DNA of 49,055 nucleotides. Origin: an uncultured Verrucomicrobiota bacterium. GTDB taxonomy: Bacteria; Verrucomicrobiota; Kiritimatiellia; CAIVKH01. The DNA lies in contig CALMUP010000031.1 of the NCBI GenBank assembly GCA_937872895.1, positions 1-49,055 on the forward strand. Direction: 5' to 3'. This document shows positions 1 through 49,055 of the stretch, in pieces; the stretch's first letter is position 1; each line of letters starts with the position of its first letter. A program made the position numbers and the translations under genes. The notes under the pieces were generated by a model. It saw nothing but the letters and a program-made list of their open reading frames with translations, was not told where the DNA came from and did not search any database.

Positions 1-94
1 TCTGCAAGGAATTGGGAACCACCCGGTCCGCAAGGCGGACCTGGAGGACACGGAGAACACAGAGGAAGAACGCAACCGCGGCAGGGTGAGGTTC

Positions 95-121
95 CTGTAG
101 TTCCGGCGATATTCGCCGGAA
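95..121 (+). repeat. REP-type palindrome, family A (single)
   Basis: CTGTAG is followed by a perfect-stem hairpin, TTCCGGCG-ATATT-CGCCGGAA. It is the same palindrome that heads every unit of the array at 7911-8996. The GTAG tetranucleotide next to a palindrome is the hallmark of REP sequences mobilised by RAYT (TnpA-REP) transposases. Confidence 0.75.
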
Positions 122-210
122 GAAGACTGGGAATGGGATCAACTACGGAATACGCGGAAAACGCGGAAAAGATGTGGTTGAGGCCCACAACAATGACGCG
201 TGCATGCCTC

Positions 211-291
211 CTGTAGGCGGGATCGGTGATCCCGCGGATACGGCGCGGGAGATAGAACCGAAACCACCGGGATCGGCGATCCCGGCTACAG
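211..291. repeat. BIME-like pair of inverted REP palindromes, family B
   Basis: The element starts with CTGTAG and a hairpin around GGGATCGGTGATCCC, and ends with a hairpin around GGGATCGGCGATCCC followed by CTACAG. The ends are inverted, as in the family A units, but the hairpin sequence differs. It therefore looks like a second REP family with the same two-hairpin layout. Confidence 0.65.
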
Positions 292-438
292 GGATCACTA
301 CGAACAGCGCGGAAACCACGAGAAGGGGAAGCAGGCACTGACGTCCCGGCGGTCTGCAAGGAATTGGGAACCACCCGGTCCGCAAGGCGGACCTGGAGGA
401 CACGGAGGAAGAGCGCAACCGCGGCAGGGTGAGCGTTC

Positions 439-465
439 CTGTAGTTCCGGCGATATTCGCCGGAA
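439..465 (+). repeat. REP-type palindrome, family A (second single copy)
   Basis: This is the same CTGTAG plus TTCCGGCG/CGCCGGAA hairpin as at 95-121, inside the second copy of the duplicated block. Confidence 0.7.
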
Positions 466-554
466 GAAGACAGGAAATGGGATCAACTACGGAATACGTA
501 GAAAACGCTGAAAGGGTGTGGTTGAGGCCCACAACGATGACGGGTGCATGCCTC

Positions 555-581
555 CTGTAGGCGGGTTCGGCGATCCCGCGG
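555..581 (+). repeat. REP-type palindrome, family B (single)
   Basis: CTGTAG is followed by GCGGGTTCGGCGATCCCGC, a slightly imperfect hairpin matching the first half of the element at 211-291. No inverted partner with CTACAG follows before the promoter of the next gene. Confidence 0.6.
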
Positions 582-629
582 ATGCGGCGGGGAAATTTCA
601 GGGACAGGTTCTGCCGGATGAACTCGGCC

Positions 630-657
630 TTGCTGCCGTGGCTTTTGTTCCTATAGT
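630..657 (+). promoter_or_regulatory. Sigma70-type promoter for the phoH operon
   Basis: A -35 box TTGCTG (630-635), a 16-base spacer and a -10 box TATAGT (652-657) are visible. A start about 7 bases after the -10 box would fall near 664, only about 5 bases before the GTG start at 669. No Shine-Dalgarno sequence is present, which suggests leaderless translation. Confidence 0.6.
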
Positions 658-668
658 GTAACCATCGT

Positions 669-1648
<980 letters not shown>

Positions 1649-1652
<4 letters not shown>

Positions 1653-2125
1653 TCATCACCGTGGTCAACCGCCAGCGCCGGCTTGCCATACGCGGCGACG
1701 TGTTGCGCGCCTTGGCGGAATCCTTCATGCAACGTGCCGCCGCGATGAAACCGCGGGCCCGCTGGCTTGAACTGACCGTGGTGCTGGTCGGGCACCGGGC
1801 CATGGCCGCATGGAACCAAGCGGCGCTGCGGCACGAGGGCACCACCGACGTCATCACCATGCGCTACCGCAGCCTGCCGGGCGAACCGCGCGGCTGGCGG
1901 GGCGAGATCATCCTCAATGCCGAGCAGGCCGACGAGGAGGGTGCCGGCCGACCGGGAGGCCCGGCGCGCGAACTGGCCCTGTACCTGGCCCACGCCTGCC
2001 AGCATCTGGGCGGGGCGGACGACGGGACGCCGGCCGAACGGCGGGCCATGTCGGTGCGGCAGAACCGCTGGTTGCGATCGCCGGCGGTTGAACCGTTGAT
2101 CCCCCGGTTGCTGCGTATCCGGTAA
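1649..2125 (+). CDS. ybeY: YbeY-type endoribonuclease / 16S rRNA maturation factor
   Basis: YbeY is a single-domain zinc endoribonuclease acting in 16S rRNA 3'-end maturation and ribosome quality control. The 158-aa length is normal. The family blocks TDVIT (66-70) and GEIILNAEQ (85-93) are present, and the metal site reads HACQHLGGADD (115-125). In the canonical site the ligands are His-x3-His-x5-His. Here the first two are H115 and H119, but the third position is Asp125. Asp can bind zinc and related bacteria may share the change, so activity is not excluded. The ATG overlaps the phoH stop by four bases. The call rests on position and motif, and overall conservation is modest. Confidence 0.85.
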
Positions 2126-2128
2126 CCA

Positions 2129-2157
2129 TTGCCGCGGGGGGCGGGACGGCGTATAGT
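2129..2157 (+). promoter_or_regulatory. Promoter for the DUF502-recO pair
   Basis: TTGCCG (2129-2134), a 17-base spacer and TATAGT (2152-2157) form a good sigma70-like promoter just after the ybeY stop. The predicted transcript would begin near 2164, about 13 bases before the chosen ATG. This argues against the longer reading frame that opens with TTG at 2129, inside the -35 box. Confidence 0.6.
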
Positions 2158-2176
2158 CTTCGAAAGCGATCCCCCT

Positions 2177-2884
2177 ATGTTCAAAGCCATTCGCACCAAT
2201 ATCTTCGTCGGCCTCATCCTCGTCACGCCGCTGGTCATCACCGCCTTTGTGGCCAACTGGCTGTTCACGGTGATCACCAACCAGTTCGTCGGACTGTTCC
2301 CGCGCGCCTACCGCGAAAGCGACCTCGAGTTCCTGTTCCGCATCGCCGCGCTGCTGCTGGTCATCGTCGTGCTGTTCTTTGTCGGTTTGCTGGTGCGCAA
2401 CATCCTGGGCCGAAAACTCTACCAGTTTGGCGACCGGGTATTGACCCGCATCCCGGTCATCAATGGCATCTACGTGGCGATCCGGCAGGTCATCGACGCT
2501 TTCCTGACCCAGCGCGAAACGCTGTTCAACCAGGTGGTGTTGATCGAGTATCCACGCAAGGGATTGTTCTCCGTTGGCTTCCTCACGGCCACGGCACCGC
2601 ACTCCTTCCGCAAGCACATTCCCGCCGGGGGCCCGGGCGACGAATTCGTGGCGGTGTTCATCCCGACAACCCCGAATCCGACCTCGGGCTGGATCTGTTT
2701 TGTCCCCAGGGAAGACGTGCATCCCCTGCCCTACTCCAGCGGTGACACGATGAAAATGATTATTTCCGCCGGTGTGGTGTACCCGGAAGATGCCGGGTCG
2801 GCTCCGCCACCTTCGCTGGTCGAGAAGCTGCACAACCTGATCCGCAAGGAATCGGGCAAACCCGACAAGCAATCGTTGCCCTAA
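2177..2884 (+). CDS. DUF502 family membrane protein
   Basis: This is a 235-aa inner-membrane protein of the DUF502 family, whose function is unknown. Two hydrophobic segments are clear: one near residues 8-30 and one around 55-80 (IAALLLVIVVLFFVGLLV). A soluble domain follows, with the family's VFIPTTPNPTSGW block and the PYSSGDTMKMIISAGVV segment near the end. The family often has a short N-terminal cytoplasmic tail, which fits the ATG at 2177 better than the upstream TTG. Its own promoter lies at 2129-2157. The recO gene starts 3 bases after the stop, so the two are probably co-transcribed. Confidence 0.88.
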   Translation: MFKAIRTNIFVGLILVTPLVITAFVANWLFTVITNQFVGLFPRAYRESDLEFLFRIAALLLVIVVLFFVGLLVRNILGRKLYQFGDRVLTRIPVINGIYVAIRQVIDAFLTQRETLFNQVVLIEYPRKGLFSVGFLTATAPHSFRKHIPAGGPGDEFVAVFIPTTPNPTSGWICFVPREDVHPLPYSSGDTMKMIISAGVVYPEDAGSAPPPSLVEKLHNLIRKESGKPDKQSLP

Positions 2885-2887
2885 GCC

Positions 2888-3670
2888 ATGTCCAGCCTCG
2901 CCAAAACCCGGGGCATCCTGCTTCGGCACAGCGCGTATTCGGAAACCTCGCGGGTACTGCACTGGTTCACCGAGGATTTCGGGCGCATCAGCACGGTAGC
3001 CAAGGGGGCGATGCGGCCGCGGAATCCGCTGCTCGGCCAGTGCGACCAGCTCTACACCTGCGAGGTCGTCTTCTACCACCACGAACGCGAGACGGCCTAC
3101 ATCACGCGCGAGGTTACACCGTTGGCGGTGCGGCCGCGGTTGCGCACCGACTGGCGGGCGGCGCTGGGTGGCTTGTACCTGGCCGACCTCGCGGCGCGGG
3201 CCACGCCACCGCACGTCGCCGCGCCGGACGTCTTCCGCCTGCTCCACGATGCGCTTGATGTACTCGGTGACCACGGATGGCGGGCGCCGGTTCCACTCCT
3301 CTTCGAAATCCGGCTGCTCACCCTGCTCGGCCTGGCCCCGCAACTGGATCAATGCGCGGCCTGCGACCGGGAACTCGACGCTGGCTCGTCCGCTCGGTTC
3401 GAGGCAAGGCAGGGCGGGCTGGTCTGTCCGCGGTGCGCGAGTGCGGGGAGCCCGGACGTCATGGCACCCGACGTGCTGGCCATCCTGCGGCATTGGCAGC
3501 GGGCCGAAGGCTGGACCCTCGCCCGCACCGCGCGGTGCCAGAGCCAGCAATTGTCCGCGATGGCCGATGCGCTCGGCCTGTTCATCGCCTACCACCTCGA
3601 CATCCTGCCGAACGGCCGCGCAACCACCCTGGCAACCGTGTTCGCCCCACCACCACGCGTTGCCGCATGA
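2888..3670 (+). CDS. recO: DNA repair protein RecO
   Basis: RecO works with RecR (and RecF) to load RecA on SSB-coated single-stranded DNA during gap repair. The 260-aa product has the N-terminal OB-fold with the usual opening (KTRGILLRHSAYSETSRVL, 6-24). A C4 zinc finger follows, with Cys156-x2-Cys159 and Cys180-x2-Cys183, then a helical C-terminal domain. The ATG lies 3 bases after the DUF502 stop. The four-Cys finger is intact, as in the zinc-binding RecO subgroup. No recF or recR occurs nearby. Confidence 0.92.
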   Translation: MSSLAKTRGILLRHSAYSETSRVLHWFTEDFGRISTVAKGAMRPRNPLLGQCDQLYTCEVVFYHHERETAYITREVTPLAVRPRLRTDWRAALGGLYLADLAARATPPHVAAPDVFRLLHDALDVLGDHGWRAPVPLLFEIRLLTLLGLAPQLDQCAACDRELDAGSSARFEARQGGLVCPRCASAGSPDVMAPDVLAILRHWQRAEGWTLARTARCQSQQLSAMADALGLFIAYHLDILPNGRATTLATVFAPPPRVAA

Positions 3671-3705
3671 CCTCGTTTCGGCATCTCTGCATGCCGAGTT
3701 TCCGC

Positions 3706-3734
3706 TTGAGACAATCCAAACCTGTGCCTAGGCT
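3706..3734 (+). promoter_or_regulatory. Candidate promoter for the membrane protein at 3743
   Basis: TTGAGA (3706-3711), a 17-base spacer and TAGGCT (3729-3734) are visible. A start about 7 bases downstream lands at 3741, practically on the ATG at 3743. No ribosome binding site is seen. This is the same near-leaderless geometry as at 669. Confidence 0.45.
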
Positions 3735-3742
3735 GGAATCTC

Positions 3743-5017
3743 ATGTACCAGTACCGCATCTTCTCGCGTTTGGGGACGCTGACGTGCCGGTTGGGATTGG
3801 CTGCCGTCATCCTGATCGCCTTCTTCTTCTTTATCGAATTGGCCCGGTTGCTCCTGCTGTTGCGCCGTGTACATCCGGCGCTGATGTACGCGGCCGTTGC
3901 AGCATTCGTGATCTGCGGCATCTATGCCGTTTTCCTTCAGATTCAAGCCCGACGCCGCTATCACCTGCGCGCATCGGGCTTCACGTGGCGAGGCAACGCC
4001 TCGCATGCACAGATGAAACAGTACGGGAAATTCCTCGTGGCCTACTGCAGGCGCCTGGCCACGCACCCGCTGCTTTCCGACGAACAAGCCGCGCTGATCG
4101 CCCAGAAGACCCACGACGCCAGCGAGGCCCTGCACCACCACCCGCTCAACGACGATCTCCAGCGCGCCATTGTCCGGTTGCGCGACGAGCTGATCGCCCC
4201 GACCTTCGGCTACCTCGACGAGATCGCCCTCAAGGTGACCCGCAGCAAGGCGCGTGCCGCGATCCAGGACCTCTACCAGCCGCCCTTCCCGGTGATTCCT
4301 CCCCTGGTCGTCTTCTACCACCAGTTCACCCAGGTCTCGGAAATCGTCGACACCTACATCCCGCAACCCACGTTGCGCGAGTACTTCCGGGTCATGCGCG
4401 ATGTCTGGCTGGTCATGACCAAGGGCGATTTCATGCGGTTCGGTCAGCGCCTGTTTTCCGGCATCAGCGCCAACCCGCATGCGCTGGGCCGACCGGGCGA
4501 GGATCTCGGCCAGGCGTTCTCGATCATCTGGCTGACCCATGCGGTCGGCCGCGCGGCTCGCCTGCGCTGCTGCACCGTGCACGACTGGAAGCTGTCAACG
4601 GCGATCGCCGACATGCGGCTGGAGCTCGGTGACTGCCTGGGCATGACGCGCGATACGGTTGTCAACGATGCGTTGCCCATCCTGAAGCGGCGCATCCGTC
4701 AGTATGCCCCCGTGAATGTCGATGGCGGGGCGTACGTCGAGGAGGTGGCGGGCGCCTTCGTGAAATCGGTCGATGCGGTCGTGCTGTCGATCAGCGCCAC
4801 CAACCGCGAACTGCCCGCCGAGCAAACCAGTCCGGGGCTGGTCAGCAGCACCGGAGTCGCGCCGATCCCCGGCGGCAAGCCCCCGGAAACCATCACCGAA
4901 ACCTCGCTGGGCGTCCGCATCAAGCGCCGCCGGCGCCGCCACCGCCGCACCTCCTCGTCCTTTTTTGGGCGCCTGATGCAGCGCATCGTGTACCTGGGCA
5001 AACCGCCCCGACCTTGA
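3743..5017 (+). CDS. Membrane protein of unknown function (possibly DUF697-like)
   Basis: The product has 424 aa. Two hydrophobic segments lie at about residues 18-42 and 46-66, followed by a long mostly helical soluble region. The block PPFPVIPPLVVFYHQFTQVS (about 190-210) with downstream helices recalls DUF697/YcjF-type proteins, but the resemblance is weak and by eye only. The C-terminus carries a strongly basic run (KRRRRRHRRTSSS, about 394-406), suggesting contact with nucleic acid or anionic lipid. The gene sits 72 bases after recO with its own candidate promoter, and 10 bases before the debranching enzyme gene, so the two may be co-transcribed. No function can be assigned. Confidence 0.75.
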   Translation: MYQYRIFSRLGTLTCRLGLAAVILIAFFFFIELARLLLLLRRVHPALMYAAVAAFVICGIYAVFLQIQARRRYHLRASGFTWRGNASHAQMKQYGKFLVAYCRRLATHPLLSDEQAALIAQKTHDASEALHHHPLNDDLQRAIVRLRDELIAPTFGYLDEIALKVTRSKARAAIQDLYQPPFPVIPPLVVFYHQFTQVSEIVDTYIPQPTLREYFRVMRDVWLVMTKGDFMRFGQRLFSGISANPHALGRPGEDLGQAFSIIWLTHAVGRAARLRCCTVHDWKLSTAIADMRLELGDCLGMTRDTVVNDALPILKRRIRQYAPVNVDGGAYVEEVAGAFVKSVDAVVLSISATNRELPAEQTSPGLVSSTGVAPIPGGKPPETITETSLGVRIKRRRRRHRRTSSSFFGRLMQRIVYLGKPPRP

Positions 5018-5027
5018 TCCCTCCACC

Positions 5028-7142
5028 ATGAATTATCGAATCCCGCAGACCATCGAACCCATGACCACCCGCCGCCGCACCTCGACCCTGCTGCCCAGTA
5101 TCCCGATGCCGGTGCCCTACGGGGCCCACGTCGTCGAGAGCGGTGTCCAGTTCACCGTCTTCAGCCGGCACGCGACGCGGGTCTGGCTGATGCTGTTCGA
5201 CCACGCCGACGCCGCGGTACCGAGCCAGGAATTCGAACTGACCCCGCAGCACAACCGCATCGGCGACATCTGGCACATCCACCTCCGCGATGCGCGCGCC
5301 GGTCAGTTCTACCTCTACCGCATGGAGGGCGTGGCCGCACCGGGCCTGAAGAACTACTACGACCCGGAGCAGTGGCTGCTCGATCCCTATGCCCTCGCCG
5401 TGGCCGGCCGCAACCAGTGGGGCGACCGCGGCGCGCTGCAGCAGGGCCGGCATCCGAAGAGCGGCCCCGGCCTGCCCAAGGGCGTGATCATCCGCGACGA
5501 CTTCGACTGGTCGCGCGACGTCTCCCCGAACATCCCGTTGCATGAAACGGTCATCTACGAGACCCACCTGCGCGGCTTCACCGCGCATCCCAGCGCGGGC
5601 GTCGGCGCGCCCGGCACCTACGACGGGTTCAAGGCGAAGATCCCCTACCTGCGCGACATGGGCATCACGGCGGTGGAGTTCCTGCCGCTCCAGGAATTCA
5701 ACGAGATGGAGTACTTCGTCGAGAACGGACGGCGCGCCCACCTGAAGAACTACTGGGGCTACAGCACCCTCGCCTTCTTCGCGCCCAACGCCCGCTACGC
5801 CAGCCGCGGCTCGTACGGCCAGCAGGTCACCGAGTTCAAGGACCTGGTCATCGCGCTCCACCAGGCCGGCATCGAGGTCATCCTCGACGTGGTGTTCAAC
5901 CACACCGCGGAGGGCGGCGACGGCGGCCCGACCTACTCGCACCGCGGCATCGACAACTACATCTACTACATGATGGACAAGAGCGGCCGCCACTACATGA
6001 ACTACAGCGGGTGCGGCAACACGGTGAACAGCAACCACCCCGTCGTGCGCTCGTTCATCATGAACTGCCTGCGCTACTGGGTGCTGCACATGCACGTGGA
6101 CGGCTTCCGCTTCGACCTCGCCTCGATCCTGACCCGCGACAAGAACGGGGAGATCCTGCCGAACCCGCCGATCGTGGAGATGATCGCCGAGGATCCGGCC
6201 CTGCGCGATACGAAGATCATCGCCGAAGCCTGGGACGCCGCCGGGGCCTACCAGGTCGGCGAATTCCCCAGCCAGCACTGGTCGGAATGGAACGGGCGCT
6301 ACCGCGACGACGTGCGCCGCTTCTGGAAGGGCGAACGCGGCATGCTCGGCGCCTTCGCGACCCGCCTCGCCGGCAGCGCCGACCTCTACCAGAAGGACGG
6401 CCAGACGCCGCTGAAGAGCATCAACTTCGTGACCTGCCACGACGGCATGACCCTGCGCGACCTCGTCAGCTACGAGCGGAAGCACAACGACCTCAACAAC
6501 GAGGACAACCGCGACGGCGAGAACCACAACCACAGCATGAACTTCGGCCACGAGGGCCCGACCAACGATCCGGCCATCGAGGCGCTGCGCCTGCGCCAGC
6601 AGAAGAACTTCCTCGCCACCCTGTTCCTCTCGCAGGGCGTGCCGATGATGCTGGCCGGCGACGAGATGTCGCACACCCAGAACGGCAACAACAACGCCTA
6701 TTGCCAGGACAACGAACTGTCGTGGATCGACTGGTCGCGGTGCGACCGCCACCAGGACCTGCTGCACTTCACCCGCAAGGCGATCCACCTGCGCAAACGC
6801 TTTCCGAGCCTGCGCCGCACCTCGTTCTTCCACGGCGGCGACCAGCGCGACATCCGCTGGTTCTCACCCGAGGGCGGCGATCCGGATTGGCACCAAAGCC
6901 TCCGCCTGGCCGCATGGATCGGCGGCTCACACCGGTTGACCGGGGCCGCCGAAGACTGCCCGGACCTGTATGTCGTCTTCAACGCCGACGAACAGCCGTG
7001 CGACGTGCGGCTCCCCGACGCGCCCGGAACCCCCTGGATCCTTGAACTTAGCACCAGCGCCACGCCCCCGCCCTGGAAGGAAACCGGCCGGTCGCTGACC
7101 GTCGAAGGCCGCAGCGTGGCCGTATTCGCCTCGTCGGTTTGA
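5028..7142 (+). CDS. glgX: Glycogen debranching enzyme / isoamylase (GH13_11, GlgX type)
   Basis: This enzyme hydrolyses alpha-1,6 branch points of glycogen or limit dextrins in the cytoplasm. The 704-aa product has an N-terminal CBM48-like domain (about 28-125), a GH13 barrel (about 170-600) and a C-terminal beta domain. The GH13 motifs are DVVFNH (287-292), GFRFDLAS with nucleophile D363, IIAEAWD with acid/base E400, and VTCHDG with D472. The HNDLNNEDNRDG stretch is typical of GlgX and TreX. An alternative start at Met12 (5061) would remove 11 poorly conserved residues. No glycogen synthase or branching enzyme lies in the window. The other alpha-glucan enzyme is at 9360. Confidence 0.92.
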   Translation: MNYRIPQTIEPMTTRRRTSTLLPSIPMPVPYGAHVVESGVQFTVFSRHATRVWLMLFDHADAAVPSQEFELTPQHNRIGDIWHIHLRDARAGQFYLYRMEGVAAPGLKNYYDPEQWLLDPYALAVAGRNQWGDRGALQQGRHPKSGPGLPKGVIIRDDFDWSRDVSPNIPLHETVIYETHLRGFTAHPSAGVGAPGTYDGFKAKIPYLRDMGITAVEFLPLQEFNEMEYFVENGRRAHLKNYWGYSTLAFFAPNARYASRGSYGQQVTEFKDLVIALHQAGIEVILDVVFNHTAEGGDGGPTYSHRGIDNYIYYMMDKSGRHYMNYSGCGNTVNSNHPVVRSFIMNCLRYWVLHMHVDGFRFDLASILTRDKNGEILPNPPIVEMIAEDPALRDTKIIAEAWDAAGAYQVGEFPSQHWSEWNGRYRDDVRRFWKGERGMLGAFATRLAGSADLYQKDGQTPLKSINFVTCHDGMTLRDLVSYERKHNDLNNEDNRDGENHNHSMNFGHEGPTNDPAIEALRLRQQKNFLATLFLSQGVPMMLAGDEMSHTQNGNNNAYCQDNELSWIDWSRCDRHQDLLHFTRKAIHLRKRFPSLRRTSFFHGGDQRDIRWFSPEGGDPDWHQSLRLAAWIGGSHRLTGAAEDCPDLYVVFNADEQPCDVRLPDAPGTPWILELSTSATPPPWKETGRSLTVEGRSVAVFASSV

Positions 7143-7155
7143 ACACCGGATGCCC

Positions 7156-7183
7156 TTGACTGTCTATGAGGGCCGAGTAACGT
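7156..7183 (+). promoter_or_regulatory. Candidate promoter for the zinc peptidase
   Basis: TTGACT (7156-7161), a 16-base spacer and TAACGT (7178-7183) are visible. The -35 box is strong and the -10 box weak. The gene has a Shine-Dalgarno-like GAGG at 7192-7195, six bases before its ATG, so this one appears to have a normal leader. Confidence 0.4.
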
Positions 7184-7201
7184 ACCACAACGAGGTGTAC
7201 C

Positions 7202-7879
7202 ATGTTTATCGATCCACTCTATCTGATGTTTGCCGTCCCGGGCATGATCCTGGCGATGCTGGCGACCATGAAGGTCAAGAGCACGTTCCACAAGTACGCC
7301 CGCTATGCGTCCTCGTCCGGCATGACCGGCGCGGAGGCGGCCCGGCGCGTGTTGCTCGCCGAAGGCGTGACCGACGTGACCATCGAGATGACCCAGGGCT
7401 TCCTGTCGGACCACTACGATCCGCGCTCGAACACGTTGCGGCTCTCGCCCGACGTGTACAACTCGCCGTCGCTGTCCGCCATCGGCGTGGCCTGCCACGA
7501 GGCCGGGCACGCGCTGCAGAAGGCGCATGACTATGCCCCGCTGACCCTGCGCTCGGCCCTCGTGCCGGTGACCAGCTTCGGCAGCCAGTTGGCCATGCCG
7601 GTGTTCATGATCGGCCTGATGGCCCAGCTTCCGTTCCTGATCAACATCGGCATCCTGCTGTTCATCGGCGTGGTCGCGTTTTCGCTGGTGACCCTGCCGG
7701 TGGAATGGGATGCCAGCGCGCGCGCGAAGCGGCTGATGGTCAAGGCGGGTATCGTCTCGGTCCAGGAACAGGAACACGCCGGCAAGGTGCTGAACGCCGC
7801 CTTCCTGACCTACGTGGCCTCGGCCGTCTCGGCGATCCTGACCCTCGCCTACCTGCTGCTGGTCCGCGACCGGCACTGA
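7202..7879 (+). CDS. YugP-type neutral zinc metallopeptidase (membrane)
   Basis: This is a membrane-embedded zinc protease of the Zn_peptidase_2 family (PF04298), whose substrates are unknown. The 225-aa length is usual. An N-terminal hydrophobic segment (about 5-22) precedes a soluble stretch, then HEAGH at 99-103 with the catalytic Glu100. Two or three membrane segments follow (about 125-165). The LPVEWDAS motif (165-172) supplies the likely third ligand, as in homologues reading LPVEFDAS. The start is supported by GAGG six bases upstream. It lies just before the BIME array, which may form its transcript end. Confidence 0.9.
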   Translation: MFIDPLYLMFAVPGMILAMLATMKVKSTFHKYARYASSSGMTGAEAARRVLLAEGVTDVTIEMTQGFLSDHYDPRSNTLRLSPDVYNSPSLSAIGVACHEAGHALQKAHDYAPLTLRSALVPVTSFGSQLAMPVFMIGLMAQLPFLINIGILLFIGVVAFSLVTLPVEWDASARAKRLMVKAGIVSVQEQEHAGKVLNAAFLTYVASAVSAILTLAYLLLVRDRH

Positions 7880-7910
7880 ACCGCGAGATGTCGCGGATGG
7901 CTCCGGCCTC

Positions 7911-8996
7911 CTGTAGTTCCGGCGATATTCGCCGGAAGGAACGATTCAGCAACGTTGCCGCGTTCGACCCGCTCCCCTCCGGCGTATAACGCCGGAGCTA
8001 CAGGAAATCTTCACGGTGATGGCCGACAGACATTCTGTAGTTCCGGCGATATTCGCCGGAAGGGACGACTCACCAGCGTCAACACGTTCCACCCGCTCCT
8101 CTCCGGCGTGTAACGCCGGAGCTACAGCAAATCTTCGCGGTGATGGCCGACAGACGTTCTGTAGTTCCGGCGATATTCGCCGGATGGAACGATTCAGCAA
8201 CGCTACCACGTTCCACCCGTTCCCCTCCGGCGTGTAACGCCGGAGCTACAGGAAATCTTCACGGTGACGGCCGACAGGTATTCTGTAGTTCCGGCGAAAT
8301 TCGCCGGATGGAACGATTCAGCAACGCTACCACGTTCCACCCGCTCCTCTCCGGCGTGTAACGCCGGAGCTACAGCAAATCTTCGCGGTGATGGCCGACA
8401 GACGTTCTGTAGTTCCGGCGATATTCGCCGGATGGAACGATTCAGCAACGCTACCACGTTCCACCCGTTCCCCTCCGGCGTGTAACGCCGGAGCTACAGG
8501 AAATCTTCACGGTGACGGCCGACAGGTATTCTGTAGTTCCGGCGAAATTCGCCGGATGGAACGATTCAGCAACGCTACCACGTTCCACCCGCTCCTCTCC
8601 GGCGTGTAACGCCGGAGCTACAGCAAATCTTCGCGGTGATGGCCGACAGGTATTCTGTAGTTCCGGCGATATTCGCCGGAAGGGACGACTCACCAGCGTC
8701 AACACGTTCCACCCGCTCCTCTCCGGCGTGTAACGCCGGAGCTACAGCAAATCTTCGCGGTGATGGCCGACAGGTATTCTGTAGTTCCGGCGATATTCGC
8801 CGGAAGAGACGACTCACCAGCGTCAACACGTTCCACCCGCTTCCCTCCGGCGTATAACGCCGGAGCTACAGCAAATCTTCGCGGTGATGTCCGACAGACG
8901 TTCTGTCGTTCCGGCGATATTCGCCGGAAGGGACGATTCAGCAACATTGCCGCGTTCGACCCGCTCCCCTCCGGCGTATAACGCCGGAGCTACAGG
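7911..8996. repeat. Tandem array of nine BIME units (paired REP palindromes), period 124 bp
   Basis: Units begin at 7911, 8035, 8159, 8283, 8407, 8531, 8655, 8779 and 8903. Each has a ~93-bp core that opens with CTGTAG and the hairpin TCCGGCGATATTCGCCGGA, and closes with the hairpin TCCGGCGTGTAACGCCGGA and CTACAG. The ends are therefore inverted. A ~31-bp linker (CAAATCTTCGCGGTGATGGC and similar) separates the cores, and the last unit ends at 8996 without a linker. GTAG beside a palindrome is the REP signature, and two inverted REPs make a BIME. Reading frames of about 73 codons occur in every unit only because of the periodicity. The array fills the whole gap between the zinc peptidase and cutA genes and has no other content. 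Confidence 0.92.
8082..8645. repeat. Higher-order 248-bp dimer duplication inside the BIME array
   Basis: By eye the sequence from about 8082 to 8397 is identical to 8330-8645 at an offset of exactly two units. The marker variant GGCGAAATTCGCC replaces GGCGATATTCGCC only in the units starting at 8283 and 8531. The two-unit block was therefore copied as a whole and recently. Confidence 0.8.
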
Positions 8997-9016
8997 GGAG
9001 GTTCCCAATGGAGTCG

Positions 9017-9343
9017 TTAATCGACCTGTCCGCTCACCCACTCCAGGAACGGTGCGTAGCCGCGGGTCAGCGGCCAGGCGACGATGCAGGGGCATTCGTA
9101 GCCGTGCTTTTCCCGAACGGCGGCCTCGAGGTCGGCGTAGCGTTCCCGGGTGGTCTTGGCGATCAGGGCGACTTCCGACGCGTGTTCGACGCGACCCTTC
9201 CATTCGTAGACCGATTGGATCGGGCCGAGGATGTTGACGCAGGCGGCGACTTTGCGCGCGACGAGGTGATCGGCCAGCGCGGCCGCTTGCTCGGCGTCGG
9301 CGGCGGTGAGGTACACCATCAGGATCTGGGTGGGTTCGCTCAT
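9017..9343 (-). CDS. cutA: CutA1 divalent-cation tolerance protein
   Basis: CutA1 is a small trimeric cytoplasmic protein linked to divalent metal tolerance, though its biochemical role is unsettled. The product is 108 aa from ATG at 9343, a normal family length. A longer frame reaching 9415 has no homology-like content and would overlap the amylase gene. Family features are the ferredoxin-like pattern with VARKVAACVNILGPIQSVYE (about 29-48), the WKG turn, and a C-terminal segment ending FLEWVSGQ. It lies 16 bases downstream of the alpha-amylase gene and is probably the last gene of the purA operon. Confidence 0.92.
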   Translation of the reverse strand: MSEPTQILMVYLTAADAEQAAALADHLVARKVAACVNILGPIQSVYEWKGRVEHASEVALIAKTTRERYADLEAAVREKHGYECPCIVAWPLTRGYAPFLEWVSGQVD

Positions 9344-9359
9344 GTGCCCATCCCACCGG

Positions 9360-11075
9360 TCAGCCCAGTTTCGACACGACCAGCCATCCGCGGGCCGGGA
9401 CCTCGACCGGGCCACGGGCGAGGCTATGCCCGCTCCACAGGTCGACCCCGCGGAACGGGAGGGTCACGGAGGCCGGGATGGTGCCCGCGTTCAGCACAAC
9501 CCGCACCGTGAGGCCGTCGAGCGTCCGGTCGTAGATCAGCACACGCGGGTTCGCGTGGTTGCGCCACACGAGGTCGCCGCGCCGCAGCACGGCATGGGCC
9601 TGACGCATGGCGATGGCGTCCTGGTAGAAGGCGAACAGTTTCCGGTCGGGGGCGCGCGATTTCGCACGCGTCTTGCCGCCGGGCGTATGGGTCTCCGGCT
9701 CGTACCGGATGTCATCCCACAGCATCGCCTGGCGGTCGCACGGATCGTTTGCGCCCCACAGTCCGACTTCGGTTCCGTAGTAGATCATCGGCGCGCCGGG
9801 ATAGGTCATCTGGAAGATGACGGCCTGGCGCAGGGCGGCCAGCGCGGCGGCGTCCGGCTTGGTGGTGCGGAAGGTGCCGCCGTGTTTCACCCGCGACAGG
9901 TGGAAGTACTGGTCGAAGTTCTCGATGGGCAGCAGTTCCGGATTGTTCAGCACGGAGAGCACGCGGCCGACGTCGTGGGAGTCGAACAGGTTCTGCTGCA
10001 CATACGACACCTCGTCCGGGTAGGCGTTGCGCACCAGGTCGAGCGCCTTGCGGAATTCACGCGCGGGCATCGCTTTCTTCGCGTTGCTGAAGAAGCTGAC
10101 CGAGGGAAAGAGCCACATGTAGTTCATGACCGCGTCGAACTCGTCGCCCTTCAGGTAATCCTGGGCGAGGGTCACGATCTCGGCGGTGAGGTAGGCCTCG
10201 GGGTTGATCGACTTCACGTGGCGACGCCATTTCTTCCAGAACCCGTGCGGCACGCAGAAGGCGACGTCGAGACGCCAGCCGTCGATGCCGTCCGACGGGT
10301 CGCCATCCCCGTCGGGATCCATCCAGCGCCGGGTGATATCGAACACGTACGTCCGCACCGCGGGGTGCAGGTCGTTTTCGCTGCGTGCGAGTTCCGGCAG
10401 CGCGGCGTGGCCGAACCAGCCGTCGTAGCTGAACGTCCCGTCGGGATTCCAGCCCTTGAGCTTGTACCAGTTCTTGTAACGCGAGGACTTGCCGTTCTTC
10501 AGCAGGTCGCGGAAGGCGAAGAAATCGCGGCCGGTATGGTTGAACACGCCGTCGAGGATGATGCGCATGCCGCGGCGGTGGACCTCCTTGATCAGCTTGA
10601 GCAGGAACAGGTCGGCCTTGGTCCAGATCCAGGTCGCGGGGTCCTCGGTTTCGCGGGCGGCGGCGAGGCGCTTGAGGTCGCCGGCGCGGTCAGGCCCGAA
10701 ACTCGGATCGACGTGATGGAAGGAGGATCCGTCGTACTTGTGCAGCGACGGCGCATGGAACACCGGGTTCAGGTAGATCGCGGTGATGCCGAGGTCCTGC
10801 AGGTAGTCGAGCTTCTCGAACACACCGACGAGATCGCCGCCGTAGCGCCGCAGGTACACGGAGGAGAAGAAATCGCCGCGCTTCCTTTCCCACGGCTGCT
10901 GGCCATACCAGTCACTCCCCCACGGCATGATCTTCCAGCCGGGGATGGCGCGGTCGGAGAAATCCGCGACGGTCGGATTGCTGCGCGGGGCGCCGTTGCG
11001 GAAACGCTCCGGAAAGATCTGGTACCAGATCGCATCCTTGGCCCAGTCGGGAACAAACTCGGATTTCTTTTTCAT
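9360..11075 (-). CDS. Alpha-amylase family glycosidase (GH13, cyclomaltodextrinase/neopullulanase-like)
   Basis: This GH13 enzyme has 571 aa from ATG at 11075 (MKKKSEF). The 54 residues of the longer frame lack any domain pattern. It hydrolyses or transglycosylates alpha-1,4 and possibly alpha-1,6 glucans. Motifs are ILDGVFNH (173-180), GWRLDVAF with nucleophile D270, LTAEI with acid/base E299, and FDSHD with D368. The acidic DPDGDGDPSDG segment (253-263) before motif II is shared with cyclomaltodextrinase-type enzymes and probably binds calcium. No signal peptide is visible, so it should be cytoplasmic. A beta-sandwich C-terminal domain follows the barrel. It lies 67 bases after rseP on the same strand. 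The exact substrate cannot be fixed. Confidence 0.9.
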   Translation of the reverse strand: MKKKSEFVPDWAKDAIWYQIFPERFRNGAPRSNPTVADFSDRAIPGWKIMPWGSDWYGQQPWERKRGDFFSSVYLRRYGGDLVGVFEKLDYLQDLGITAIYLNPVFHAPSLHKYDGSSFHHVDPSFGPDRAGDLKRLAAARETEDPATWIWTKADLFLLKLIKEVHRRGMRIILDGVFNHTGRDFFAFRDLLKNGKSSRYKNWYKLKGWNPDGTFSYDGWFGHAALPELARSENDLHPAVRTYVFDITRRWMDPDGDGDPSDGIDGWRLDVAFCVPHGFWKKWRRHVKSINPEAYLTAEIVTLAQDYLKGDEFDAVMNYMWLFPSVSFFSNAKKAMPAREFRKALDLVRNAYPDEVSYVQQNLFDSHDVGRVLSVLNNPELLPIENFDQYFHLSRVKHGGTFRTTKPDAAALAALRQAVIFQMTYPGAPMIYYGTEVGLWGANDPCDRQAMLWDDIRYEPETHTPGGKTRAKSRAPDRKLFAFYQDAIAMRQAHAVLRRGDLVWRNHANPRVLIYDRTLDGLTVRVVLNAGTIPASVTLPFRGVDLWSGHSLARGPVEVPARGWLVVSKLG

Positions 11076-11142
11076 CGGGTGTCCAGTGGTTGGAAGGAAT
11101 GGGTGGGTCGTTGTCCAGGGTCTGGAACGTGCCGCGTCACCA

Positions 11143-12519
11143 TCACGGTGCGGCCGGAGCCGGGGCTTCGGCGGCCGGTGGTGCGGCCGGTTGTTCGGCG
11201 GCGGCCGGATCCTTCCGGGACTGTCGTGCGGAAACAATGCGTGCGACGTCGCGGTAGGTCAGCAACAGGAACAGGCCGAGCAGCAGAAGGGCCGAGACTT
11301 TCCAGAGAAAGGCGACTACGCGGGCGGGAACCGGGCGGCGGAAGACCAGTTCATACAGCGAGAACATGATGTGGCCGCCGTCGAGCACGGGCAGCGGCAG
11401 CAGGTTCATCACCGCGAGGTTCACGTTGAGCAGGCAGGCGAACCAGAGGGCCTTCATCAGGCCCATGGAGGCGAAGTCGAGGAAGATGTCGATGATCGCC
11501 ACCGGTCCGCCGATCGCCTCGGCGGCAGCGCGGGATTCGGACGGGGTAACCAGGGCCTTGAGGATGCGGAAGATCAGCGTGGCGTGGGATTTGATCTGGT
11601 CCATCGGCTTCTTCACTTCGTCGATCTGGAACTTGATCCCGATCATCGCGCGCTGGTGTTCCTGGTTGAACCGGGGCGTGACGGAGAGCACCAGGTTGGT
11701 GCCGCCGCGGTCGATCTCGAGGGCGACCGGACGTCCGCCCGCCGCGTTGATCAGGTCCACCATCTGCTCGCGGCTGAACAATTCCTGGCCGTCGAGGCGG
11801 AGGATGCGGTCGCGGGGCAGCACGCCGGCGGCCTTGGCCGGGGAATCGGCCACGAAGCCAAGCACGACCACGTAGTTCTTGGGGTACATGCCGGGAATGA
11901 TGCGGCCGCCGACGATCTTGGTGGTCGGCAGGCTCACTTGTCCGGTCGAGCCGTCGGGCCGGCGCAGATCGAGGGTGACCTGGTCGCGCAACGCGGTGAC
12001 CACGATGTACTGCTCCCAGGTCGAGACCGATTCACCGTTCACCGCGGTGATGATATCGCCGGAACGGATGCCCGCGGTATAGGCGGGGGAGTTCGTTTCC
12101 ACATAGCCGACGGCGCTGGTTTCGTATTCGGGGGCGATCGCCTTGCTCTCCCAGAAGATCACATAGGCGAGGAACACCGCGAAGATCATGTTGAAGGTCA
12201 CGCCGGCCAGGGCGACCAGGATCTTCGGGATCGGCTTCACCGGCGGGAGGTTGCGGCCTTCCTGTTCGGCGGTCTTGCCGGACTCCTCGCTCGGACCCAT
12301 CTGCGGCAGGGCGACATATCCGCCGATCGGGAAGGCGCAGAGCTTGTACTCGACTCCGTTGACGGTGCGCTTCCAGATCGCCGGGCCCATACCGATGGCA
12401 AAGGCGTCCACGGTCATGCCGCACCAGCGGGCAACGAGGAAATGCCCCAATTCGTGGATGAAGATGGTGAAGCCAAACAGCAGCGTCACCAGGACAATCG
12501 ACAGTATCATTTCAATCAT
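11143..12519 (-). CDS. rseP: RseP-type site-2 zinc metalloprotease
   Basis: This intramembrane protease cleaves membrane-bound anti-sigma factors or leftover signal peptides. The product is 458 aa from ATG at 12519, with AAGG about 8 bases upstream. The active site HELGH is at residues 22-26 in the first membrane helix. Two PDZ-like regions follow, one around VETNSPAYTAGIRSGDIITA and one around VADSPAKAAGVLPRDRIL. The second catalytic motif, LLPLPVLDGGH, is in a C-terminal helix. An Ala/Pro-rich tail ends the protein. It follows cdsA by 37 bases, and the dxr gene often found between cdsA and rseP is absent. Confidence 0.93.
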   Translation of the reverse strand: MIEMILSIVLVTLLFGFTIFIHELGHFLVARWCGMTVDAFAIGMGPAIWKRTVNGVEYKLCAFPIGGYVALPQMGPSEESGKTAEQEGRNLPPVKPIPKILVALAGVTFNMIFAVFLAYVIFWESKAIAPEYETSAVGYVETNSPAYTAGIRSGDIITAVNGESVSTWEQYIVVTALRDQVTLDLRRPDGSTGQVSLPTTKIVGGRIIPGMYPKNYVVVLGFVADSPAKAAGVLPRDRILRLDGQELFSREQMVDLINAAGGRPVALEIDRGGTNLVLSVTPRFNQEHQRAMIGIKFQIDEVKKPMDQIKSHATLIFRILKALVTPSESRAAAEAIGGPVAIIDIFLDFASMGLMKALWFACLLNVNLAVMNLLPLPVLDGGHIMFSLYELVFRRPVPARVVAFLWKVSALLLLGLFLLLTYRDVARIVSARQSRKDPAAAEQPAAPPAAEAPAPAAP

Positions 12520-12556
12520 GACGGGACCTTCCGGAAAATACGGGGTAACTGTACGC

Positions 12557-13414
12557 TCACCGCGCGGCGGTTTCCACAAACAGCCGCAGGTAGATGTACA
12601 GGATGGGTGCGGTGAACATCAGGCTGTCCACTACGTCGAGGAAACCGCCCATGCCCTTGATGATCGTGCCGGAGTCCTTCACGCCGGAGGCGCGCTTGAC
12701 CATCGACTCGATCAGGTCACCGGCCACGCCGGCGGCGGAGAGCAGCACGCCGAGGATCAGCGCGTCATGCCACTGGAAGCGCAGGTCGGGCATGTGGGGA
12801 TGGATGAAGTACCAGCCGAGCAGGCTGAACACGACGCCGGTGACCAGTCCGCCGATCACGCCGGACCAGGTCTTGGCCGGGGAGATGCGCGGGAAGAACT
12901 TGGGTCCGCCGAGGCGGCACCCGGTAAAGAACGCCCCGACATCGGTCAGTTTCACCACCAGCACCAGGTAGAGGATCAGCAGCCGTCCTTCGACCAGACC
13001 GAACACCAGCAGCAGCTTGTTGAGGAAGTTGAACAGCCAGGCGACGTAGATCATACCGAGCAGGGTTGCGGCCATGCTGGCCAGGGCCTGGTCGATGGCG
13101 GGCTGGAACATCTGTCGGATGAACACGAAGGCGGCGATACCGAACAACACCATCGCCTCGACATCCGGATCCAGGCCGCCGAGGGCCGGGTCGTGGAACC
13201 ACCAGGTCGAGACGATCAGCGTGACGCCACCAAGAATCCCGGTCCAGCGGAAGTGCGGTATCCCGCCAGCCTTCAGCAGCGCGGAGAATTCCCACAAGCC
13301 GAGCGCACAGAACAGGGCCAGCACGGCGACCGCGCCCTCCGAGGGAAGAAACCGCAGCGCAGCGAGCAGTGCGCCGGCCATGAGGAATCCGCTGATGATC
13401 CGGTACTTCAGCAT
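12557..13414 (-). CDS. cdsA: Phosphatidate cytidylyltransferase
   Basis: CdsA makes CDP-diacylglycerol from CTP and phosphatidic acid, the branch point of phospholipid synthesis in the inner membrane. The 285-aa protein has many hydrophobic helices. The family elements are SPAKTWSG (178-185) and the C-terminal signature with GDLIES (232-237), KR (240-241), KDSG (246-249) and FLDVVDSL (258-265). The ATG at 13414 lies 1 base after the uppS stop, with GGAGG about 11 bases upstream inside uppS, so translation is coupled. Confidence 0.94.
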   Translation of the reverse strand: MLKYRIISGFLMAGALLAALRFLPSEGAVAVLALFCALGLWEFSALLKAGGIPHFRWTGILGGVTLIVSTWWFHDPALGGLDPDVEAMVLFGIAAFVFIRQMFQPAIDQALASMAATLLGMIYVAWLFNFLNKLLLVFGLVEGRLLILYLVLVVKLTDVGAFFTGCRLGGPKFFPRISPAKTWSGVIGGLVTGVVFSLLGWYFIHPHMPDLRFQWHDALILGVLLSAAGVAGDLIESMVKRASGVKDSGTIIKGMGGFLDVVDSLMFTAPILYIYLRLFVETAAR

Positions 13415-13415
13415 A

Positions 13416-14132
13416 TCAGGTCACGCCTCCGAACCGGCGGTGCCGTCGCTGGTATTCGGCCAGCGCCTCGTCGAGCTCCGGTGCCCGAAAGTCCGGCCAC
13501 AAGACCGGGGTCACGTACAGCTCCGCATACGACAACTGCCACAGCAGGAAATTGCTGATCCGCATCTCACCGCTCGTGCGGATCATGAAATCGGGATCCG
13601 GGATGTCCGGGGCATACAGGTGCTGGGCGATGGTTTTTTCGGTGATCGACGACGGGTTCAGCGTGCCGTCCTTGACCTTGCGCGCAATGGCTTTCACCGC
13701 ATCGGTCAGCTCGGTCCGCCCGCCGTAGCTAAGCGCCAGGGTAAGCGTGCCTTTGGTGTAATGGGCGGTCTCGCCGATGACCCGGCTGAGCTCCTTCTGC
13801 ACCGCGGACGGGAGATCCTGCGCATGGCCGATCACCCGGAGCTTGACCTCGTGCGCGTGCAGCTCGTCGGACTGGTCGCGCAGGAATTTGCGCAGCAACG
13901 CCATCAACCCGGTCACCTCGGGTTTCGGCCGCACCCAGTTCTCCGAACTGAACGCGTACAGGGTGAGGTATTCGATGCCCTTGCCGCGGCAGGCGCGCAG
14001 GATTGCCCGCACCGACTCCGCGCCGACCTGGTGGCCCTTGATCCGCGGGAGGCCGCGGTTCTTGGCCCAGCGTCCGTTGCCATCCATGATAATGGCGACA
14101 TGCCGCGGGAGGTTGGCGGGGGTTTTGCTCAT
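13416..14132 (-). CDS. uppS: Undecaprenyl diphosphate synthase (cis-prenyltransferase)
   Basis: UppS condenses isopentenyl diphosphate onto farnesyl diphosphate to make the C55 lipid carrier for peptidoglycan and surface sugars. The product is 238 aa from ATG at 14132 (MSKTPANL). Upstream codons in the longer frame belong to the purA 3' region. Catalytic Asp17 sits in IIMDGNGRWA (14-23). The conserved SSENW and RTSGEMRISNFLLWQLSYAE blocks are intact. It lies 2 bases after purA and 1 base before cdsA. It is relevant to the many glycosyltransferases in this window, several of which may use undecaprenyl-linked sugars. Confidence 0.95.
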   Translation of the reverse strand: MSKTPANLPRHVAIIMDGNGRWAKNRGLPRIKGHQVGAESVRAILRACRGKGIEYLTLYAFSSENWVRPKPEVTGLMALLRKFLRDQSDELHAHEVKLRVIGHAQDLPSAVQKELSRVIGETAHYTKGTLTLALSYGGRTELTDAVKAIARKVKDGTLNPSSITEKTIAQHLYAPDIPDPDFMIRTSGEMRISNFLLWQLSYAELYVTPVLWPDFRAPELDEALAEYQRRHRRFGGVT

Positions 14133-14134
14133 AA

Positions 14135-15578
<1,444 letters not shown>

Positions 15579-16601
15579 ATGAGCAGGAACGGCCAACGCG
15601 GAAAATGGATCGGCATCACGGTCAGCCTGGCCGTCAGCGGGGCGATCCTCGCCTACCTGTTCGCCAAGCTGGACTGGCGGGAGGTCGGGGCGCAACTGGC
15701 CAAGGTAAACCCGTGGTACATCCTGCTGCTCACGGCGGCGTTCCCGGTGATGATCTGGATGCGGGCCAAGCGCTGGCAACTGATCCTGCCGGGCGGCGAC
15801 CGGCTGTCGGTGCCGCGGCTGATGGATGCGACGATCATCGGATTTTTCGCGAGTTTCGTGCTCCCGCTGCGCGCCGGGGAGATCATCCGCCCGTGGGCGC
15901 TCAGCCGCTGGCAACCGGTCCCGTTCAGCTCGGCCCTGGCCAGCATCCTGATCGAACGGCTGTCCGACTCGGCCTGCCTGCTCGCACTGATGCTGGTCTG
16001 CCTGACCCAGCTCGACCGGGTGCCGGTGGAATTGCTCATTGGCGCGAAGGTGCTCGGCCTGCTGACCGGTGTGCTGATCGCGGTGGTGGTCGTCTCCTAC
16101 CTCGCACCGCGGCGCACCGAACGGTTGTTCCACCTGCTCTGCGGCTGGACCCTCGGCCGGGTGATGCCGCGCGCCTCGGCCAAGGCCAACCGGATGATCA
16201 CCGATTACTTTGCCGGCCTGCGGGTCATCGCCTCGTTCGGACAACTGACCAAGGTCATGCTCTGGTCGCTGGCCATGTGGTTGCTGATGGCCGCCTGGTA
16301 CCAGGCGCTGCTGTGGGCGTTCGGCGAATTTCCGACCTTCTGGGTCGGCATGATGCTGAACGTGATGATCGCGATGGCGGTGGCCGCGCCCAGCGCCCCC
16401 GGATTCCTCGGCACGTTCCAGGTGGGTTGCATCCTCGCGTTGAGCTCGGTGTACGGCTACAGCAAGGAGTTCGCGATGGCCTATTCGGTGGTCGGCCACC
16501 TGCTCCAACTGCTGTTCAACGTCGGGGCCGGGCTGCTGGTGCTGCACCTGCGCGGCCTGACGTTCCGCCAGTTGCGCGGTGGGCAAGCGCCCGCCACGTG
16601 A
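15579..16601 (+). CDS. YbhN / UPF0104 (lysylphosphatidylglycerol synthase TM-region) family membrane protein
   Basis: This is a 340-aa polytopic membrane protein from ATG at 15579. The longer frame from 15486 adds 31 residues without membrane character. It shows the family landmarks LPLRAGEIIRPWALS (about 90-105), ILIERLSDSACLLAL (about 118-133) and PSAPGFLGTFQVG (about 272-284), with about seven or eight helices. Relatives include the flippase half of MprF and the AglD glycosyl carriers, so moving or modifying a lipid-linked sugar is plausible near this sugar cluster. The substrate is unknown. Its end meets the aminotransferase gene tail to tail with 4 bases between stops. Confidence 0.85.
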   Translation: MSRNGQRGKWIGITVSLAVSGAILAYLFAKLDWREVGAQLAKVNPWYILLLTAAFPVMIWMRAKRWQLILPGGDRLSVPRLMDATIIGFFASFVLPLRAGEIIRPWALSRWQPVPFSSALASILIERLSDSACLLALMLVCLTQLDRVPVELLIGAKVLGLLTGVLIAVVVVSYLAPRRTERLFHLLCGWTLGRVMPRASAKANRMITDYFAGLRVIASFGQLTKVMLWSLAMWLLMAAWYQALLWAFGEFPTFWVGMMLNVMIAMAVAAPSAPGFLGTFQVGCILALSSVYGYSKEFAMAYSVVGHLLQLLFNVGAGLLVLHLRGLTFRQLRGGQAPAT

Positions 16602-16605
16602 TACG

Positions 16606-17796
16606 TCAACCGCGCAAGGCGGTCGCGATGGCCGTCACCACGGCGCGGATCGCATCATCGCCCACTTCCGGATAAATCGGCACGGCGAGTGTCGTCGCCG
16701 CCGCGCATTCGCTGGCCGGGAAGTCCCCCGCGCGGTGGCCGAGATACGCGAAACACTCCTGTACGTGCAATGGAACCGGGTAGTAGATCTCGTGGCCGAT
16801 CTTCGCCTGCGCGAGGTGGGCGATGACCTGCTCGCGCCGCGGCAGCCGGATGACAAACTGGTTGTAGATGTGACGGCGATCCGGCAGGGCGGCGGGCAGG
16901 ACCACCTGGCCGCTCGCCTGGACCCCGCAACCCGCCCCACCCCGCTCGCGGCAGGCCCCGGTGCCACACGCCGGCAGGCCCGGGGCGGCCAGCCCGTCGG
17001 CCGCGAAGGCCTCGCGGTAGAGCGCGGCGTTGCGTTGGCGCTGGTCGGACCAGGCATCGAGGTGCTTGAGCTTGATCCGCAACACCGCGGCCTGCAGCGC
17101 ATCGAGCCGGAAATTGCCGCCGATGAGCCGGTAGTAATACTTGGGCTGCATGCCGTGGTTGCGCAGCAGCTTGAGCTTTTCGTACAACGCGGGATCGTTG
17201 GTGGTGACCATGCCGCCATCGCCGAAACCGCCCAGGTTCTTCGACGGGAAAAAGCTGAAACACCCCATGTGTCCGATCGAGCCGGCGCGTCGGCCCTTGT
17301 ATTCCGAACCGATGGCCTGGGCGGCATCCTCGATCACCACCAGTTTGTTCCGCGTGGCGACGTCCATGATCGCATCCATATCGGCCATCTGCCCGTACAG
17401 GTGCACCGGCATGATTGCCCGGGTGCGTGGGGTGACGACACGTTCAATGGCCGCGGCGTCGATGTTGAAGGTGACCGGATCGATGTCCACGAACACCGGT
17501 TTGGCTCCGAGGCGGGCGATGCTGCCTGCGGTGGCGAAGAAGGTGAACGGACTGGTGATCACCTCGTCGCCGGGCTGGAGGTCGATCGCCATCAAGGCCA
17601 TCAGCAGGGCGTCCGTGCCCGAGGACACCCCGACCCCGTAGGCGCAGTGCGAGTAGGCTGCGACTTCCTTCTCCAGACCTTCGACTTCAGGTCCGAGGAT
17701 GAAGGCTTGCGATTCCATCACCCGGTCCACCACCGCCTTGATTTCGTCCTTCAGGGCCTGGTACTGGGGTTTCAAATCCAACAGGGGAATGCTCAT
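16606..17796 (-). CDS. DegT/DnrJ/EryC1 family PLP-dependent sugar aminotransferase
   Basis: The enzyme transfers an amino group from glutamate to a nucleotide-linked keto-sugar. The product is 396 aa from ATG at 17796 (MSIPLLDLKPQY). Family features are SSGTDALLMAL (58-68), VHLYGQ (131-136), VIEDAAQAIG (154-163) and the PLP lysine K186 in FFPSKNLGGFGDGG. An unusual Gly/Cys-rich stretch at about 275-300, with Cys277, Cys282 and Cys290, interrupts the loop before the conserved IYNQFVIRL. The ATG overlaps the stop of the upstream GT-C gene as ATGA. It probably makes an amino sugar for the neighbouring transferases; the exact sugar is unknown. Confidence 0.9.
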   Translation of the reverse strand: MSIPLLDLKPQYQALKDEIKAVVDRVMESQAFILGPEVEGLEKEVAAYSHCAYGVGVSSGTDALLMALMAIDLQPGDEVITSPFTFFATAGSIARLGAKPVFVDIDPVTFNIDAAAIERVVTPRTRAIMPVHLYGQMADMDAIMDVATRNKLVVIEDAAQAIGSEYKGRRAGSIGHMGCFSFFPSKNLGGFGDGGMVTTNDPALYEKLKLLRNHGMQPKYYYRLIGGNFRLDALQAAVLRIKLKHLDAWSDQRQRNAALYREAFAADGLAAPGLPACGTGACRERGGAGCGVQASGQVVLPAALPDRRHIYNQFVIRLPRREQVIAHLAQAKIGHEIYYPVPLHVQECFAYLGHRAGDFPASECAAATTLAVPIYPEVGDDAIRAVVTAIATALRG

Positions 17797-19214
17797 GCGC
17801 GGTCCTTTCCGGTTCGGAGGTATATACCAAGCGCCCACCCGGCGATCAATGGCACAAAGGGAAGATGATGGCGGTCGCCGCCCTCGAACACGAGGTACAC
17901 CACCGCATTGGACAGCACCAGCACCCCGAGCAGCCACTCGGCAGGCGTGGGCACCACCCGCTGGCGCAGCACGCGCACCGCAGCCATAGCCCACCAGGTT
18001 GCGACCATGGCCCAGCCGGTCACGAAGGCGGCGCTGAAGGCCGGCTTGATCCAGCCCGGCACGGCGCCGCGCCGGTTGATCAGGTCGGTGAAGGTCGCTT
18101 CGCTGCCCCAGGTATGCAACGCCTTGAGCGCGGCAAGGCCGGCGAACCGCACCGGGTCCTCGGCGATGAAACGGCGCGCCTCCGCCGAACACCACCGGCT
18201 GTGGGCCAGCATTTCCGCCGGCGTGGTGATGTTCGCCTGGTCCGGCAACGCGCTGTAAAGCCCGTTCGAGTCAGGATGGTTCGCGCTGTACAACACCAGT
18301 CCGCCCGAGGTGCACACCGGCACGAACGCATCAAAGACCAGGGCGTTACGCAGCACCCAAGGGGCCAGCACGACCGCCATGCCGAACGAAAAGACCACCA
18401 CCCCGGTGACCGCTCGGCGCACCGCCAACGTCCCCGCCAGCACCAGGCAGAGCACCCAGGTGGCAGCCTGCAACGGCGAGATCAACTGCACGGCCTTGGT
18501 CAAGGCCGACAGACCGGCCATCGCACCTCCAAACAGGGCCCAGGTTAGGGCGGCACGCGGCGAGACGGATTCATACCAGCGCAGCAGACCCCAGACCATC
18601 GCCAGCAAGGTCAGCGTGTAGAGATAATGGTAATAGGGCGTGGTCAGCACATACCCGAGAAAGGTCGGATACCAGGCGACGACCAGTGCGGTGGCGCGGC
18701 CGGCAACGGGTCCGGCGGATTCTCGGGCGAGCCGGCCGGACAGCCAGGTAATGCCGAGACTGAGCGGGATCTGCGAGATCTGCGCGACCAGCGCCGTCGC
18801 CCCGAACACCGCGAACCAGCTCGCATACCACCACGCCTGGGCCGGGGGGTAATACGTGAGCGGATCCATCACTCCGGTCGCGGCCAGCGTCGCCCCGTGG
18901 CGGAAGACGAAGAGTCCGTCGAACCACGGCTCTGGACGGAACCACCACAGCAACGCGAATTGAATCGCCCCCGGAACGATATACAAGGCGAACCACCAGC
19001 CGACGTCGCCGACGCGGCCAAGCCACGCGGCAAGCCGCTCGCGCTGCGCAATCAACATCACTGCGGCCGCCACGCCCAGACCGACCGGAACATACCCGAG
19101 CCACACCTGTTTGTAGGCGGGAAACACTGCGATGAGCCCGAGCACCAGCAGCGGGAACAGGCGCACCGCCCAGGTCGCTACCGCCACGAACAGGAAGGAT
19201 ATCCGGTCAGCCAC
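17793..19214 (-). CDS. GT-C type membrane glycosyltransferase (ArnT/PMT-like)
   Basis: This 473-aa protein has about eleven hydrophobic helices and the layout of GT-C enzymes, which use a polyprenyl-phosphate sugar on the outer face of the inner membrane. The extracytoplasmic loop with FDGLFVFRHGA (about 99-109) and YYPPAQAWWYASW (about 121-133) holds the acidic residue expected for GT39/GT83-like proteins. The C-terminal region ends with a helix after DRHHLPFVPL. It overlaps the preceding GT4 gene by 8 bases and the following DegT gene by 4 bases, a tightly coupled three-gene operon. The donor and acceptor cannot be read from the sequence. Confidence 0.8.
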   Translation of the reverse strand: MADRISFLFVAVATWAVRLFPLLVLGLIAVFPAYKQVWLGYVPVGLGVAAAVMLIAQRERLAAWLGRVGDVGWWFALYIVPGAIQFALLWWFRPEPWFDGLFVFRHGATLAATGVMDPLTYYPPAQAWWYASWFAVFGATALVAQISQIPLSLGITWLSGRLARESAGPVAGRATALVVAWYPTFLGYVLTTPYYHYLYTLTLLAMVWGLLRWYESVSPRAALTWALFGGAMAGLSALTKAVQLISPLQAATWVLCLVLAGTLAVRRAVTGVVVFSFGMAVVLAPWVLRNALVFDAFVPVCTSGGLVLYSANHPDSNGLYSALPDQANITTPAEMLAHSRWCSAEARRFIAEDPVRFAGLAALKALHTWGSEATFTDLINRRGAVPGWIKPAFSAAFVTGWAMVATWWAMAAVRVLRQRVVPTPAEWLLGVLVLSNAVVYLVFEGGDRHHLPFVPLIAGWALGIYLRTGKDRA

Positions 19215-20310
19215 GGTGCGCCTCGACCAGGTTGCGGTAAACGCCCTGATGCGCCTTCACGCTGCTCGCCCAGGAAAACAGGCGGTCCAGCCGCGCCTTG
19301 CCTTCCGCGCCCATCGCCGGGATCCGCTCCGGTTGCCGGACCAGCAGCAGCATCGCATCGGATAGCGCCTCGGCATCGCCAAGCGGAACCAGCCGACCGC
19401 TGCGGCCGTGGTCCACCAGGTCGGGTATTCCGCCGACATGGGTGCCGATGACCGGACGGCTCCACGCCATCGCCTCGAGGATGCTGTAGGGCAGGTTCTC
19501 GATGGTTGAACACATCACATACACATCAATGCCGCCCATGAAGGCGGCAACACTGGTGTACCCGGGGAAGCTGACCACCGGTTCGAGTCCGGCCCGCTTG
19601 ACCGCAGCGCGGATCTCCGCCTCCAGTGGACCCTGACCGGCGATGACGAACCGGGCCTCCGGCCGTTCGGCCACCACCTGCCGTGCGGCTTCGACAAACA
19701 GCGCGTGGTTCTTTTCCTCGCTGAAGCGACCCATCATGCCGAAGGTCACCGGAGCACCGGCCGCCGGGGCGCGCGGCGCGACCGGGCCGGGCAATTCGCG
19801 CAGTCCGGACGGGATGCGCACCAGCGCCTCGCGGGCCACGCCGTGGTCAAGCAGCAGTTGCTCGTAGTAGCGCGAGAGGCAGACCACACGGTCGCACCGC
19901 CGCAGACACCAGCGGTCGATGGCATCGTAGATCCGTTCCTTCACGTCGCGGCGGAAAAGCCAGCCATGCACCGTCGCCACCACCGGCCTGATTCCGGCCA
20001 GCCGAGCATGCAGGTTCGCCTTGTAGCCGATCACGTGCAGGACATCGCCGTGGTGCTCGATGAACGTCGCGCGCAAGGCCGCAGCGAGCGCCCGCGATAC
20101 GCGACCGCGCACCGGCAACAGGTTGACCGGCAAGCCCTCGGCGCGCAGTGCATCTTGCAGGCCGCTCGGCTGTCCGGCCCGCCGCTGCTCCACCATCAGC
20201 ACGATCCGCGGCGTGTCGCCGTTTGCGCGCAAGCCAACGGCGAGGTCGATGGTCGCCCGCTCCGCCCCGAACACCGCGCCGGTATCCTGCATGAAGAAAA
20301 CCACGTTCAT
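19207..20310 (-). CDS. Glycosyltransferase family 4
   Basis: This is a GT-B fold retaining glycosyltransferase. The product is 367 aa from ATG at 20310 (MNVVFFMQDTG). A TTG six codons upstream would sit in the predicted -10 region, so the ATG is preferred. The N-terminal glycine loop is followed by VVCLSRYYEQLLL and the donor-site half: GMMGRFSEEKNHAL, VIAGQGPLEAEI and the E-x7-E region in ENLPYSILEAMAWSRPVIGT. No signal or membrane helix is seen, so it acts at the cytoplasmic face. It heads the operon with the GT-C and DegT genes and is divergent from the GT2 gene at 20455. Confidence 0.9.
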   Translation of the reverse strand: MNVVFFMQDTGAVFGAERATIDLAVGLRANGDTPRIVLMVEQRRAGQPSGLQDALRAEGLPVNLLPVRGRVSRALAAALRATFIEHHGDVLHVIGYKANLHARLAGIRPVVATVHGWLFRRDVKERIYDAIDRWCLRRCDRVVCLSRYYEQLLLDHGVAREALVRIPSGLRELPGPVAPRAPAAGAPVTFGMMGRFSEEKNHALFVEAARQVVAERPEARFVIAGQGPLEAEIRAAVKRAGLEPVVSFPGYTSVAAFMGGIDVYVMCSTIENLPYSILEAMAWSRPVIGTHVGGIPDLVDHGRSGRLVPLGDAEALSDAMLLLVRQPERIPAMGAEGKARLDRLFSWASSVKAHQGVYRNLVEAHRG

Positions 20311-20454
20311 GCGAACAGTTTGTAGCAAAACTGCACGGCGGAAACGAACAGGAATGTTCCGTCGGAAAGGGCGGCACGACCGGTCCAGTCCGCCGCCATC
20401 CGCCCCGGCAACTTTATTCTTCGTTTCCCGGCACGCCTTCTGTTAAATCCTCCC
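20311..20454. promoter_or_regulatory. Divergent promoter region between GT4 and GT2 genes
   Basis: In both directions the sequence TTCGTTTCC lies about 30-35 bases before the start codon. On the forward strand TTCGTT is followed after 17 bases by TTAAAT (20443-20448). On the reverse strand TTCGTT is followed after 18 bases by TACAAA. Both predicted starts fall within a few bases of the ATG, and neither gene shows a Shine-Dalgarno site. The -35 boxes are poor, so this is tentative. Confidence 0.35.
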
Positions 20455-21456
20455 ATGCTCGTTTCCTTTATCGTCGTGGTGTTCAACGAGGCCAAGGCCC
20501 TGCCGAAGGTCAAGGCGGCGTTCGACCGGCTGAACCGTCCGGATGGCCTGCTCATCGAGACCATCGCGGTGGATGGCGGAAGCCGCGACGACTCGGTGGC
20601 GGTGGCGCGATCGCTCGGATTCGACCAGATCCTCGAACTCCCCGGCGCGAACATCCCGGTCTGCCGCAACGCCGGCCTGAAGGCCGCGCGCGGCGACTGG
20701 ATCGCCTTCGTGGACGGCGACTGCGTGCTGGACCCCTCCTGGCTCGAACATGCCGCACGCCTGCTGAACCGGCACGCGGAATTGGTCCTCGGCTGGCCCG
20801 CCTCCCCGCCTTCCCCCGGCACCTGGGTGCAGGAAGCCTGGCACGCCCACTGGATGAACAAGAATCCGGCGCTGGAGGAGGACGAGGGCGAACAGGTGCT
20901 GAAGCGCGAGGGCTTCCGGATGATCACCACGCGCAACATGATTTTCCACCGTGGGGTGGCCGACCGCGTCGGCGGCTTCGATGAAAGCCTCGCCACCGGC
21001 GAGGACACCGACTTCGTGTTCCGCGCCACCATGGCCGGCATCGCCGCCTGGGGCCTCCCCGCCCTGCGCTCGGTGCACCTCGGCGAGCCGGACACGTTGC
21101 GCAAGTTCTACAAGCAACAGGTATGGCACGCGAACCGGCGAGCGTATGCGGCGATCCTGCAGAAGAGCGGCATGAAGTCCGGCGGCAATGCCCCGTTGTT
21201 CACCGCGGTGTTTCTCGCCGGGATCCTGATCGCACTCGCGGCGATCCCGCTCGGATTCATTCATCCGCTGGGTTGGCTCGGTCTGCTCCCGTTGCCCGGT
21301 CTCCTGCTGCTGCTCGCCGCGCGCACCTGCCGGCGTGCCCGGCGCGGTGACCTGGTGCTCCCGCTAGCCGTTCTCTACGGCGCCTACGGCCTCGCCCGCA
21401 GCCTCGACCTGATCGGCCTGTCGCCCCACAAACCGAGCTGGAAAGCCTCGAAGTAA
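20455..21456 (+). CDS. Glycosyltransferase family 2 with C-terminal membrane segments
   Basis: This is a 333-aa GT-A fold enzyme. The N-terminus SFIVVVFNEAKALPKV is the nucleotide-binding strand, AVDGGSRDDS (about 38-47) follows, and the metal motif is FVDGDC (about 83-88, a D-x-D). The acceptor side has MITTRNMIFHRGV and the acid/base-type GEDTDFVFR (about 182-190). Two hydrophobic helices near 245-290 anchor it to the inner membrane. It probably transfers one sugar to a lipid-linked acceptor or a polymer. A GT4 gene follows on the same strand after 113 bases. Confidence 0.9.
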   Translation: MLVSFIVVVFNEAKALPKVKAAFDRLNRPDGLLIETIAVDGGSRDDSVAVARSLGFDQILELPGANIPVCRNAGLKAARGDWIAFVDGDCVLDPSWLEHAARLLNRHAELVLGWPASPPSPGTWVQEAWHAHWMNKNPALEEDEGEQVLKREGFRMITTRNMIFHRGVADRVGGFDESLATGEDTDFVFRATMAGIAAWGLPALRSVHLGEPDTLRKFYKQQVWHANRRAYAAILQKSGMKSGGNAPLFTAVFLAGILIALAAIPLGFIHPLGWLGLLPLPGLLLLLAARTCRRARRGDLVLPLAVLYGAYGLARSLDLIGLSPHKPSWKASK

Positions 21457-21533
21457 CCGCCGCGGCACCCGTCGAACCGTCCGGAAGCGATCTCGCCATG
21501 GATTCCCCACCACCACCCATCGGCCCGATTTGG

Positions 21534-21568
21534 ATGTTGAATGTTGAATGTTGAATATCGGATGTTGG
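21534..21568 (+). repeat. Heptamer microsatellite ATGTTGA x3 plus two degenerate copies
   Basis: ATGTTGA occurs at 21534, 21541 and 21548, followed by ATATCGG (21555) and ATGTTGG (21562), giving five heptamers in register. It ends directly before the TTG/GTG start of the GT4 gene. A period of 7 is not a multiple of 3, so it is not a coding repeat. Confidence 0.85.
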
Positions 21569-21569
21569 C

Positions 21570-22556
21570 TTGGTGACAACCAAGCCTTCCATCCTCACCA
21601 ACATGGCCTTCTGGCAGAGCCCGGCGTGGATGGCCCGGACCACGTCGATCTACCCGTTGCGCGCCGGCGGCGGCGACCCCTCCTTCATGCCGTGGTGGAA
21701 GGAGGCGTGGATCCTCTTTCGCCGTAGCGGCGCGTACGACGTGGTGCTGACCATGGGCGTGCGGGAGTCGTTCCTGTATGCATTCCTCTGCTGGATCACC
21801 GGACGTTCCTCGCGCCAGATCATGACCGAGGTGTTCATCGACGCCCCGGCACACGACCGCCTGGCCTGGCGCGTCAAGACCTGGCTCTACCGCAAGCTTG
21901 CCCGCTCCGCACTGGGCTTCATCACCAACAGCACCGCCGAGATCGACACCAACGCACGCCGCTTCCAGGTCCCGCGCGAACGGTTCCGCTACGTCCCGCT
22001 GAACACCACCATCGACGAACCGCATCTGGTCGAAGCGCCCGGGGGCTACCTGTTCTGCGCCGGACGCACCTTGCGCGATTACGCGACGTTGCGCGCGGTG
22101 ATCGACGCGACCGACCTGCCCTGGCACATCGTGGGCGGAAGCGGCGACCTCGAAGGCACGACGTTGCCCGCGCGGGTCACCATCCACCGCGAGATCCGGC
22201 GCGAGGCCTACCTGGACCTGCTGCGCGGCGCCCGCCTGGTCGTGCTGCCCCTGCTCCCCACCGAACGCGCCACCGGCCAGGTCGTACTGCTCGAGGCCAT
22301 GTCCTATGGCAAGCCGGTCATCACCTCCCGCGCCCCCGGCACGGTCGATATCGTACGGCACGGCGAAAACGGATTCCTGACCGAACCGGGCGACGCCGCG
22401 GCCATCACGGCCCTGCTCCACCAGCTTCTACCCGATCCCGCCGCGTGCTCCCGGATCGGACAGCAGGCCCTGCGCGATGTCCAGATCCACCACGCCACCG
22501 AATCCCACGTCGAAACACGGCTGCAAGCGATTGCGGAACTGTGGCGGATGGGCTAA
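21570..22556 (+). CDS. Glycosyltransferase family 4 (short N-terminal domain)
   Basis: This is a 328-aa GT-B transferase. Possible starts are TTG at 21570, GTG at 21573 and ATG at 21603. The upstream pair is preferred because SILTNMAFWQSP looks like the first core strand. The N-terminal domain is shorter than usual. Donor-site features are YLFCAGRTLRDYATL, the E-x7-E region in ERATGQVVLLEAMSYGKPVIT, and NGFLTEPGDAAAI near the end. ITNSTAEIDTNARRF (about 114-128) is the usual interdomain segment. It follows the GT2 gene by 113 bases, with the heptamer repeat in between, and is probably in the same transcript. Confidence 0.87.
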   Translation: MVTTKPSILTNMAFWQSPAWMARTTSIYPLRAGGGDPSFMPWWKEAWILFRRSGAYDVVLTMGVRESFLYAFLCWITGRSSRQIMTEVFIDAPAHDRLAWRVKTWLYRKLARSALGFITNSTAEIDTNARRFQVPRERFRYVPLNTTIDEPHLVEAPGGYLFCAGRTLRDYATLRAVIDATDLPWHIVGGSGDLEGTTLPARVTIHREIRREAYLDLLRGARLVVLPLLPTERATGQVVLLEAMSYGKPVITSRAPGTVDIVRHGENGFLTEPGDAAAITALLHQLLPDPAACSRIGQQALRDVQIHHATESHVETRLQAIAELWRMG

Positions 22557-22761
22557 CCGCACACGCGACGTCGCATCAACCCCACATCACCGGCAGGGCG
22601 CATGGTCTGGTTGCTTTGGCATCATGGTGTAATCAGTTAATCTGAAGACGATGCCCTTTTTCCATCCGCGTACATCCGCGTGCTCCGCGGTTTCCCTTTT
22701 CCGCATCCCACGTGATGGGATCATGCCCCGGAAGATTCGGCACCATACGTGCCGCGCCCCG
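22557..22761. other. Convergent intergenic region with a short hairpin and tandem ATCCGCGT words
   Basis: These 205 bases lie between two GT4 genes that point toward each other. They contain two ATCCGCGT words in the interval 22665-22685 and a small hairpin ATCCCA-CGTGA-TGGGAT at 22705-22721. No T-tract follows the hairpin on either strand, so a Rho-independent terminator is doubtful. No convincing gene is present. Confidence 0.45.
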
Positions 22762-23871
22762 TTACACTAGCGGTTCGAGGGCTTCGCGGTAGAGGGCGGC
22801 GAACCGGTCGCCGACGACCTCGGGCCGGTGACGGTGCACGACGACCTCGCGGTTGGCCCGTCCGGTTTCCTTGCGCAAGGCGGCATTGCGGGCGAGGCCG
22901 AGGCAGGCCGAAGCGATCGCGTCCATGTCCCCCACCGGGGTGATGGTGTTGCCGGCGATGCTGCCGATCAGTTCACGGTTGCCGCCGCAGTCGGTCGCCA
23001 CCACCGGCAGGCCCGCCGCCATGTATTCGAGGATCGTGTTCGACAGGCCCTCGTTGCGCGAGGGGGTCAGGACCCCGACATCGCACTGGCGCAACAGCGA
23101 CGGTACGTCCTTGACGTCGCCGAGGAAACAGGCGCGGCCCTCGAGGCCGGCGCGGATGGCCATCGATTCCAGGGCTCGGCGCTCGACACCGTCACCGGCA
23201 ATGACGAAGGTGGCCGAGGGATGCGCATTGCGGATGATCGCCGCCGCGTTGAGGAAGGTCGCGACATCCTTCTCGGGGTCGAGGCGTGCGACCATGACGA
23301 AACGGGTGCCGGAGGGAATAGCCGCAACGTTGGGAAACGGCGTGGCGGCGAGCCGGTCGAACTCGTCGAGGTCGAGCATGTTCGGGATGACCCGGAAAAC
23401 CTCGCGGGCAATGCCCTGCCGGGCGAAGACCTCGACAATGGCCTGGGCGTTGGCCACGACCCGCCGGGCCTTGCCGTCAGCGCGGCGCAGCAGAAACACC
23501 TTGTGGGCCGGGTAGATCTGGCCGAGATCGCGGCGGCTGGTGATCAGCGGGATGCCGGCCAGCGCGGCGGCGAACTGGCCGAAGATCGCCGCATCCGCAT
23601 CCCAGGTGTGCAGCAAATCCACCCGTTCCTCGCGGAGCCGGCGGGCCAACCGGACCACGGCCTGGACGGTCGCGGGGGCGAGCAAGCGGGTGATGCCGAT
23701 TTCCGTGACCGGTCCGCAGGCCTCCTCCACGGCCTCGAGGAAAAAGCCTTCGCGCCGGAAGACCACCACCGGATTCCGGTCGCCGCGGCGCGAGAGCTCC
23801 ATGGCCACGCGGGCGCATTGGCCTTCGGTGCCGCCGCGGATCAGGTTCCAGACCAGGTGGAGGACATGCAT
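22762..23871 (-). CDS. Glycosyltransferase family 4
   Basis: This is a 369-aa GT-B transferase. The N-terminus LHLVWNLIRGGTEGQCARVA has the glycine-rich acceptor loop, and LLHTWDADAAIFG (about 86-98) is typical of the first domain. The donor half reads VMVARLDPEKDVATFL, VIAGDGVERRAL and SRNEGLSNTILEYMAAGLPV, with the E-x7-E pair. There is no membrane helix. The ATG at 23871 lies 9 bases after the epimerase/reductase stop, so it is probably the last gene of the reverse-strand series that includes the giant protein. Confidence 0.9.
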   Translation of the reverse strand: MHVLHLVWNLIRGGTEGQCARVAMELSRRGDRNPVVVFRREGFFLEAVEEACGPVTEIGITRLLAPATVQAVVRLARRLREERVDLLHTWDADAAIFGQFAAALAGIPLITSRRDLGQIYPAHKVFLLRRADGKARRVVANAQAIVEVFARQGIAREVFRVIPNMLDLDEFDRLAATPFPNVAAIPSGTRFVMVARLDPEKDVATFLNAAAIIRNAHPSATFVIAGDGVERRALESMAIRAGLEGRACFLGDVKDVPSLLRQCDVGVLTPSRNEGLSNTILEYMAAGLPVVATDCGGNRELIGSIAGNTITPVGDMDAIASACLGLARNAALRKETGRANREVVVHRHRPEVVGDRFAALYREALEPLV

Positions 23872-23880
23872 GGGCGTGGT

Positions 23881-24801
23881 TCAGGGTTCATCGGCCAGCG
23901 TGCGCACGGTGTCGCGCACGATCTGGACATTGGTGTAGGCGGCGCGCCAGCCGAGTTGTTCGCCCTCGGACACGTCGAGGACATGGCGGTAGCGCAGCAT
24001 CAGCAGGCGTTCCTTCGGGACCGGACGATAACCGAGCAACGCCGAGGCGGCATGAATCGGACCGAGGGGCAAGGCGAGGATGCGTGTGGGCTCGAGCAGG
24101 AATTCGTTCTCGATCTCGCGGATCCACTGGCGGATCGACACGGCATCGCGGCTGGCCGCGTTGAACATGCCGGTCGCGCGGCGCTCGATGACCTTGGCGA
24201 TCAGGGCCGCGCAGTCCGATACGTGGACGAGGTGGACAGGGTGGTCGCCACGGCCGGGGATGACCACGAAGCCGCGGCGGCGGATCGACTCCAGCAGCGA
24301 CACGAACAGGCCGCCGCGGCCGCCCCCGGCGATGATGCAGGGGATGATCGTCGCGTTCGGGCCGGGGCGTGCGTCCACGATGCGTTTCGCGGCGATTTTC
24401 GACGCGGAGTACAGGCCCTGCTCGGCCAGCGGGGTGCTGGTCGTGCACAGCGGGCGGTCGGCCTGCTGGTAGATCATGCTCGTCGAGACGTTCACGAAGT
24501 GGACGTCCGGCGAGGCATAGCGCTCGGCCAGCAGCCGGGTCGCATCGACGTTGTTGCGCTGGAAGAAGGCGCGGCGGCCGAAGGTCGGCAGGGTTTTCGG
24601 ATCGACGTACTGCACGGCGGCGGCGTGGAGCACGGTATCCACGCCGGGCAGGCCGCGCACATAGGCGGGATCGGCCAGGTCGCCCGCATGGTCGACCTCC
24701 CCGCGCCGGTCGGCGGTGATCACCTCATGGCCGGCCTGCCTCAGCAGCGGAATCACCGCCCCGGCCAGGAACCCGGCGGCTCCGGTAACAAGTATGCGCA
24801 T
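23881..24801 (-). CDS. NAD-dependent epimerase/dehydratase family protein (extended SDR)
   Basis: This Rossmann-fold enzyme probably acts on a nucleotide sugar or a related substrate. The product is 306 aa from ATG at 24801 (MRILVTGAAG). The dinucleotide motif is GAAGFLA (7-13), with Ala in place of the last Gly. VNVSTSMIY (104-111 region) and Tyr131-x3-Lys135 (YSASK) supply the catalytic Ser/Thr, Tyr and Lys. The C-terminal part is short for a UDP-glucose 4-epimerase. It could instead be a 3-beta-HSD-like reductase, as the HVSDCAALIAKVIE segment suggests. It sits between the PIG-V-like gene (47-base gap) and the GT4 gene (9-base gap). Confidence 0.87.
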   Translation of the reverse strand: MRILVTGAAGFLAGAVIPLLRQAGHEVITADRRGEVDHAGDLADPAYVRGLPGVDTVLHAAAVQYVDPKTLPTFGRRAFFQRNNVDATRLLAERYASPDVHFVNVSTSMIYQQADRPLCTTSTPLAEQGLYSASKIAAKRIVDARPGPNATIIPCIIAGGGRGGLFVSLLESIRRRGFVVIPGRGDHPVHLVHVSDCAALIAKVIERRATGMFNAASRDAVSIRQWIREIENEFLLEPTRILALPLGPIHAASALLGYRPVPKERLLMLRYRHVLDVSEGEQLGWRAAYTNVQIVRDTVRTLADEP

Positions 24802-24848
24802 GGTTATTGCTTCCTGCGATCCGGACGCGGTAAGCGACCGGAGGGGGC

Positions 24849-25994
24849 TCAATACATCCGGTATCCTGCGGTGAACACCACCGTGAACAGGGTCAGGAGC
24901 ATCAGGCTGAACATCAGCCACCCGGTGTCGGCCAGACGGTTTCGCACGCCAATCATCCCGAGCACCAGGTACACCGGAAAGATCATCAGGACATGTCGCT
25001 GAATCGACTCCAGTACATTCGATGACACAAAAAGGAACAGCAACATGCCGCCGTACACCAGATAGCTCAGGCGGACGCGGATGAAAAGTCCGGTGATCAA
25101 CGAGGCAAGGGCGAGGAGCACGGAGCCGTGATAGAGGATCTGCTCAAACGGGGGGTACTGCCGGGCGTGGGCGAAGGTCTCGTAGAACGGTACGACCTTG
25201 CGGTTCCACGAGGCGGTTGCCTTGGAGAAGGCGAACGCGTCACCGAACTGGTGGTGCAGGTAGAGCATGTACAGTGCCAGGCCGGCGGGAATCAGGGCGA
25301 GCCAGAGGATGGAGGAGCGGGGGCGGTTCCAGCGCCAGGGCCAGAGGCGGTTGCGCTCCACGCCGAGGTATTCCATGGCCACCGGGGCGAAGATCAGCAC
25401 GCCCGGCGTCTTGGCCAGGGCGAGCAGGCCGCCGCAGGCGCAGGCCCAGCCCCAACGCTGTTGGCGGGCCAGCAGCAACGTGGCCAGCGAGAGCATCAGG
25501 TACAGGCTTTCCGGGTAGAACAAGGAGAGGAAAAAGCCGGTCGGGAACACGCACAGGTAAAGCGCGGCGCGGTCGGCGAGCGCATGCGAGCCACCGTCCT
25601 GGATGACCAGTTTATAGAGCAGGCAGACGGCGGCGAACAGGAACAGGTTCGCGAGTACGAACCCGGTGACCACATACTCGCCGGTGATCCCGCCGAACAG
25701 GCGAACCAGCAGCGGGAACAGTGGGAAGAAGTGGACGTTGGACGGGGTACCCGGCTCGTAGTGATAGCCGGACTGGATGATGCCGAGGTACCAGTAGGAG
25801 TCCCATTGGAAGAACGGATCGGTGAAGTGGCCCTGCTTCTGGTACCACTTGAATTTGTCGATCCGCAGGTTGCTGTAGTAACCGGCGACGAGGATGGTCA
25901 GGCGCGACAGCAGGAAGTAGGCGCCGAGGGTCAACCAGGGCAATCGACCGGACCTGTCAGCAGGCGCCGGATTCGTAGTGGCGGTGGACGACAT
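24849..25994 (-). CDS. PIG-V / Gpi18-like membrane mannosyltransferase family protein
   Basis: This is a 381-aa polytopic protein with about nine helices. The motifs WDSYWYLGIIQSGY (about 64-77), HFFPLFPLLVRL (about 87-98) and FPTGFFLSLFYPESLYLML (about 150-168) match the PIG-V family. In eukaryotes that family adds the second mannose of GPI anchors. Bacterial and actinobacterial relatives use polyprenyl-phosphate mannose. The Asp in WDS is the expected catalytic residue. AAGG six bases upstream supports the ATG at 25994. It follows the giant surface-protein gene by 61 bases, suggesting possible O-mannosylation of that protein or of a lipid carrier; this is inference. Confidence 0.82.
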   Translation of the reverse strand: MSSTATTNPAPADRSGRLPWLTLGAYFLLSRLTILVAGYYSNLRIDKFKWYQKQGHFTDPFFQWDSYWYLGIIQSGYHYEPGTPSNVHFFPLFPLLVRLFGGITGEYVVTGFVLANLFLFAAVCLLYKLVIQDGGSHALADRAALYLCVFPTGFFLSLFYPESLYLMLSLATLLLARQQRWGWACACGGLLALAKTPGVLIFAPVAMEYLGVERNRLWPWRWNRPRSSILWLALIPAGLALYMLYLHHQFGDAFAFSKATASWNRKVVPFYETFAHARQYPPFEQILYHGSVLLALASLITGLFIRVRLSYLVYGGMLLFLFVSSNVLESIQRHVLMIFPVYLVLGMIGVRNRLADTGWLMFSLMLLTLFTVVFTAGYRMY

Positions 25995-26007
25995 GCCGGT
26001 ACCTTAG

Positions 26008-26019
26008 CGGTTTAAACCG
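26008..26019. promoter_or_regulatory. Perfect 12-bp palindrome CGGTTTAAACCG before the PIG-V-like gene
   Basis: The palindrome is 14 bases upstream of the ATG at 25994 and about 40 bases past the stop of the giant gene. On the reverse strand it falls between TTGATT and TAAGGT, a weak -35/-10 pair with 16-base spacing. It could be an operator, or part of a hairpin ending the giant transcript, since GCCGGT and ACCGGC also flank it. Confidence 0.35.
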
Positions 26020-26055
26020 GCAAATCAACCCTTCGCTACCGGGTGCCCTGCCCCG

Positions 26056-29000
26056 CTACTGGTAGGGTACGCCGTTGGTGCCAAGCCAGAGCACGCGGTA
26101 CACGCGGCGGACATCGTTCGAGGCCTGGAGGTCGATGTACGGGATATCGCCGCCCACGGTCAGGTTGGTGACATCGCCGAGGTTGATCCAGACGTACTCG
26201 CGGTTGGTGCGGATGAAGTTCGTCGCGTACTGGATCTGGTAGTTTTCGTCCCAGGCGCCGCGCCAGATGATGCGGCTGCTATTGCCGGGCAGGGTGCTGA
26301 TGGCCGAGATGCGGTGCACGCCGAAGAAGGTGCGGATCTGGCCATCGTTGATGTCCCAGTAATTCGTGTTGCTGCCGCCCTCGCCGACGATGCGCCAGCG
26401 GGCGTTGAAGCTGTTGTAGGTCGGGGAGTTGGTCCAGATGATGTACTCCTGGTAGGCGGGCACGCCGGACTGGAGGGTCGTCCACTCGTTGCCGCCGTCG
26501 CCCGAGTACTGGACGCTGACCGTGAAGTCAAACGGGACGTTCAGCATGTACCAGGTCAGCGGGTACGGGTTCTCGAATTCAGAGATGGGCAGGAAGGCGT
26601 CGGCGGTGCGGGCCTGCACGATCTGGTTGGTCACGCCGCGGCTGGCATAGTAGGTGTTGCCGTAGGCACCGATGTTGATGCGGCCACCGTTCTCCATCGT
26701 TTCGTTGGTGAACGAGAGGAACGGGTTGCCGCGGTCGATCGCCCACGACGTATTGGTATCCATGACGAAGGTCTGCAGGTTCGTATCGAACCGGCCGGCC
26801 TGGCTTTGCAGGTGGAAATCGTCGGTGGCCACGCTGTGGAACAGCGGGTTGGTCACGGCGCTGCGGAAGTCCTTGAACTGCAGCCGCTGCCAGGTCAGCA
26901 GGTTGGTGAAGGTGCTGTAGATGAAGGTATTGCTGCGGGAGGCGGACCCGAAGAAGTACACGTTGTAATCGATGTTCGCGGTGAACACGGTGCCGGTTGC
27001 GCCGGCGATGGAAGCCTGCGCGTTCGAGGTCGCGACATCGTGGTAGAAAATGTTGTTCTGGATGGTCAGGTTCGGGCTGGCCAGCGCCTGGATGGCGGCC
27101 TCGCGGTTGTTCACGAAGGTGATGTTCTGGACGGTGACCGGCGAGGCGGCATCGATGTCGAGTCCGATGCGGCTGTTGTTCCAGATGCGGCTCGACCGGA
27201 TGAGGTGGTTGCTGCCGCCGATCATGCGAACGCCGATGTCGTTGGTGGATGAGCCGATGCCGATGAGCTGGTTGAACCGGTTGGTCTGGAGGGTCAGGCC
27301 ACGTTGTCCGTTCTGGAAGACCAGGTCGCGCAAGGTAACGAACGAGGCATTGACCAGCATGACATCACCCTGCCGGGTCGGGCGCCGGATGACCGTGCCG
27401 CCGTTGAGGGTATTCGTGCTGCCTTGGATGACCATCTGGCCGTTGGTGCTGCCGCCACGCGACCAGATGACGCGGATAATGGAGCTGGTATAGATGCCGG
27501 TATCCACATAAATGATGTCGGACGGCTCGGTATCGTAGGCGGCGAGCAGGTTTTCCAGGGTAGCCTTGGGCGTGGCCGGGGTGCGGCCATCGTTGGCGTC
27601 GTTGCCGGGCGCGGTAGTGTATACATCTCCGGTGGTCGAGCTGTCGTTGACGTAGAAGCTCAATACGTCGTTCCGAATATTGAAGATCGAATCCGTGGTA
27701 TCCTGGACGTTGGTATTCGACTCCAGTACCACGCGCCAGAGGGCATCGAGGGAGTTGGACGCCGTCGAGGCATCCCACACGTAGGAGCCGCCGGATACCG
27801 CGAGATCGGAAACGATGGTCTGCCAGTTGGCCCCGCCATCGGTCGAGTATTGCAGGGTCACCCGGTTGGTGGGATCAACCGCGCCGGACAGCCAGCGCAG
27901 GGTATTGGTGCCGCGCAGCACGCCGCCGTCGTTCATGGTCATGGCGTAGAGCCAGGCATTGGTGCGGCTGCGGCTGGCTTGAACCGTATTGCCGAAGGCG
28001 CCGATGTTGATCCGGTTGCCATTCGGCGCGGTCTCGTTCAGGAACTCGTCGAACGGCGCACCGGCATCGATGGCCGGGGAATGTTCCGCATCGGCGGTGA
28101 AGCCGGAGCCGTTCCATCGACCGGTCACCGATTTCAAGCGGTAATCACCGCCGGGTTCATCGGCGAACAGCGGGTCTCCGGTGATGCTGTTGGTATCCTG
28201 CCGCGAATTCTGCTGCCAGTAGATCAGGCGTTCCCACAAACCGTCCTGTGCATTGCCGAACCAGGCCCCGTTGCGAAGGCTGAAGAGGTTGAAGTCGGAC
28301 TGGACCACGCCGCCCTGGGTTTCGATGCAGTACCCGTTGCCGAGGATTCCGTTGGCGACCAGGATGTTGTTGCGCACGATCGACAAGCTGTCGAAGTCGA
28401 TTTGCTGGATCGCGGTCTGGTTGGCCACCAGCGTGTTGTTGATGACCTGGACATTCACCCCGCCGATCTTGACCAGCGGCGAATTGCTGCCTGCCACCAC
28501 GGAGTTGATCAGGCGGCTGTTATCGCCGAGCAGCTCCAATCCGCCATTGCGGACATATCCACGGCGCGCCAACACATCGTTGCCGCTCAACTTGACCAGG
28601 CCGTTGGTCACCTGGTAGCTCTCGATGACGCCGAGCGGACCGGCCAGCTCAATGCCCGACCGCTGCATCGATACATCGCGCAAGGTGATATTCGTGCCGG
28701 CGGCCTTGATCCCGGCGGAGAACAGGGACACGCGTTCCAGTTCGACGTAGGCGGCCTCGATCTCCAGTACGACCGGACCGGAAACACCCTCGGTAATGCC
28801 GAGGGCATCCCAGATCACGCCGTTGGTGCTGCCGCGGATGATGACCGGGTAAACGCTGTTACCGCCGTTGTCGAGACGAACCTTGGCAATGTCGTTCGAG
28901 GTGATGACATAGTAGCCGGTATCAAGGAGGACGACATCCTCCGGATCGATATCCCACGAATCCAGGACGGCGCGCAGGGTCGCCTTCGGGGCATTGCTGG

Positions 29001-32000
29001 CGATGCCGAGGTTGGCATCGTCACCTACCGCGGTGGTGTACACATCGCCGACGGTATTCGTATCGTTCACGAAGAAGGTAAACGGACCATTCAACCCGAA
29101 GATACGGTCGGTCTGGTCGTTGACATTGGTGTTGCCGGCCAGGGTCACGCGCCACTTGGTGGTTGGACTGCGGAATGGATTGGCGGAGAGGCTGTTCCAG
29201 AGGTAGCCGTCCTGGTCGATCGGAATATTGACCGCGATCGTGGACCAATTGGTTCCGGAGTCGATCGAGTAGTCGAGATCCACGCGGTTGGTCGGATCCA
29301 GGTTCCCGTAGAACCAGTACAGGGAGAAAATACCGCCGATACGGCCGCCGGCCATTGCGGTGACCGCGAGCAGCCATTCATTGGTGCGGCTGCGGCTGGC
29401 CTCGGACGTGTTGCCGTACAGGCCGATGTTGCGGCGCGATCCGTTGGGATCGGTTTCGAGGTCAAAGGTATCGGCGGGATTGCCGGTATCGATCATCCAG
29501 GAGAAGTCGGGATCGGTGGTGACGAACTGGCCGGAGACCGGGTCAAACCGGCCGGCCGGGCTGCGCGGATGGTAATCATCGGCGGCGGCATCGTTGAACA
29601 GCGGATCCACGCTCACCGAATGGACGTTCTGGGTCGTGCGCTGGGTGAACTGGGGCAAACCGGCAATCGGTTCGCCACTGAGCACGGCGTACGAAGCGCC
29701 GCCCTGCACAAAGAAGTTGTTGTAGTCGGCCAGCAGCAGGGTCTGGTTCAGGGCGAGTGCCCCGTTGGTCACGTTGCCATAGGCATGGAGCACACTGTTG
29801 CTGATGCGGAGACCACCTCCGCTGGCGGCGACGCCGTCACCGCCATTCGACCAGATGATCGAGTTCAGCAGGTAGAGGTCGCTGCCGGAAACATTGATGC
29901 CGTCACCGGAGCCGCGGGTCACCACCACCCGCTCCAGGGTATTGCTCGACGACTGGTTCATGTTGATGCCGGAAAAGCCGCAGTCGCGGATCAACAGGTT
30001 GCGGAAGTACATGTTGCCCGGGGTCGGCTGGATGTTGTTGAAGTAAATGCCGAGATTGGCACCCTCGAGCACCAGGTCCGCGATCTCGACATGGGAAACA
30101 TTCACCAGTTCGATCACCGACTCGTTGTTCTGGTCGGGTGGGGCGAAGGCATTGGTCACCACACGGTGGAGGATCGTGCCGCCCTCGTACCAGTTGGTGC
30201 TGCCCTGGATGACCATCCGGTTGGTCACGACACCGCCGTCATCGGCGAGGATGCGGATGTTGTTGGTCAGGGCGTAGAAGCCGGTATCCACATAGATCGT
30301 GTCACCGCCCTCCAGGTTGTAGCGGGCGAGCAAGGCGGAGATTGAAGACATCGGGGCATTGCTGACCGTGCCGATGTTGTCGGGATCACCGACGGCGGTG
30401 GTATAGATATCGCCGGCGACACTGCCGTCGTTGACATAGTAGCGGATCGGGCCGTTGCGGATGGTGAAGACCCCGCTGGTGTCGGCCACGGAAGGCAGGC
30501 TGTCGAGGGTGACGCGCCACAGGGCGATCGGGGTCGAGGTGATGGAACCCGAATCCCAGACATACTGACCATTGGTGGCCGGGTAGCCGGCAACGACCGA
30601 CTCCCACGCGATGCCGCCATTCACACTGTATTCCAGGGTCACGGTGGCATTGCTGTTCACGCCGCGGGCCAGCCAGATCAACGGCAGCGGGGTCGGAGCG
30701 ATGCCGCCATCGCGCATGGCCACGGCGAGAAGGCCGGCGTTGGTGGTGGAGCGGCTGGCCTCGGTCGTGTTGCCGAACCGGCCGACATTGATCCGGTTGC
30801 CGTTCGGCAGCGTTTCCAGGTTCGAGGCCAATGCCGGGTCGCCGGCATCAATCGCCCACGAGGTCAGGGTATCGGAGAAGACAAAACCCGGCAGGAAGGG
30901 GCTATACCGGCCGTTTTGGCTGAGCAGATGGAAGTCGCCAGAGGACGGATTGACGAACAAGGGATCGGTGCGGATCGAGTGAAGATCGGCATTCCATGCC
31001 TTCTGCCACTCGCTCAGCGCACTGAAACGGATACCGAGGCTGGAGTCACTCATCAAGGTGGTGTTGGTTCCGGTCCAGTACACGTTGTGGTCACCGGCAT
31101 AGCCGGCGACGGACGAGTTGATTTCAATGATCACGCTGCTATTGGTCGGGGCCGAGACAAAGGCCGAATTGTTGACCTGCAATGAGCCGAAAACATGTTG
31201 CACGCCACCGGAAACGTTGGCGAACATCGCACCGTTGTTCCAACTGATACTCGAATAGGCTCCATTGACCTGCAAGCCCCACCGCTGGTTCGACCAGGCG
31301 GCGGCGCGGCTGAACCGGCCGGAGATGACATTGTTCATGACGAAGCCGTTGACGTTGTTGCGGGCGCCGATCCAGGTCAGGTTGATGTCCTCGGCCGACG
31401 AGACTTCCAGCCCATTGCTGCTGCCGATGAAGGTCAGGTGGGACAGGTCGACATGCTTGGTTTCATTGATCAGGAACCCGGCGGAGCTCAACGGATTTCC
31501 CTGAATGACGGATCCGCCCGCGGCGGTATTGGTGCTGCCCACCAGGCGGATGGGATTGCCGGGTTCGCCGCTCTTCAGAATATCACCGACCAGTCCGAGA
31601 CGCATGCCCAGCGGATTGGTGACGAAGTAGGATCCGGTGTCCACATACAGCACGTCACCGGGACCAAAGGGATAACGATCCAGTGCGGCGCCGGGGTCGA
31701 GCATGGGGCGGGTAATCGCGAGGCCATCGTTGGTGTCCGACCCGATGGCGGTGGTATAGATGTCGCCCGAGGTGTTGGCGTCGTTGACGTACACCTGAAG
31801 GGCCTGGTTCTTGATGGTGAACGGCGAGGCCACCGACACCAGGGTGTTCGTATCGGTTTCGCTGATCACGCGCCAACGGGCGAGCTGGGTCACCGGCTCG
31901 CCGGAGGCATCCCAGACAAACCCGTCGGTATAAACCGGGATATTGCTGGCGACCACGCTGTAATCGACCCCGTTGAGGGCATACTCGAACCGCACCCGGG

Positions 32001-35000
32001 AATTGGTCGGCCAGTTGCCGGCCGCCCAGCGAATGGTGTTGGTCCCGCGAATCAGTCCGCCGTCATTCAGGGTCAAGGCGACCAACCAGCCGTTGGTGCG
32101 GCTGCGGCTGGCCAGGGCGGTATGGCCGTAATGGCCGATGTTGATCCGGTTGCCGTTGGGAAGCGACTCGTTGGTGGCAACAAAGGCGGGATCACCGGTA
32201 TCGATCAGCGGTGAATAGACCTCGAACGGGTCGTTGGTCAGCGTGCCGTTGAGCAGGAACCGGCCACTGGCGCTTTGCAGGGCGAAGTCACCGATGGTGG
32301 CGTTGGCGATCTGGGGATCATGGCTCAGCGAGCGCAGGTCATTGCCCCGATCCCGCTGCCAGTCAAGCAGGCGCGGGAAGAACTGGTTGCCGCCGAAACC
32401 GACCACCCGCTCGGCCAGCAGGGCATTGGCCTGCCGGTAGTAGGCATTGTAATCGGCGACGACATTGGTGACTTCGAGGCCGAGCAGGTAGATGCGGCCT
32501 TCCGATCCGCTGGCCTGCATCAGGTTGTTGCGCGCGGACACCTGGGCCCCCACCCCGACATTGACCGCGTTGCGGCTGCCCCAGATGGTGTTGTTGAACA
32601 GGTTGGCCTCGGCACCGGAAAGCACCTCGCCGACCGCCCGCTGGGCCAGGGCAATCCCGTTGGTGCCATTCTTCCAGAACAGGTTGTTCTGCAGGCGGGT
32701 GCTGGTGGAACCGGCGACCAGTACGCCGTTGAGCCGGTTCTCCACCGCGCGCACATTCTCCAGCGTGACCGACTTGCTGAGCTCGATCCCGACGCCGTTT
32801 TCGCCATTGATCACCGTGATGTCCTGCAGCTTCACGCCCTCGGCGCGATCGACGCGGATTGCGTTACCCTGCTTGGTAATGCGGTCAAAGACGGTACCAT
32901 TCGAGTTGAGGTTGGTGCTGCCGCGGATAATCACCGGACGGTTCGAGGAACCCGAGTCGAGTTCGCCGATCACGATATCGATGTTGCCGGCATAGTTTCC
33001 GGTATCCACGTACACGATATCGCCCGGTTCAAGATCCACCTCGTTCAGCAGCGCCTGCAGCGTGGCCTTCGGCGTGGAGGGCAGGAATCCGTTGTTGGAA
33101 TTGTTGCCGACCGCGGTGGTGTACACGTCGCCGCCGGTGTTGGCATCGTTGACGAAGTAAGGGATCGATCCATCCTGGGTCAGGGCAAAGAACACCTCGT
33201 TGGTGGAACTGAGCGAGGGATCGGTCTGGCTGCTGATCCGCCAGAGGCCGGCGGCGGCGCGGCCGAAATCAGCGCTGTCCCACTCGTAGGACTGGTTTAC
33301 CGCGACCACGTTGGTGGCGATATTGGTCCAGGTGGAGCCACCGTCGTTCGAGAACTCCAGATGGACGAGCTGGCTGTTCACCGGGCCGGAGGAGTGCCAG
33401 CGGAGCACGATGTTCGAACTGCCACGGCCGCCGTCGCGGAAGGTGATCACCTGGAGTGTACCGTTGGTCGGCGAGATCGAGGCTTGGGCGGTATTCCCGT
33501 ACAACCCGATGTTGATGCGGGAACCGTTGGGTGCGGGTTCCGATCCGAAGGAGAAGGTCGGGTCGCCGGCGTCGATCAAGGGCGACAACTGGTCGAATCC
33601 ATTGGTGACGTACCCCACCCCGGTCACGAATCGGCCGAACGGGCTCTGCGGATGGAAGTCGCCGGCGGGCGCATTGGCGAAGCGCGGATCGCTCTGGAAG
33701 CTGCGCAGGTCCAGTCCGGTATCGTTCTGCCAGTTCACCATGCGCTGGTAGCGGCGGCGGGCACCGGGATACTGGGCACCGCGCAATTCGGCAATGAAGG
33801 CATTCGTCGATGCGAACAAGACGTTGTAATCGGCGTCCAGGGTGCCGATGCTGGAGATGACCGGTCCATCGTTGCGCGACCAGCCCACGGCATCGGTGCT
33901 GTTCATCACCAGGACGTTGTTGCGGGCACGCAGCAGGGCCAGGTCGGCGATGTAGGCGCCAACCTGGTTCTGGTACAGGATGGAGCTTTGAAGCAGCACG
34001 TTGGTACTGCGGCGCACATCGATGGCGATATCGCCATAACCGGCCGCCACGATGTGGCGGATGCGAGTGTCATAGCTGTCGCTCAAGGTGATTCCCTTGT
34101 TGCCGACATTCAACCGCAGCCACTCGAAGGAGGAGAATGGCGCATCCACGGCGGTAATCGACGTACCGGACAGAGTCGGGAAGTGCTGGACCCCCAGATG
34201 GATCAACCGAACTCCGAAGGCCTCGCTCAGGGAGAAGGCGGTGGAGCCATTCAGGGCGATGAACCGCGAACCACCGTTCACCTCGTTGGTGCTGCCTCGA
34301 ATGGTCAGCGTGGGATTGCCGGCCAACAGGGAGGACAGGTTGTTGTACTCCGTGAAGGCGTCCCACTGGTCGATGAACACCGGGCTGGTCAGCAGGTATT
34401 CACCGGTATCGACATAAATGGTGTCGCCGGGCTCCAGGTCGTAATCGGCGATGACACTGGCGAGGGTCAGGCGCGGCGAGGCCGGGGAGATGCCGGAGTT
34501 GAAGTTGTCGCCGGCGGCCACGCTGTACACATCACCGGTGGTGAACCCGTCGTTGACGAAGAGGGCCAGCGGTTGGTTGCGGAACTGGAACGGGGTGGCA
34601 TTGGTGGCGGCAATGCCCGGATCGTTTTCACTGGTGACGCGCCAGCGTCCGAGCCAGGCGGCGGACGAACCGGTATCGGTGAACAGCAACTCGGCGGAGG
34701 CGACGACGTTGGACTGGATGAGCAGCCAGGCCACCCCGTTGTTGGTCGAGTATTCCACCCGTACGGTGTGCGACGAGGCGACGCCGAGGGCGCGCCAGGT
34801 CAGGGCCACGGAGGCACCCTCGGCACGCCCGCCGTCGCCGAAACGCGCCGCGATCAGCCGGCCATCGGCGGGACTGCGACTGGCTTCCACGCTGTTGCCG
34901 AACATGCCGATATCCACCCGGCCGCCGTTGGGGGCGGTTTCCAAGGAAAACGCCGAGAACGGTGACCCGGCATCGACCAGCGGCGAGGTTGCGCCATCGA

Positions 35001-38000
35001 GTACGAAGGTCCCGGTCGCGGGATCAAAACGACCGGCCGAACTGAGCGGATGGAAATCCCCTTGTGCGGCATTGGCAAAGCCGGGATCACCGCTGATGGA
35101 ACGCAGGTCGCGTTCGGTGTCGCGGCTCCACGTACCGACCTTGTCCCACTCGCGCGGGAACTTGGAACCGGTAACGGTCTGGCGACCGACCCAGCCGCCA
35201 TTCACGAGGTGGAAGGCATTGTAATCGGCCGCGAGGGTCGATTGACTCAGGATGTAAGCGAATTTGTCGGGTCCGCCGAAGACCCCGAAGACCGAGTTGA
35301 ACACGGAGAGGTCGGAGATGTTGGCGTTGATCGCGGTGGTCGCATTCGACCAGAGCACGAGGTTGCCGAAATCGGCCGCCGTGCCCTGTTGGAGGGTGAT
35401 GCCGGTGTTGGCGTTGCGGATGGCCGAATTGCGGATGATCGTGCGCGCCGATTGCTCGATACTCACGCCGATGTTGCCGCCGGCGAGTTCCAGATGGCGC
35501 AGGTTCACATCGGCGCTCTGGATGACGGCGATGCCGAGGTTGGCGCCGGACATCCGGAAATGCTCGATCGATACCCCGGGAGCACGGAACAGGCGGATGC
35601 CTTCCGCCGTGCCGTTAAAGAACAGGCGTGAGCCCCCGGCGGTGGTGTTGGTGCTGCCCACCAGCCGGAATCCGACATCGAGCTGGTCGATGACGATCGA
35701 GGTATTGTTCGAATACCATCCGGTATCGACATAAATGACATCCCCGGTGATGACGTCATAGCGGCTGATCACCTGGGCGATGGAGAGCATGGGTGTCAAG
35801 GGCGTCGCGCCGTTGTTGGTACTGATGCCGGTTGCGGTGGTGTACACGTCGCCGGTGGGATTGGCATCGTTCACATAGAAGAACACCGGGCCGTTACGCA
35901 CGGCAAAGGGGCGTTGCGACATGCCACTGACGGCGGGATCGGTCTCGCTGACCACGCGCCAGAAGCCGAGCACGGTGGACGGGATCAGTGTGGTGTCCCA
36001 GTTGATCGACGAGATGCCGGGCGGGAGGTTCGAGGCGATGACCGTCCAGGTGACGCCTTCATCGCCGGAGAATTCGACCCGGGCGGTGTGGGCGGTGGCC
36101 GCACCGCGGGCGACCCAGTAGAGGACCACATTGGTACCGGATACCGAGCCGCCGTCGTTCAGGCTGCCGACCAGCAGGACCGGATTGGTCGGCGAGAGGC
36201 TGGCCTGGTAGGTGTTGCCGAAGGCACCGATGTTGGCGCGACCGCCGTTGGGCTCCTGCTCGAGGCTGAATGGGGCTGCCGGGTCGGCGGCATCCACCAG
36301 CGGCGAGGTCTCGGCATCCAGCTCGAAGGCCAGGGTTTCCGGGTTCCATCGGCCCGCCTGGCTGCGCAGGTGGAAACGGCCCTGGCCGGCATCGATGAAC
36401 CGCGGATCGGTGGACAGGCTGTTGCCGTCGCGGCCGGTGTCGCGCGTCCAGGCGGTGAGCGTATTGTATTCGCGGGCGAAGGACTCGTTGGGGAAGGAGA
36501 TCCGGCCGATGCGGGCGCCGTCCGTCACATGATAGGTATTGTAATTCGCCTGCAGGTTGGCGGTCGAGGGACCTTCGAAGAGGAGACGTCCGCTCCCGTT
36601 GGCGCCGAGCACGGAGTGGGTGATGGTGACCCCGGCGATGTCGGTGACGGCCCGGTTGGTCGAGGCCCAGATGACGCCGTGGTCGAAGCGGACATTGCGC
36701 GAGTTGAACACGTTCAAGCCGCGGTTGCGGGCCGCGCGGGAAATGCTGTTGCGCAGGGTGACGGCAACGGAATTGCTGACCGAGAAACTGCTCTCCGCCG
36801 CAGTGACCCGGAGGTTGTTCAAGGTCACGTTCGTGCTCGCCTGCATGGCCACGCCGAAGGGCAGGATGGTGTTGACCGGTTCGAAGTTCAGGTTCTCGAT
36901 GACGAGGCCGCGGCCGGCTTCGACGTAGATGCCGTACCCGCCAAAGATCGAACCACCCAGGGAGGTATTCGTACTGCCGACGATGTACACGGGATTGGTG
37001 GCGTTGCCGGTATCTTCCTGGTCAATGCGGGTCACGTCACCGAGGGCATAGGTGCCGGTATCGATGTACACCCAGTCGCCCGGCTCAAGGTCATAGGCCT
37101 CCAACACGTCGCGGAGGTGGCGTTTCGGCTGGTTGGGCGACAACCCGGTATTGGTGGCAATGCCGATCGCCGTGGCGTAGGTGTCGCCAGCCAGCGAATC
37201 GTCGTTCACATAGAACGCGAAGTTGGTATTGCGGACCGCGAACGGAAGATCACTGCGGGTGTTGATGCCGGGCTGTGGTTCGTACACCACGCTCCAGATG
37301 TAGTTGAAGCCGGAGGAGACGGTCAGTGAATTGAAGGCATACTGCAGGTTGTAGGTGGGGATGTTGGAGGCAAGACCGATCCAGGAGAGGCCGTTGTTGC
37401 TGGAAAGGCGGACCTGCACGGTGGTGCCGGTGAAATCACCGCGGACGTCCCAGCGCAGCACCACGTTGGTGCCGGAGACATTGCCGCCGTCGTTGTAGGA
37501 GCGGATGAACAGGGTCTGGCTGGTCGTGCTCAGGCTGGCGGCGGGGGTATTGCCCTCATGGCCGAGGTTGACCTGCGATCCATTGGGTGCCGGTTCAAGG
37601 TTGAAGGCATGGGTCGGGTTGCCGGCATCGATCATGATCGAGGTCACGGCATCGGTCACCAGGCCGGACGGGGTATAACGGCCGATCCGGCTGCGGAGCG
37701 AGAAGTTGCCGTTCTCCGGCTCCACAAACTCGGGATTCATGGTGAGGCTGTTGGTATCCTGTCCGGTGAACTGCTGCCAGGCGGTGGCATTGCGGAACAA
37801 CAACGGCGCGGACATGGCCGGCGCGGTCGCGCTGATGGTTTCAAACAAGCGGGCGAATTGCGCGCCATCACCGATCTGCACATTGTTGTAATCCGACTGG
37901 ATGGATGAACCGAGGGCAAGATCGAGGGCGAACTTGCCGGAGCCGGAGGCGCTGATCAGGGTATTGGTCAGGAAAACCCGGGATGCGCCCAGGGCGCGCA

Positions 38001-41000
38001 CGGAGAAACTGTTTGACCACAGGACACCGTTCAGGATGCGCACACTGGGTTCGATGCCCTGGGCGAAGGGACGCATCAGCACGGCGGCACTGTCCGACCG
38101 GTTGGTCACATCCTGTACCACGATGCGCTGCAGGACGACGTTGGTGGAGCTCTCCACGAAGAACCCGCTGACCAGCAGGTTGGCGCCGGCATCGGAGATG
38201 TTGGCGGCCGAACGGTAGTGGATCGCCTCATAGGTGATGTTGGTGGATCCACGGATGACAAATCCGCGGGTGCCGTTGGTGACGAGGAGGTCGCGGAAGA
38301 GGTAATTGGCCAGGCCGTTGGCGGTGATGACCGGTCCCTGTCGTCCAAGGTTGATGCGCGTGCCCCCGGCGGCGGAGTTGGTGCTGCCTTGAACGACGAC
38401 CGGGTTGGTGACGACGGTGCTGCTGTAGTTGGCATCGAGGGTCACGGTGTTGGTAAAGGAATAGGACCCGGTATCGATCAATACGCGGTCACCCGGCGCC
38501 GGGATGTAACGGGTGAAGATATCGCGCAGGCTGGCCACCGGCGTCGCCGCGGTCAGGCCATCGTTGGTCGAATTTCCGATGGCGGTGGTGTACACATCCC
38601 CGGTCGTGCTGGCATCGTTGATATAGTAGGTGATGGCACCGTTGTTCAGGGTAAAGGCAACGGCGGAGGTGGCCGCTACCGAGGGATCGGTCTGGCTGGT
38701 TATGCGCCACCGGCCCAGCGGCGTGGAAGGGAAGCTGGCGCTGTCCCACAGGTAGGAACCGGCGGAAGCGGCCAGGTTGGTGCCGATGTTCGTCCAGGTC
38801 ACGCCGTTGTCGAAGGAGTAATCGACAAACACCTGGTGCCCGGTTACCGCGCTGTTGGCGAACCAGAAGAACACATTGGTTCCCCGCATCGTGCCCCCGT
38901 TGTTCAAGGTCAAGGTGAGCAACAAACCGTTGGTCGGACTCATGCTGGCTTCGGGATGGTTGCCGTACAGGCCGATGTTGATCCGACCGCCATTGGGCGC
39001 GGGTTCGGCGGCGAACGCAAAGGAGGGATCACCGGCATCGATCATGACCGAACTGACCAGGTCGGTCGCGAGGGCACAACCGGCGCTTATGAAACGACCG
39101 GCGGTGCTTTGAAGATGGAAGTCGCGGGTGGCCGGATTGACAAAACCGGCGGAATGGCTCAGCGAGCGAAGGTCGTTGGTGGTGGACTGTTGCCAACTGG
39201 ACAGGAATTTCAGGAGCTTGCCGTTGAGCGAGGCGACATCGGCGAGATCATCGGCGAGGATGTTGTTGTAATCCGAACGGAACACGCCATCCACGGTGCC
39301 GATGAATACCGAACGGCCCTCCCCGGCGACCTGGAGCACGTTGTTGGTCAGGTTGACCGAACCACCGAGGATACGCACGGCGCTGCCGCCGTTGGACCAG
39401 ATCACCGAATTCAACACGCGGGTTGCGGCATTGGACAGGCCGAACCAGCCGGATCCGTTGTGGGCGAACGCGGAGCGGCGGAAGGTGATGCCGGATCCGT
39501 TGCGCATGTCAACGGCATTGGTCACGGAGTTGTACACCCGCAATCCATCGAAGGTCAGGTTCTCGCCCCGGTCGGAACGGATGCCTGAACCGGCCTGGCG
39601 GATGATGATGTTCGAGACGGCGATGTGTTTGGCGTTGGTCATGAACAGGCCCGAGCCTGCGGCGTTCAGGTTACCGGAGAGTTCAACCAGTGGTTCACCC
39701 ACCCCGCTGCAGAGCGTCGCGCCGACGATGCTGATGGACGAGGTGGCTATGCCCTGGTCGAGCGGACCGATCACGACGCCGCTGCCGACCGAGTAGATTC
39801 CGTTATCGATGCGGATGGTGTCGCCACCTTCCAGGTCGAACCGGTCGAACACCGCGGACAGGGAGTTCAGCGGGCGATTGGATGTGGCCACCCAGTTGGT
39901 CGCGGATCCGGCCGAGGTGGTGAAAACATCGCCTACGGTCGAGGCATTGTTCACGAAGAAGGTCAACGGCTGGTTGCGCACCGAGAAGAAATTCGTGGTC
40001 TGGTTGAAGAGGTTGGTGTTGTCCAGCGAGGTCACCCGCCACAGGCCGGGGGCGAACGAATTGGTGGCCAGGGTATTCCAGGCAATCGACTCCGCAGCAG
40101 CGAGTGTCCCGGTCGAGAGCTGGTTCCACGTCTCACCACCATCCGGGGAAACCTCCACCCGCACCAGCGCGCCGGTGGCGAGGCCGGAGGCGACCCAGTG
40201 CAGGGTCGCGGTGCCGCGGACCCACCCGCCCTGGGTCAGGTTGGCGGCAAAGAGCCGGGCGAAGTCCACCCGGCTGGCTTCGATCGTGTTGCCGAACACG
40301 CCGATGTTGATCCGGCCTCCGTTGGGGGCGGTTTCGTTGGAGAAATCAGCGGTCGGATCGCCGGCATCGATCAGCGGGGAGGTCGTGGTGTCGGTGGTCC
40401 AGCCGAGAATCGGATCAAACCGCCCCTGTACGGTCTGGCTGCGCGGATGGAAATCACCGCTGTTGGGATTGGCGAATTGAGGATCCAGATCGGTGGAGAA
40501 ACGGTCCTGACCGGTTTCAGACTGCCAGGCCCCGAGGGTATTGATGTCGCGACCCGCGCCAGCGAGGTTGGCGATGGAGGCATTGTTCTCGAGGTAATAA
40601 CTATTGTAGTCGGCCGTTACATTGGTTGTGCCGGGCACGCCATAAATGGCCGAGGAGGATCCGCGTGCGGCGAAGGCGCTGTTGGTCACCAACAGCCGGG
40701 CACCGGTGGTACGCACCGCATTCGAGGCATTCATCCAGAATACGGAATGGGCAATGGTGATGTTGCTGCCGCCGCTGACCTGCAAGCCGTCGAGGGCGTT
40801 CTGGCGACTCACCACATACCGCAACACGATATCGCTGGCGTTGTTGAGCAAGACACCATTCAGGAAATTGGTTTCCAGGTTGATCCGCTCGAGCAGGATA
40901 CGGCTGGCGCCGGATATGGATATGCCGTGGGTGCGGCGCTGGATGGTCAGGTCGCGCAAGGCGAAGTCCTGAAGGCCGGACGACAAGGTAAAGGCCGGCG

Positions 41001-44000
41001 TGGTGGCGGTGGGTGGACCACGGATGATCGTACCGCCGGCCAATCTGTTCGTACTGCCCTGAATGACCGTAGGATTGCCGTTGGTGCCTGACTGCAGCGG
41101 GGACACCGTGATGGTGATGGAGTTATCATACAACCCGGTATCGACGTAGATGACATCGCCGGCGGCCAAGGTGAAATTGGTCAGGATACCGTTCACCGAG
41201 GCCTTGGGCAGGTCCATGGTGGTGCCGAGGTTCACATCATTGCCGGGCGCGGTGCTAAAGACGTCGCCAACCGTCGAGGCATCGTTGACGTAGTAGCGGT
41301 ACGGGCCGTTGCGGAAGGTAAAATCGATCCGGTTCGAGGCGGCCACGGATGTATCCGACTCCAGCACGATACGCCACCGGGTGTTGCGCGACGAGGTGAA
41401 GTTCGTGTTCACCACCGTATAGATGCCACTGGTCGCACTCACGTTGGTGGCGAAGGTGTTCCAGGAGCTGCCGGAGTTGAAGGAAAACTCAATCCGCACG
41501 GTGGCGCCGGTCGGCAGGTTGCCGTAATTCCAGCGGATGGAATCGGTCAATACATTCAATTGCCCGCCATCGTTGTAGGTCAGAGCTTGAAGCCAGGCAT
41601 TGGTCCGGCTGCGACTGGCCAATAGCGTACCGCCAAACTTGCCGGCATTGATCCGCTGCCCGTTGGGTGACGACTCATTGGTCCAGGCGACCGAGGCAGG
41701 ATCACCGAAATCAATCAGCATGGAGTGGGTGGTATCGACCACGAAGTTGGTGAGCGCGGGATCATACCGACCGGCAATGCTGCGGGGGAAAAACCACATG
41801 TTCGTCGGGTTGGAGAATTGGGGGTCGGCAAAGGTGGAGTTGTTCCAGCCCGAAGCGGACTTCTGAAGGGCATTCAGATCGGGAAATCCACCGCCGATCA
41901 GGGTATTCCAAAATACGTTGTAATCGAAAGACTGGGCCACCGCGGTCACGAAACTGGTGCTGCCCACCAGGATGCTGTTGCCGATGGTCATGAAGGTGGA
42001 GGGCGAATTGAATGCGGCGAGGTTATTGCTCCAACTGATACCGTTCAACCAGGTATTGCCGGATGAACTGTTACCGGCCAGCAACCCGGTGCCATTGAAC
42101 GCGGCCACCGCGCCGATGAACTGGTTGTTCTGCGACGACCACACCCGGTACCCGGTGGTGTTTTCCCGTGAAATAACCTGGCGGATAATCGAATCGCGCA
42201 CATTCTCGAAGAAATTGACGCCCACGCTGCCAATCCGGGTGGTCAGGTTGCGCAGCTCGATGAACGTGGTGGCGTTCAGGTTGAACACGTCAAACGACAC
42301 GCTGTTGCGGCTGAACACCGTGGAGGCATTGAAGTTCGTACTGCCCTGGATGACCACATACCGGTTGGTTTCGCCATAGGTGCGGTTATCGATGAAAATA
42401 GTGACGCCGGTGTAGGAGCCCGCGTCAACATAGACGATGTGGTCGCCGCGCAGCACGTAGTTGGTCAATACGGACATCAATGTGGCTTTCGGTGTCGCCG
42501 GGGATGCCCCGTCGTTGGCGTCGTTGCCGACTGCGGTGGTGTAAACATCACCCACCGTCGAATTGTCGTTCACGTAGTACGGCACGAGACCGAGACCACG
42601 CAACGCGAACGGGATCCGGTTGGTATCCGCGGTCAGGGTCGCTTCGCAAGTCACCCGCCAGCGGGCGATCGGGGACGAGGTGATGGCATTGGCATTCCAA
42701 AGGAACGAACTGTTGTATGCCGGCACGTTCGAGGCGATCAGCAACCAACTCGCGCCGTTGTTCAATGAATAATCAAGGCGAACCGTCGCCGACGTCGGAA
42801 CTCCCGAAGCCAGCCAGCGCAGGCTGTTGGTCCCATAGAAGGTTCCGCCATCGTTGTACGATAATACCTGCATGCAGGGGTTGGTCCGGCTGCGGCTGGC
42901 GTCCGGCTGTCCACCATACAGGCCGATGTTCAGACGCCCGCCGTTGGGCGCGGGCTCGTTAGTCCACGCGGTGGACAGGGGATTGCCGAAATCGATCAGG
43001 ATCGAATGCACCGCATCGGTAACGATCAGGCCGGTTGCGGGATTAAGCCGGCCCTGCACGCTTTGCGGTCGGAAATCCAACCCGCCGGGATTGGCGAAAC
43101 GCGGATCCGCCACGGTGCTGAAGAAATTGGTTGCCGAAGCCGCCTGGAGATCGGTCAGGTTGACCAGGTAGTTGGTGCTGCCGCCGGGACCGCTCCGGTT
43201 CAACATGTAGGTGAGGTTCCAGAACACGTTGTAATCACCGCGCCACCAGGCCCGGTTGAACACCGTGCCACCCACGAACACGCTGTTGTGGACCGTGTCG
43301 GTATCGGAAAACGCGCCGTCGATGTGCACGGTGTTGTTCCAGAAGACACTTTGATCGACAAAGAATCCGCGGGGAAAGGCCCCGGCCAGACCCAGCGCGG
43401 CCACACCCACCGAATTGCTGACAAACAAGCAGCGGAAAATTCGGCTGTCCCCCGTGCCGGAACCGATGCCGACATCCATGCCGCGGGTGTTGCTGACAAA
43501 CCAGCAATCATCGAATTGCGGACGCCGCGTGGCATGCGCCGACCATGCCACGCCGGCCGTGGAGTTGCGGAATATCAGATTGCGAAAGTTCACGAAGTTG
43601 GCATTGAGCTGAACCGCCACGCCACCGGGAGAAGTCAGGGTCGTACCACCCGCCTGGTAGTTCGTGCTGCCTATGATCACGATGTTGTTGGTCGCGGTGC
43701 CGACGTGGTTCGTGCCGATGGTCACGCTGTTCGTGTAGGCACCGGTATCGATATACACCACATCGCCCGACACCAGCGAGACCGTCGCAAAGAGGTTGGT
43801 CAACGTCCGCTTCGGCTCGGATGGCAAGGTTCCACTATTGGCATCGTTGCCAATGGCCGTGGTGTACACGTCACCATTGGTTACGGTGTTGTTGATGTAG
43901 TAGGCGGCGGATTGCGCTTCACGCGCCCCCCCGACCCCGAGACAACCAATGGCAAGTAAAAGCAACCAATTACGCGGCAAAAGGTTGCAAAAAAAGCGCG

Positions 44001-44022
44001 AGCTGATCATGTGCGTTTCCAT
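26056..44022 (-). CDS. Giant exported repeat protein: thirteen beta-helix plus beta-sandwich modules
   Basis: The product is about 5,988 aa (roughly 640 kDa) if read from ATG at 44022, or four residues shorter from ATG at 44010. The frame stays open to a TTG at 44100, but those extra codons look like leader. A signal peptide is clear: a basic start, a hydrophobic core (NWLLLLAIGCLGVGG) and a likely cut after AREAQSA. Then come thirteen modules of about 450 residues. Each starts with a YYVND/FFVND strand and GDVYTTA, then DTGxY, GSTN, a ladder of short parallel beta-helix turns, DYN, DPxF, an SxxGR block and PNGxRINIG. A beta-sandwich follows, with NDGG, YSxxxGxxW and a closing RWRV. The last ~90 residues form a different domain with WINLG and RRVYRV, resembling C-terminal domains common in Verrucomicrobia. 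No sortase, PEP-CTERM or type-9 signal is seen. Cys is rare. It is probably a surface fibre, adhesin or glycan-binding protein. Confidence 0.9.
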   Translation of the reverse strand: METHMISSRFFCNLLPRNWLLLLAIGCLGVGGAREAQSAAYYINNTVTNGDVYTTAIGNDANSGTLPSEPKRTLTNLFATVSLVSGDVVYIDTGAYTNSVTIGTNHVGTATNNIVIIGSTNYQAGGTTLTSPGGVAVQLNANFVNFRNLIFRNSTAGVAWSAHATRRPQFDDCWFVSNTRGMDVGIGSGTGDSRIFRCLFVSNSVGVAALGLAGAFPRGFFVDQSVFWNNTVHIDGAFSDTDTVHNSVFVGGTVFNRAWWRGDYNVFWNLTYMLNRSGPGGSTNYLVNLTDLQAASATNFFSTVADPRFANPGGLDFRPQSVQGRLNPATGLIVTDAVHSILIDFGNPLSTAWTNEPAPNGGRLNIGLYGGQPDASRSRTNPCMQVLSYNDGGTFYGTNSLRWLASGVPTSATVRLDYSLNNGASWLLIASNVPAYNSSFLWNANAITSSPIARWRVTCEATLTADTNRIPFALRGLGLVPYYVNDNSTVGDVYTTAVGNDANDGASPATPKATLMSVLTNYVLRGDHIVYVDAGSYTGVTIFIDNRTYGETNRYVVIQGSTNFNASTVFSRNSVSFDVFNLNATTFIELRNLTTRIGSVGVNFFENVRDSIIRQVISRENTTGYRVWSSQNNQFIGAVAAFNGTGLLAGNSSSGNTWLNGISWSNNLAAFNSPSTFMTIGNSILVGSTSFVTAVAQSFDYNVFWNTLIGGGFPDLNALQKSASGWNNSTFADPQFSNPTNMWFFPRSIAGRYDPALTNFVVDTTHSMLIDFGDPASVAWTNESSPNGQRINAGKFGGTLLASRSRTNAWLQALTYNDGGQLNVLTDSIRWNYGNLPTGATVRIEFSFNSGSSWNTFATNVSATSGIYTVVNTNFTSSRNTRWRIVLESDTSVAASNRIDFTFRNGPYRYYVNDASTVGDVFSTAPGNDVNLGTTMDLPKASVNGILTNFTLAAGDVIYVDTGLYDNSITITVSPLQSGTNGNPTVIQGSTNRLAGGTIIRGPPTATTPAFTLSSGLQDFALRDLTIQRRTHGISISGASRILLERINLETNFLNGVLLNNASDIVLRYVVSRQNALDGLQVSGGSNITIAHSVFWMNASNAVRTTGARLLVTNSAFAARGSSSAIYGVPGTTNVTADYNSYYLENNASIANLAGAGRDINTLGAWQSETGQDRFSTDLDPQFANPNSGDFHPRSQTVQGRFDPILGWTTDTTTSPLIDAGDPTADFSNETAPNGGRINIGVFGNTIEASRVDFARLFAANLTQGGWVRGTATLHWVASGLATGALVRVEVSPDGGETWNQLSTGTLAAAESIAWNTLATNSFAPGLWRVTSLDNTNLFNQTTNFFSVRNQPLTFFVNNASTVGDVFTTSAGSATNWVATSNRPLNSLSAVFDRFDLEGGDTIRIDNGIYSVGSGVVIGPLDQGIATSSISIVGATLCSGVGEPLVELSGNLNAAGSGLFMTNAKHIAVSNIIIRQAGSGIRSDRGENLTFDGLRVYNSVTNAVDMRNGSGITFRRSAFAHNGSGWFGLSNAATRVLNSVIWSNGGSAVRILGGSVNLTNNVLQVAGEGRSVFIGTVDGVFRSDYNNILADDLADVASLNGKLLKFLSSWQQSTTNDLRSLSHSAGFVNPATRDFHLQSTAGRFISAGCALATDLVSSVMIDAGDPSFAFAAEPAPNGGRINIGLYGNHPEASMSPTNGLLLTLTLNNGGTMRGTNVFFWFANSAVTGHQVFVDYSFDNGVTWTNIGTNLAASAGSYLWDSASFPSTPLGRWRITSQTDPSVAATSAVAFTLNNGAITYYINDASTTGDVYTTAIGNSTNDGLTAATPVASLRDIFTRYIPAPGDRVLIDTGSYSFTNTVTLDANYSSTVVTNPVVVQGSTNSAAGGTRINLGRQGPVITANGLANYLFRDLLVTNGTRGFVIRGSTNITYEAIHYRSAANISDAGANLLVSGFFVESSTNVVLQRIVVQDVTNRSDSAAVLMRPFAQGIEPSVRILNGVLWSNSFSVRALGASRVFLTNTLISASGSGKFALDLALGSSIQSDYNNVQIGDGAQFARLFETISATAPAMSAPLLFRNATAWQQFTGQDTNSLTMNPEFVEPENGNFSLRSRIGRYTPSGLVTDAVTSIMIDAGNPTHAFNLEPAPNGSQVNLGHEGNTPAASLSTTSQTLFIRSYNDGGNVSGTNVVLRWDVRGDFTGTTVQVRLSSNNGLSWIGLASNIPTYNLQYAFNSLTVSSGFNYIWSVVYEPQPGINTRSDLPFAVRNTNFAFYVNDDSLAGDTYATAIGIATNTGLSPNQPKRHLRDVLEAYDLEPGDWVYIDTGTYALGDVTRIDQEDTGNATNPVYIVGSTNTSLGGSIFGGYGIYVEAGRGLVIENLNFEPVNTILPFGVAMQASTNVTLNNLRVTAAESSFSVSNSVAVTLRNSISRAARNRGLNVFNSRNVRFDHGVIWASTNRAVTDIAGVTITHSVLGANGSGRLLFEGPSTANLQANYNTYHVTDGARIGRISFPNESFAREYNTLTAWTRDTGRDGNSLSTDPRFIDAGQGRFHLRSQAGRWNPETLAFELDAETSPLVDAADPAAPFSLEQEPNGGRANIGAFGNTYQASLSPTNPVLLVGSLNDGGSVSGTNVVLYWVARGAATAHTARVEFSGDEGVTWTVIASNLPPGISSINWDTTLIPSTVLGFWRVVSETDPAVSGMSQRPFAVRNGPVFFYVNDANPTGDVYTTATGISTNNGATPLTPMLSIAQVISRYDVITGDVIYVDTGWYSNNTSIVIDQLDVGFRLVGSTNTTAGGSRLFFNGTAEGIRLFRAPGVSIEHFRMSGANLGIAVIQSADVNLRHLELAGGNIGVSIEQSARTIIRNSAIRNANTGITLQQGTAADFGNLVLWSNATTAINANISDLSVFNSVFGVFGGPDKFAYILSQSTLAADYNAFHLVNGGWVGRQTVTGSKFPREWDKVGTWSRDTERDLRSISGDPGFANAAQGDFHPLSSAGRFDPATGTFVLDGATSPLVDAGSPFSAFSLETAPNGGRVDIGMFGNSVEASRSPADGRLIAARFGDGGRAEGASVALTWRALGVASSHTVRVEYSTNNGVAWLLIQSNVVASAELLFTDTGSSAAWLGRWRVTSENDPGIAATNATPFQFRNQPLALFVNDGFTTGDVYSVAAGDNFNSGISPASPRLTLASVIADYDLEPGDTIYVDTGEYLLTSPVFIDQWDAFTEYNNLSSLLAGNPTLTIRGSTNEVNGGSRFIALNGSTAFSLSEAFGVRLIHLGVQHFPTLSGTSITAVDAPFSSFEWLRLNVGNKGITLSDSYDTRIRHIVAAGYGDIAIDVRRSTNVLLQSSILYQNQVGAYIADLALLRARNNVLVMNSTDAVGWSRNDGPVISSIGTLDADYNVLFASTNAFIAELRGAQYPGARRRYQRMVNWQNDTGLDLRSFQSDPRFANAPAGDFHPQSPFGRFVTGVGYVTNGFDQLSPLIDAGDPTFSFGSEPAPNGSRINIGLYGNTAQASISPTNGTLQVITFRDGGRGSSNIVLRWHSSGPVNSQLVHLEFSNDGGSTWTNIATNVVAVNQSYEWDSADFGRAAAGLWRISSQTDPSLSSTNEVFFALTQDGSIPYFVNDANTGGDVYTTAVGNNSNNGFLPSTPKATLQALLNEVDLEPGDIVYVDTGNYAGNIDIVIGELDSGSSNRPVIIRGSTNLNSNGTVFDRITKQGNAIRVDRAEGVKLQDITVINGENGVGIELSKSVTLENVRAVENRLNGVLVAGSTSTRLQNNLFWKNGTNGIALAQRAVGEVLSGAEANLFNNTIWGSRNAVNVGVGAQVSARNNLMQASGSEGRIYLLGLEVTNVVADYNAYYRQANALLAERVVGFGGNQFFPRLLDWQRDRGNDLRSLSHDPQIANATIGDFALQSASGRFLLNGTLTNDPFEVYSPLIDTGDPAFVATNESLPNGNRINIGHYGHTALASRSRTNGWLVALTLNDGGLIRGTNTIRWAAGNWPTNSRVRFEYALNGVDYSVVASNIPVYTDGFVWDASGEPVTQLARWRVISETDTNTLVSVASPFTIKNQALQVYVNDANTSGDIYTTAIGSDTNDGLAITRPMLDPGAALDRYPFGPGDVLYVDTGSYFVTNPLGMRLGLVGDILKSGEPGNPIRLVGSTNTAAGGSVIQGNPLSSAGFLINETKHVDLSHLTFIGSSNGLEVSSAEDINLTWIGARNNVNGFVMNNVISGRFSRAAAWSNQRWGLQVNGAYSSISWNNGAMFANVSGGVQHVFGSLQVNNSAFVSAPTNSSVIIEINSSVAGYAGDHNVYWTGTNTTLMSDSSLGIRFSALSEWQKAWNADLHSIRTDPLFVNPSSGDFHLLSQNGRYSPFLPGFVFSDTLTSWAIDAGDPALASNLETLPNGNRINVGRFGNTTEASRSTTNAGLLAVAMRDGGIAPTPLPLIWLARGVNSNATVTLEYSVNGGIAWESVVAGYPATNGQYVWDSGSITSTPIALWRVTLDSLPSVADTSGVFTIRNGPIRYYVNDGSVAGDIYTTAVGDPDNIGTVSNAPMSSISALLARYNLEGGDTIYVDTGFYALTNNIRILADDGGVVTNRMVIQGSTNWYEGGTILHRVVTNAFAPPDQNNESVIELVNVSHVEIADLVLEGANLGIYFNNIQPTPGNMYFRNLLIRDCGFSGINMNQSSSNTLERVVVTRGSGDGINVSGSDLYLLNSIIWSNGGDGVAASGGGLRISNSVLHAYGNVTNGALALNQTLLLADYNNFFVQGGASYAVLSGEPIAGLPQFTQRTTQNVHSVSVDPLFNDAAADDYHPRSPAGRFDPVSGQFVTTDPDFSWMIDTGNPADTFDLETDPNGSRRNIGLYGNTSEASRSRTNEWLLAVTAMAGGRIGGIFSLYWFYGNLDPTNRVDLDYSIDSGTNWSTIAVNIPIDQDGYLWNSLSANPFRSPTTKWRVTLAGNTNVNDQTDRIFGLNGPFTFFVNDTNTVGDVYTTAVGDDANLGIASNAPKATLRAVLDSWDIDPEDVVLLDTGYYVITSNDIAKVRLDNGGNSVYPVIIRGSTNGVIWDALGITEGVSGPVVLEIEAAYVELERVSLFSAGIKAAGTNITLRDVSMQRSGIELAGPLGVIESYQVTNGLVKLSGNDVLARRGYVRNGGLELLGDNSRLINSVVAGSNSPLVKIGGVNVQVINNTLVANQTAIQQIDFDSLSIVRNNILVANGILGNGYCIETQGGVVQSDFNLFSLRNGAWFGNAQDGLWERLIYWQQNSRQDTNSITGDPLFADEPGGDYRLKSVTGRWNGSGFTADAEHSPAIDAGAPFDEFLNETAPNGNRINIGAFGNTVQASRSRTNAWLYAMTMNDGGVLRGTNTLRWLSGAVDPTNRVTLQYSTDGGANWQTIVSDLAVSGGSYVWDASTASNSLDALWRVVLESNTNVQDTTDSIFNIRNDVLSFYVNDSSTTGDVYTTAPGNDANDGRTPATPKATLENLLAAYDTEPSDIIYVDTGIYTSSIIRVIWSRGGSTNGQMVIQGSTNTLNGGTVIRRPTRQGDVMLVNASFVTLRDLVFQNGQRGLTLQTNRFNQLIGIGSSTNDIGVRMIGGSNHLIRSSRIWNNSRIGLDIDAASPVTVQNITFVNNREAAIQALASPNLTIQNNIFYHDVATSNAQASIAGATGTVFTANIDYNVYFFGSASRSNTFIYSTFTNLLTWQRLQFKDFRSAVTNPLFHSVATDDFHLQSQAGRFDTNLQTFVMDTNTSWAIDRGNPFLSFTNETMENGGRINIGAYGNTYYASRGVTNQIVQARTADAFLPISEFENPYPLTWYMLNVPFDFTVSVQYSGDGGNEWTTLQSGVPAYQEYIIWTNSPTYNSFNARWRIVGEGGSNTNYWDINDGQIRTFFGVHRISAISTLPGNSSRIIWRGAWDENYQIQYATNFIRTNREYVWINLGDVTNLTVGGDIPYIDLQASNDVRRVYRVLWLGTNGVPYQ
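26330..43910 (-). repeat. Thirteen diverged intragenic modules of ~1,350 bp
   Basis: The first codons of the module-opening strand (YYVND-like) lie near 43905, 42578, 41297, 39963, 38629, 37214, 35882, 34564, 33160, 31796, 30444, 29078 and 27658, giving periods from about 1,280 to 1,420 bases. In protein numbering from ATG 44022 these are about residues 40, 482, 909, 1354, 1798, 2270, 2714, 3153, 3621, 4076, 4527, 4982 and 5456. Conserved words are scattered and the modules differ strongly between them, so the duplication is old or under diversifying selection. Short DNA words coding GDVYTTA, DTG and GSTN remain nearly constant. Confidence 0.9.
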
Positions 44023-44052
44023 CCCACCAATGAACATAACCACAAACAAGGC

Positions 44053-44064
44053 CAGTGTATATGA
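44053..44064 (-). promoter_or_regulatory. Candidate -10 box (TATACA) for the giant gene
   Basis: On the reverse strand TATACA (44061-44056) lies within CATATACACT, in the gap after the GT2 gene. The -35 region is weak. A start near 44047 would give a 25-37 base leader including GGTGGG or GGATGG, which precede the two candidate ATGs. The gene may also be read through from the GT2 gene. Confidence 0.3.
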
Positions 44065-44100
44065 GAAACCACGCGGCGGAAACCGCGCTTGTCGTGGCAA

Positions 44101-45279
44101 TTAGCGCATAAACCCACCGGACCCCTGCTGGGTGCCGGACACGTCCCATGCGACCCGGGTTTGACCACGAAACCAATCCCACCAGGCCAGCAGGATCGCG
44201 CCCTGAAGTGCGAGGAATACGCCAACCATCCCCACCCCCGGTAAACGCCACCGCTTTTGCTGAACCAGCAAGGCAGCTACACCAGCTCCGTAAAAAACGC
44301 CCTGCGCGATCAGCCCTGCAGCGTATAACCTGTTCTCCTTCAGGATGATCGACGAAACAAGTACCGCGAGAAGCAGCCACGGGGAGAGGACCCGCAAGAT
44401 CTTGTGCGAACCGTATTGCCAGGCGATCGGATTTACCCAGGGTAGCAACCATCGCATCCTTTTCCACAGCAATTGGATACACCCTGCTATGGTCCGCCGC
44501 TTGCGGATGTTTTCCCGGCGGACATTGGCCGCCGGGACGTCGTAGGCTACCGCTGCCGGTTCAAAGACGCAACGCCACCCTTCCACCACGGCCTGCATCG
44601 GCAGAACTACATCATCCAGAACAAGTTCCGATGGCATCGGCCGGAGGCATTGACGCCGGATGGCGTACAAGGCCCCCGTTGCCCCCGGAACCGAGGCGAT
44701 CGCCGCCTCGTTTTTACGTATCCACTTCTCATAACGCCAGTAAGCCCCGATTCCGACCGCAGCGGCGGTATCGCGCAGGTCGTGTACGAAGACCAATTCA
44801 CCCGAGACCACCCCCACCGACGGGTCCGCAAAACGGCTCAACAAGGCGGGTATGGTTTGCTCGCCGAGTCGCTGGCGCACATCCAACATCAGGACGATGG
44901 ACCCGGTAATCCGGCTCATCAGGTCATTGAGCACCGCCGGTTTGCCCCTCCGCACTGCGAAGCCGATCACCGCAACCCGCGGGTCCCCGATCCGGCCGGC
45001 CAGTTCCTCGGCATGGCCCCCCCCCTCGCCGTCCAATCCAACCAGAACCTGGCAAATCCGCTCGGCACCCGGCAACGCCAGCACGGCCCGGACCTTCTCC
45101 ACCAAACGATCCGTCTCCCCGTAACATGAAACGAGCACGGATACCCGATCCGTTGTTTCCCCCCGGATGACCGGCCGCGCCATCACACGCGCGAGCAATG
45201 CCACCAGCAAGGGATAGCCGATGTACAGATAAACCAGACCGGCCATGGCCACCCAGCCGATGAATACCGCCGCGCTCAT
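44101..45279 (-). CDS. Processive-type membrane glycosyltransferase family 2
   Basis: This is a 392-aa GT-A enzyme with one N-terminal helix (about 5-30) and three or four C-terminal helices (about 285-370). The core reads VSVLVSCYGETDRL (46-59), LVGLDGEG (78-85), IVLMLDVRQRLGEQ (a D-x-RQ variant of the usual D-x-D), GALYAIRR and LDDVVLPMQAVVEGW, with the catalytic acidic pair. RKRRTIAG (about 259-266) takes the place of the QxxRW segment. It is inner-membrane and may make or export a glycan. It lies 79 bases upstream of the giant-protein gene on the same strand and may be its operon partner. Confidence 0.88.
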   Translation of the reverse strand: MSAAVFIGWVAMAGLVYLYIGYPLLVALLARVMARPVIRGETTDRVSVLVSCYGETDRLVEKVRAVLALPGAERICQVLVGLDGEGGGHAEELAGRIGDPRVAVIGFAVRRGKPAVLNDLMSRITGSIVLMLDVRQRLGEQTIPALLSRFADPSVGVVSGELVFVHDLRDTAAAVGIGAYWRYEKWIRKNEAAIASVPGATGALYAIRRQCLRPMPSELVLDDVVLPMQAVVEGWRCVFEPAAVAYDVPAANVRRENIRKRRTIAGCIQLLWKRMRWLLPWVNPIAWQYGSHKILRVLSPWLLLAVLVSSIILKENRLYAAGLIAQGVFYGAGVAALLVQQKRWRLPGVGMVGVFLALQGAILLAWWDWFRGQTRVAWDVSGTQQGSGGFMR

Positions 45280-45345
45280 GGGCAGAACCCCTGCCCCGAT
45301 TTCCTGGTTTTCTTCGTATGCTTCATCGACTACTACTTACCGCAC
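45280..45345. promoter_or_regulatory. Short divergent region between two GT2 genes
   Basis: Only 66 bases separate the reverse GT2 gene (start 45279) from the forward GT2 gene (start 45346). Promoters for both must lie here or inside the genes. No clear -10/-35 pair was found. A tentative forward arrangement is TTCTTC with TACTTA, ending 8 bases before the ATG. Confidence 0.3.
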
Positions 45346-46260
45346 ATGCATGCATCGACCCGACAACCACCCGCCTTGTCCGTCGCCATCTGCACCAACG
45401 ACCGCGGCCCCCTGCTGATCGAAACCCTGAAATCGCTGCTCCCCCAAGCGCGCACCCTGCCTGCGGAAGTCCTGGTGATCGACCAGCAGCCAACCCACGA
45501 TCCGCAGGTTACCCGCATGCTGGAGGCATGGCAAGTGGCCGGTGACCTGCGTTGGCTCGCCGTGACGACCGACTCCCTGACCGGCAAGCGCAACATCGCC
45601 CTGCACGAAGCGCACGCCCCGGTACTGGTGTTTATCGACGATGACGTAATCCTTCCCCCCGACTACCTGGCCAAACTTCACGCCGCCTTTTCCGCGCAAC
45701 CATGGATCGGCCTGACCGGCCAGGTGTTCCACGCCCTCGATCCGGACCACCCGCCCGCGCTCGACAACCCCGCCCGCAACAGCCGCACCCACTTCATCGA
45801 AACCACCCCGATGGCCACCCGCTCGTTCATCGGCTGCAACCACGCCGTGCGCGTCGACGCCGCCCGCGCCATCGGCGGCTACGACGAGGCCTTCATCGCC
45901 TCGTCGCAATGCGAAGACTTCGATTTTGCCGACCGTCTGGCCGATGCCGGACACCTGCTCTGGTACGACCCGGACTGCTGGCTGATCCACCTGCGCGCGC
46001 GCAGCGGCGGCACCCGCGACCGTCAGCGATCCGGCTGGCCGGAATGGACCCGCAGCGCGAATGTGTTCCTGTATGCGTTCCGCCACGGCCGGACCCACCG
46101 CAACACCGGATCCCTGGTGATGCGCGCCTTGCGCACCGGACCGCTGCGCAAGGAGATCATCGTACGACCCTGGCGGTGGCCTAAGGCCTGGTGGGGTTGC
46201 GCGCGCGGCGCGTGGTATGGCTGGAAACGCCGGGTGTTTACTGCGGCCAATCGCCGGTAA
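45346..46260 (+). CDS. Glycosyltransferase family 2
   Basis: This is a 304-aa GT-A fold transferase without membrane helices. The opening strand is SVAICTNDRG (12-21), EVLVIDQQPTHD (41-52) is the nucleotide site and VFIDDDVILP (about 94-103) is the metal motif. SFIGCNHAVRVDAARAIGGY is the acceptor region and QCEDFDFADRLADAG the catalytic acidic segment. The C-terminus is basic and aromatic (WGCARGAWYGWKRR), which may bind the membrane surface. A second ATG one codon after the first is possible. The gene stands alone between divergent and convergent neighbours and ends 45 bases before the lipoprotein stop. Confidence 0.9.
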   Translation: MHASTRQPPALSVAICTNDRGPLLIETLKSLLPQARTLPAEVLVIDQQPTHDPQVTRMLEAWQVAGDLRWLAVTTDSLTGKRNIALHEAHAPVLVFIDDDVILPPDYLAKLHAAFSAQPWIGLTGQVFHALDPDHPPALDNPARNSRTHFIETTPMATRSFIGCNHAVRVDAARAIGGYDEAFIASSQCEDFDFADRLADAGHLLWYDPDCWLIHLRARSGGTRDRQRSGWPEWTRSANVFLYAFRHGRTHRNTGSLVMRALRTGPLRKEIIVRPWRWPKAWWGCARGAWYGWKRRVFTAANRR

Positions 46261-46305
46261 GGCACAGCAGGACGCCGCGCCGGAGGGGAAACATCGAACC
46301 GCCGA

Positions 46306-46563
46306 TCAACGCATCGGATCGCGAGGAGGGACCTCGGGATCCTTCGGTCGAACCGTGTTTTCGATGTAGTAATTCAAATCGGCGTTCTGCCGGGCTTCAC
46401 GCTCGTCTACGCCGAGGGTGACCTGGTCGCGGATGTAGGCATCACGGTCTTCGGTGTGGGCCCGCGACTGGTCATACCAATCCTGCTCGGGGTTTGGCTC
46501 GGAACATCCGATCACCATCCCGATCGTGCCACCCGCAAACATTCTGACGATCCAACGGTTCAT
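46306..46563 (-). CDS. Small putative lipoprotein
   Basis: This is an 85-aa protein with a short hydrophobic start and a lipobox MVIGC, giving Cys20 as the acylated residue. The mature part is hydrophilic and acidic (SEPNPEQDWYDQSRAHTEDR) with a likely helix. No family is recognised. Its ATG overlaps the stop of the SGNH gene as ATGA, and this coupling is the main reason to accept so small a gene. It may be a periplasmic helper of the upstream acyl-transfer proteins; this is a guess from position. Confidence 0.7.
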   Translation of the reverse strand: MNRWIVRMFAGGTIGMVIGCSEPNPEQDWYDQSRAHTEDRDAYIRDQVTLGVDEREARQNADLNYYIENTVRPKDPEVPPRDPMR

Positions 46564-47768
46564 CGCGTCGCCATGCTAGCACGAACCACCGGCGCGGTCA
46601 GCTCCGCAGCGACCGCCATCGCTTCAGGCCGCCAATGGGTGTCATCGCGCCAATACAACGATGCACCCCGCCCGGCCAGATCACGGAATGCCGGGAGCAA
46701 ATTGACCACCGGAACGCCCTCGTCGCGCAGGGCCTGTTCCACATCAACCAGGGTGGATGGTGGCCACCGCTCCGGGTCACGCCCCGGCCCCGAGGGGATC
46801 AATTCCCGGTAGACCGATTCCTTGTCGGGAATCAGCACGACGACCAGCTCCATGCCGAGGGACTGGACGTAACGCCGGATATAGGCCGCGCCCCACCCGA
46901 CCTTCTCCGGCTCGCGGACTTCGCGGGGCCAGGCCATCGCCTCCAAGGCAATCCGGTAAAACAGGTCCTGCCGGCCTGCCGCATCGGGCAGGGAAACCAC
47001 CACATCCTCGGTCACCTGCCCGAACACGGCAAACCGCACCCGGTTCCATAACCGCGTCGTTTGGGCCCCCAGCCAGGAGGAGTCCGGCAAAGACGCGCGT
47101 AACGCGGACGGAGCCAGTCGGCTCCATGCCACCCCGACCTGCCCCCGGGCCAGACGTTCCTGTGCGGCCTTTTCCGGTTGCTCCAACTGCCATACCTGGT
47201 GAACAAAACCGGCAAACGCCTGCCCGCTGATGTCACGCTCCAGGCATCCCCAGACCACGACCTTGGGCCGACGGTCCGCAAACCGTGGATCCGAGAGGAA
47301 CCGTATCATGCCCCAGAACATGCCCCGCCCCGGATAGGCATGGTTGTACACGGGCACATCGAGGGCGGCCGCCAGTTGTTTCGGGAAACTGCCGTCGGCA
47401 CCGTACTGCACGTGGAAGAAACTGTCACCGGCCACCACCACCGGATAGATCACGCCATCGGTGGGCGGCTCGTTGCGGTACCCCTGCTCATCGGTCACGA
47501 TCACCGTCGCCGGCTTGTCCTCGGCAAACCGCTCGGCAAAGGGGGGAAATCCGACCAGGCGGGTCAAATCGCCGCCACGCATCGCGGGAATTTCCATCCG
47601 CTGCATCGGCGCCTCCGGCCCACGCGTGGATAACGGCGCCGACACCCGGCGCACCAGGCCATCGTGCCAGCGAAAGACGGCAAAACGAGCCGACCAGTCG
47701 ATCCCGAGCAACACCATCATGACGAACCCAAACGCCAGGGTGCAAGATCTTGTCTTACGCGAGGTCAT
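46560..47768 (-). CDS. SGNH-family (AlgJ/AlgX-like) esterase or O-acetyltransferase, membrane-anchored
   Basis: The product is 402 aa from ATG at 47768 (MTSRKTRS). An N-terminal helix (about 10-24) anchors a periplasmic domain. The SGNH catalytic signature is VVAGDSFFHVQYG with Ser116, and the C-terminal WRDDTHWRPEAM with Asp375-x2-His378. VNLLPAFRDL before it fits AlgJ/AlgX-like acetyltransferases. Such proteins O-acetylate or deacetylate exopolysaccharide outside the cytoplasm. It lies 19 bases after the acyltransferase-3 gene and overlaps the lipoprotein gene. The longer frame to 47846 overlaps the upstream gene and adds non-conserved residues. Confidence 0.85.
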   Translation of the reverse strand: MTSRKTRSCTLAFGFVMMVLLGIDWSARFAVFRWHDGLVRRVSAPLSTRGPEAPMQRMEIPAMRGGDLTRLVGFPPFAERFAEDKPATVIVTDEQGYRNEPPTDGVIYPVVVAGDSFFHVQYGADGSFPKQLAAALDVPVYNHAYPGRGMFWGMIRFLSDPRFADRRPKVVVWGCLERDISGQAFAGFVHQVWQLEQPEKAAQERLARGQVGVAWSRLAPSALRASLPDSSWLGAQTTRLWNRVRFAVFGQVTEDVVVSLPDAAGRQDLFYRIALEAMAWPREVREPEKVGWGAAYIRRYVQSLGMELVVVLIPDKESVYRELIPSGPGRDPERWPPSTLVDVEQALRDEGVPVVNLLPAFRDLAGRGASLYWRDDTHWRPEAMAVAAELTAPVVRASMATR

Positions 47769-47787
47769 TGCTACATGAACACTCCGA

Positions 47788-48939
47788 TCAACACTCCCGC
47801 CGAACCATCCATTGTTTCCTGATAAATGACTGTGTCGGCAACTCAAAACGTCGATACGTCAGCCACGCGATGAATACCAGAAGCGTGAAAAATGATATGA
47901 TAAACCAGGGGGCGTAGAACATGTCATGGTCAATGTCCATTCGTACCAGGAACAACGCCATTACCAACTGCAACGGAAAGTGAAGGAGATAGACAGCATA
48001 CGACACATCGCCCAATACAGCACCCTTTCGCCACGACAACCCCGCGCGCCCCCGACCAGCGACCCTGGTTTCAACTAGTGCCGCGACCAGGATAACCACC
48101 GGGAACAACACCAGCATTGGAAGTCGATAATAGAGCCACTGGAAAACACCCTCCAGGCGCCAGAGGCCGGGAATGGCGCGCAGCGAGGGCGATTCGTTCA
48201 TGCTAGAGATCGCCAGTACGAGCCCGATCATGAGCATCAGTAGAATGGAAAGGGTCAGCTCCATGCGGCGCGCATGGCGGGAATGAAGGATGTATTGATA
48301 TACCACATAAGCCAACCCTCCGACAAAAAATCCAGTGATGCCTCTACCCAATGGTGCATACAGGACATTCATCCAGGTAAATCCGCTTATCGCGAACACC
48401 ATCATGACCACGGTTCGTACACCCCATCTTCGGCACATGAAAAAGAAGATGCCATACAGAAACATTTCGACCGACACCGACCAGATGGGGCCGTTGAACG
48501 AGTAACCCGACTCGAAGCCCCAGGATGAGGCGAAGAGCACGTTCAATACAAAATGATGGATATCCTGATGGTGAAAAGCGAAATACGTCCCTGTTGCCAG
48601 CAAATACCCCCATTGCCCCAAGGCGACGAGCATCAGAGTTGCCAGATGCAACGGATAAAGCCGGGATAATCGTAGTGCCGCAAAACGTCCAAAGACTATG
48701 CGCCCCTTGGAAACCGGGAGGCCGTACAACCAATGAAAAACAAATCCGGATAGACAGAAAAAGAAATCAACGGCCATCCATGCATTCTCATACAGAAACC
48801 CAATCAAGCTGAAACCCGGCATCCGTATGACATCATATTCCCCGGATGTAACGCCCATCATGAAGAAGTTCTGCCAATGGCAGAAAACGACCAGCAAGGC
48901 CGCAACACCGCGCAGCACATCAAGTGAATAGAGTCGATT
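47788..48939 (-). CDS. Acyltransferase 3 (OafA/NodX-like), 5' end missing
   Basis: This is an inner-membrane O-acyltransferase with about ten helices. The reading frame continues past the GTG at 48918 as NRLYSLDV before LRGVAALLVVFCHW, exactly the family's normal N-terminus, so the GTG is internal. The R-x10-H motif (Arg in LRG, His in FCHW) is intact. DFFFCLSGFVFHWLYG, WSVSVEMFLYGIFF and SYAVYLLHFPLQLV are family blocks. The true start is lost in the poly-G run beginning at 48940. No SGNH domain is fused at the C-terminus; the separate SGNH gene just downstream may do that job. Confidence 0.88.
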   Translation of the reverse strand, partial: NRLYSLDVLRGVAALLVVFCHWQNFFMMGVTSGEYDVIRMPGFSLIGFLYENAWMAVDFFFCLSGFVFHWLYGLPVSKGRIVFGRFAALRLSRLYPLHLATLMLVALGQWGYLLATGTYFAFHHQDIHHFVLNVLFASSWGFESGYSFNGPIWSVSVEMFLYGIFFFMCRRWGVRTVVMMVFAISGFTWMNVLYAPLGRGITGFFVGGLAYVVYQYILHSRHARRMELTLSILLMLMIGLVLAISSMNESPSLRAIPGLWRLEGVFQWLYYRLPMLVLFPVVILVAALVETRVAGRGRAGLSWRKGAVLGDVSYAVYLLHFPLQLVMALFLVRMDIDHDMFYAPWFIISFFTLLVFIAWLTYRRFELPTQSFIRKQWMVRREC

Positions 48940-49055
48940 GGGGGGGGGGGGGGGGGGGGGGGCGGGGGGAAGAAAACCCGCGGGGAGGGGGGCGGCCTCC
49001 CGTGCTGGTGAAAACGACGCCCGCGAAGGGGTGGGCGGAAACAGACAGTCCCCCC
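48940..49055. other. Poly-G run and low-complexity contig end (probable artefact)
   Basis: There are 23 consecutive G (48940-48962), then a G-rich stretch and sequence of different texture ending in CCCCC. It breaks a conserved reading frame. Long poly-G is typical of two-colour Illumina dark-cycle reads extended at a contig end. No gene is called here. Confidence 0.75.

Follow-up and report, generated by a model that had tools for sequence, protein, structure and literature searches.

The intergenic space between a neutral zinc metallopeptidase gene and the convergent cutA gene of an uncultured Verrucomicrobiota bacterium is filled by a tandem array of REPINs (BIMEs), each made up of two inverted REPs of the GTAG type. 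The window, i.e. the whole stretch of 49,055 nucleotides analysed here, corresponds to contig C31 in a draft genome of 3.87 Mb and 51 contigs. It is highly probable that the array belongs to a REPIN population spread by a REP-associated tyrosine transposase (RAYT), and that the copy at this locus was amplified locally, together with 31 bp of flanking DNA, by unequal recombination or slippage. Arrays of this type are already known in bacteria; the present one is unusually long and regular. Its parts and surroundings, in positions of the window, are:

95 to 120 and 439 to 464, + strand: two further single REP copies, in a composite repeat (95 to 466) at the contig end
7202 to 7879, + strand: neutral zinc metallopeptidase gene (Zn_peptidase_2; PF04298, E 5.5e-84), stopping 31 bp before the array
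7911 to 8995, no strand: tandem array with a 124-bp period, in which eight 31-bp linkers separate nine 93-bp REPINs (TRF and unit comparison)
7911 to 7937, + strand: T-type REP of unit 1, CTGTAG followed by the hairpin TTCCGGCGA-TAT-TCGCCGGAA, recurring every 124 bp (direct reading, pattern match and fold)
7977 to 8003, - strand: inverted C-type REP of unit 1, CTGTAG followed by CTCCGGCGT-TAT-ACGCCGGAG, recurring every 124 bp (direct reading and pattern match)
8004 to 8034, no strand: first of the eight 31-bp linkers, matched only partially (to query base 110) in the rest of the genome
8159 to 8654, no strand: units 3 to 6, a 248-bp two-unit duplication (unit comparison)
8903 to 8995, no strand: terminal unit 9, with CTGTCG as mutated left tag and without a following linker
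9017 to 9343, - strand: cutA (divalent-ion tolerance; PF03091, E 1.9e-34), convergent, its end 21 bp past the array

TRF reported a single array at 7911-8995, with a period of 124 bp, 8.8 copies, 91% matches, 0% indels and a score of 1694. Cut in register, it consists of nine 93-bp REPINs (CTGTAG...CTACAG) separated by eight 31-bp linkers, i.e. n REPINs and n-1 linkers, a length derived from a draft assembly. Both results agree with the nine units, strict 124-bp period and 31-bp linker described in the initial annotation, which had placed the end of the array at 8996 instead of 8995. The BIME architecture proposed there, two inverted GTAG-type REPs per unit, was borne out as well: each unit comprises a T-type REP and an inverted C-type REP with both GTAG tags pointing outward, and 17 of the 18 REPs fit the strict pattern. 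The exception is the left end of unit 9, so that the CTGTAG described at the start of every unit is present in units 1-8 and replaced by CTGTCG in unit 9. Across units the T-type REP reads CTGTAG-TTCCGGCGA-TAT-TCGCCGGAA, with T as final stem base in units 3-6, and the C-type REP reads CTGTAG-CTCCGGCGT-TAY-ACGCCGGAG. In a single REP, GTAG runs straight into a hairpin with a stem of 9 bp and a loop of 3 nt; a 30-nt piece with the T-type REP of unit 1 folds at -14.9 kcal/mol.

The array REP is dispersed throughout the genome. The strict pattern has 93 exact matches, compared to none for a reversed control pattern, and these form 38 clusters on 21 contigs, with 17 of the matches belonging to the nine-unit array. 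The initial annotation had itself raised a purely local satellite, lacking copies elsewhere, as the finding that would speak against a mobile element, and this objection fails on the 93 exact copies. Coding sequence makes up 71% of the DNA examined, yet all 81 distinct copies fall outside called genes. The gene calls come from a simple codon-usage caller that had been trained on the window, and the copies within the array are not independent. At the positions that the search pattern left free (outer pair, closing pair and loop), 84 copies compare as follows: 44 have T-A and 36 have C-G as outer stem pair (80 of 84 together), every copy has T-A, A-T or C-G as closing pair, and 83 have a T-R-Y loop (TAT, TGT, TAC or TGC). 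Such compensatory changes support a maintained hairpin with a strand-specific loop. Inverted HH dimers, of which 22 are distinct, are nearly all 85 or 92-93 bp long and are found again at further loci, where the spacers differ. Dispersal without matches in the control, absence from genes, stem covariation and recurring dimers all argue for the spread of a REPIN. In its combination of GTAG with a hairpin-forming palindrome, many dispersed copies and an extragenic position, the array REP corresponds to a GTAG-type REP; an inverted, tag-outward pair recurring as a unit, in a genome that also contains a RAYT gene, corresponds to a REPIN or BIME. The 93-bp inverted pair would then be a non-autonomous REPIN, spread via a RAYT acting as a single-strand HUH tyrosine transposase.

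Contig C23 begins with another array of the array REP family (C23:40-686), which has six or more units and likewise a 124-bp period, and related pieces lie at the start or end of contigs C12 and C48. Overall, 15 of the 38 clusters are within 700 bp of a contig end, compared to about 0.7 expected (binomial tail 1e-16). The assembly thus breaks at these repeats, and the copy counts given here are minima. A single REP also occurs three times within a 192-bp tandem repeat at G000:C22:131948-132360.

Clues on the growth of the array were obtained from comparison of its units. Units 3 and 5 are identical (124/124 bases), units 4 and 6 are identical over a 94-base core and differ by 3 over the full compared unit, units 2 and 7 show no difference over the 94-base core, and the outer units 1 and 9 show 3 differences in 94. 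This pattern of identities and near-identity points to higher-order duplication. The eight linkers represent five sequence types; no other part of the genome matches the 31-bp linker in full, and for a possible derivation of the linker from the array's outer flanks the best local match has p ~0.05 in shuffles. Taken together, the unit identities and the local linker bear the signature of unequal recombination or slippage at this locus, proceeding partly in two-unit steps, and the local linker and the 248-bp duplications count in favour of local amplification. One or two REPINs may thus have inserted in the convergent intergenic region between the zinc peptidase gene and cutA, and a REPIN with 31 bp of neighbouring DNA would then have been amplified to nine copies, one or two units per step, presumably through replication slippage or unequal recombination. 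A satellite that is purely local and has no mobile history would also account for a linker restricted to the array locus and for the local homogenisation of the array. It is nevertheless extremely improbable given the 93 copies of the REP across the genome and the inverted pairs at many loci: it is ruled out for the REP itself and applies to the amplification step only.

Alternatively, the tandem copies could stem not from recombination but from a RAYT inserting again and again at a fixed distance. This would fit the count of n REPINs with n-1 linkers, as well as the 124-bp period of the second array of the family, which has other spacer and linker lengths. We consider it improbable, since the linkers are copies of each other and two-unit blocks have been duplicated, and since arrays next to other RAYTs show different periods, e.g. 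93 and 162 bp. These latter periods, found in RAYT-adjacent arrays of relatives, also led us to reject a general 124-bp period rule, and the period common to the two arrays is probably a coincidence.

Tandem clustering of REPINs has precedents. Tandem REPIN clusters including flanking sequence are known in P. fluorescens SBW25 (PMC3116915), where the mobile unit is likewise a pair of inverted GTAG REPs with a spacer; stem and loop sequences are unrelated to those of the array, and the largest cluster has four REPINs, compared to nine here, in keeping with the initial view that nine units is long for a BIME cluster. Many GTAG families feature dimers repeated in tandem with flanking DNA, including families of Opitutus terrae, a member of the Verrucomicrobia (PMC3733652). 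The O. terrae repeats resemble the array in belonging to the PVC superphylum, in their tandem dimers with flanking DNA and in being mostly intergenic. However, the GTAG-17/19 dimers of O. terrae have 1-2 bp spacers, and O. terrae carries many copies within genes (PMC3733652), whereas the array family has long spacers and no copy in a called gene. The BIMEs of E. coli share the tandem arrangement of alternating inverted REPs, but there the REP palindromes are imperfect and bulged (group 2, PMC8266576), unlike the perfect stems of the array REP. The length of SMAG clusters varies between S. maltophilia isolates (PMC2613905).

A RAYT gene was predicted for this genome by the initial annotation, and six loci indeed exceed the cut-off of NCBIfam NF047646 (REP-associated tyrosine transposase). 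In a search of about 1.5 kb on each side of the RAYTs, the array REP was found near only one of them, at C30:23369-23848 (160 aa, HVH motif, Tyr at 130 in the RAYT position, E 2e-33). Three array-type copies, one with a mismatch, lie on the 3' side of this gene, about 120-700 bp beyond its end, and they count in favour of RAYT-mediated spread. The immediate flanks of the gene, on both sides, are occupied by a different REP family, CTGTAG-NCGGGAYC-GGT-GRTCCCG, with 45 copies genome-wide, and the RAYTs on contigs C3 and C16 each have their own GTAG families. The further expectation of a TnpA-REP gene flanked by the same palindrome was therefore disappointed: the array REP is near the C30 gene, but the brackets are of another family, and no RAYT in the genome is directly bracketed by the array REP in the manner of a REPtron. 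This, together with the GGT loops and other stems at the nearest RAYT, weighs against spread by a RAYT. Like the array REP, REPtron Sm of S. maltophilia (group 3 TnpAREP, PMC8266576) has GTAG immediately ahead of a short, perfect hairpin (8-bp stem, 3-nt loop). Its loop is GCT, and the loop guanine is essential, being required for cleavage (PMC8266576); the array REP, in contrast, has a 9-bp stem and T-R-Y loops, and it is the REP family next to the C30 RAYT that carries, in its GGT loops, a loop G as in REPtron Sm. Relatives of the C30 RAYT across the class (48-59% identity) lie mostly among G-N-T-loop REPs, as read from the listed sequences, and a relative is present in 71 of 146 sampled class genomes, i.e. 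about half.

With T-R-Y loops in the array REP and G-N-T loops around the C30 RAYT, the cognate RAYT of the array REP is unproven. The array REP may be mobilised in trans, or its RAYT may have been lost or may lie in an assembly gap. It is tempting to speculate, though we regard this as rather doubtful, that an abundant REP family is non-cognate to any RAYT of the genome, carried in trans or orphaned, while its REPINs still amplify locally into arrays, and two of these arrays have the same 124-bp period despite different spacer and linker lengths. The mismatch between the loops of the array and those at the only nearby RAYT offers a direct test of the strictness of RAYT-REP pairing. Among relatives, RAYTs are seen within regular REP arrays of their own at L161 and L166 (G004:C3, 372 kb and 378 kb) and L165 (G001:C67), with periods of about 162, 221 and 93 bp. 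A pair of almost identical RAYT-type genes about 1.3 kb apart (C30:37846-38226 and 39171-39551, in locus L195, G000:C30:36800-40600) is flanked by GGGCACGC-GGA-GCGTGCCC palindromes, which are not GTAG REPs; the pair resembles the TIR-associated transposases of the literature.

The initial annotation placed the array after the zinc peptidase gene. The identity of that gene as Zn_peptidase_2 was confirmed, but since the two flanking genes are convergent, the array is also 3' of cutA. Its position, 31 bp from the stop codon of the zinc peptidase gene and 21 bp from that of cutA, would suit an element kept for its effect on RNA, blocking read-through or protecting the 3' ends of the convergent zinc-peptidase and cutA mRNAs. 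Each REPIN as RNA is predicted to fold into one long hairpin (about -53 kcal/mol on the + strand and about -56 on the - strand), and REPs have been reported chiefly downstream of genes (PMC3733652). An RNA-level effect of such a hairpin chain on the convergent transcripts is plausible. That the array is maintained for this role seems rather unlikely, however: 7500-9500 contains no intrinsic terminator, i.e. no G+C-rich hairpin with a T run behind it, no Rfam match was obtained within the window, nine copies are unnecessary for such a role, and the array is missing from the orthologous place of a congener. A gyrase- or IHF-type binding platform, by analogy with BIME-2 and BIME-1 of E. coli, would be a very improbable function: stem, loop and linkers lend no sequence support to such a site, and the two arrays of the genome differ in linkers and spacers. 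Binding of gyrase or IHF to the array is thus unsupported.

The relatives of the zinc peptidase assign the organism to the PVC group: it has 84% identity to that of an 'uncultured Verrucomicrobia' MAG, followed by relatives in Kiritimatiellae MAGs. A xanthomonad affiliation, which the style of the sequence had suggested, was rejected in view of these relatives. Of the 346 class genomes, one contains the array REP family; the congener G001 lacks it. The zinc-peptidase match of this congener lies on contig 103, at coordinates that agree with locus L079, and its orthologous intergene has no blastn similarity to the array, which again favours the spread of a REPIN; instead it has one REP, GTAGGCCGGGGCTCTGTCCCCGGC, which belongs to a different family. 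By eye, the congener intergene (L079, about 5240-5900) also appears to contain a HigB/HigA-like toxin-antitoxin pair. Four look-alike matches to the REP in G005 have a 6-nt loop and were assigned to another family. A literature search yielded no paper pairing 'REP-associated tyrosine transposase' with 'Kiritimatiell'. The present family adds a well-resolved, species-specific REPIN family to a PVC lineage (nearest Kiritimatiellia) in which REPs have barely been described, and the array is among the longer ordered REPIN arrays.

The composite repeat at the start of the window (1-592) is duplicated with a spacing of about 344 bp, and short-period A/G-rich repeats (e.g. GAACTACGGAATACGCGGAAAACGCGGAAAA and GGAGGACACGGAG) are interleaved with several REP families in window 1-620, in L072 and in L066 1-560. 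Near the other contig end, a stretch of some 30 G that includes one C (48940-48969), possibly an assembly or sequencing artefact, is followed by G-rich sequence.

Follow-up and report, generated by a model that had tools for sequence, protein, structure and literature searches.

Here, we describe an ~18-kb gene of an uncultured member of the class Kiritimatiellia whose predicted product, an exported protein of ~6,000 residues, is built from thirteen distinct modules held in constant number and order by its complete orthologues. Sequence comparison within the class identifies this giant protein as an ancient, positionally conserved protein of Kiritimatiellia. We suggest, with a probability of about 0.4, that it is a non-enzymatic rod of the cell surface or matrix that has structural and binding functions and works with the cell's own glycan.

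The giant gene, its modules and their fold

The gene is encoded on the minus strand at 26056-44022 of the window, i.e., the entire 49,055-nucleotide stretch of DNA analysed here. A first, sequence-only reading had described one uninterrupted 18-kb frame with a signal peptide, thirteen modules of about 450 residues and a distinct tail of about 90 residues, and each of these features was recovered. The frame of 6014 codons is open from 44100 to the stop codon at 26056-26058, translation would start at ATG 44022 or ATG 44010, and a plausible signal peptide follows either start and directly precedes module 1, as it does in the complete orthologues. The thirteen modules have 428-473 residues each and are followed by a tail of 84 residues that is distinct from the modules and conserved. 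The gene is single-copy in its genome, a search for plasmid carriage gave no match, and the protein is low in Lys (0.53%) and Cys (0.17%). Its parts are as follows.

26056..44022, minus strand: giant gene, encoding signal peptide, 13 modules and tail; frame open to 44100
43906..44022, minus strand: predicted Sec signal peptide region (approximate), without strict lipobox; from sequence, motif scan and the same pattern in orthologues
42589..43911, minus strand: module 1
41305..42588, minus strand: module 2
39970..41304, minus strand: module 3, with a PF13229 match and a weak Disaggr_assoc match
38638..39969, minus strand: module 4
37225..38637, minus strand: module 5
35890..37224, minus strand: module 6
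34573..35889, minus strand: module 7
33169..34572, minus strand: module 8
31804..33168, minus strand: module 9, structure predicted (pLDDT 94.5)
30451..31803, minus strand: module 10
29086..30450, minus strand: module 11
27667..29085, minus strand: module 12, the longest and the best conserved between genomes
26311..27666, minus strand: module 13
26059..26310, minus strand: C-terminal tail domain, 84 residues, only clear copy in this genome

The modules belong to the right-handed beta-helix superfamily on the basis of a Pfam match and a predicted fold. Of five stretches searched with Pfam Beta_helix (PF13229), four scored above its gathering score, and an AlphaFold2 model of module 9, built with 30 sequences, consists of a right-handed beta-helix followed by a beta-sandwich (pLDDT 94.5, pTM 0.92). 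In fold, this model comes closest to glycoside hydrolases and to lyases of alginate, pectate and rhamnogalacturonan (Z of about 20-25); AlgE4 and PfbA, an adhesin, follow near Z 20. A sequence comparison with solved structures gave the C5-epimerase AlgE4 as the best match (E 2.5e-7). According to DSSP on the same model, the sandwich has seven to nine strands; Ig and FN3 chains are absent from the list of structural neighbours, which is dominated by the beta-helix and barely probes the sandwich. A model of modules 12-13 and the tail (pLDDT 77.5) is too weak in places for inter-module angles. Assuming typical geometry, with ~ten coils of 0.48 nm plus the sandwich, a module would measure ~8-9 nm and the array, if extended, ~110 nm; the first reading had estimated roughly 10 nm per module and a rod of more than 100 nm.

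The signal peptide indicates that the giant protein is probably Sec-exported. No anchor and no outer-membrane export route were identified, in line with the first reading, which had seen no known anchoring signal: a motif scan of the window protein found no LPxTG, RTX, PEP-CTERM or strict lipobox motif. Thus, the protein lacks the C-terminus of sortase-anchored or PEP-CTERM proteins, the GGxGxD or C-terminal RTX nonapeptide repeats of RTX adhesins exported by type 1 secretion and the lipobox of lipoproteins, which is also not conserved in the signal peptides of the orthologues. With only 84 residues after module 13, it also lacks the C-terminal beta-barrel (about 300 residues) of classical autotransporters. 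A role of the tail as a type 9 secretion CTD or general sorting signal is not supported, as it matched only the giant gene in its own genome at E <0.01. In one orthologue (G109, L101 12734-13225), the tail domain is doubled in tandem.

Module number and positional identity

Among 346 genomes of the class, 36 have a match to the giant protein at E 1e-60 or better, and named records assign relatives to Kiritimatiellae/Verrucomicrobia, some of them isolates with the labels marine and goat rumen. A scan of genome contigs with module 6 gave no match. All 13 complete orthologues (G000, G017, G021, G029, G068, G077, G109, G111, G117, G119, G121, G123 and G124), which represent six families, have exactly 13 modules; in G117, module 1 is split into two profile matches and the count was still taken as thirteen. 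Their frames have 5916-6054 codons, and the array from the first to the last module spans 5763-5898 residues (5839 ± 43, SD 0.7%), while array identity between families is only 32-46%. Seven of the 13 belong to one family with shared synteny. The first reading had named a module number produced by assembly as grounds for refutation. Modules of the window protein are 26-39% identical to each other and their DNA matches mostly at 60-80%, so that short reads can distinguish them and the count is credible; as the same count was also obtained in independent assemblies, a repeat-assembly artefact is ruled out. The array had been called unusual in size and regularity; the architecture stands, but it is shared across the class rather than peculiar to this genome.

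Modules also have identities that follow their positions. First, in a tree of the 169 modules of the 13 complete orthologues, all 13 genomes group as a pure clade, with support of at least 0.96, at each of positions 3, 4, 8, 9, 10, 11, 12 and 13; at positions 1, 5, 6 and 7, the pure clade contains seven, and the pure clade of seven at position 2 is less well supported. Second, modules of the same genome do not cluster, the largest pure clade of this type having 3 members. Third, module length is position-specific (F = 36.7), module 12 being the longest on average. Fourth, position-specific profiles built from the 13 genomes and then run on held-out genomes read the modules in order in G001, G002, G007, G034, G051, G115 and G120. 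The order also holds in G003, apart from one ambiguous call that gave 7 at position 5, and in G078, there preceded by one additional N-terminal module. Altogether, the pattern is one of inheritance as a unit and not of array turnover by unequal crossing-over. The retention of all thirteen units, in unchanged order, by distant relatives suggests that the length of the rod and the identity of each unit matter.

The constraint on module number applies to the main clade only, as some cousins have other numbers. G078 has fourteen modules, with its 5' end at a contig edge, and G115 lacks most of the module 1 beta-helix. Divergent cousins have 2-9 modules overall: nine in G035 and about eight in G046 (both family f17), the former with positions 1, 2, 4 and 13 recognisable, six in G100 and two or three in members of f31; a few are found in the Hydrogenedentota genome G603 and in two genomes of other classes. 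In G007 (L057/L058), ~three frame changes interrupt a gene in which all thirteen modules are present, reflecting either sequencing error or decay. In G035 (L092), ~930 residues of other sequence follow the ninth module, and in G201, G198 and G197 (L161-L163), 2-3 N-terminal modules are followed by ~1,500 residues without module match. Contig L100 (G604), labelled Omnitrophota, carries modules 11-13; 13 other genomes of this phylum had no match, and the contig is probably misbinned.

It is a tentative further step, which we hold possible rather than likely, that selection has fixed the module number at thirteen over class-level divergence, every module keeping a positional identity of its own, and thereby made the protein a length standard or an ordered scaffold for the cell surface or the glycan layer.

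The surrounding locus and the proposed role of the rod

The giant gene is surrounded by genes for the synthesis and modification of glycans, which were assigned as follows.

47788..49053, minus strand: Acyl_transf_3 membrane O-acyltransferase, running off the contig end
46560..47846, minus strand: AlgX-like SGNH O-acetyltransferase
45346..46260, plus strand: GT2 glycosyltransferase
44101..45279, minus strand: GT2 glycosyltransferase, directly upstream of the giant gene
24852..25934, minus strand: PIG-V-like GT-C glycosyltransferase, first gene downstream of the giant gene
23881..24921, minus strand: NAD-dependent sugar epimerase/dehydratase
22762..23871, minus strand: GT4 glycosyltransferase
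21570-22556, plus strand: glycosyltransferase
20455-21456, plus strand: glycosyltransferase
19207-20328, minus strand: glycosyltransferase
17796-19214, minus strand: weak PMT_2-like
16606-17796, minus strand: sugar aminotransferase DegT

Further away, the window has two alpha-amylase-family genes (5028-7142 and 9360-11075), one of them with CBM48. In G007, G017, G021, G077 and G109, a homologue of the upstream GT2 is encoded within 8 kb of the giant gene, and MBOAT genes are found near it in other genomes. GT2 proteins are enriched among its neighbours (23 of 143 flanking versus 2 of 99 control proteins from other stretches of the same genomes; Fisher p 1.7e-4), in a test that is not fully independent, as one family with shared synteny supplies 7 of the 13 orthologues and seven or more related loci. 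A region that contains UppS and PurA is close to the giant gene in families f1, f8 and f37, consistent with an old locus. In four genomes, a VanZ-like gene overlaps the stop codon of the giant gene and has extra sequence after its VanZ-like part (L045 6757-7635, L051 6418-7281).

We suggest that the thirteen-module rod would be exported by Sec to the outside or the surface of the cell, where each beta-helix would offer a long flat face, the sandwiches would join the beta-helices and the tail would cap the end. Rather than being an enzyme, the rod would have structural and binding functions and would work with a surface glycan or exopolysaccharide made by the surrounding synthesis genes. We infer a surface location, glycan binding and a module number that is kept because reach or order matters. 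This role is supported by the fold neighbours, which comprise polysaccharide-active and polysaccharide-binding proteins as well as adhesins such as PfbA, and by the O-acyltransferases, GT-C and sugar-modifying enzymes that adjoin the giant gene. Against it, the beta-helix bodies show little of the conservation that one would expect of a binding face. Polysaccharide loci are also common sites for unrelated surface genes.

Alternatively, the nearby GT2, GT-C and GT4 enzymes may glycosylate the giant protein itself, which would then be a heavily glycosylated surface glycoprotein, e.g., a stalk or surface-layer fibre. A PIG-V-like GT-C as the first downstream gene, a DPM1-like GT2 ~1 kb downstream in several orthologues and a content of Ser, Thr and Asn of 27% of residues fit this idea. 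However, N-X-S/T sequons are not enriched (104 observed versus 96 in shuffles), and the AlgX-like and MBOAT-type O-acyltransferases and the epimerase point to a polysaccharide, and we regard this explanation as unlikely.

Lower still is the likelihood that the protein is a multi-domain enzyme with thirteen beta-helices acting on polysaccharide as lyases or epimerases, either AlgE-like or as proposed for Ca. Menyafoubacter. AlgE4 is the best sequence match among solved structures, the fold matches are led by pectate, alginate and rhamnogalacturonan lyases, and PMC12057145 proposes carbohydrate degradation for a protein of similar size. Conservation within the modules argues otherwise. Counting positions with at least 90% conservation over the 13 orthologues as conserved, 22.6% of the N-cap, 23.5% of the C-cap and 15.8% of the sandwich are conserved, as opposed to 5.2% of the beta-helix body. 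Only 3 of 1918 beta-helix positions are conserved charged residues, none of them Lys, and within the seven-genome family there are 12; this near absence is evidence against a shared catalytic site. The AlgE catalytic motif Y-G-x-D-P-H was not found in the 169 modules, in which an isolated DPH triplet occurs once, and the conserved catalytic Lys/Arg and calcium-binding acids that PL6 and PL9 enzymes have on the beta-helix face were not found in the 13 orthologues. Thirteen shared active sites are therefore not supported; single modules could be active in single lineages.

It is equally improbable that the protein contacts other cells or particles, as a long-reach adhesin or in predation. In favour are its giant size, predicted export, PfbA among its fold neighbours and beta-helix bodies that diverge quickly, as ligand-binding faces can. 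Against are the absence of an RTX motif and of any visible tip-specific or toxin domain, the range of hosts from rumen to digesters and sediments and the constant module number, whereas the repeat number of giant RTX adhesins differs widely (PMC7493085). The first reading had offered adhesion, glycan binding or prey contact as candidate functions. Because of the polysaccharide-locus context, a role with the cell's own glycan is favoured over prey contact.

Relation to known proteins and significance

Among the papers searched for Kiritimatiellae together with a beta-helix, only PMC12057145 was found, which reports a ~6000-residue protein of tandem CASH beta-helices in Ca. Menyafoubacter (Auribacterota, PUNC01) and near relatives and proposes that it degrades algal polysaccharide. 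As described there, this protein resembles the giant protein in size, signal peptide, absence of a transmembrane helix and tandem beta-helix domains, and it has a disaggregatase-related region, reminiscent of the weak Disaggr_assoc match in module 3. By contrast, it belongs to another phylum and is reported with PL6, Rhs, MSCRAMM and TSP3 features as well as disorder. Compared by description only, it may be a relative. This report lowers the novelty of the architecture, but its text gives no module number and describes neither a fixed count nor positional orthology.

Like the giant protein, the AlgE mannuronan C5-epimerases, with their A and R modules, are modular exported beta-helix proteins, and we count the O-acyltransferase and glycosyltransferase genes near the giant gene as a further likeness; however, the giant protein has thirteen beta-helices and no RTX-type R modules, and the catalytic DPH motif is absent save in the one module. 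PL9, PL6 and related lyases (1ru4, 6kfn) share the beta-helix fold of one module (Z 23-25) but not the tandem array or the scarcity of conserved charged residues in the bodies. PfbA of pneumococcus shares the surface beta-helix fold (Z 20), while it has a single beta-helix, a different anchoring and a host of a different phylum. Giant RTX adhesins likewise form exported rods of great length from repeated beta domains; their repeats, however, are often near identical and differ in number between proteins and strains (PMC7493085), whereas the modules of the giant protein are divergent, constant in number and free of RTX motifs.

The 18-kb gene keeps thirteen distinct, ordered modules across families that are ~32-46% identical. 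Giant bacterial repeat proteins are usually seen as arrays with drifting copy number. The conservation of the array as a unit makes the protein more interesting than first stated. The module profile makes it possible to find genes of this kind, which are at present annotated as scattered beta-helix proteins, and the giant gene provides a testable case for a surface rod of fixed length in uncultured bacteria whose envelope is nearly unknown.
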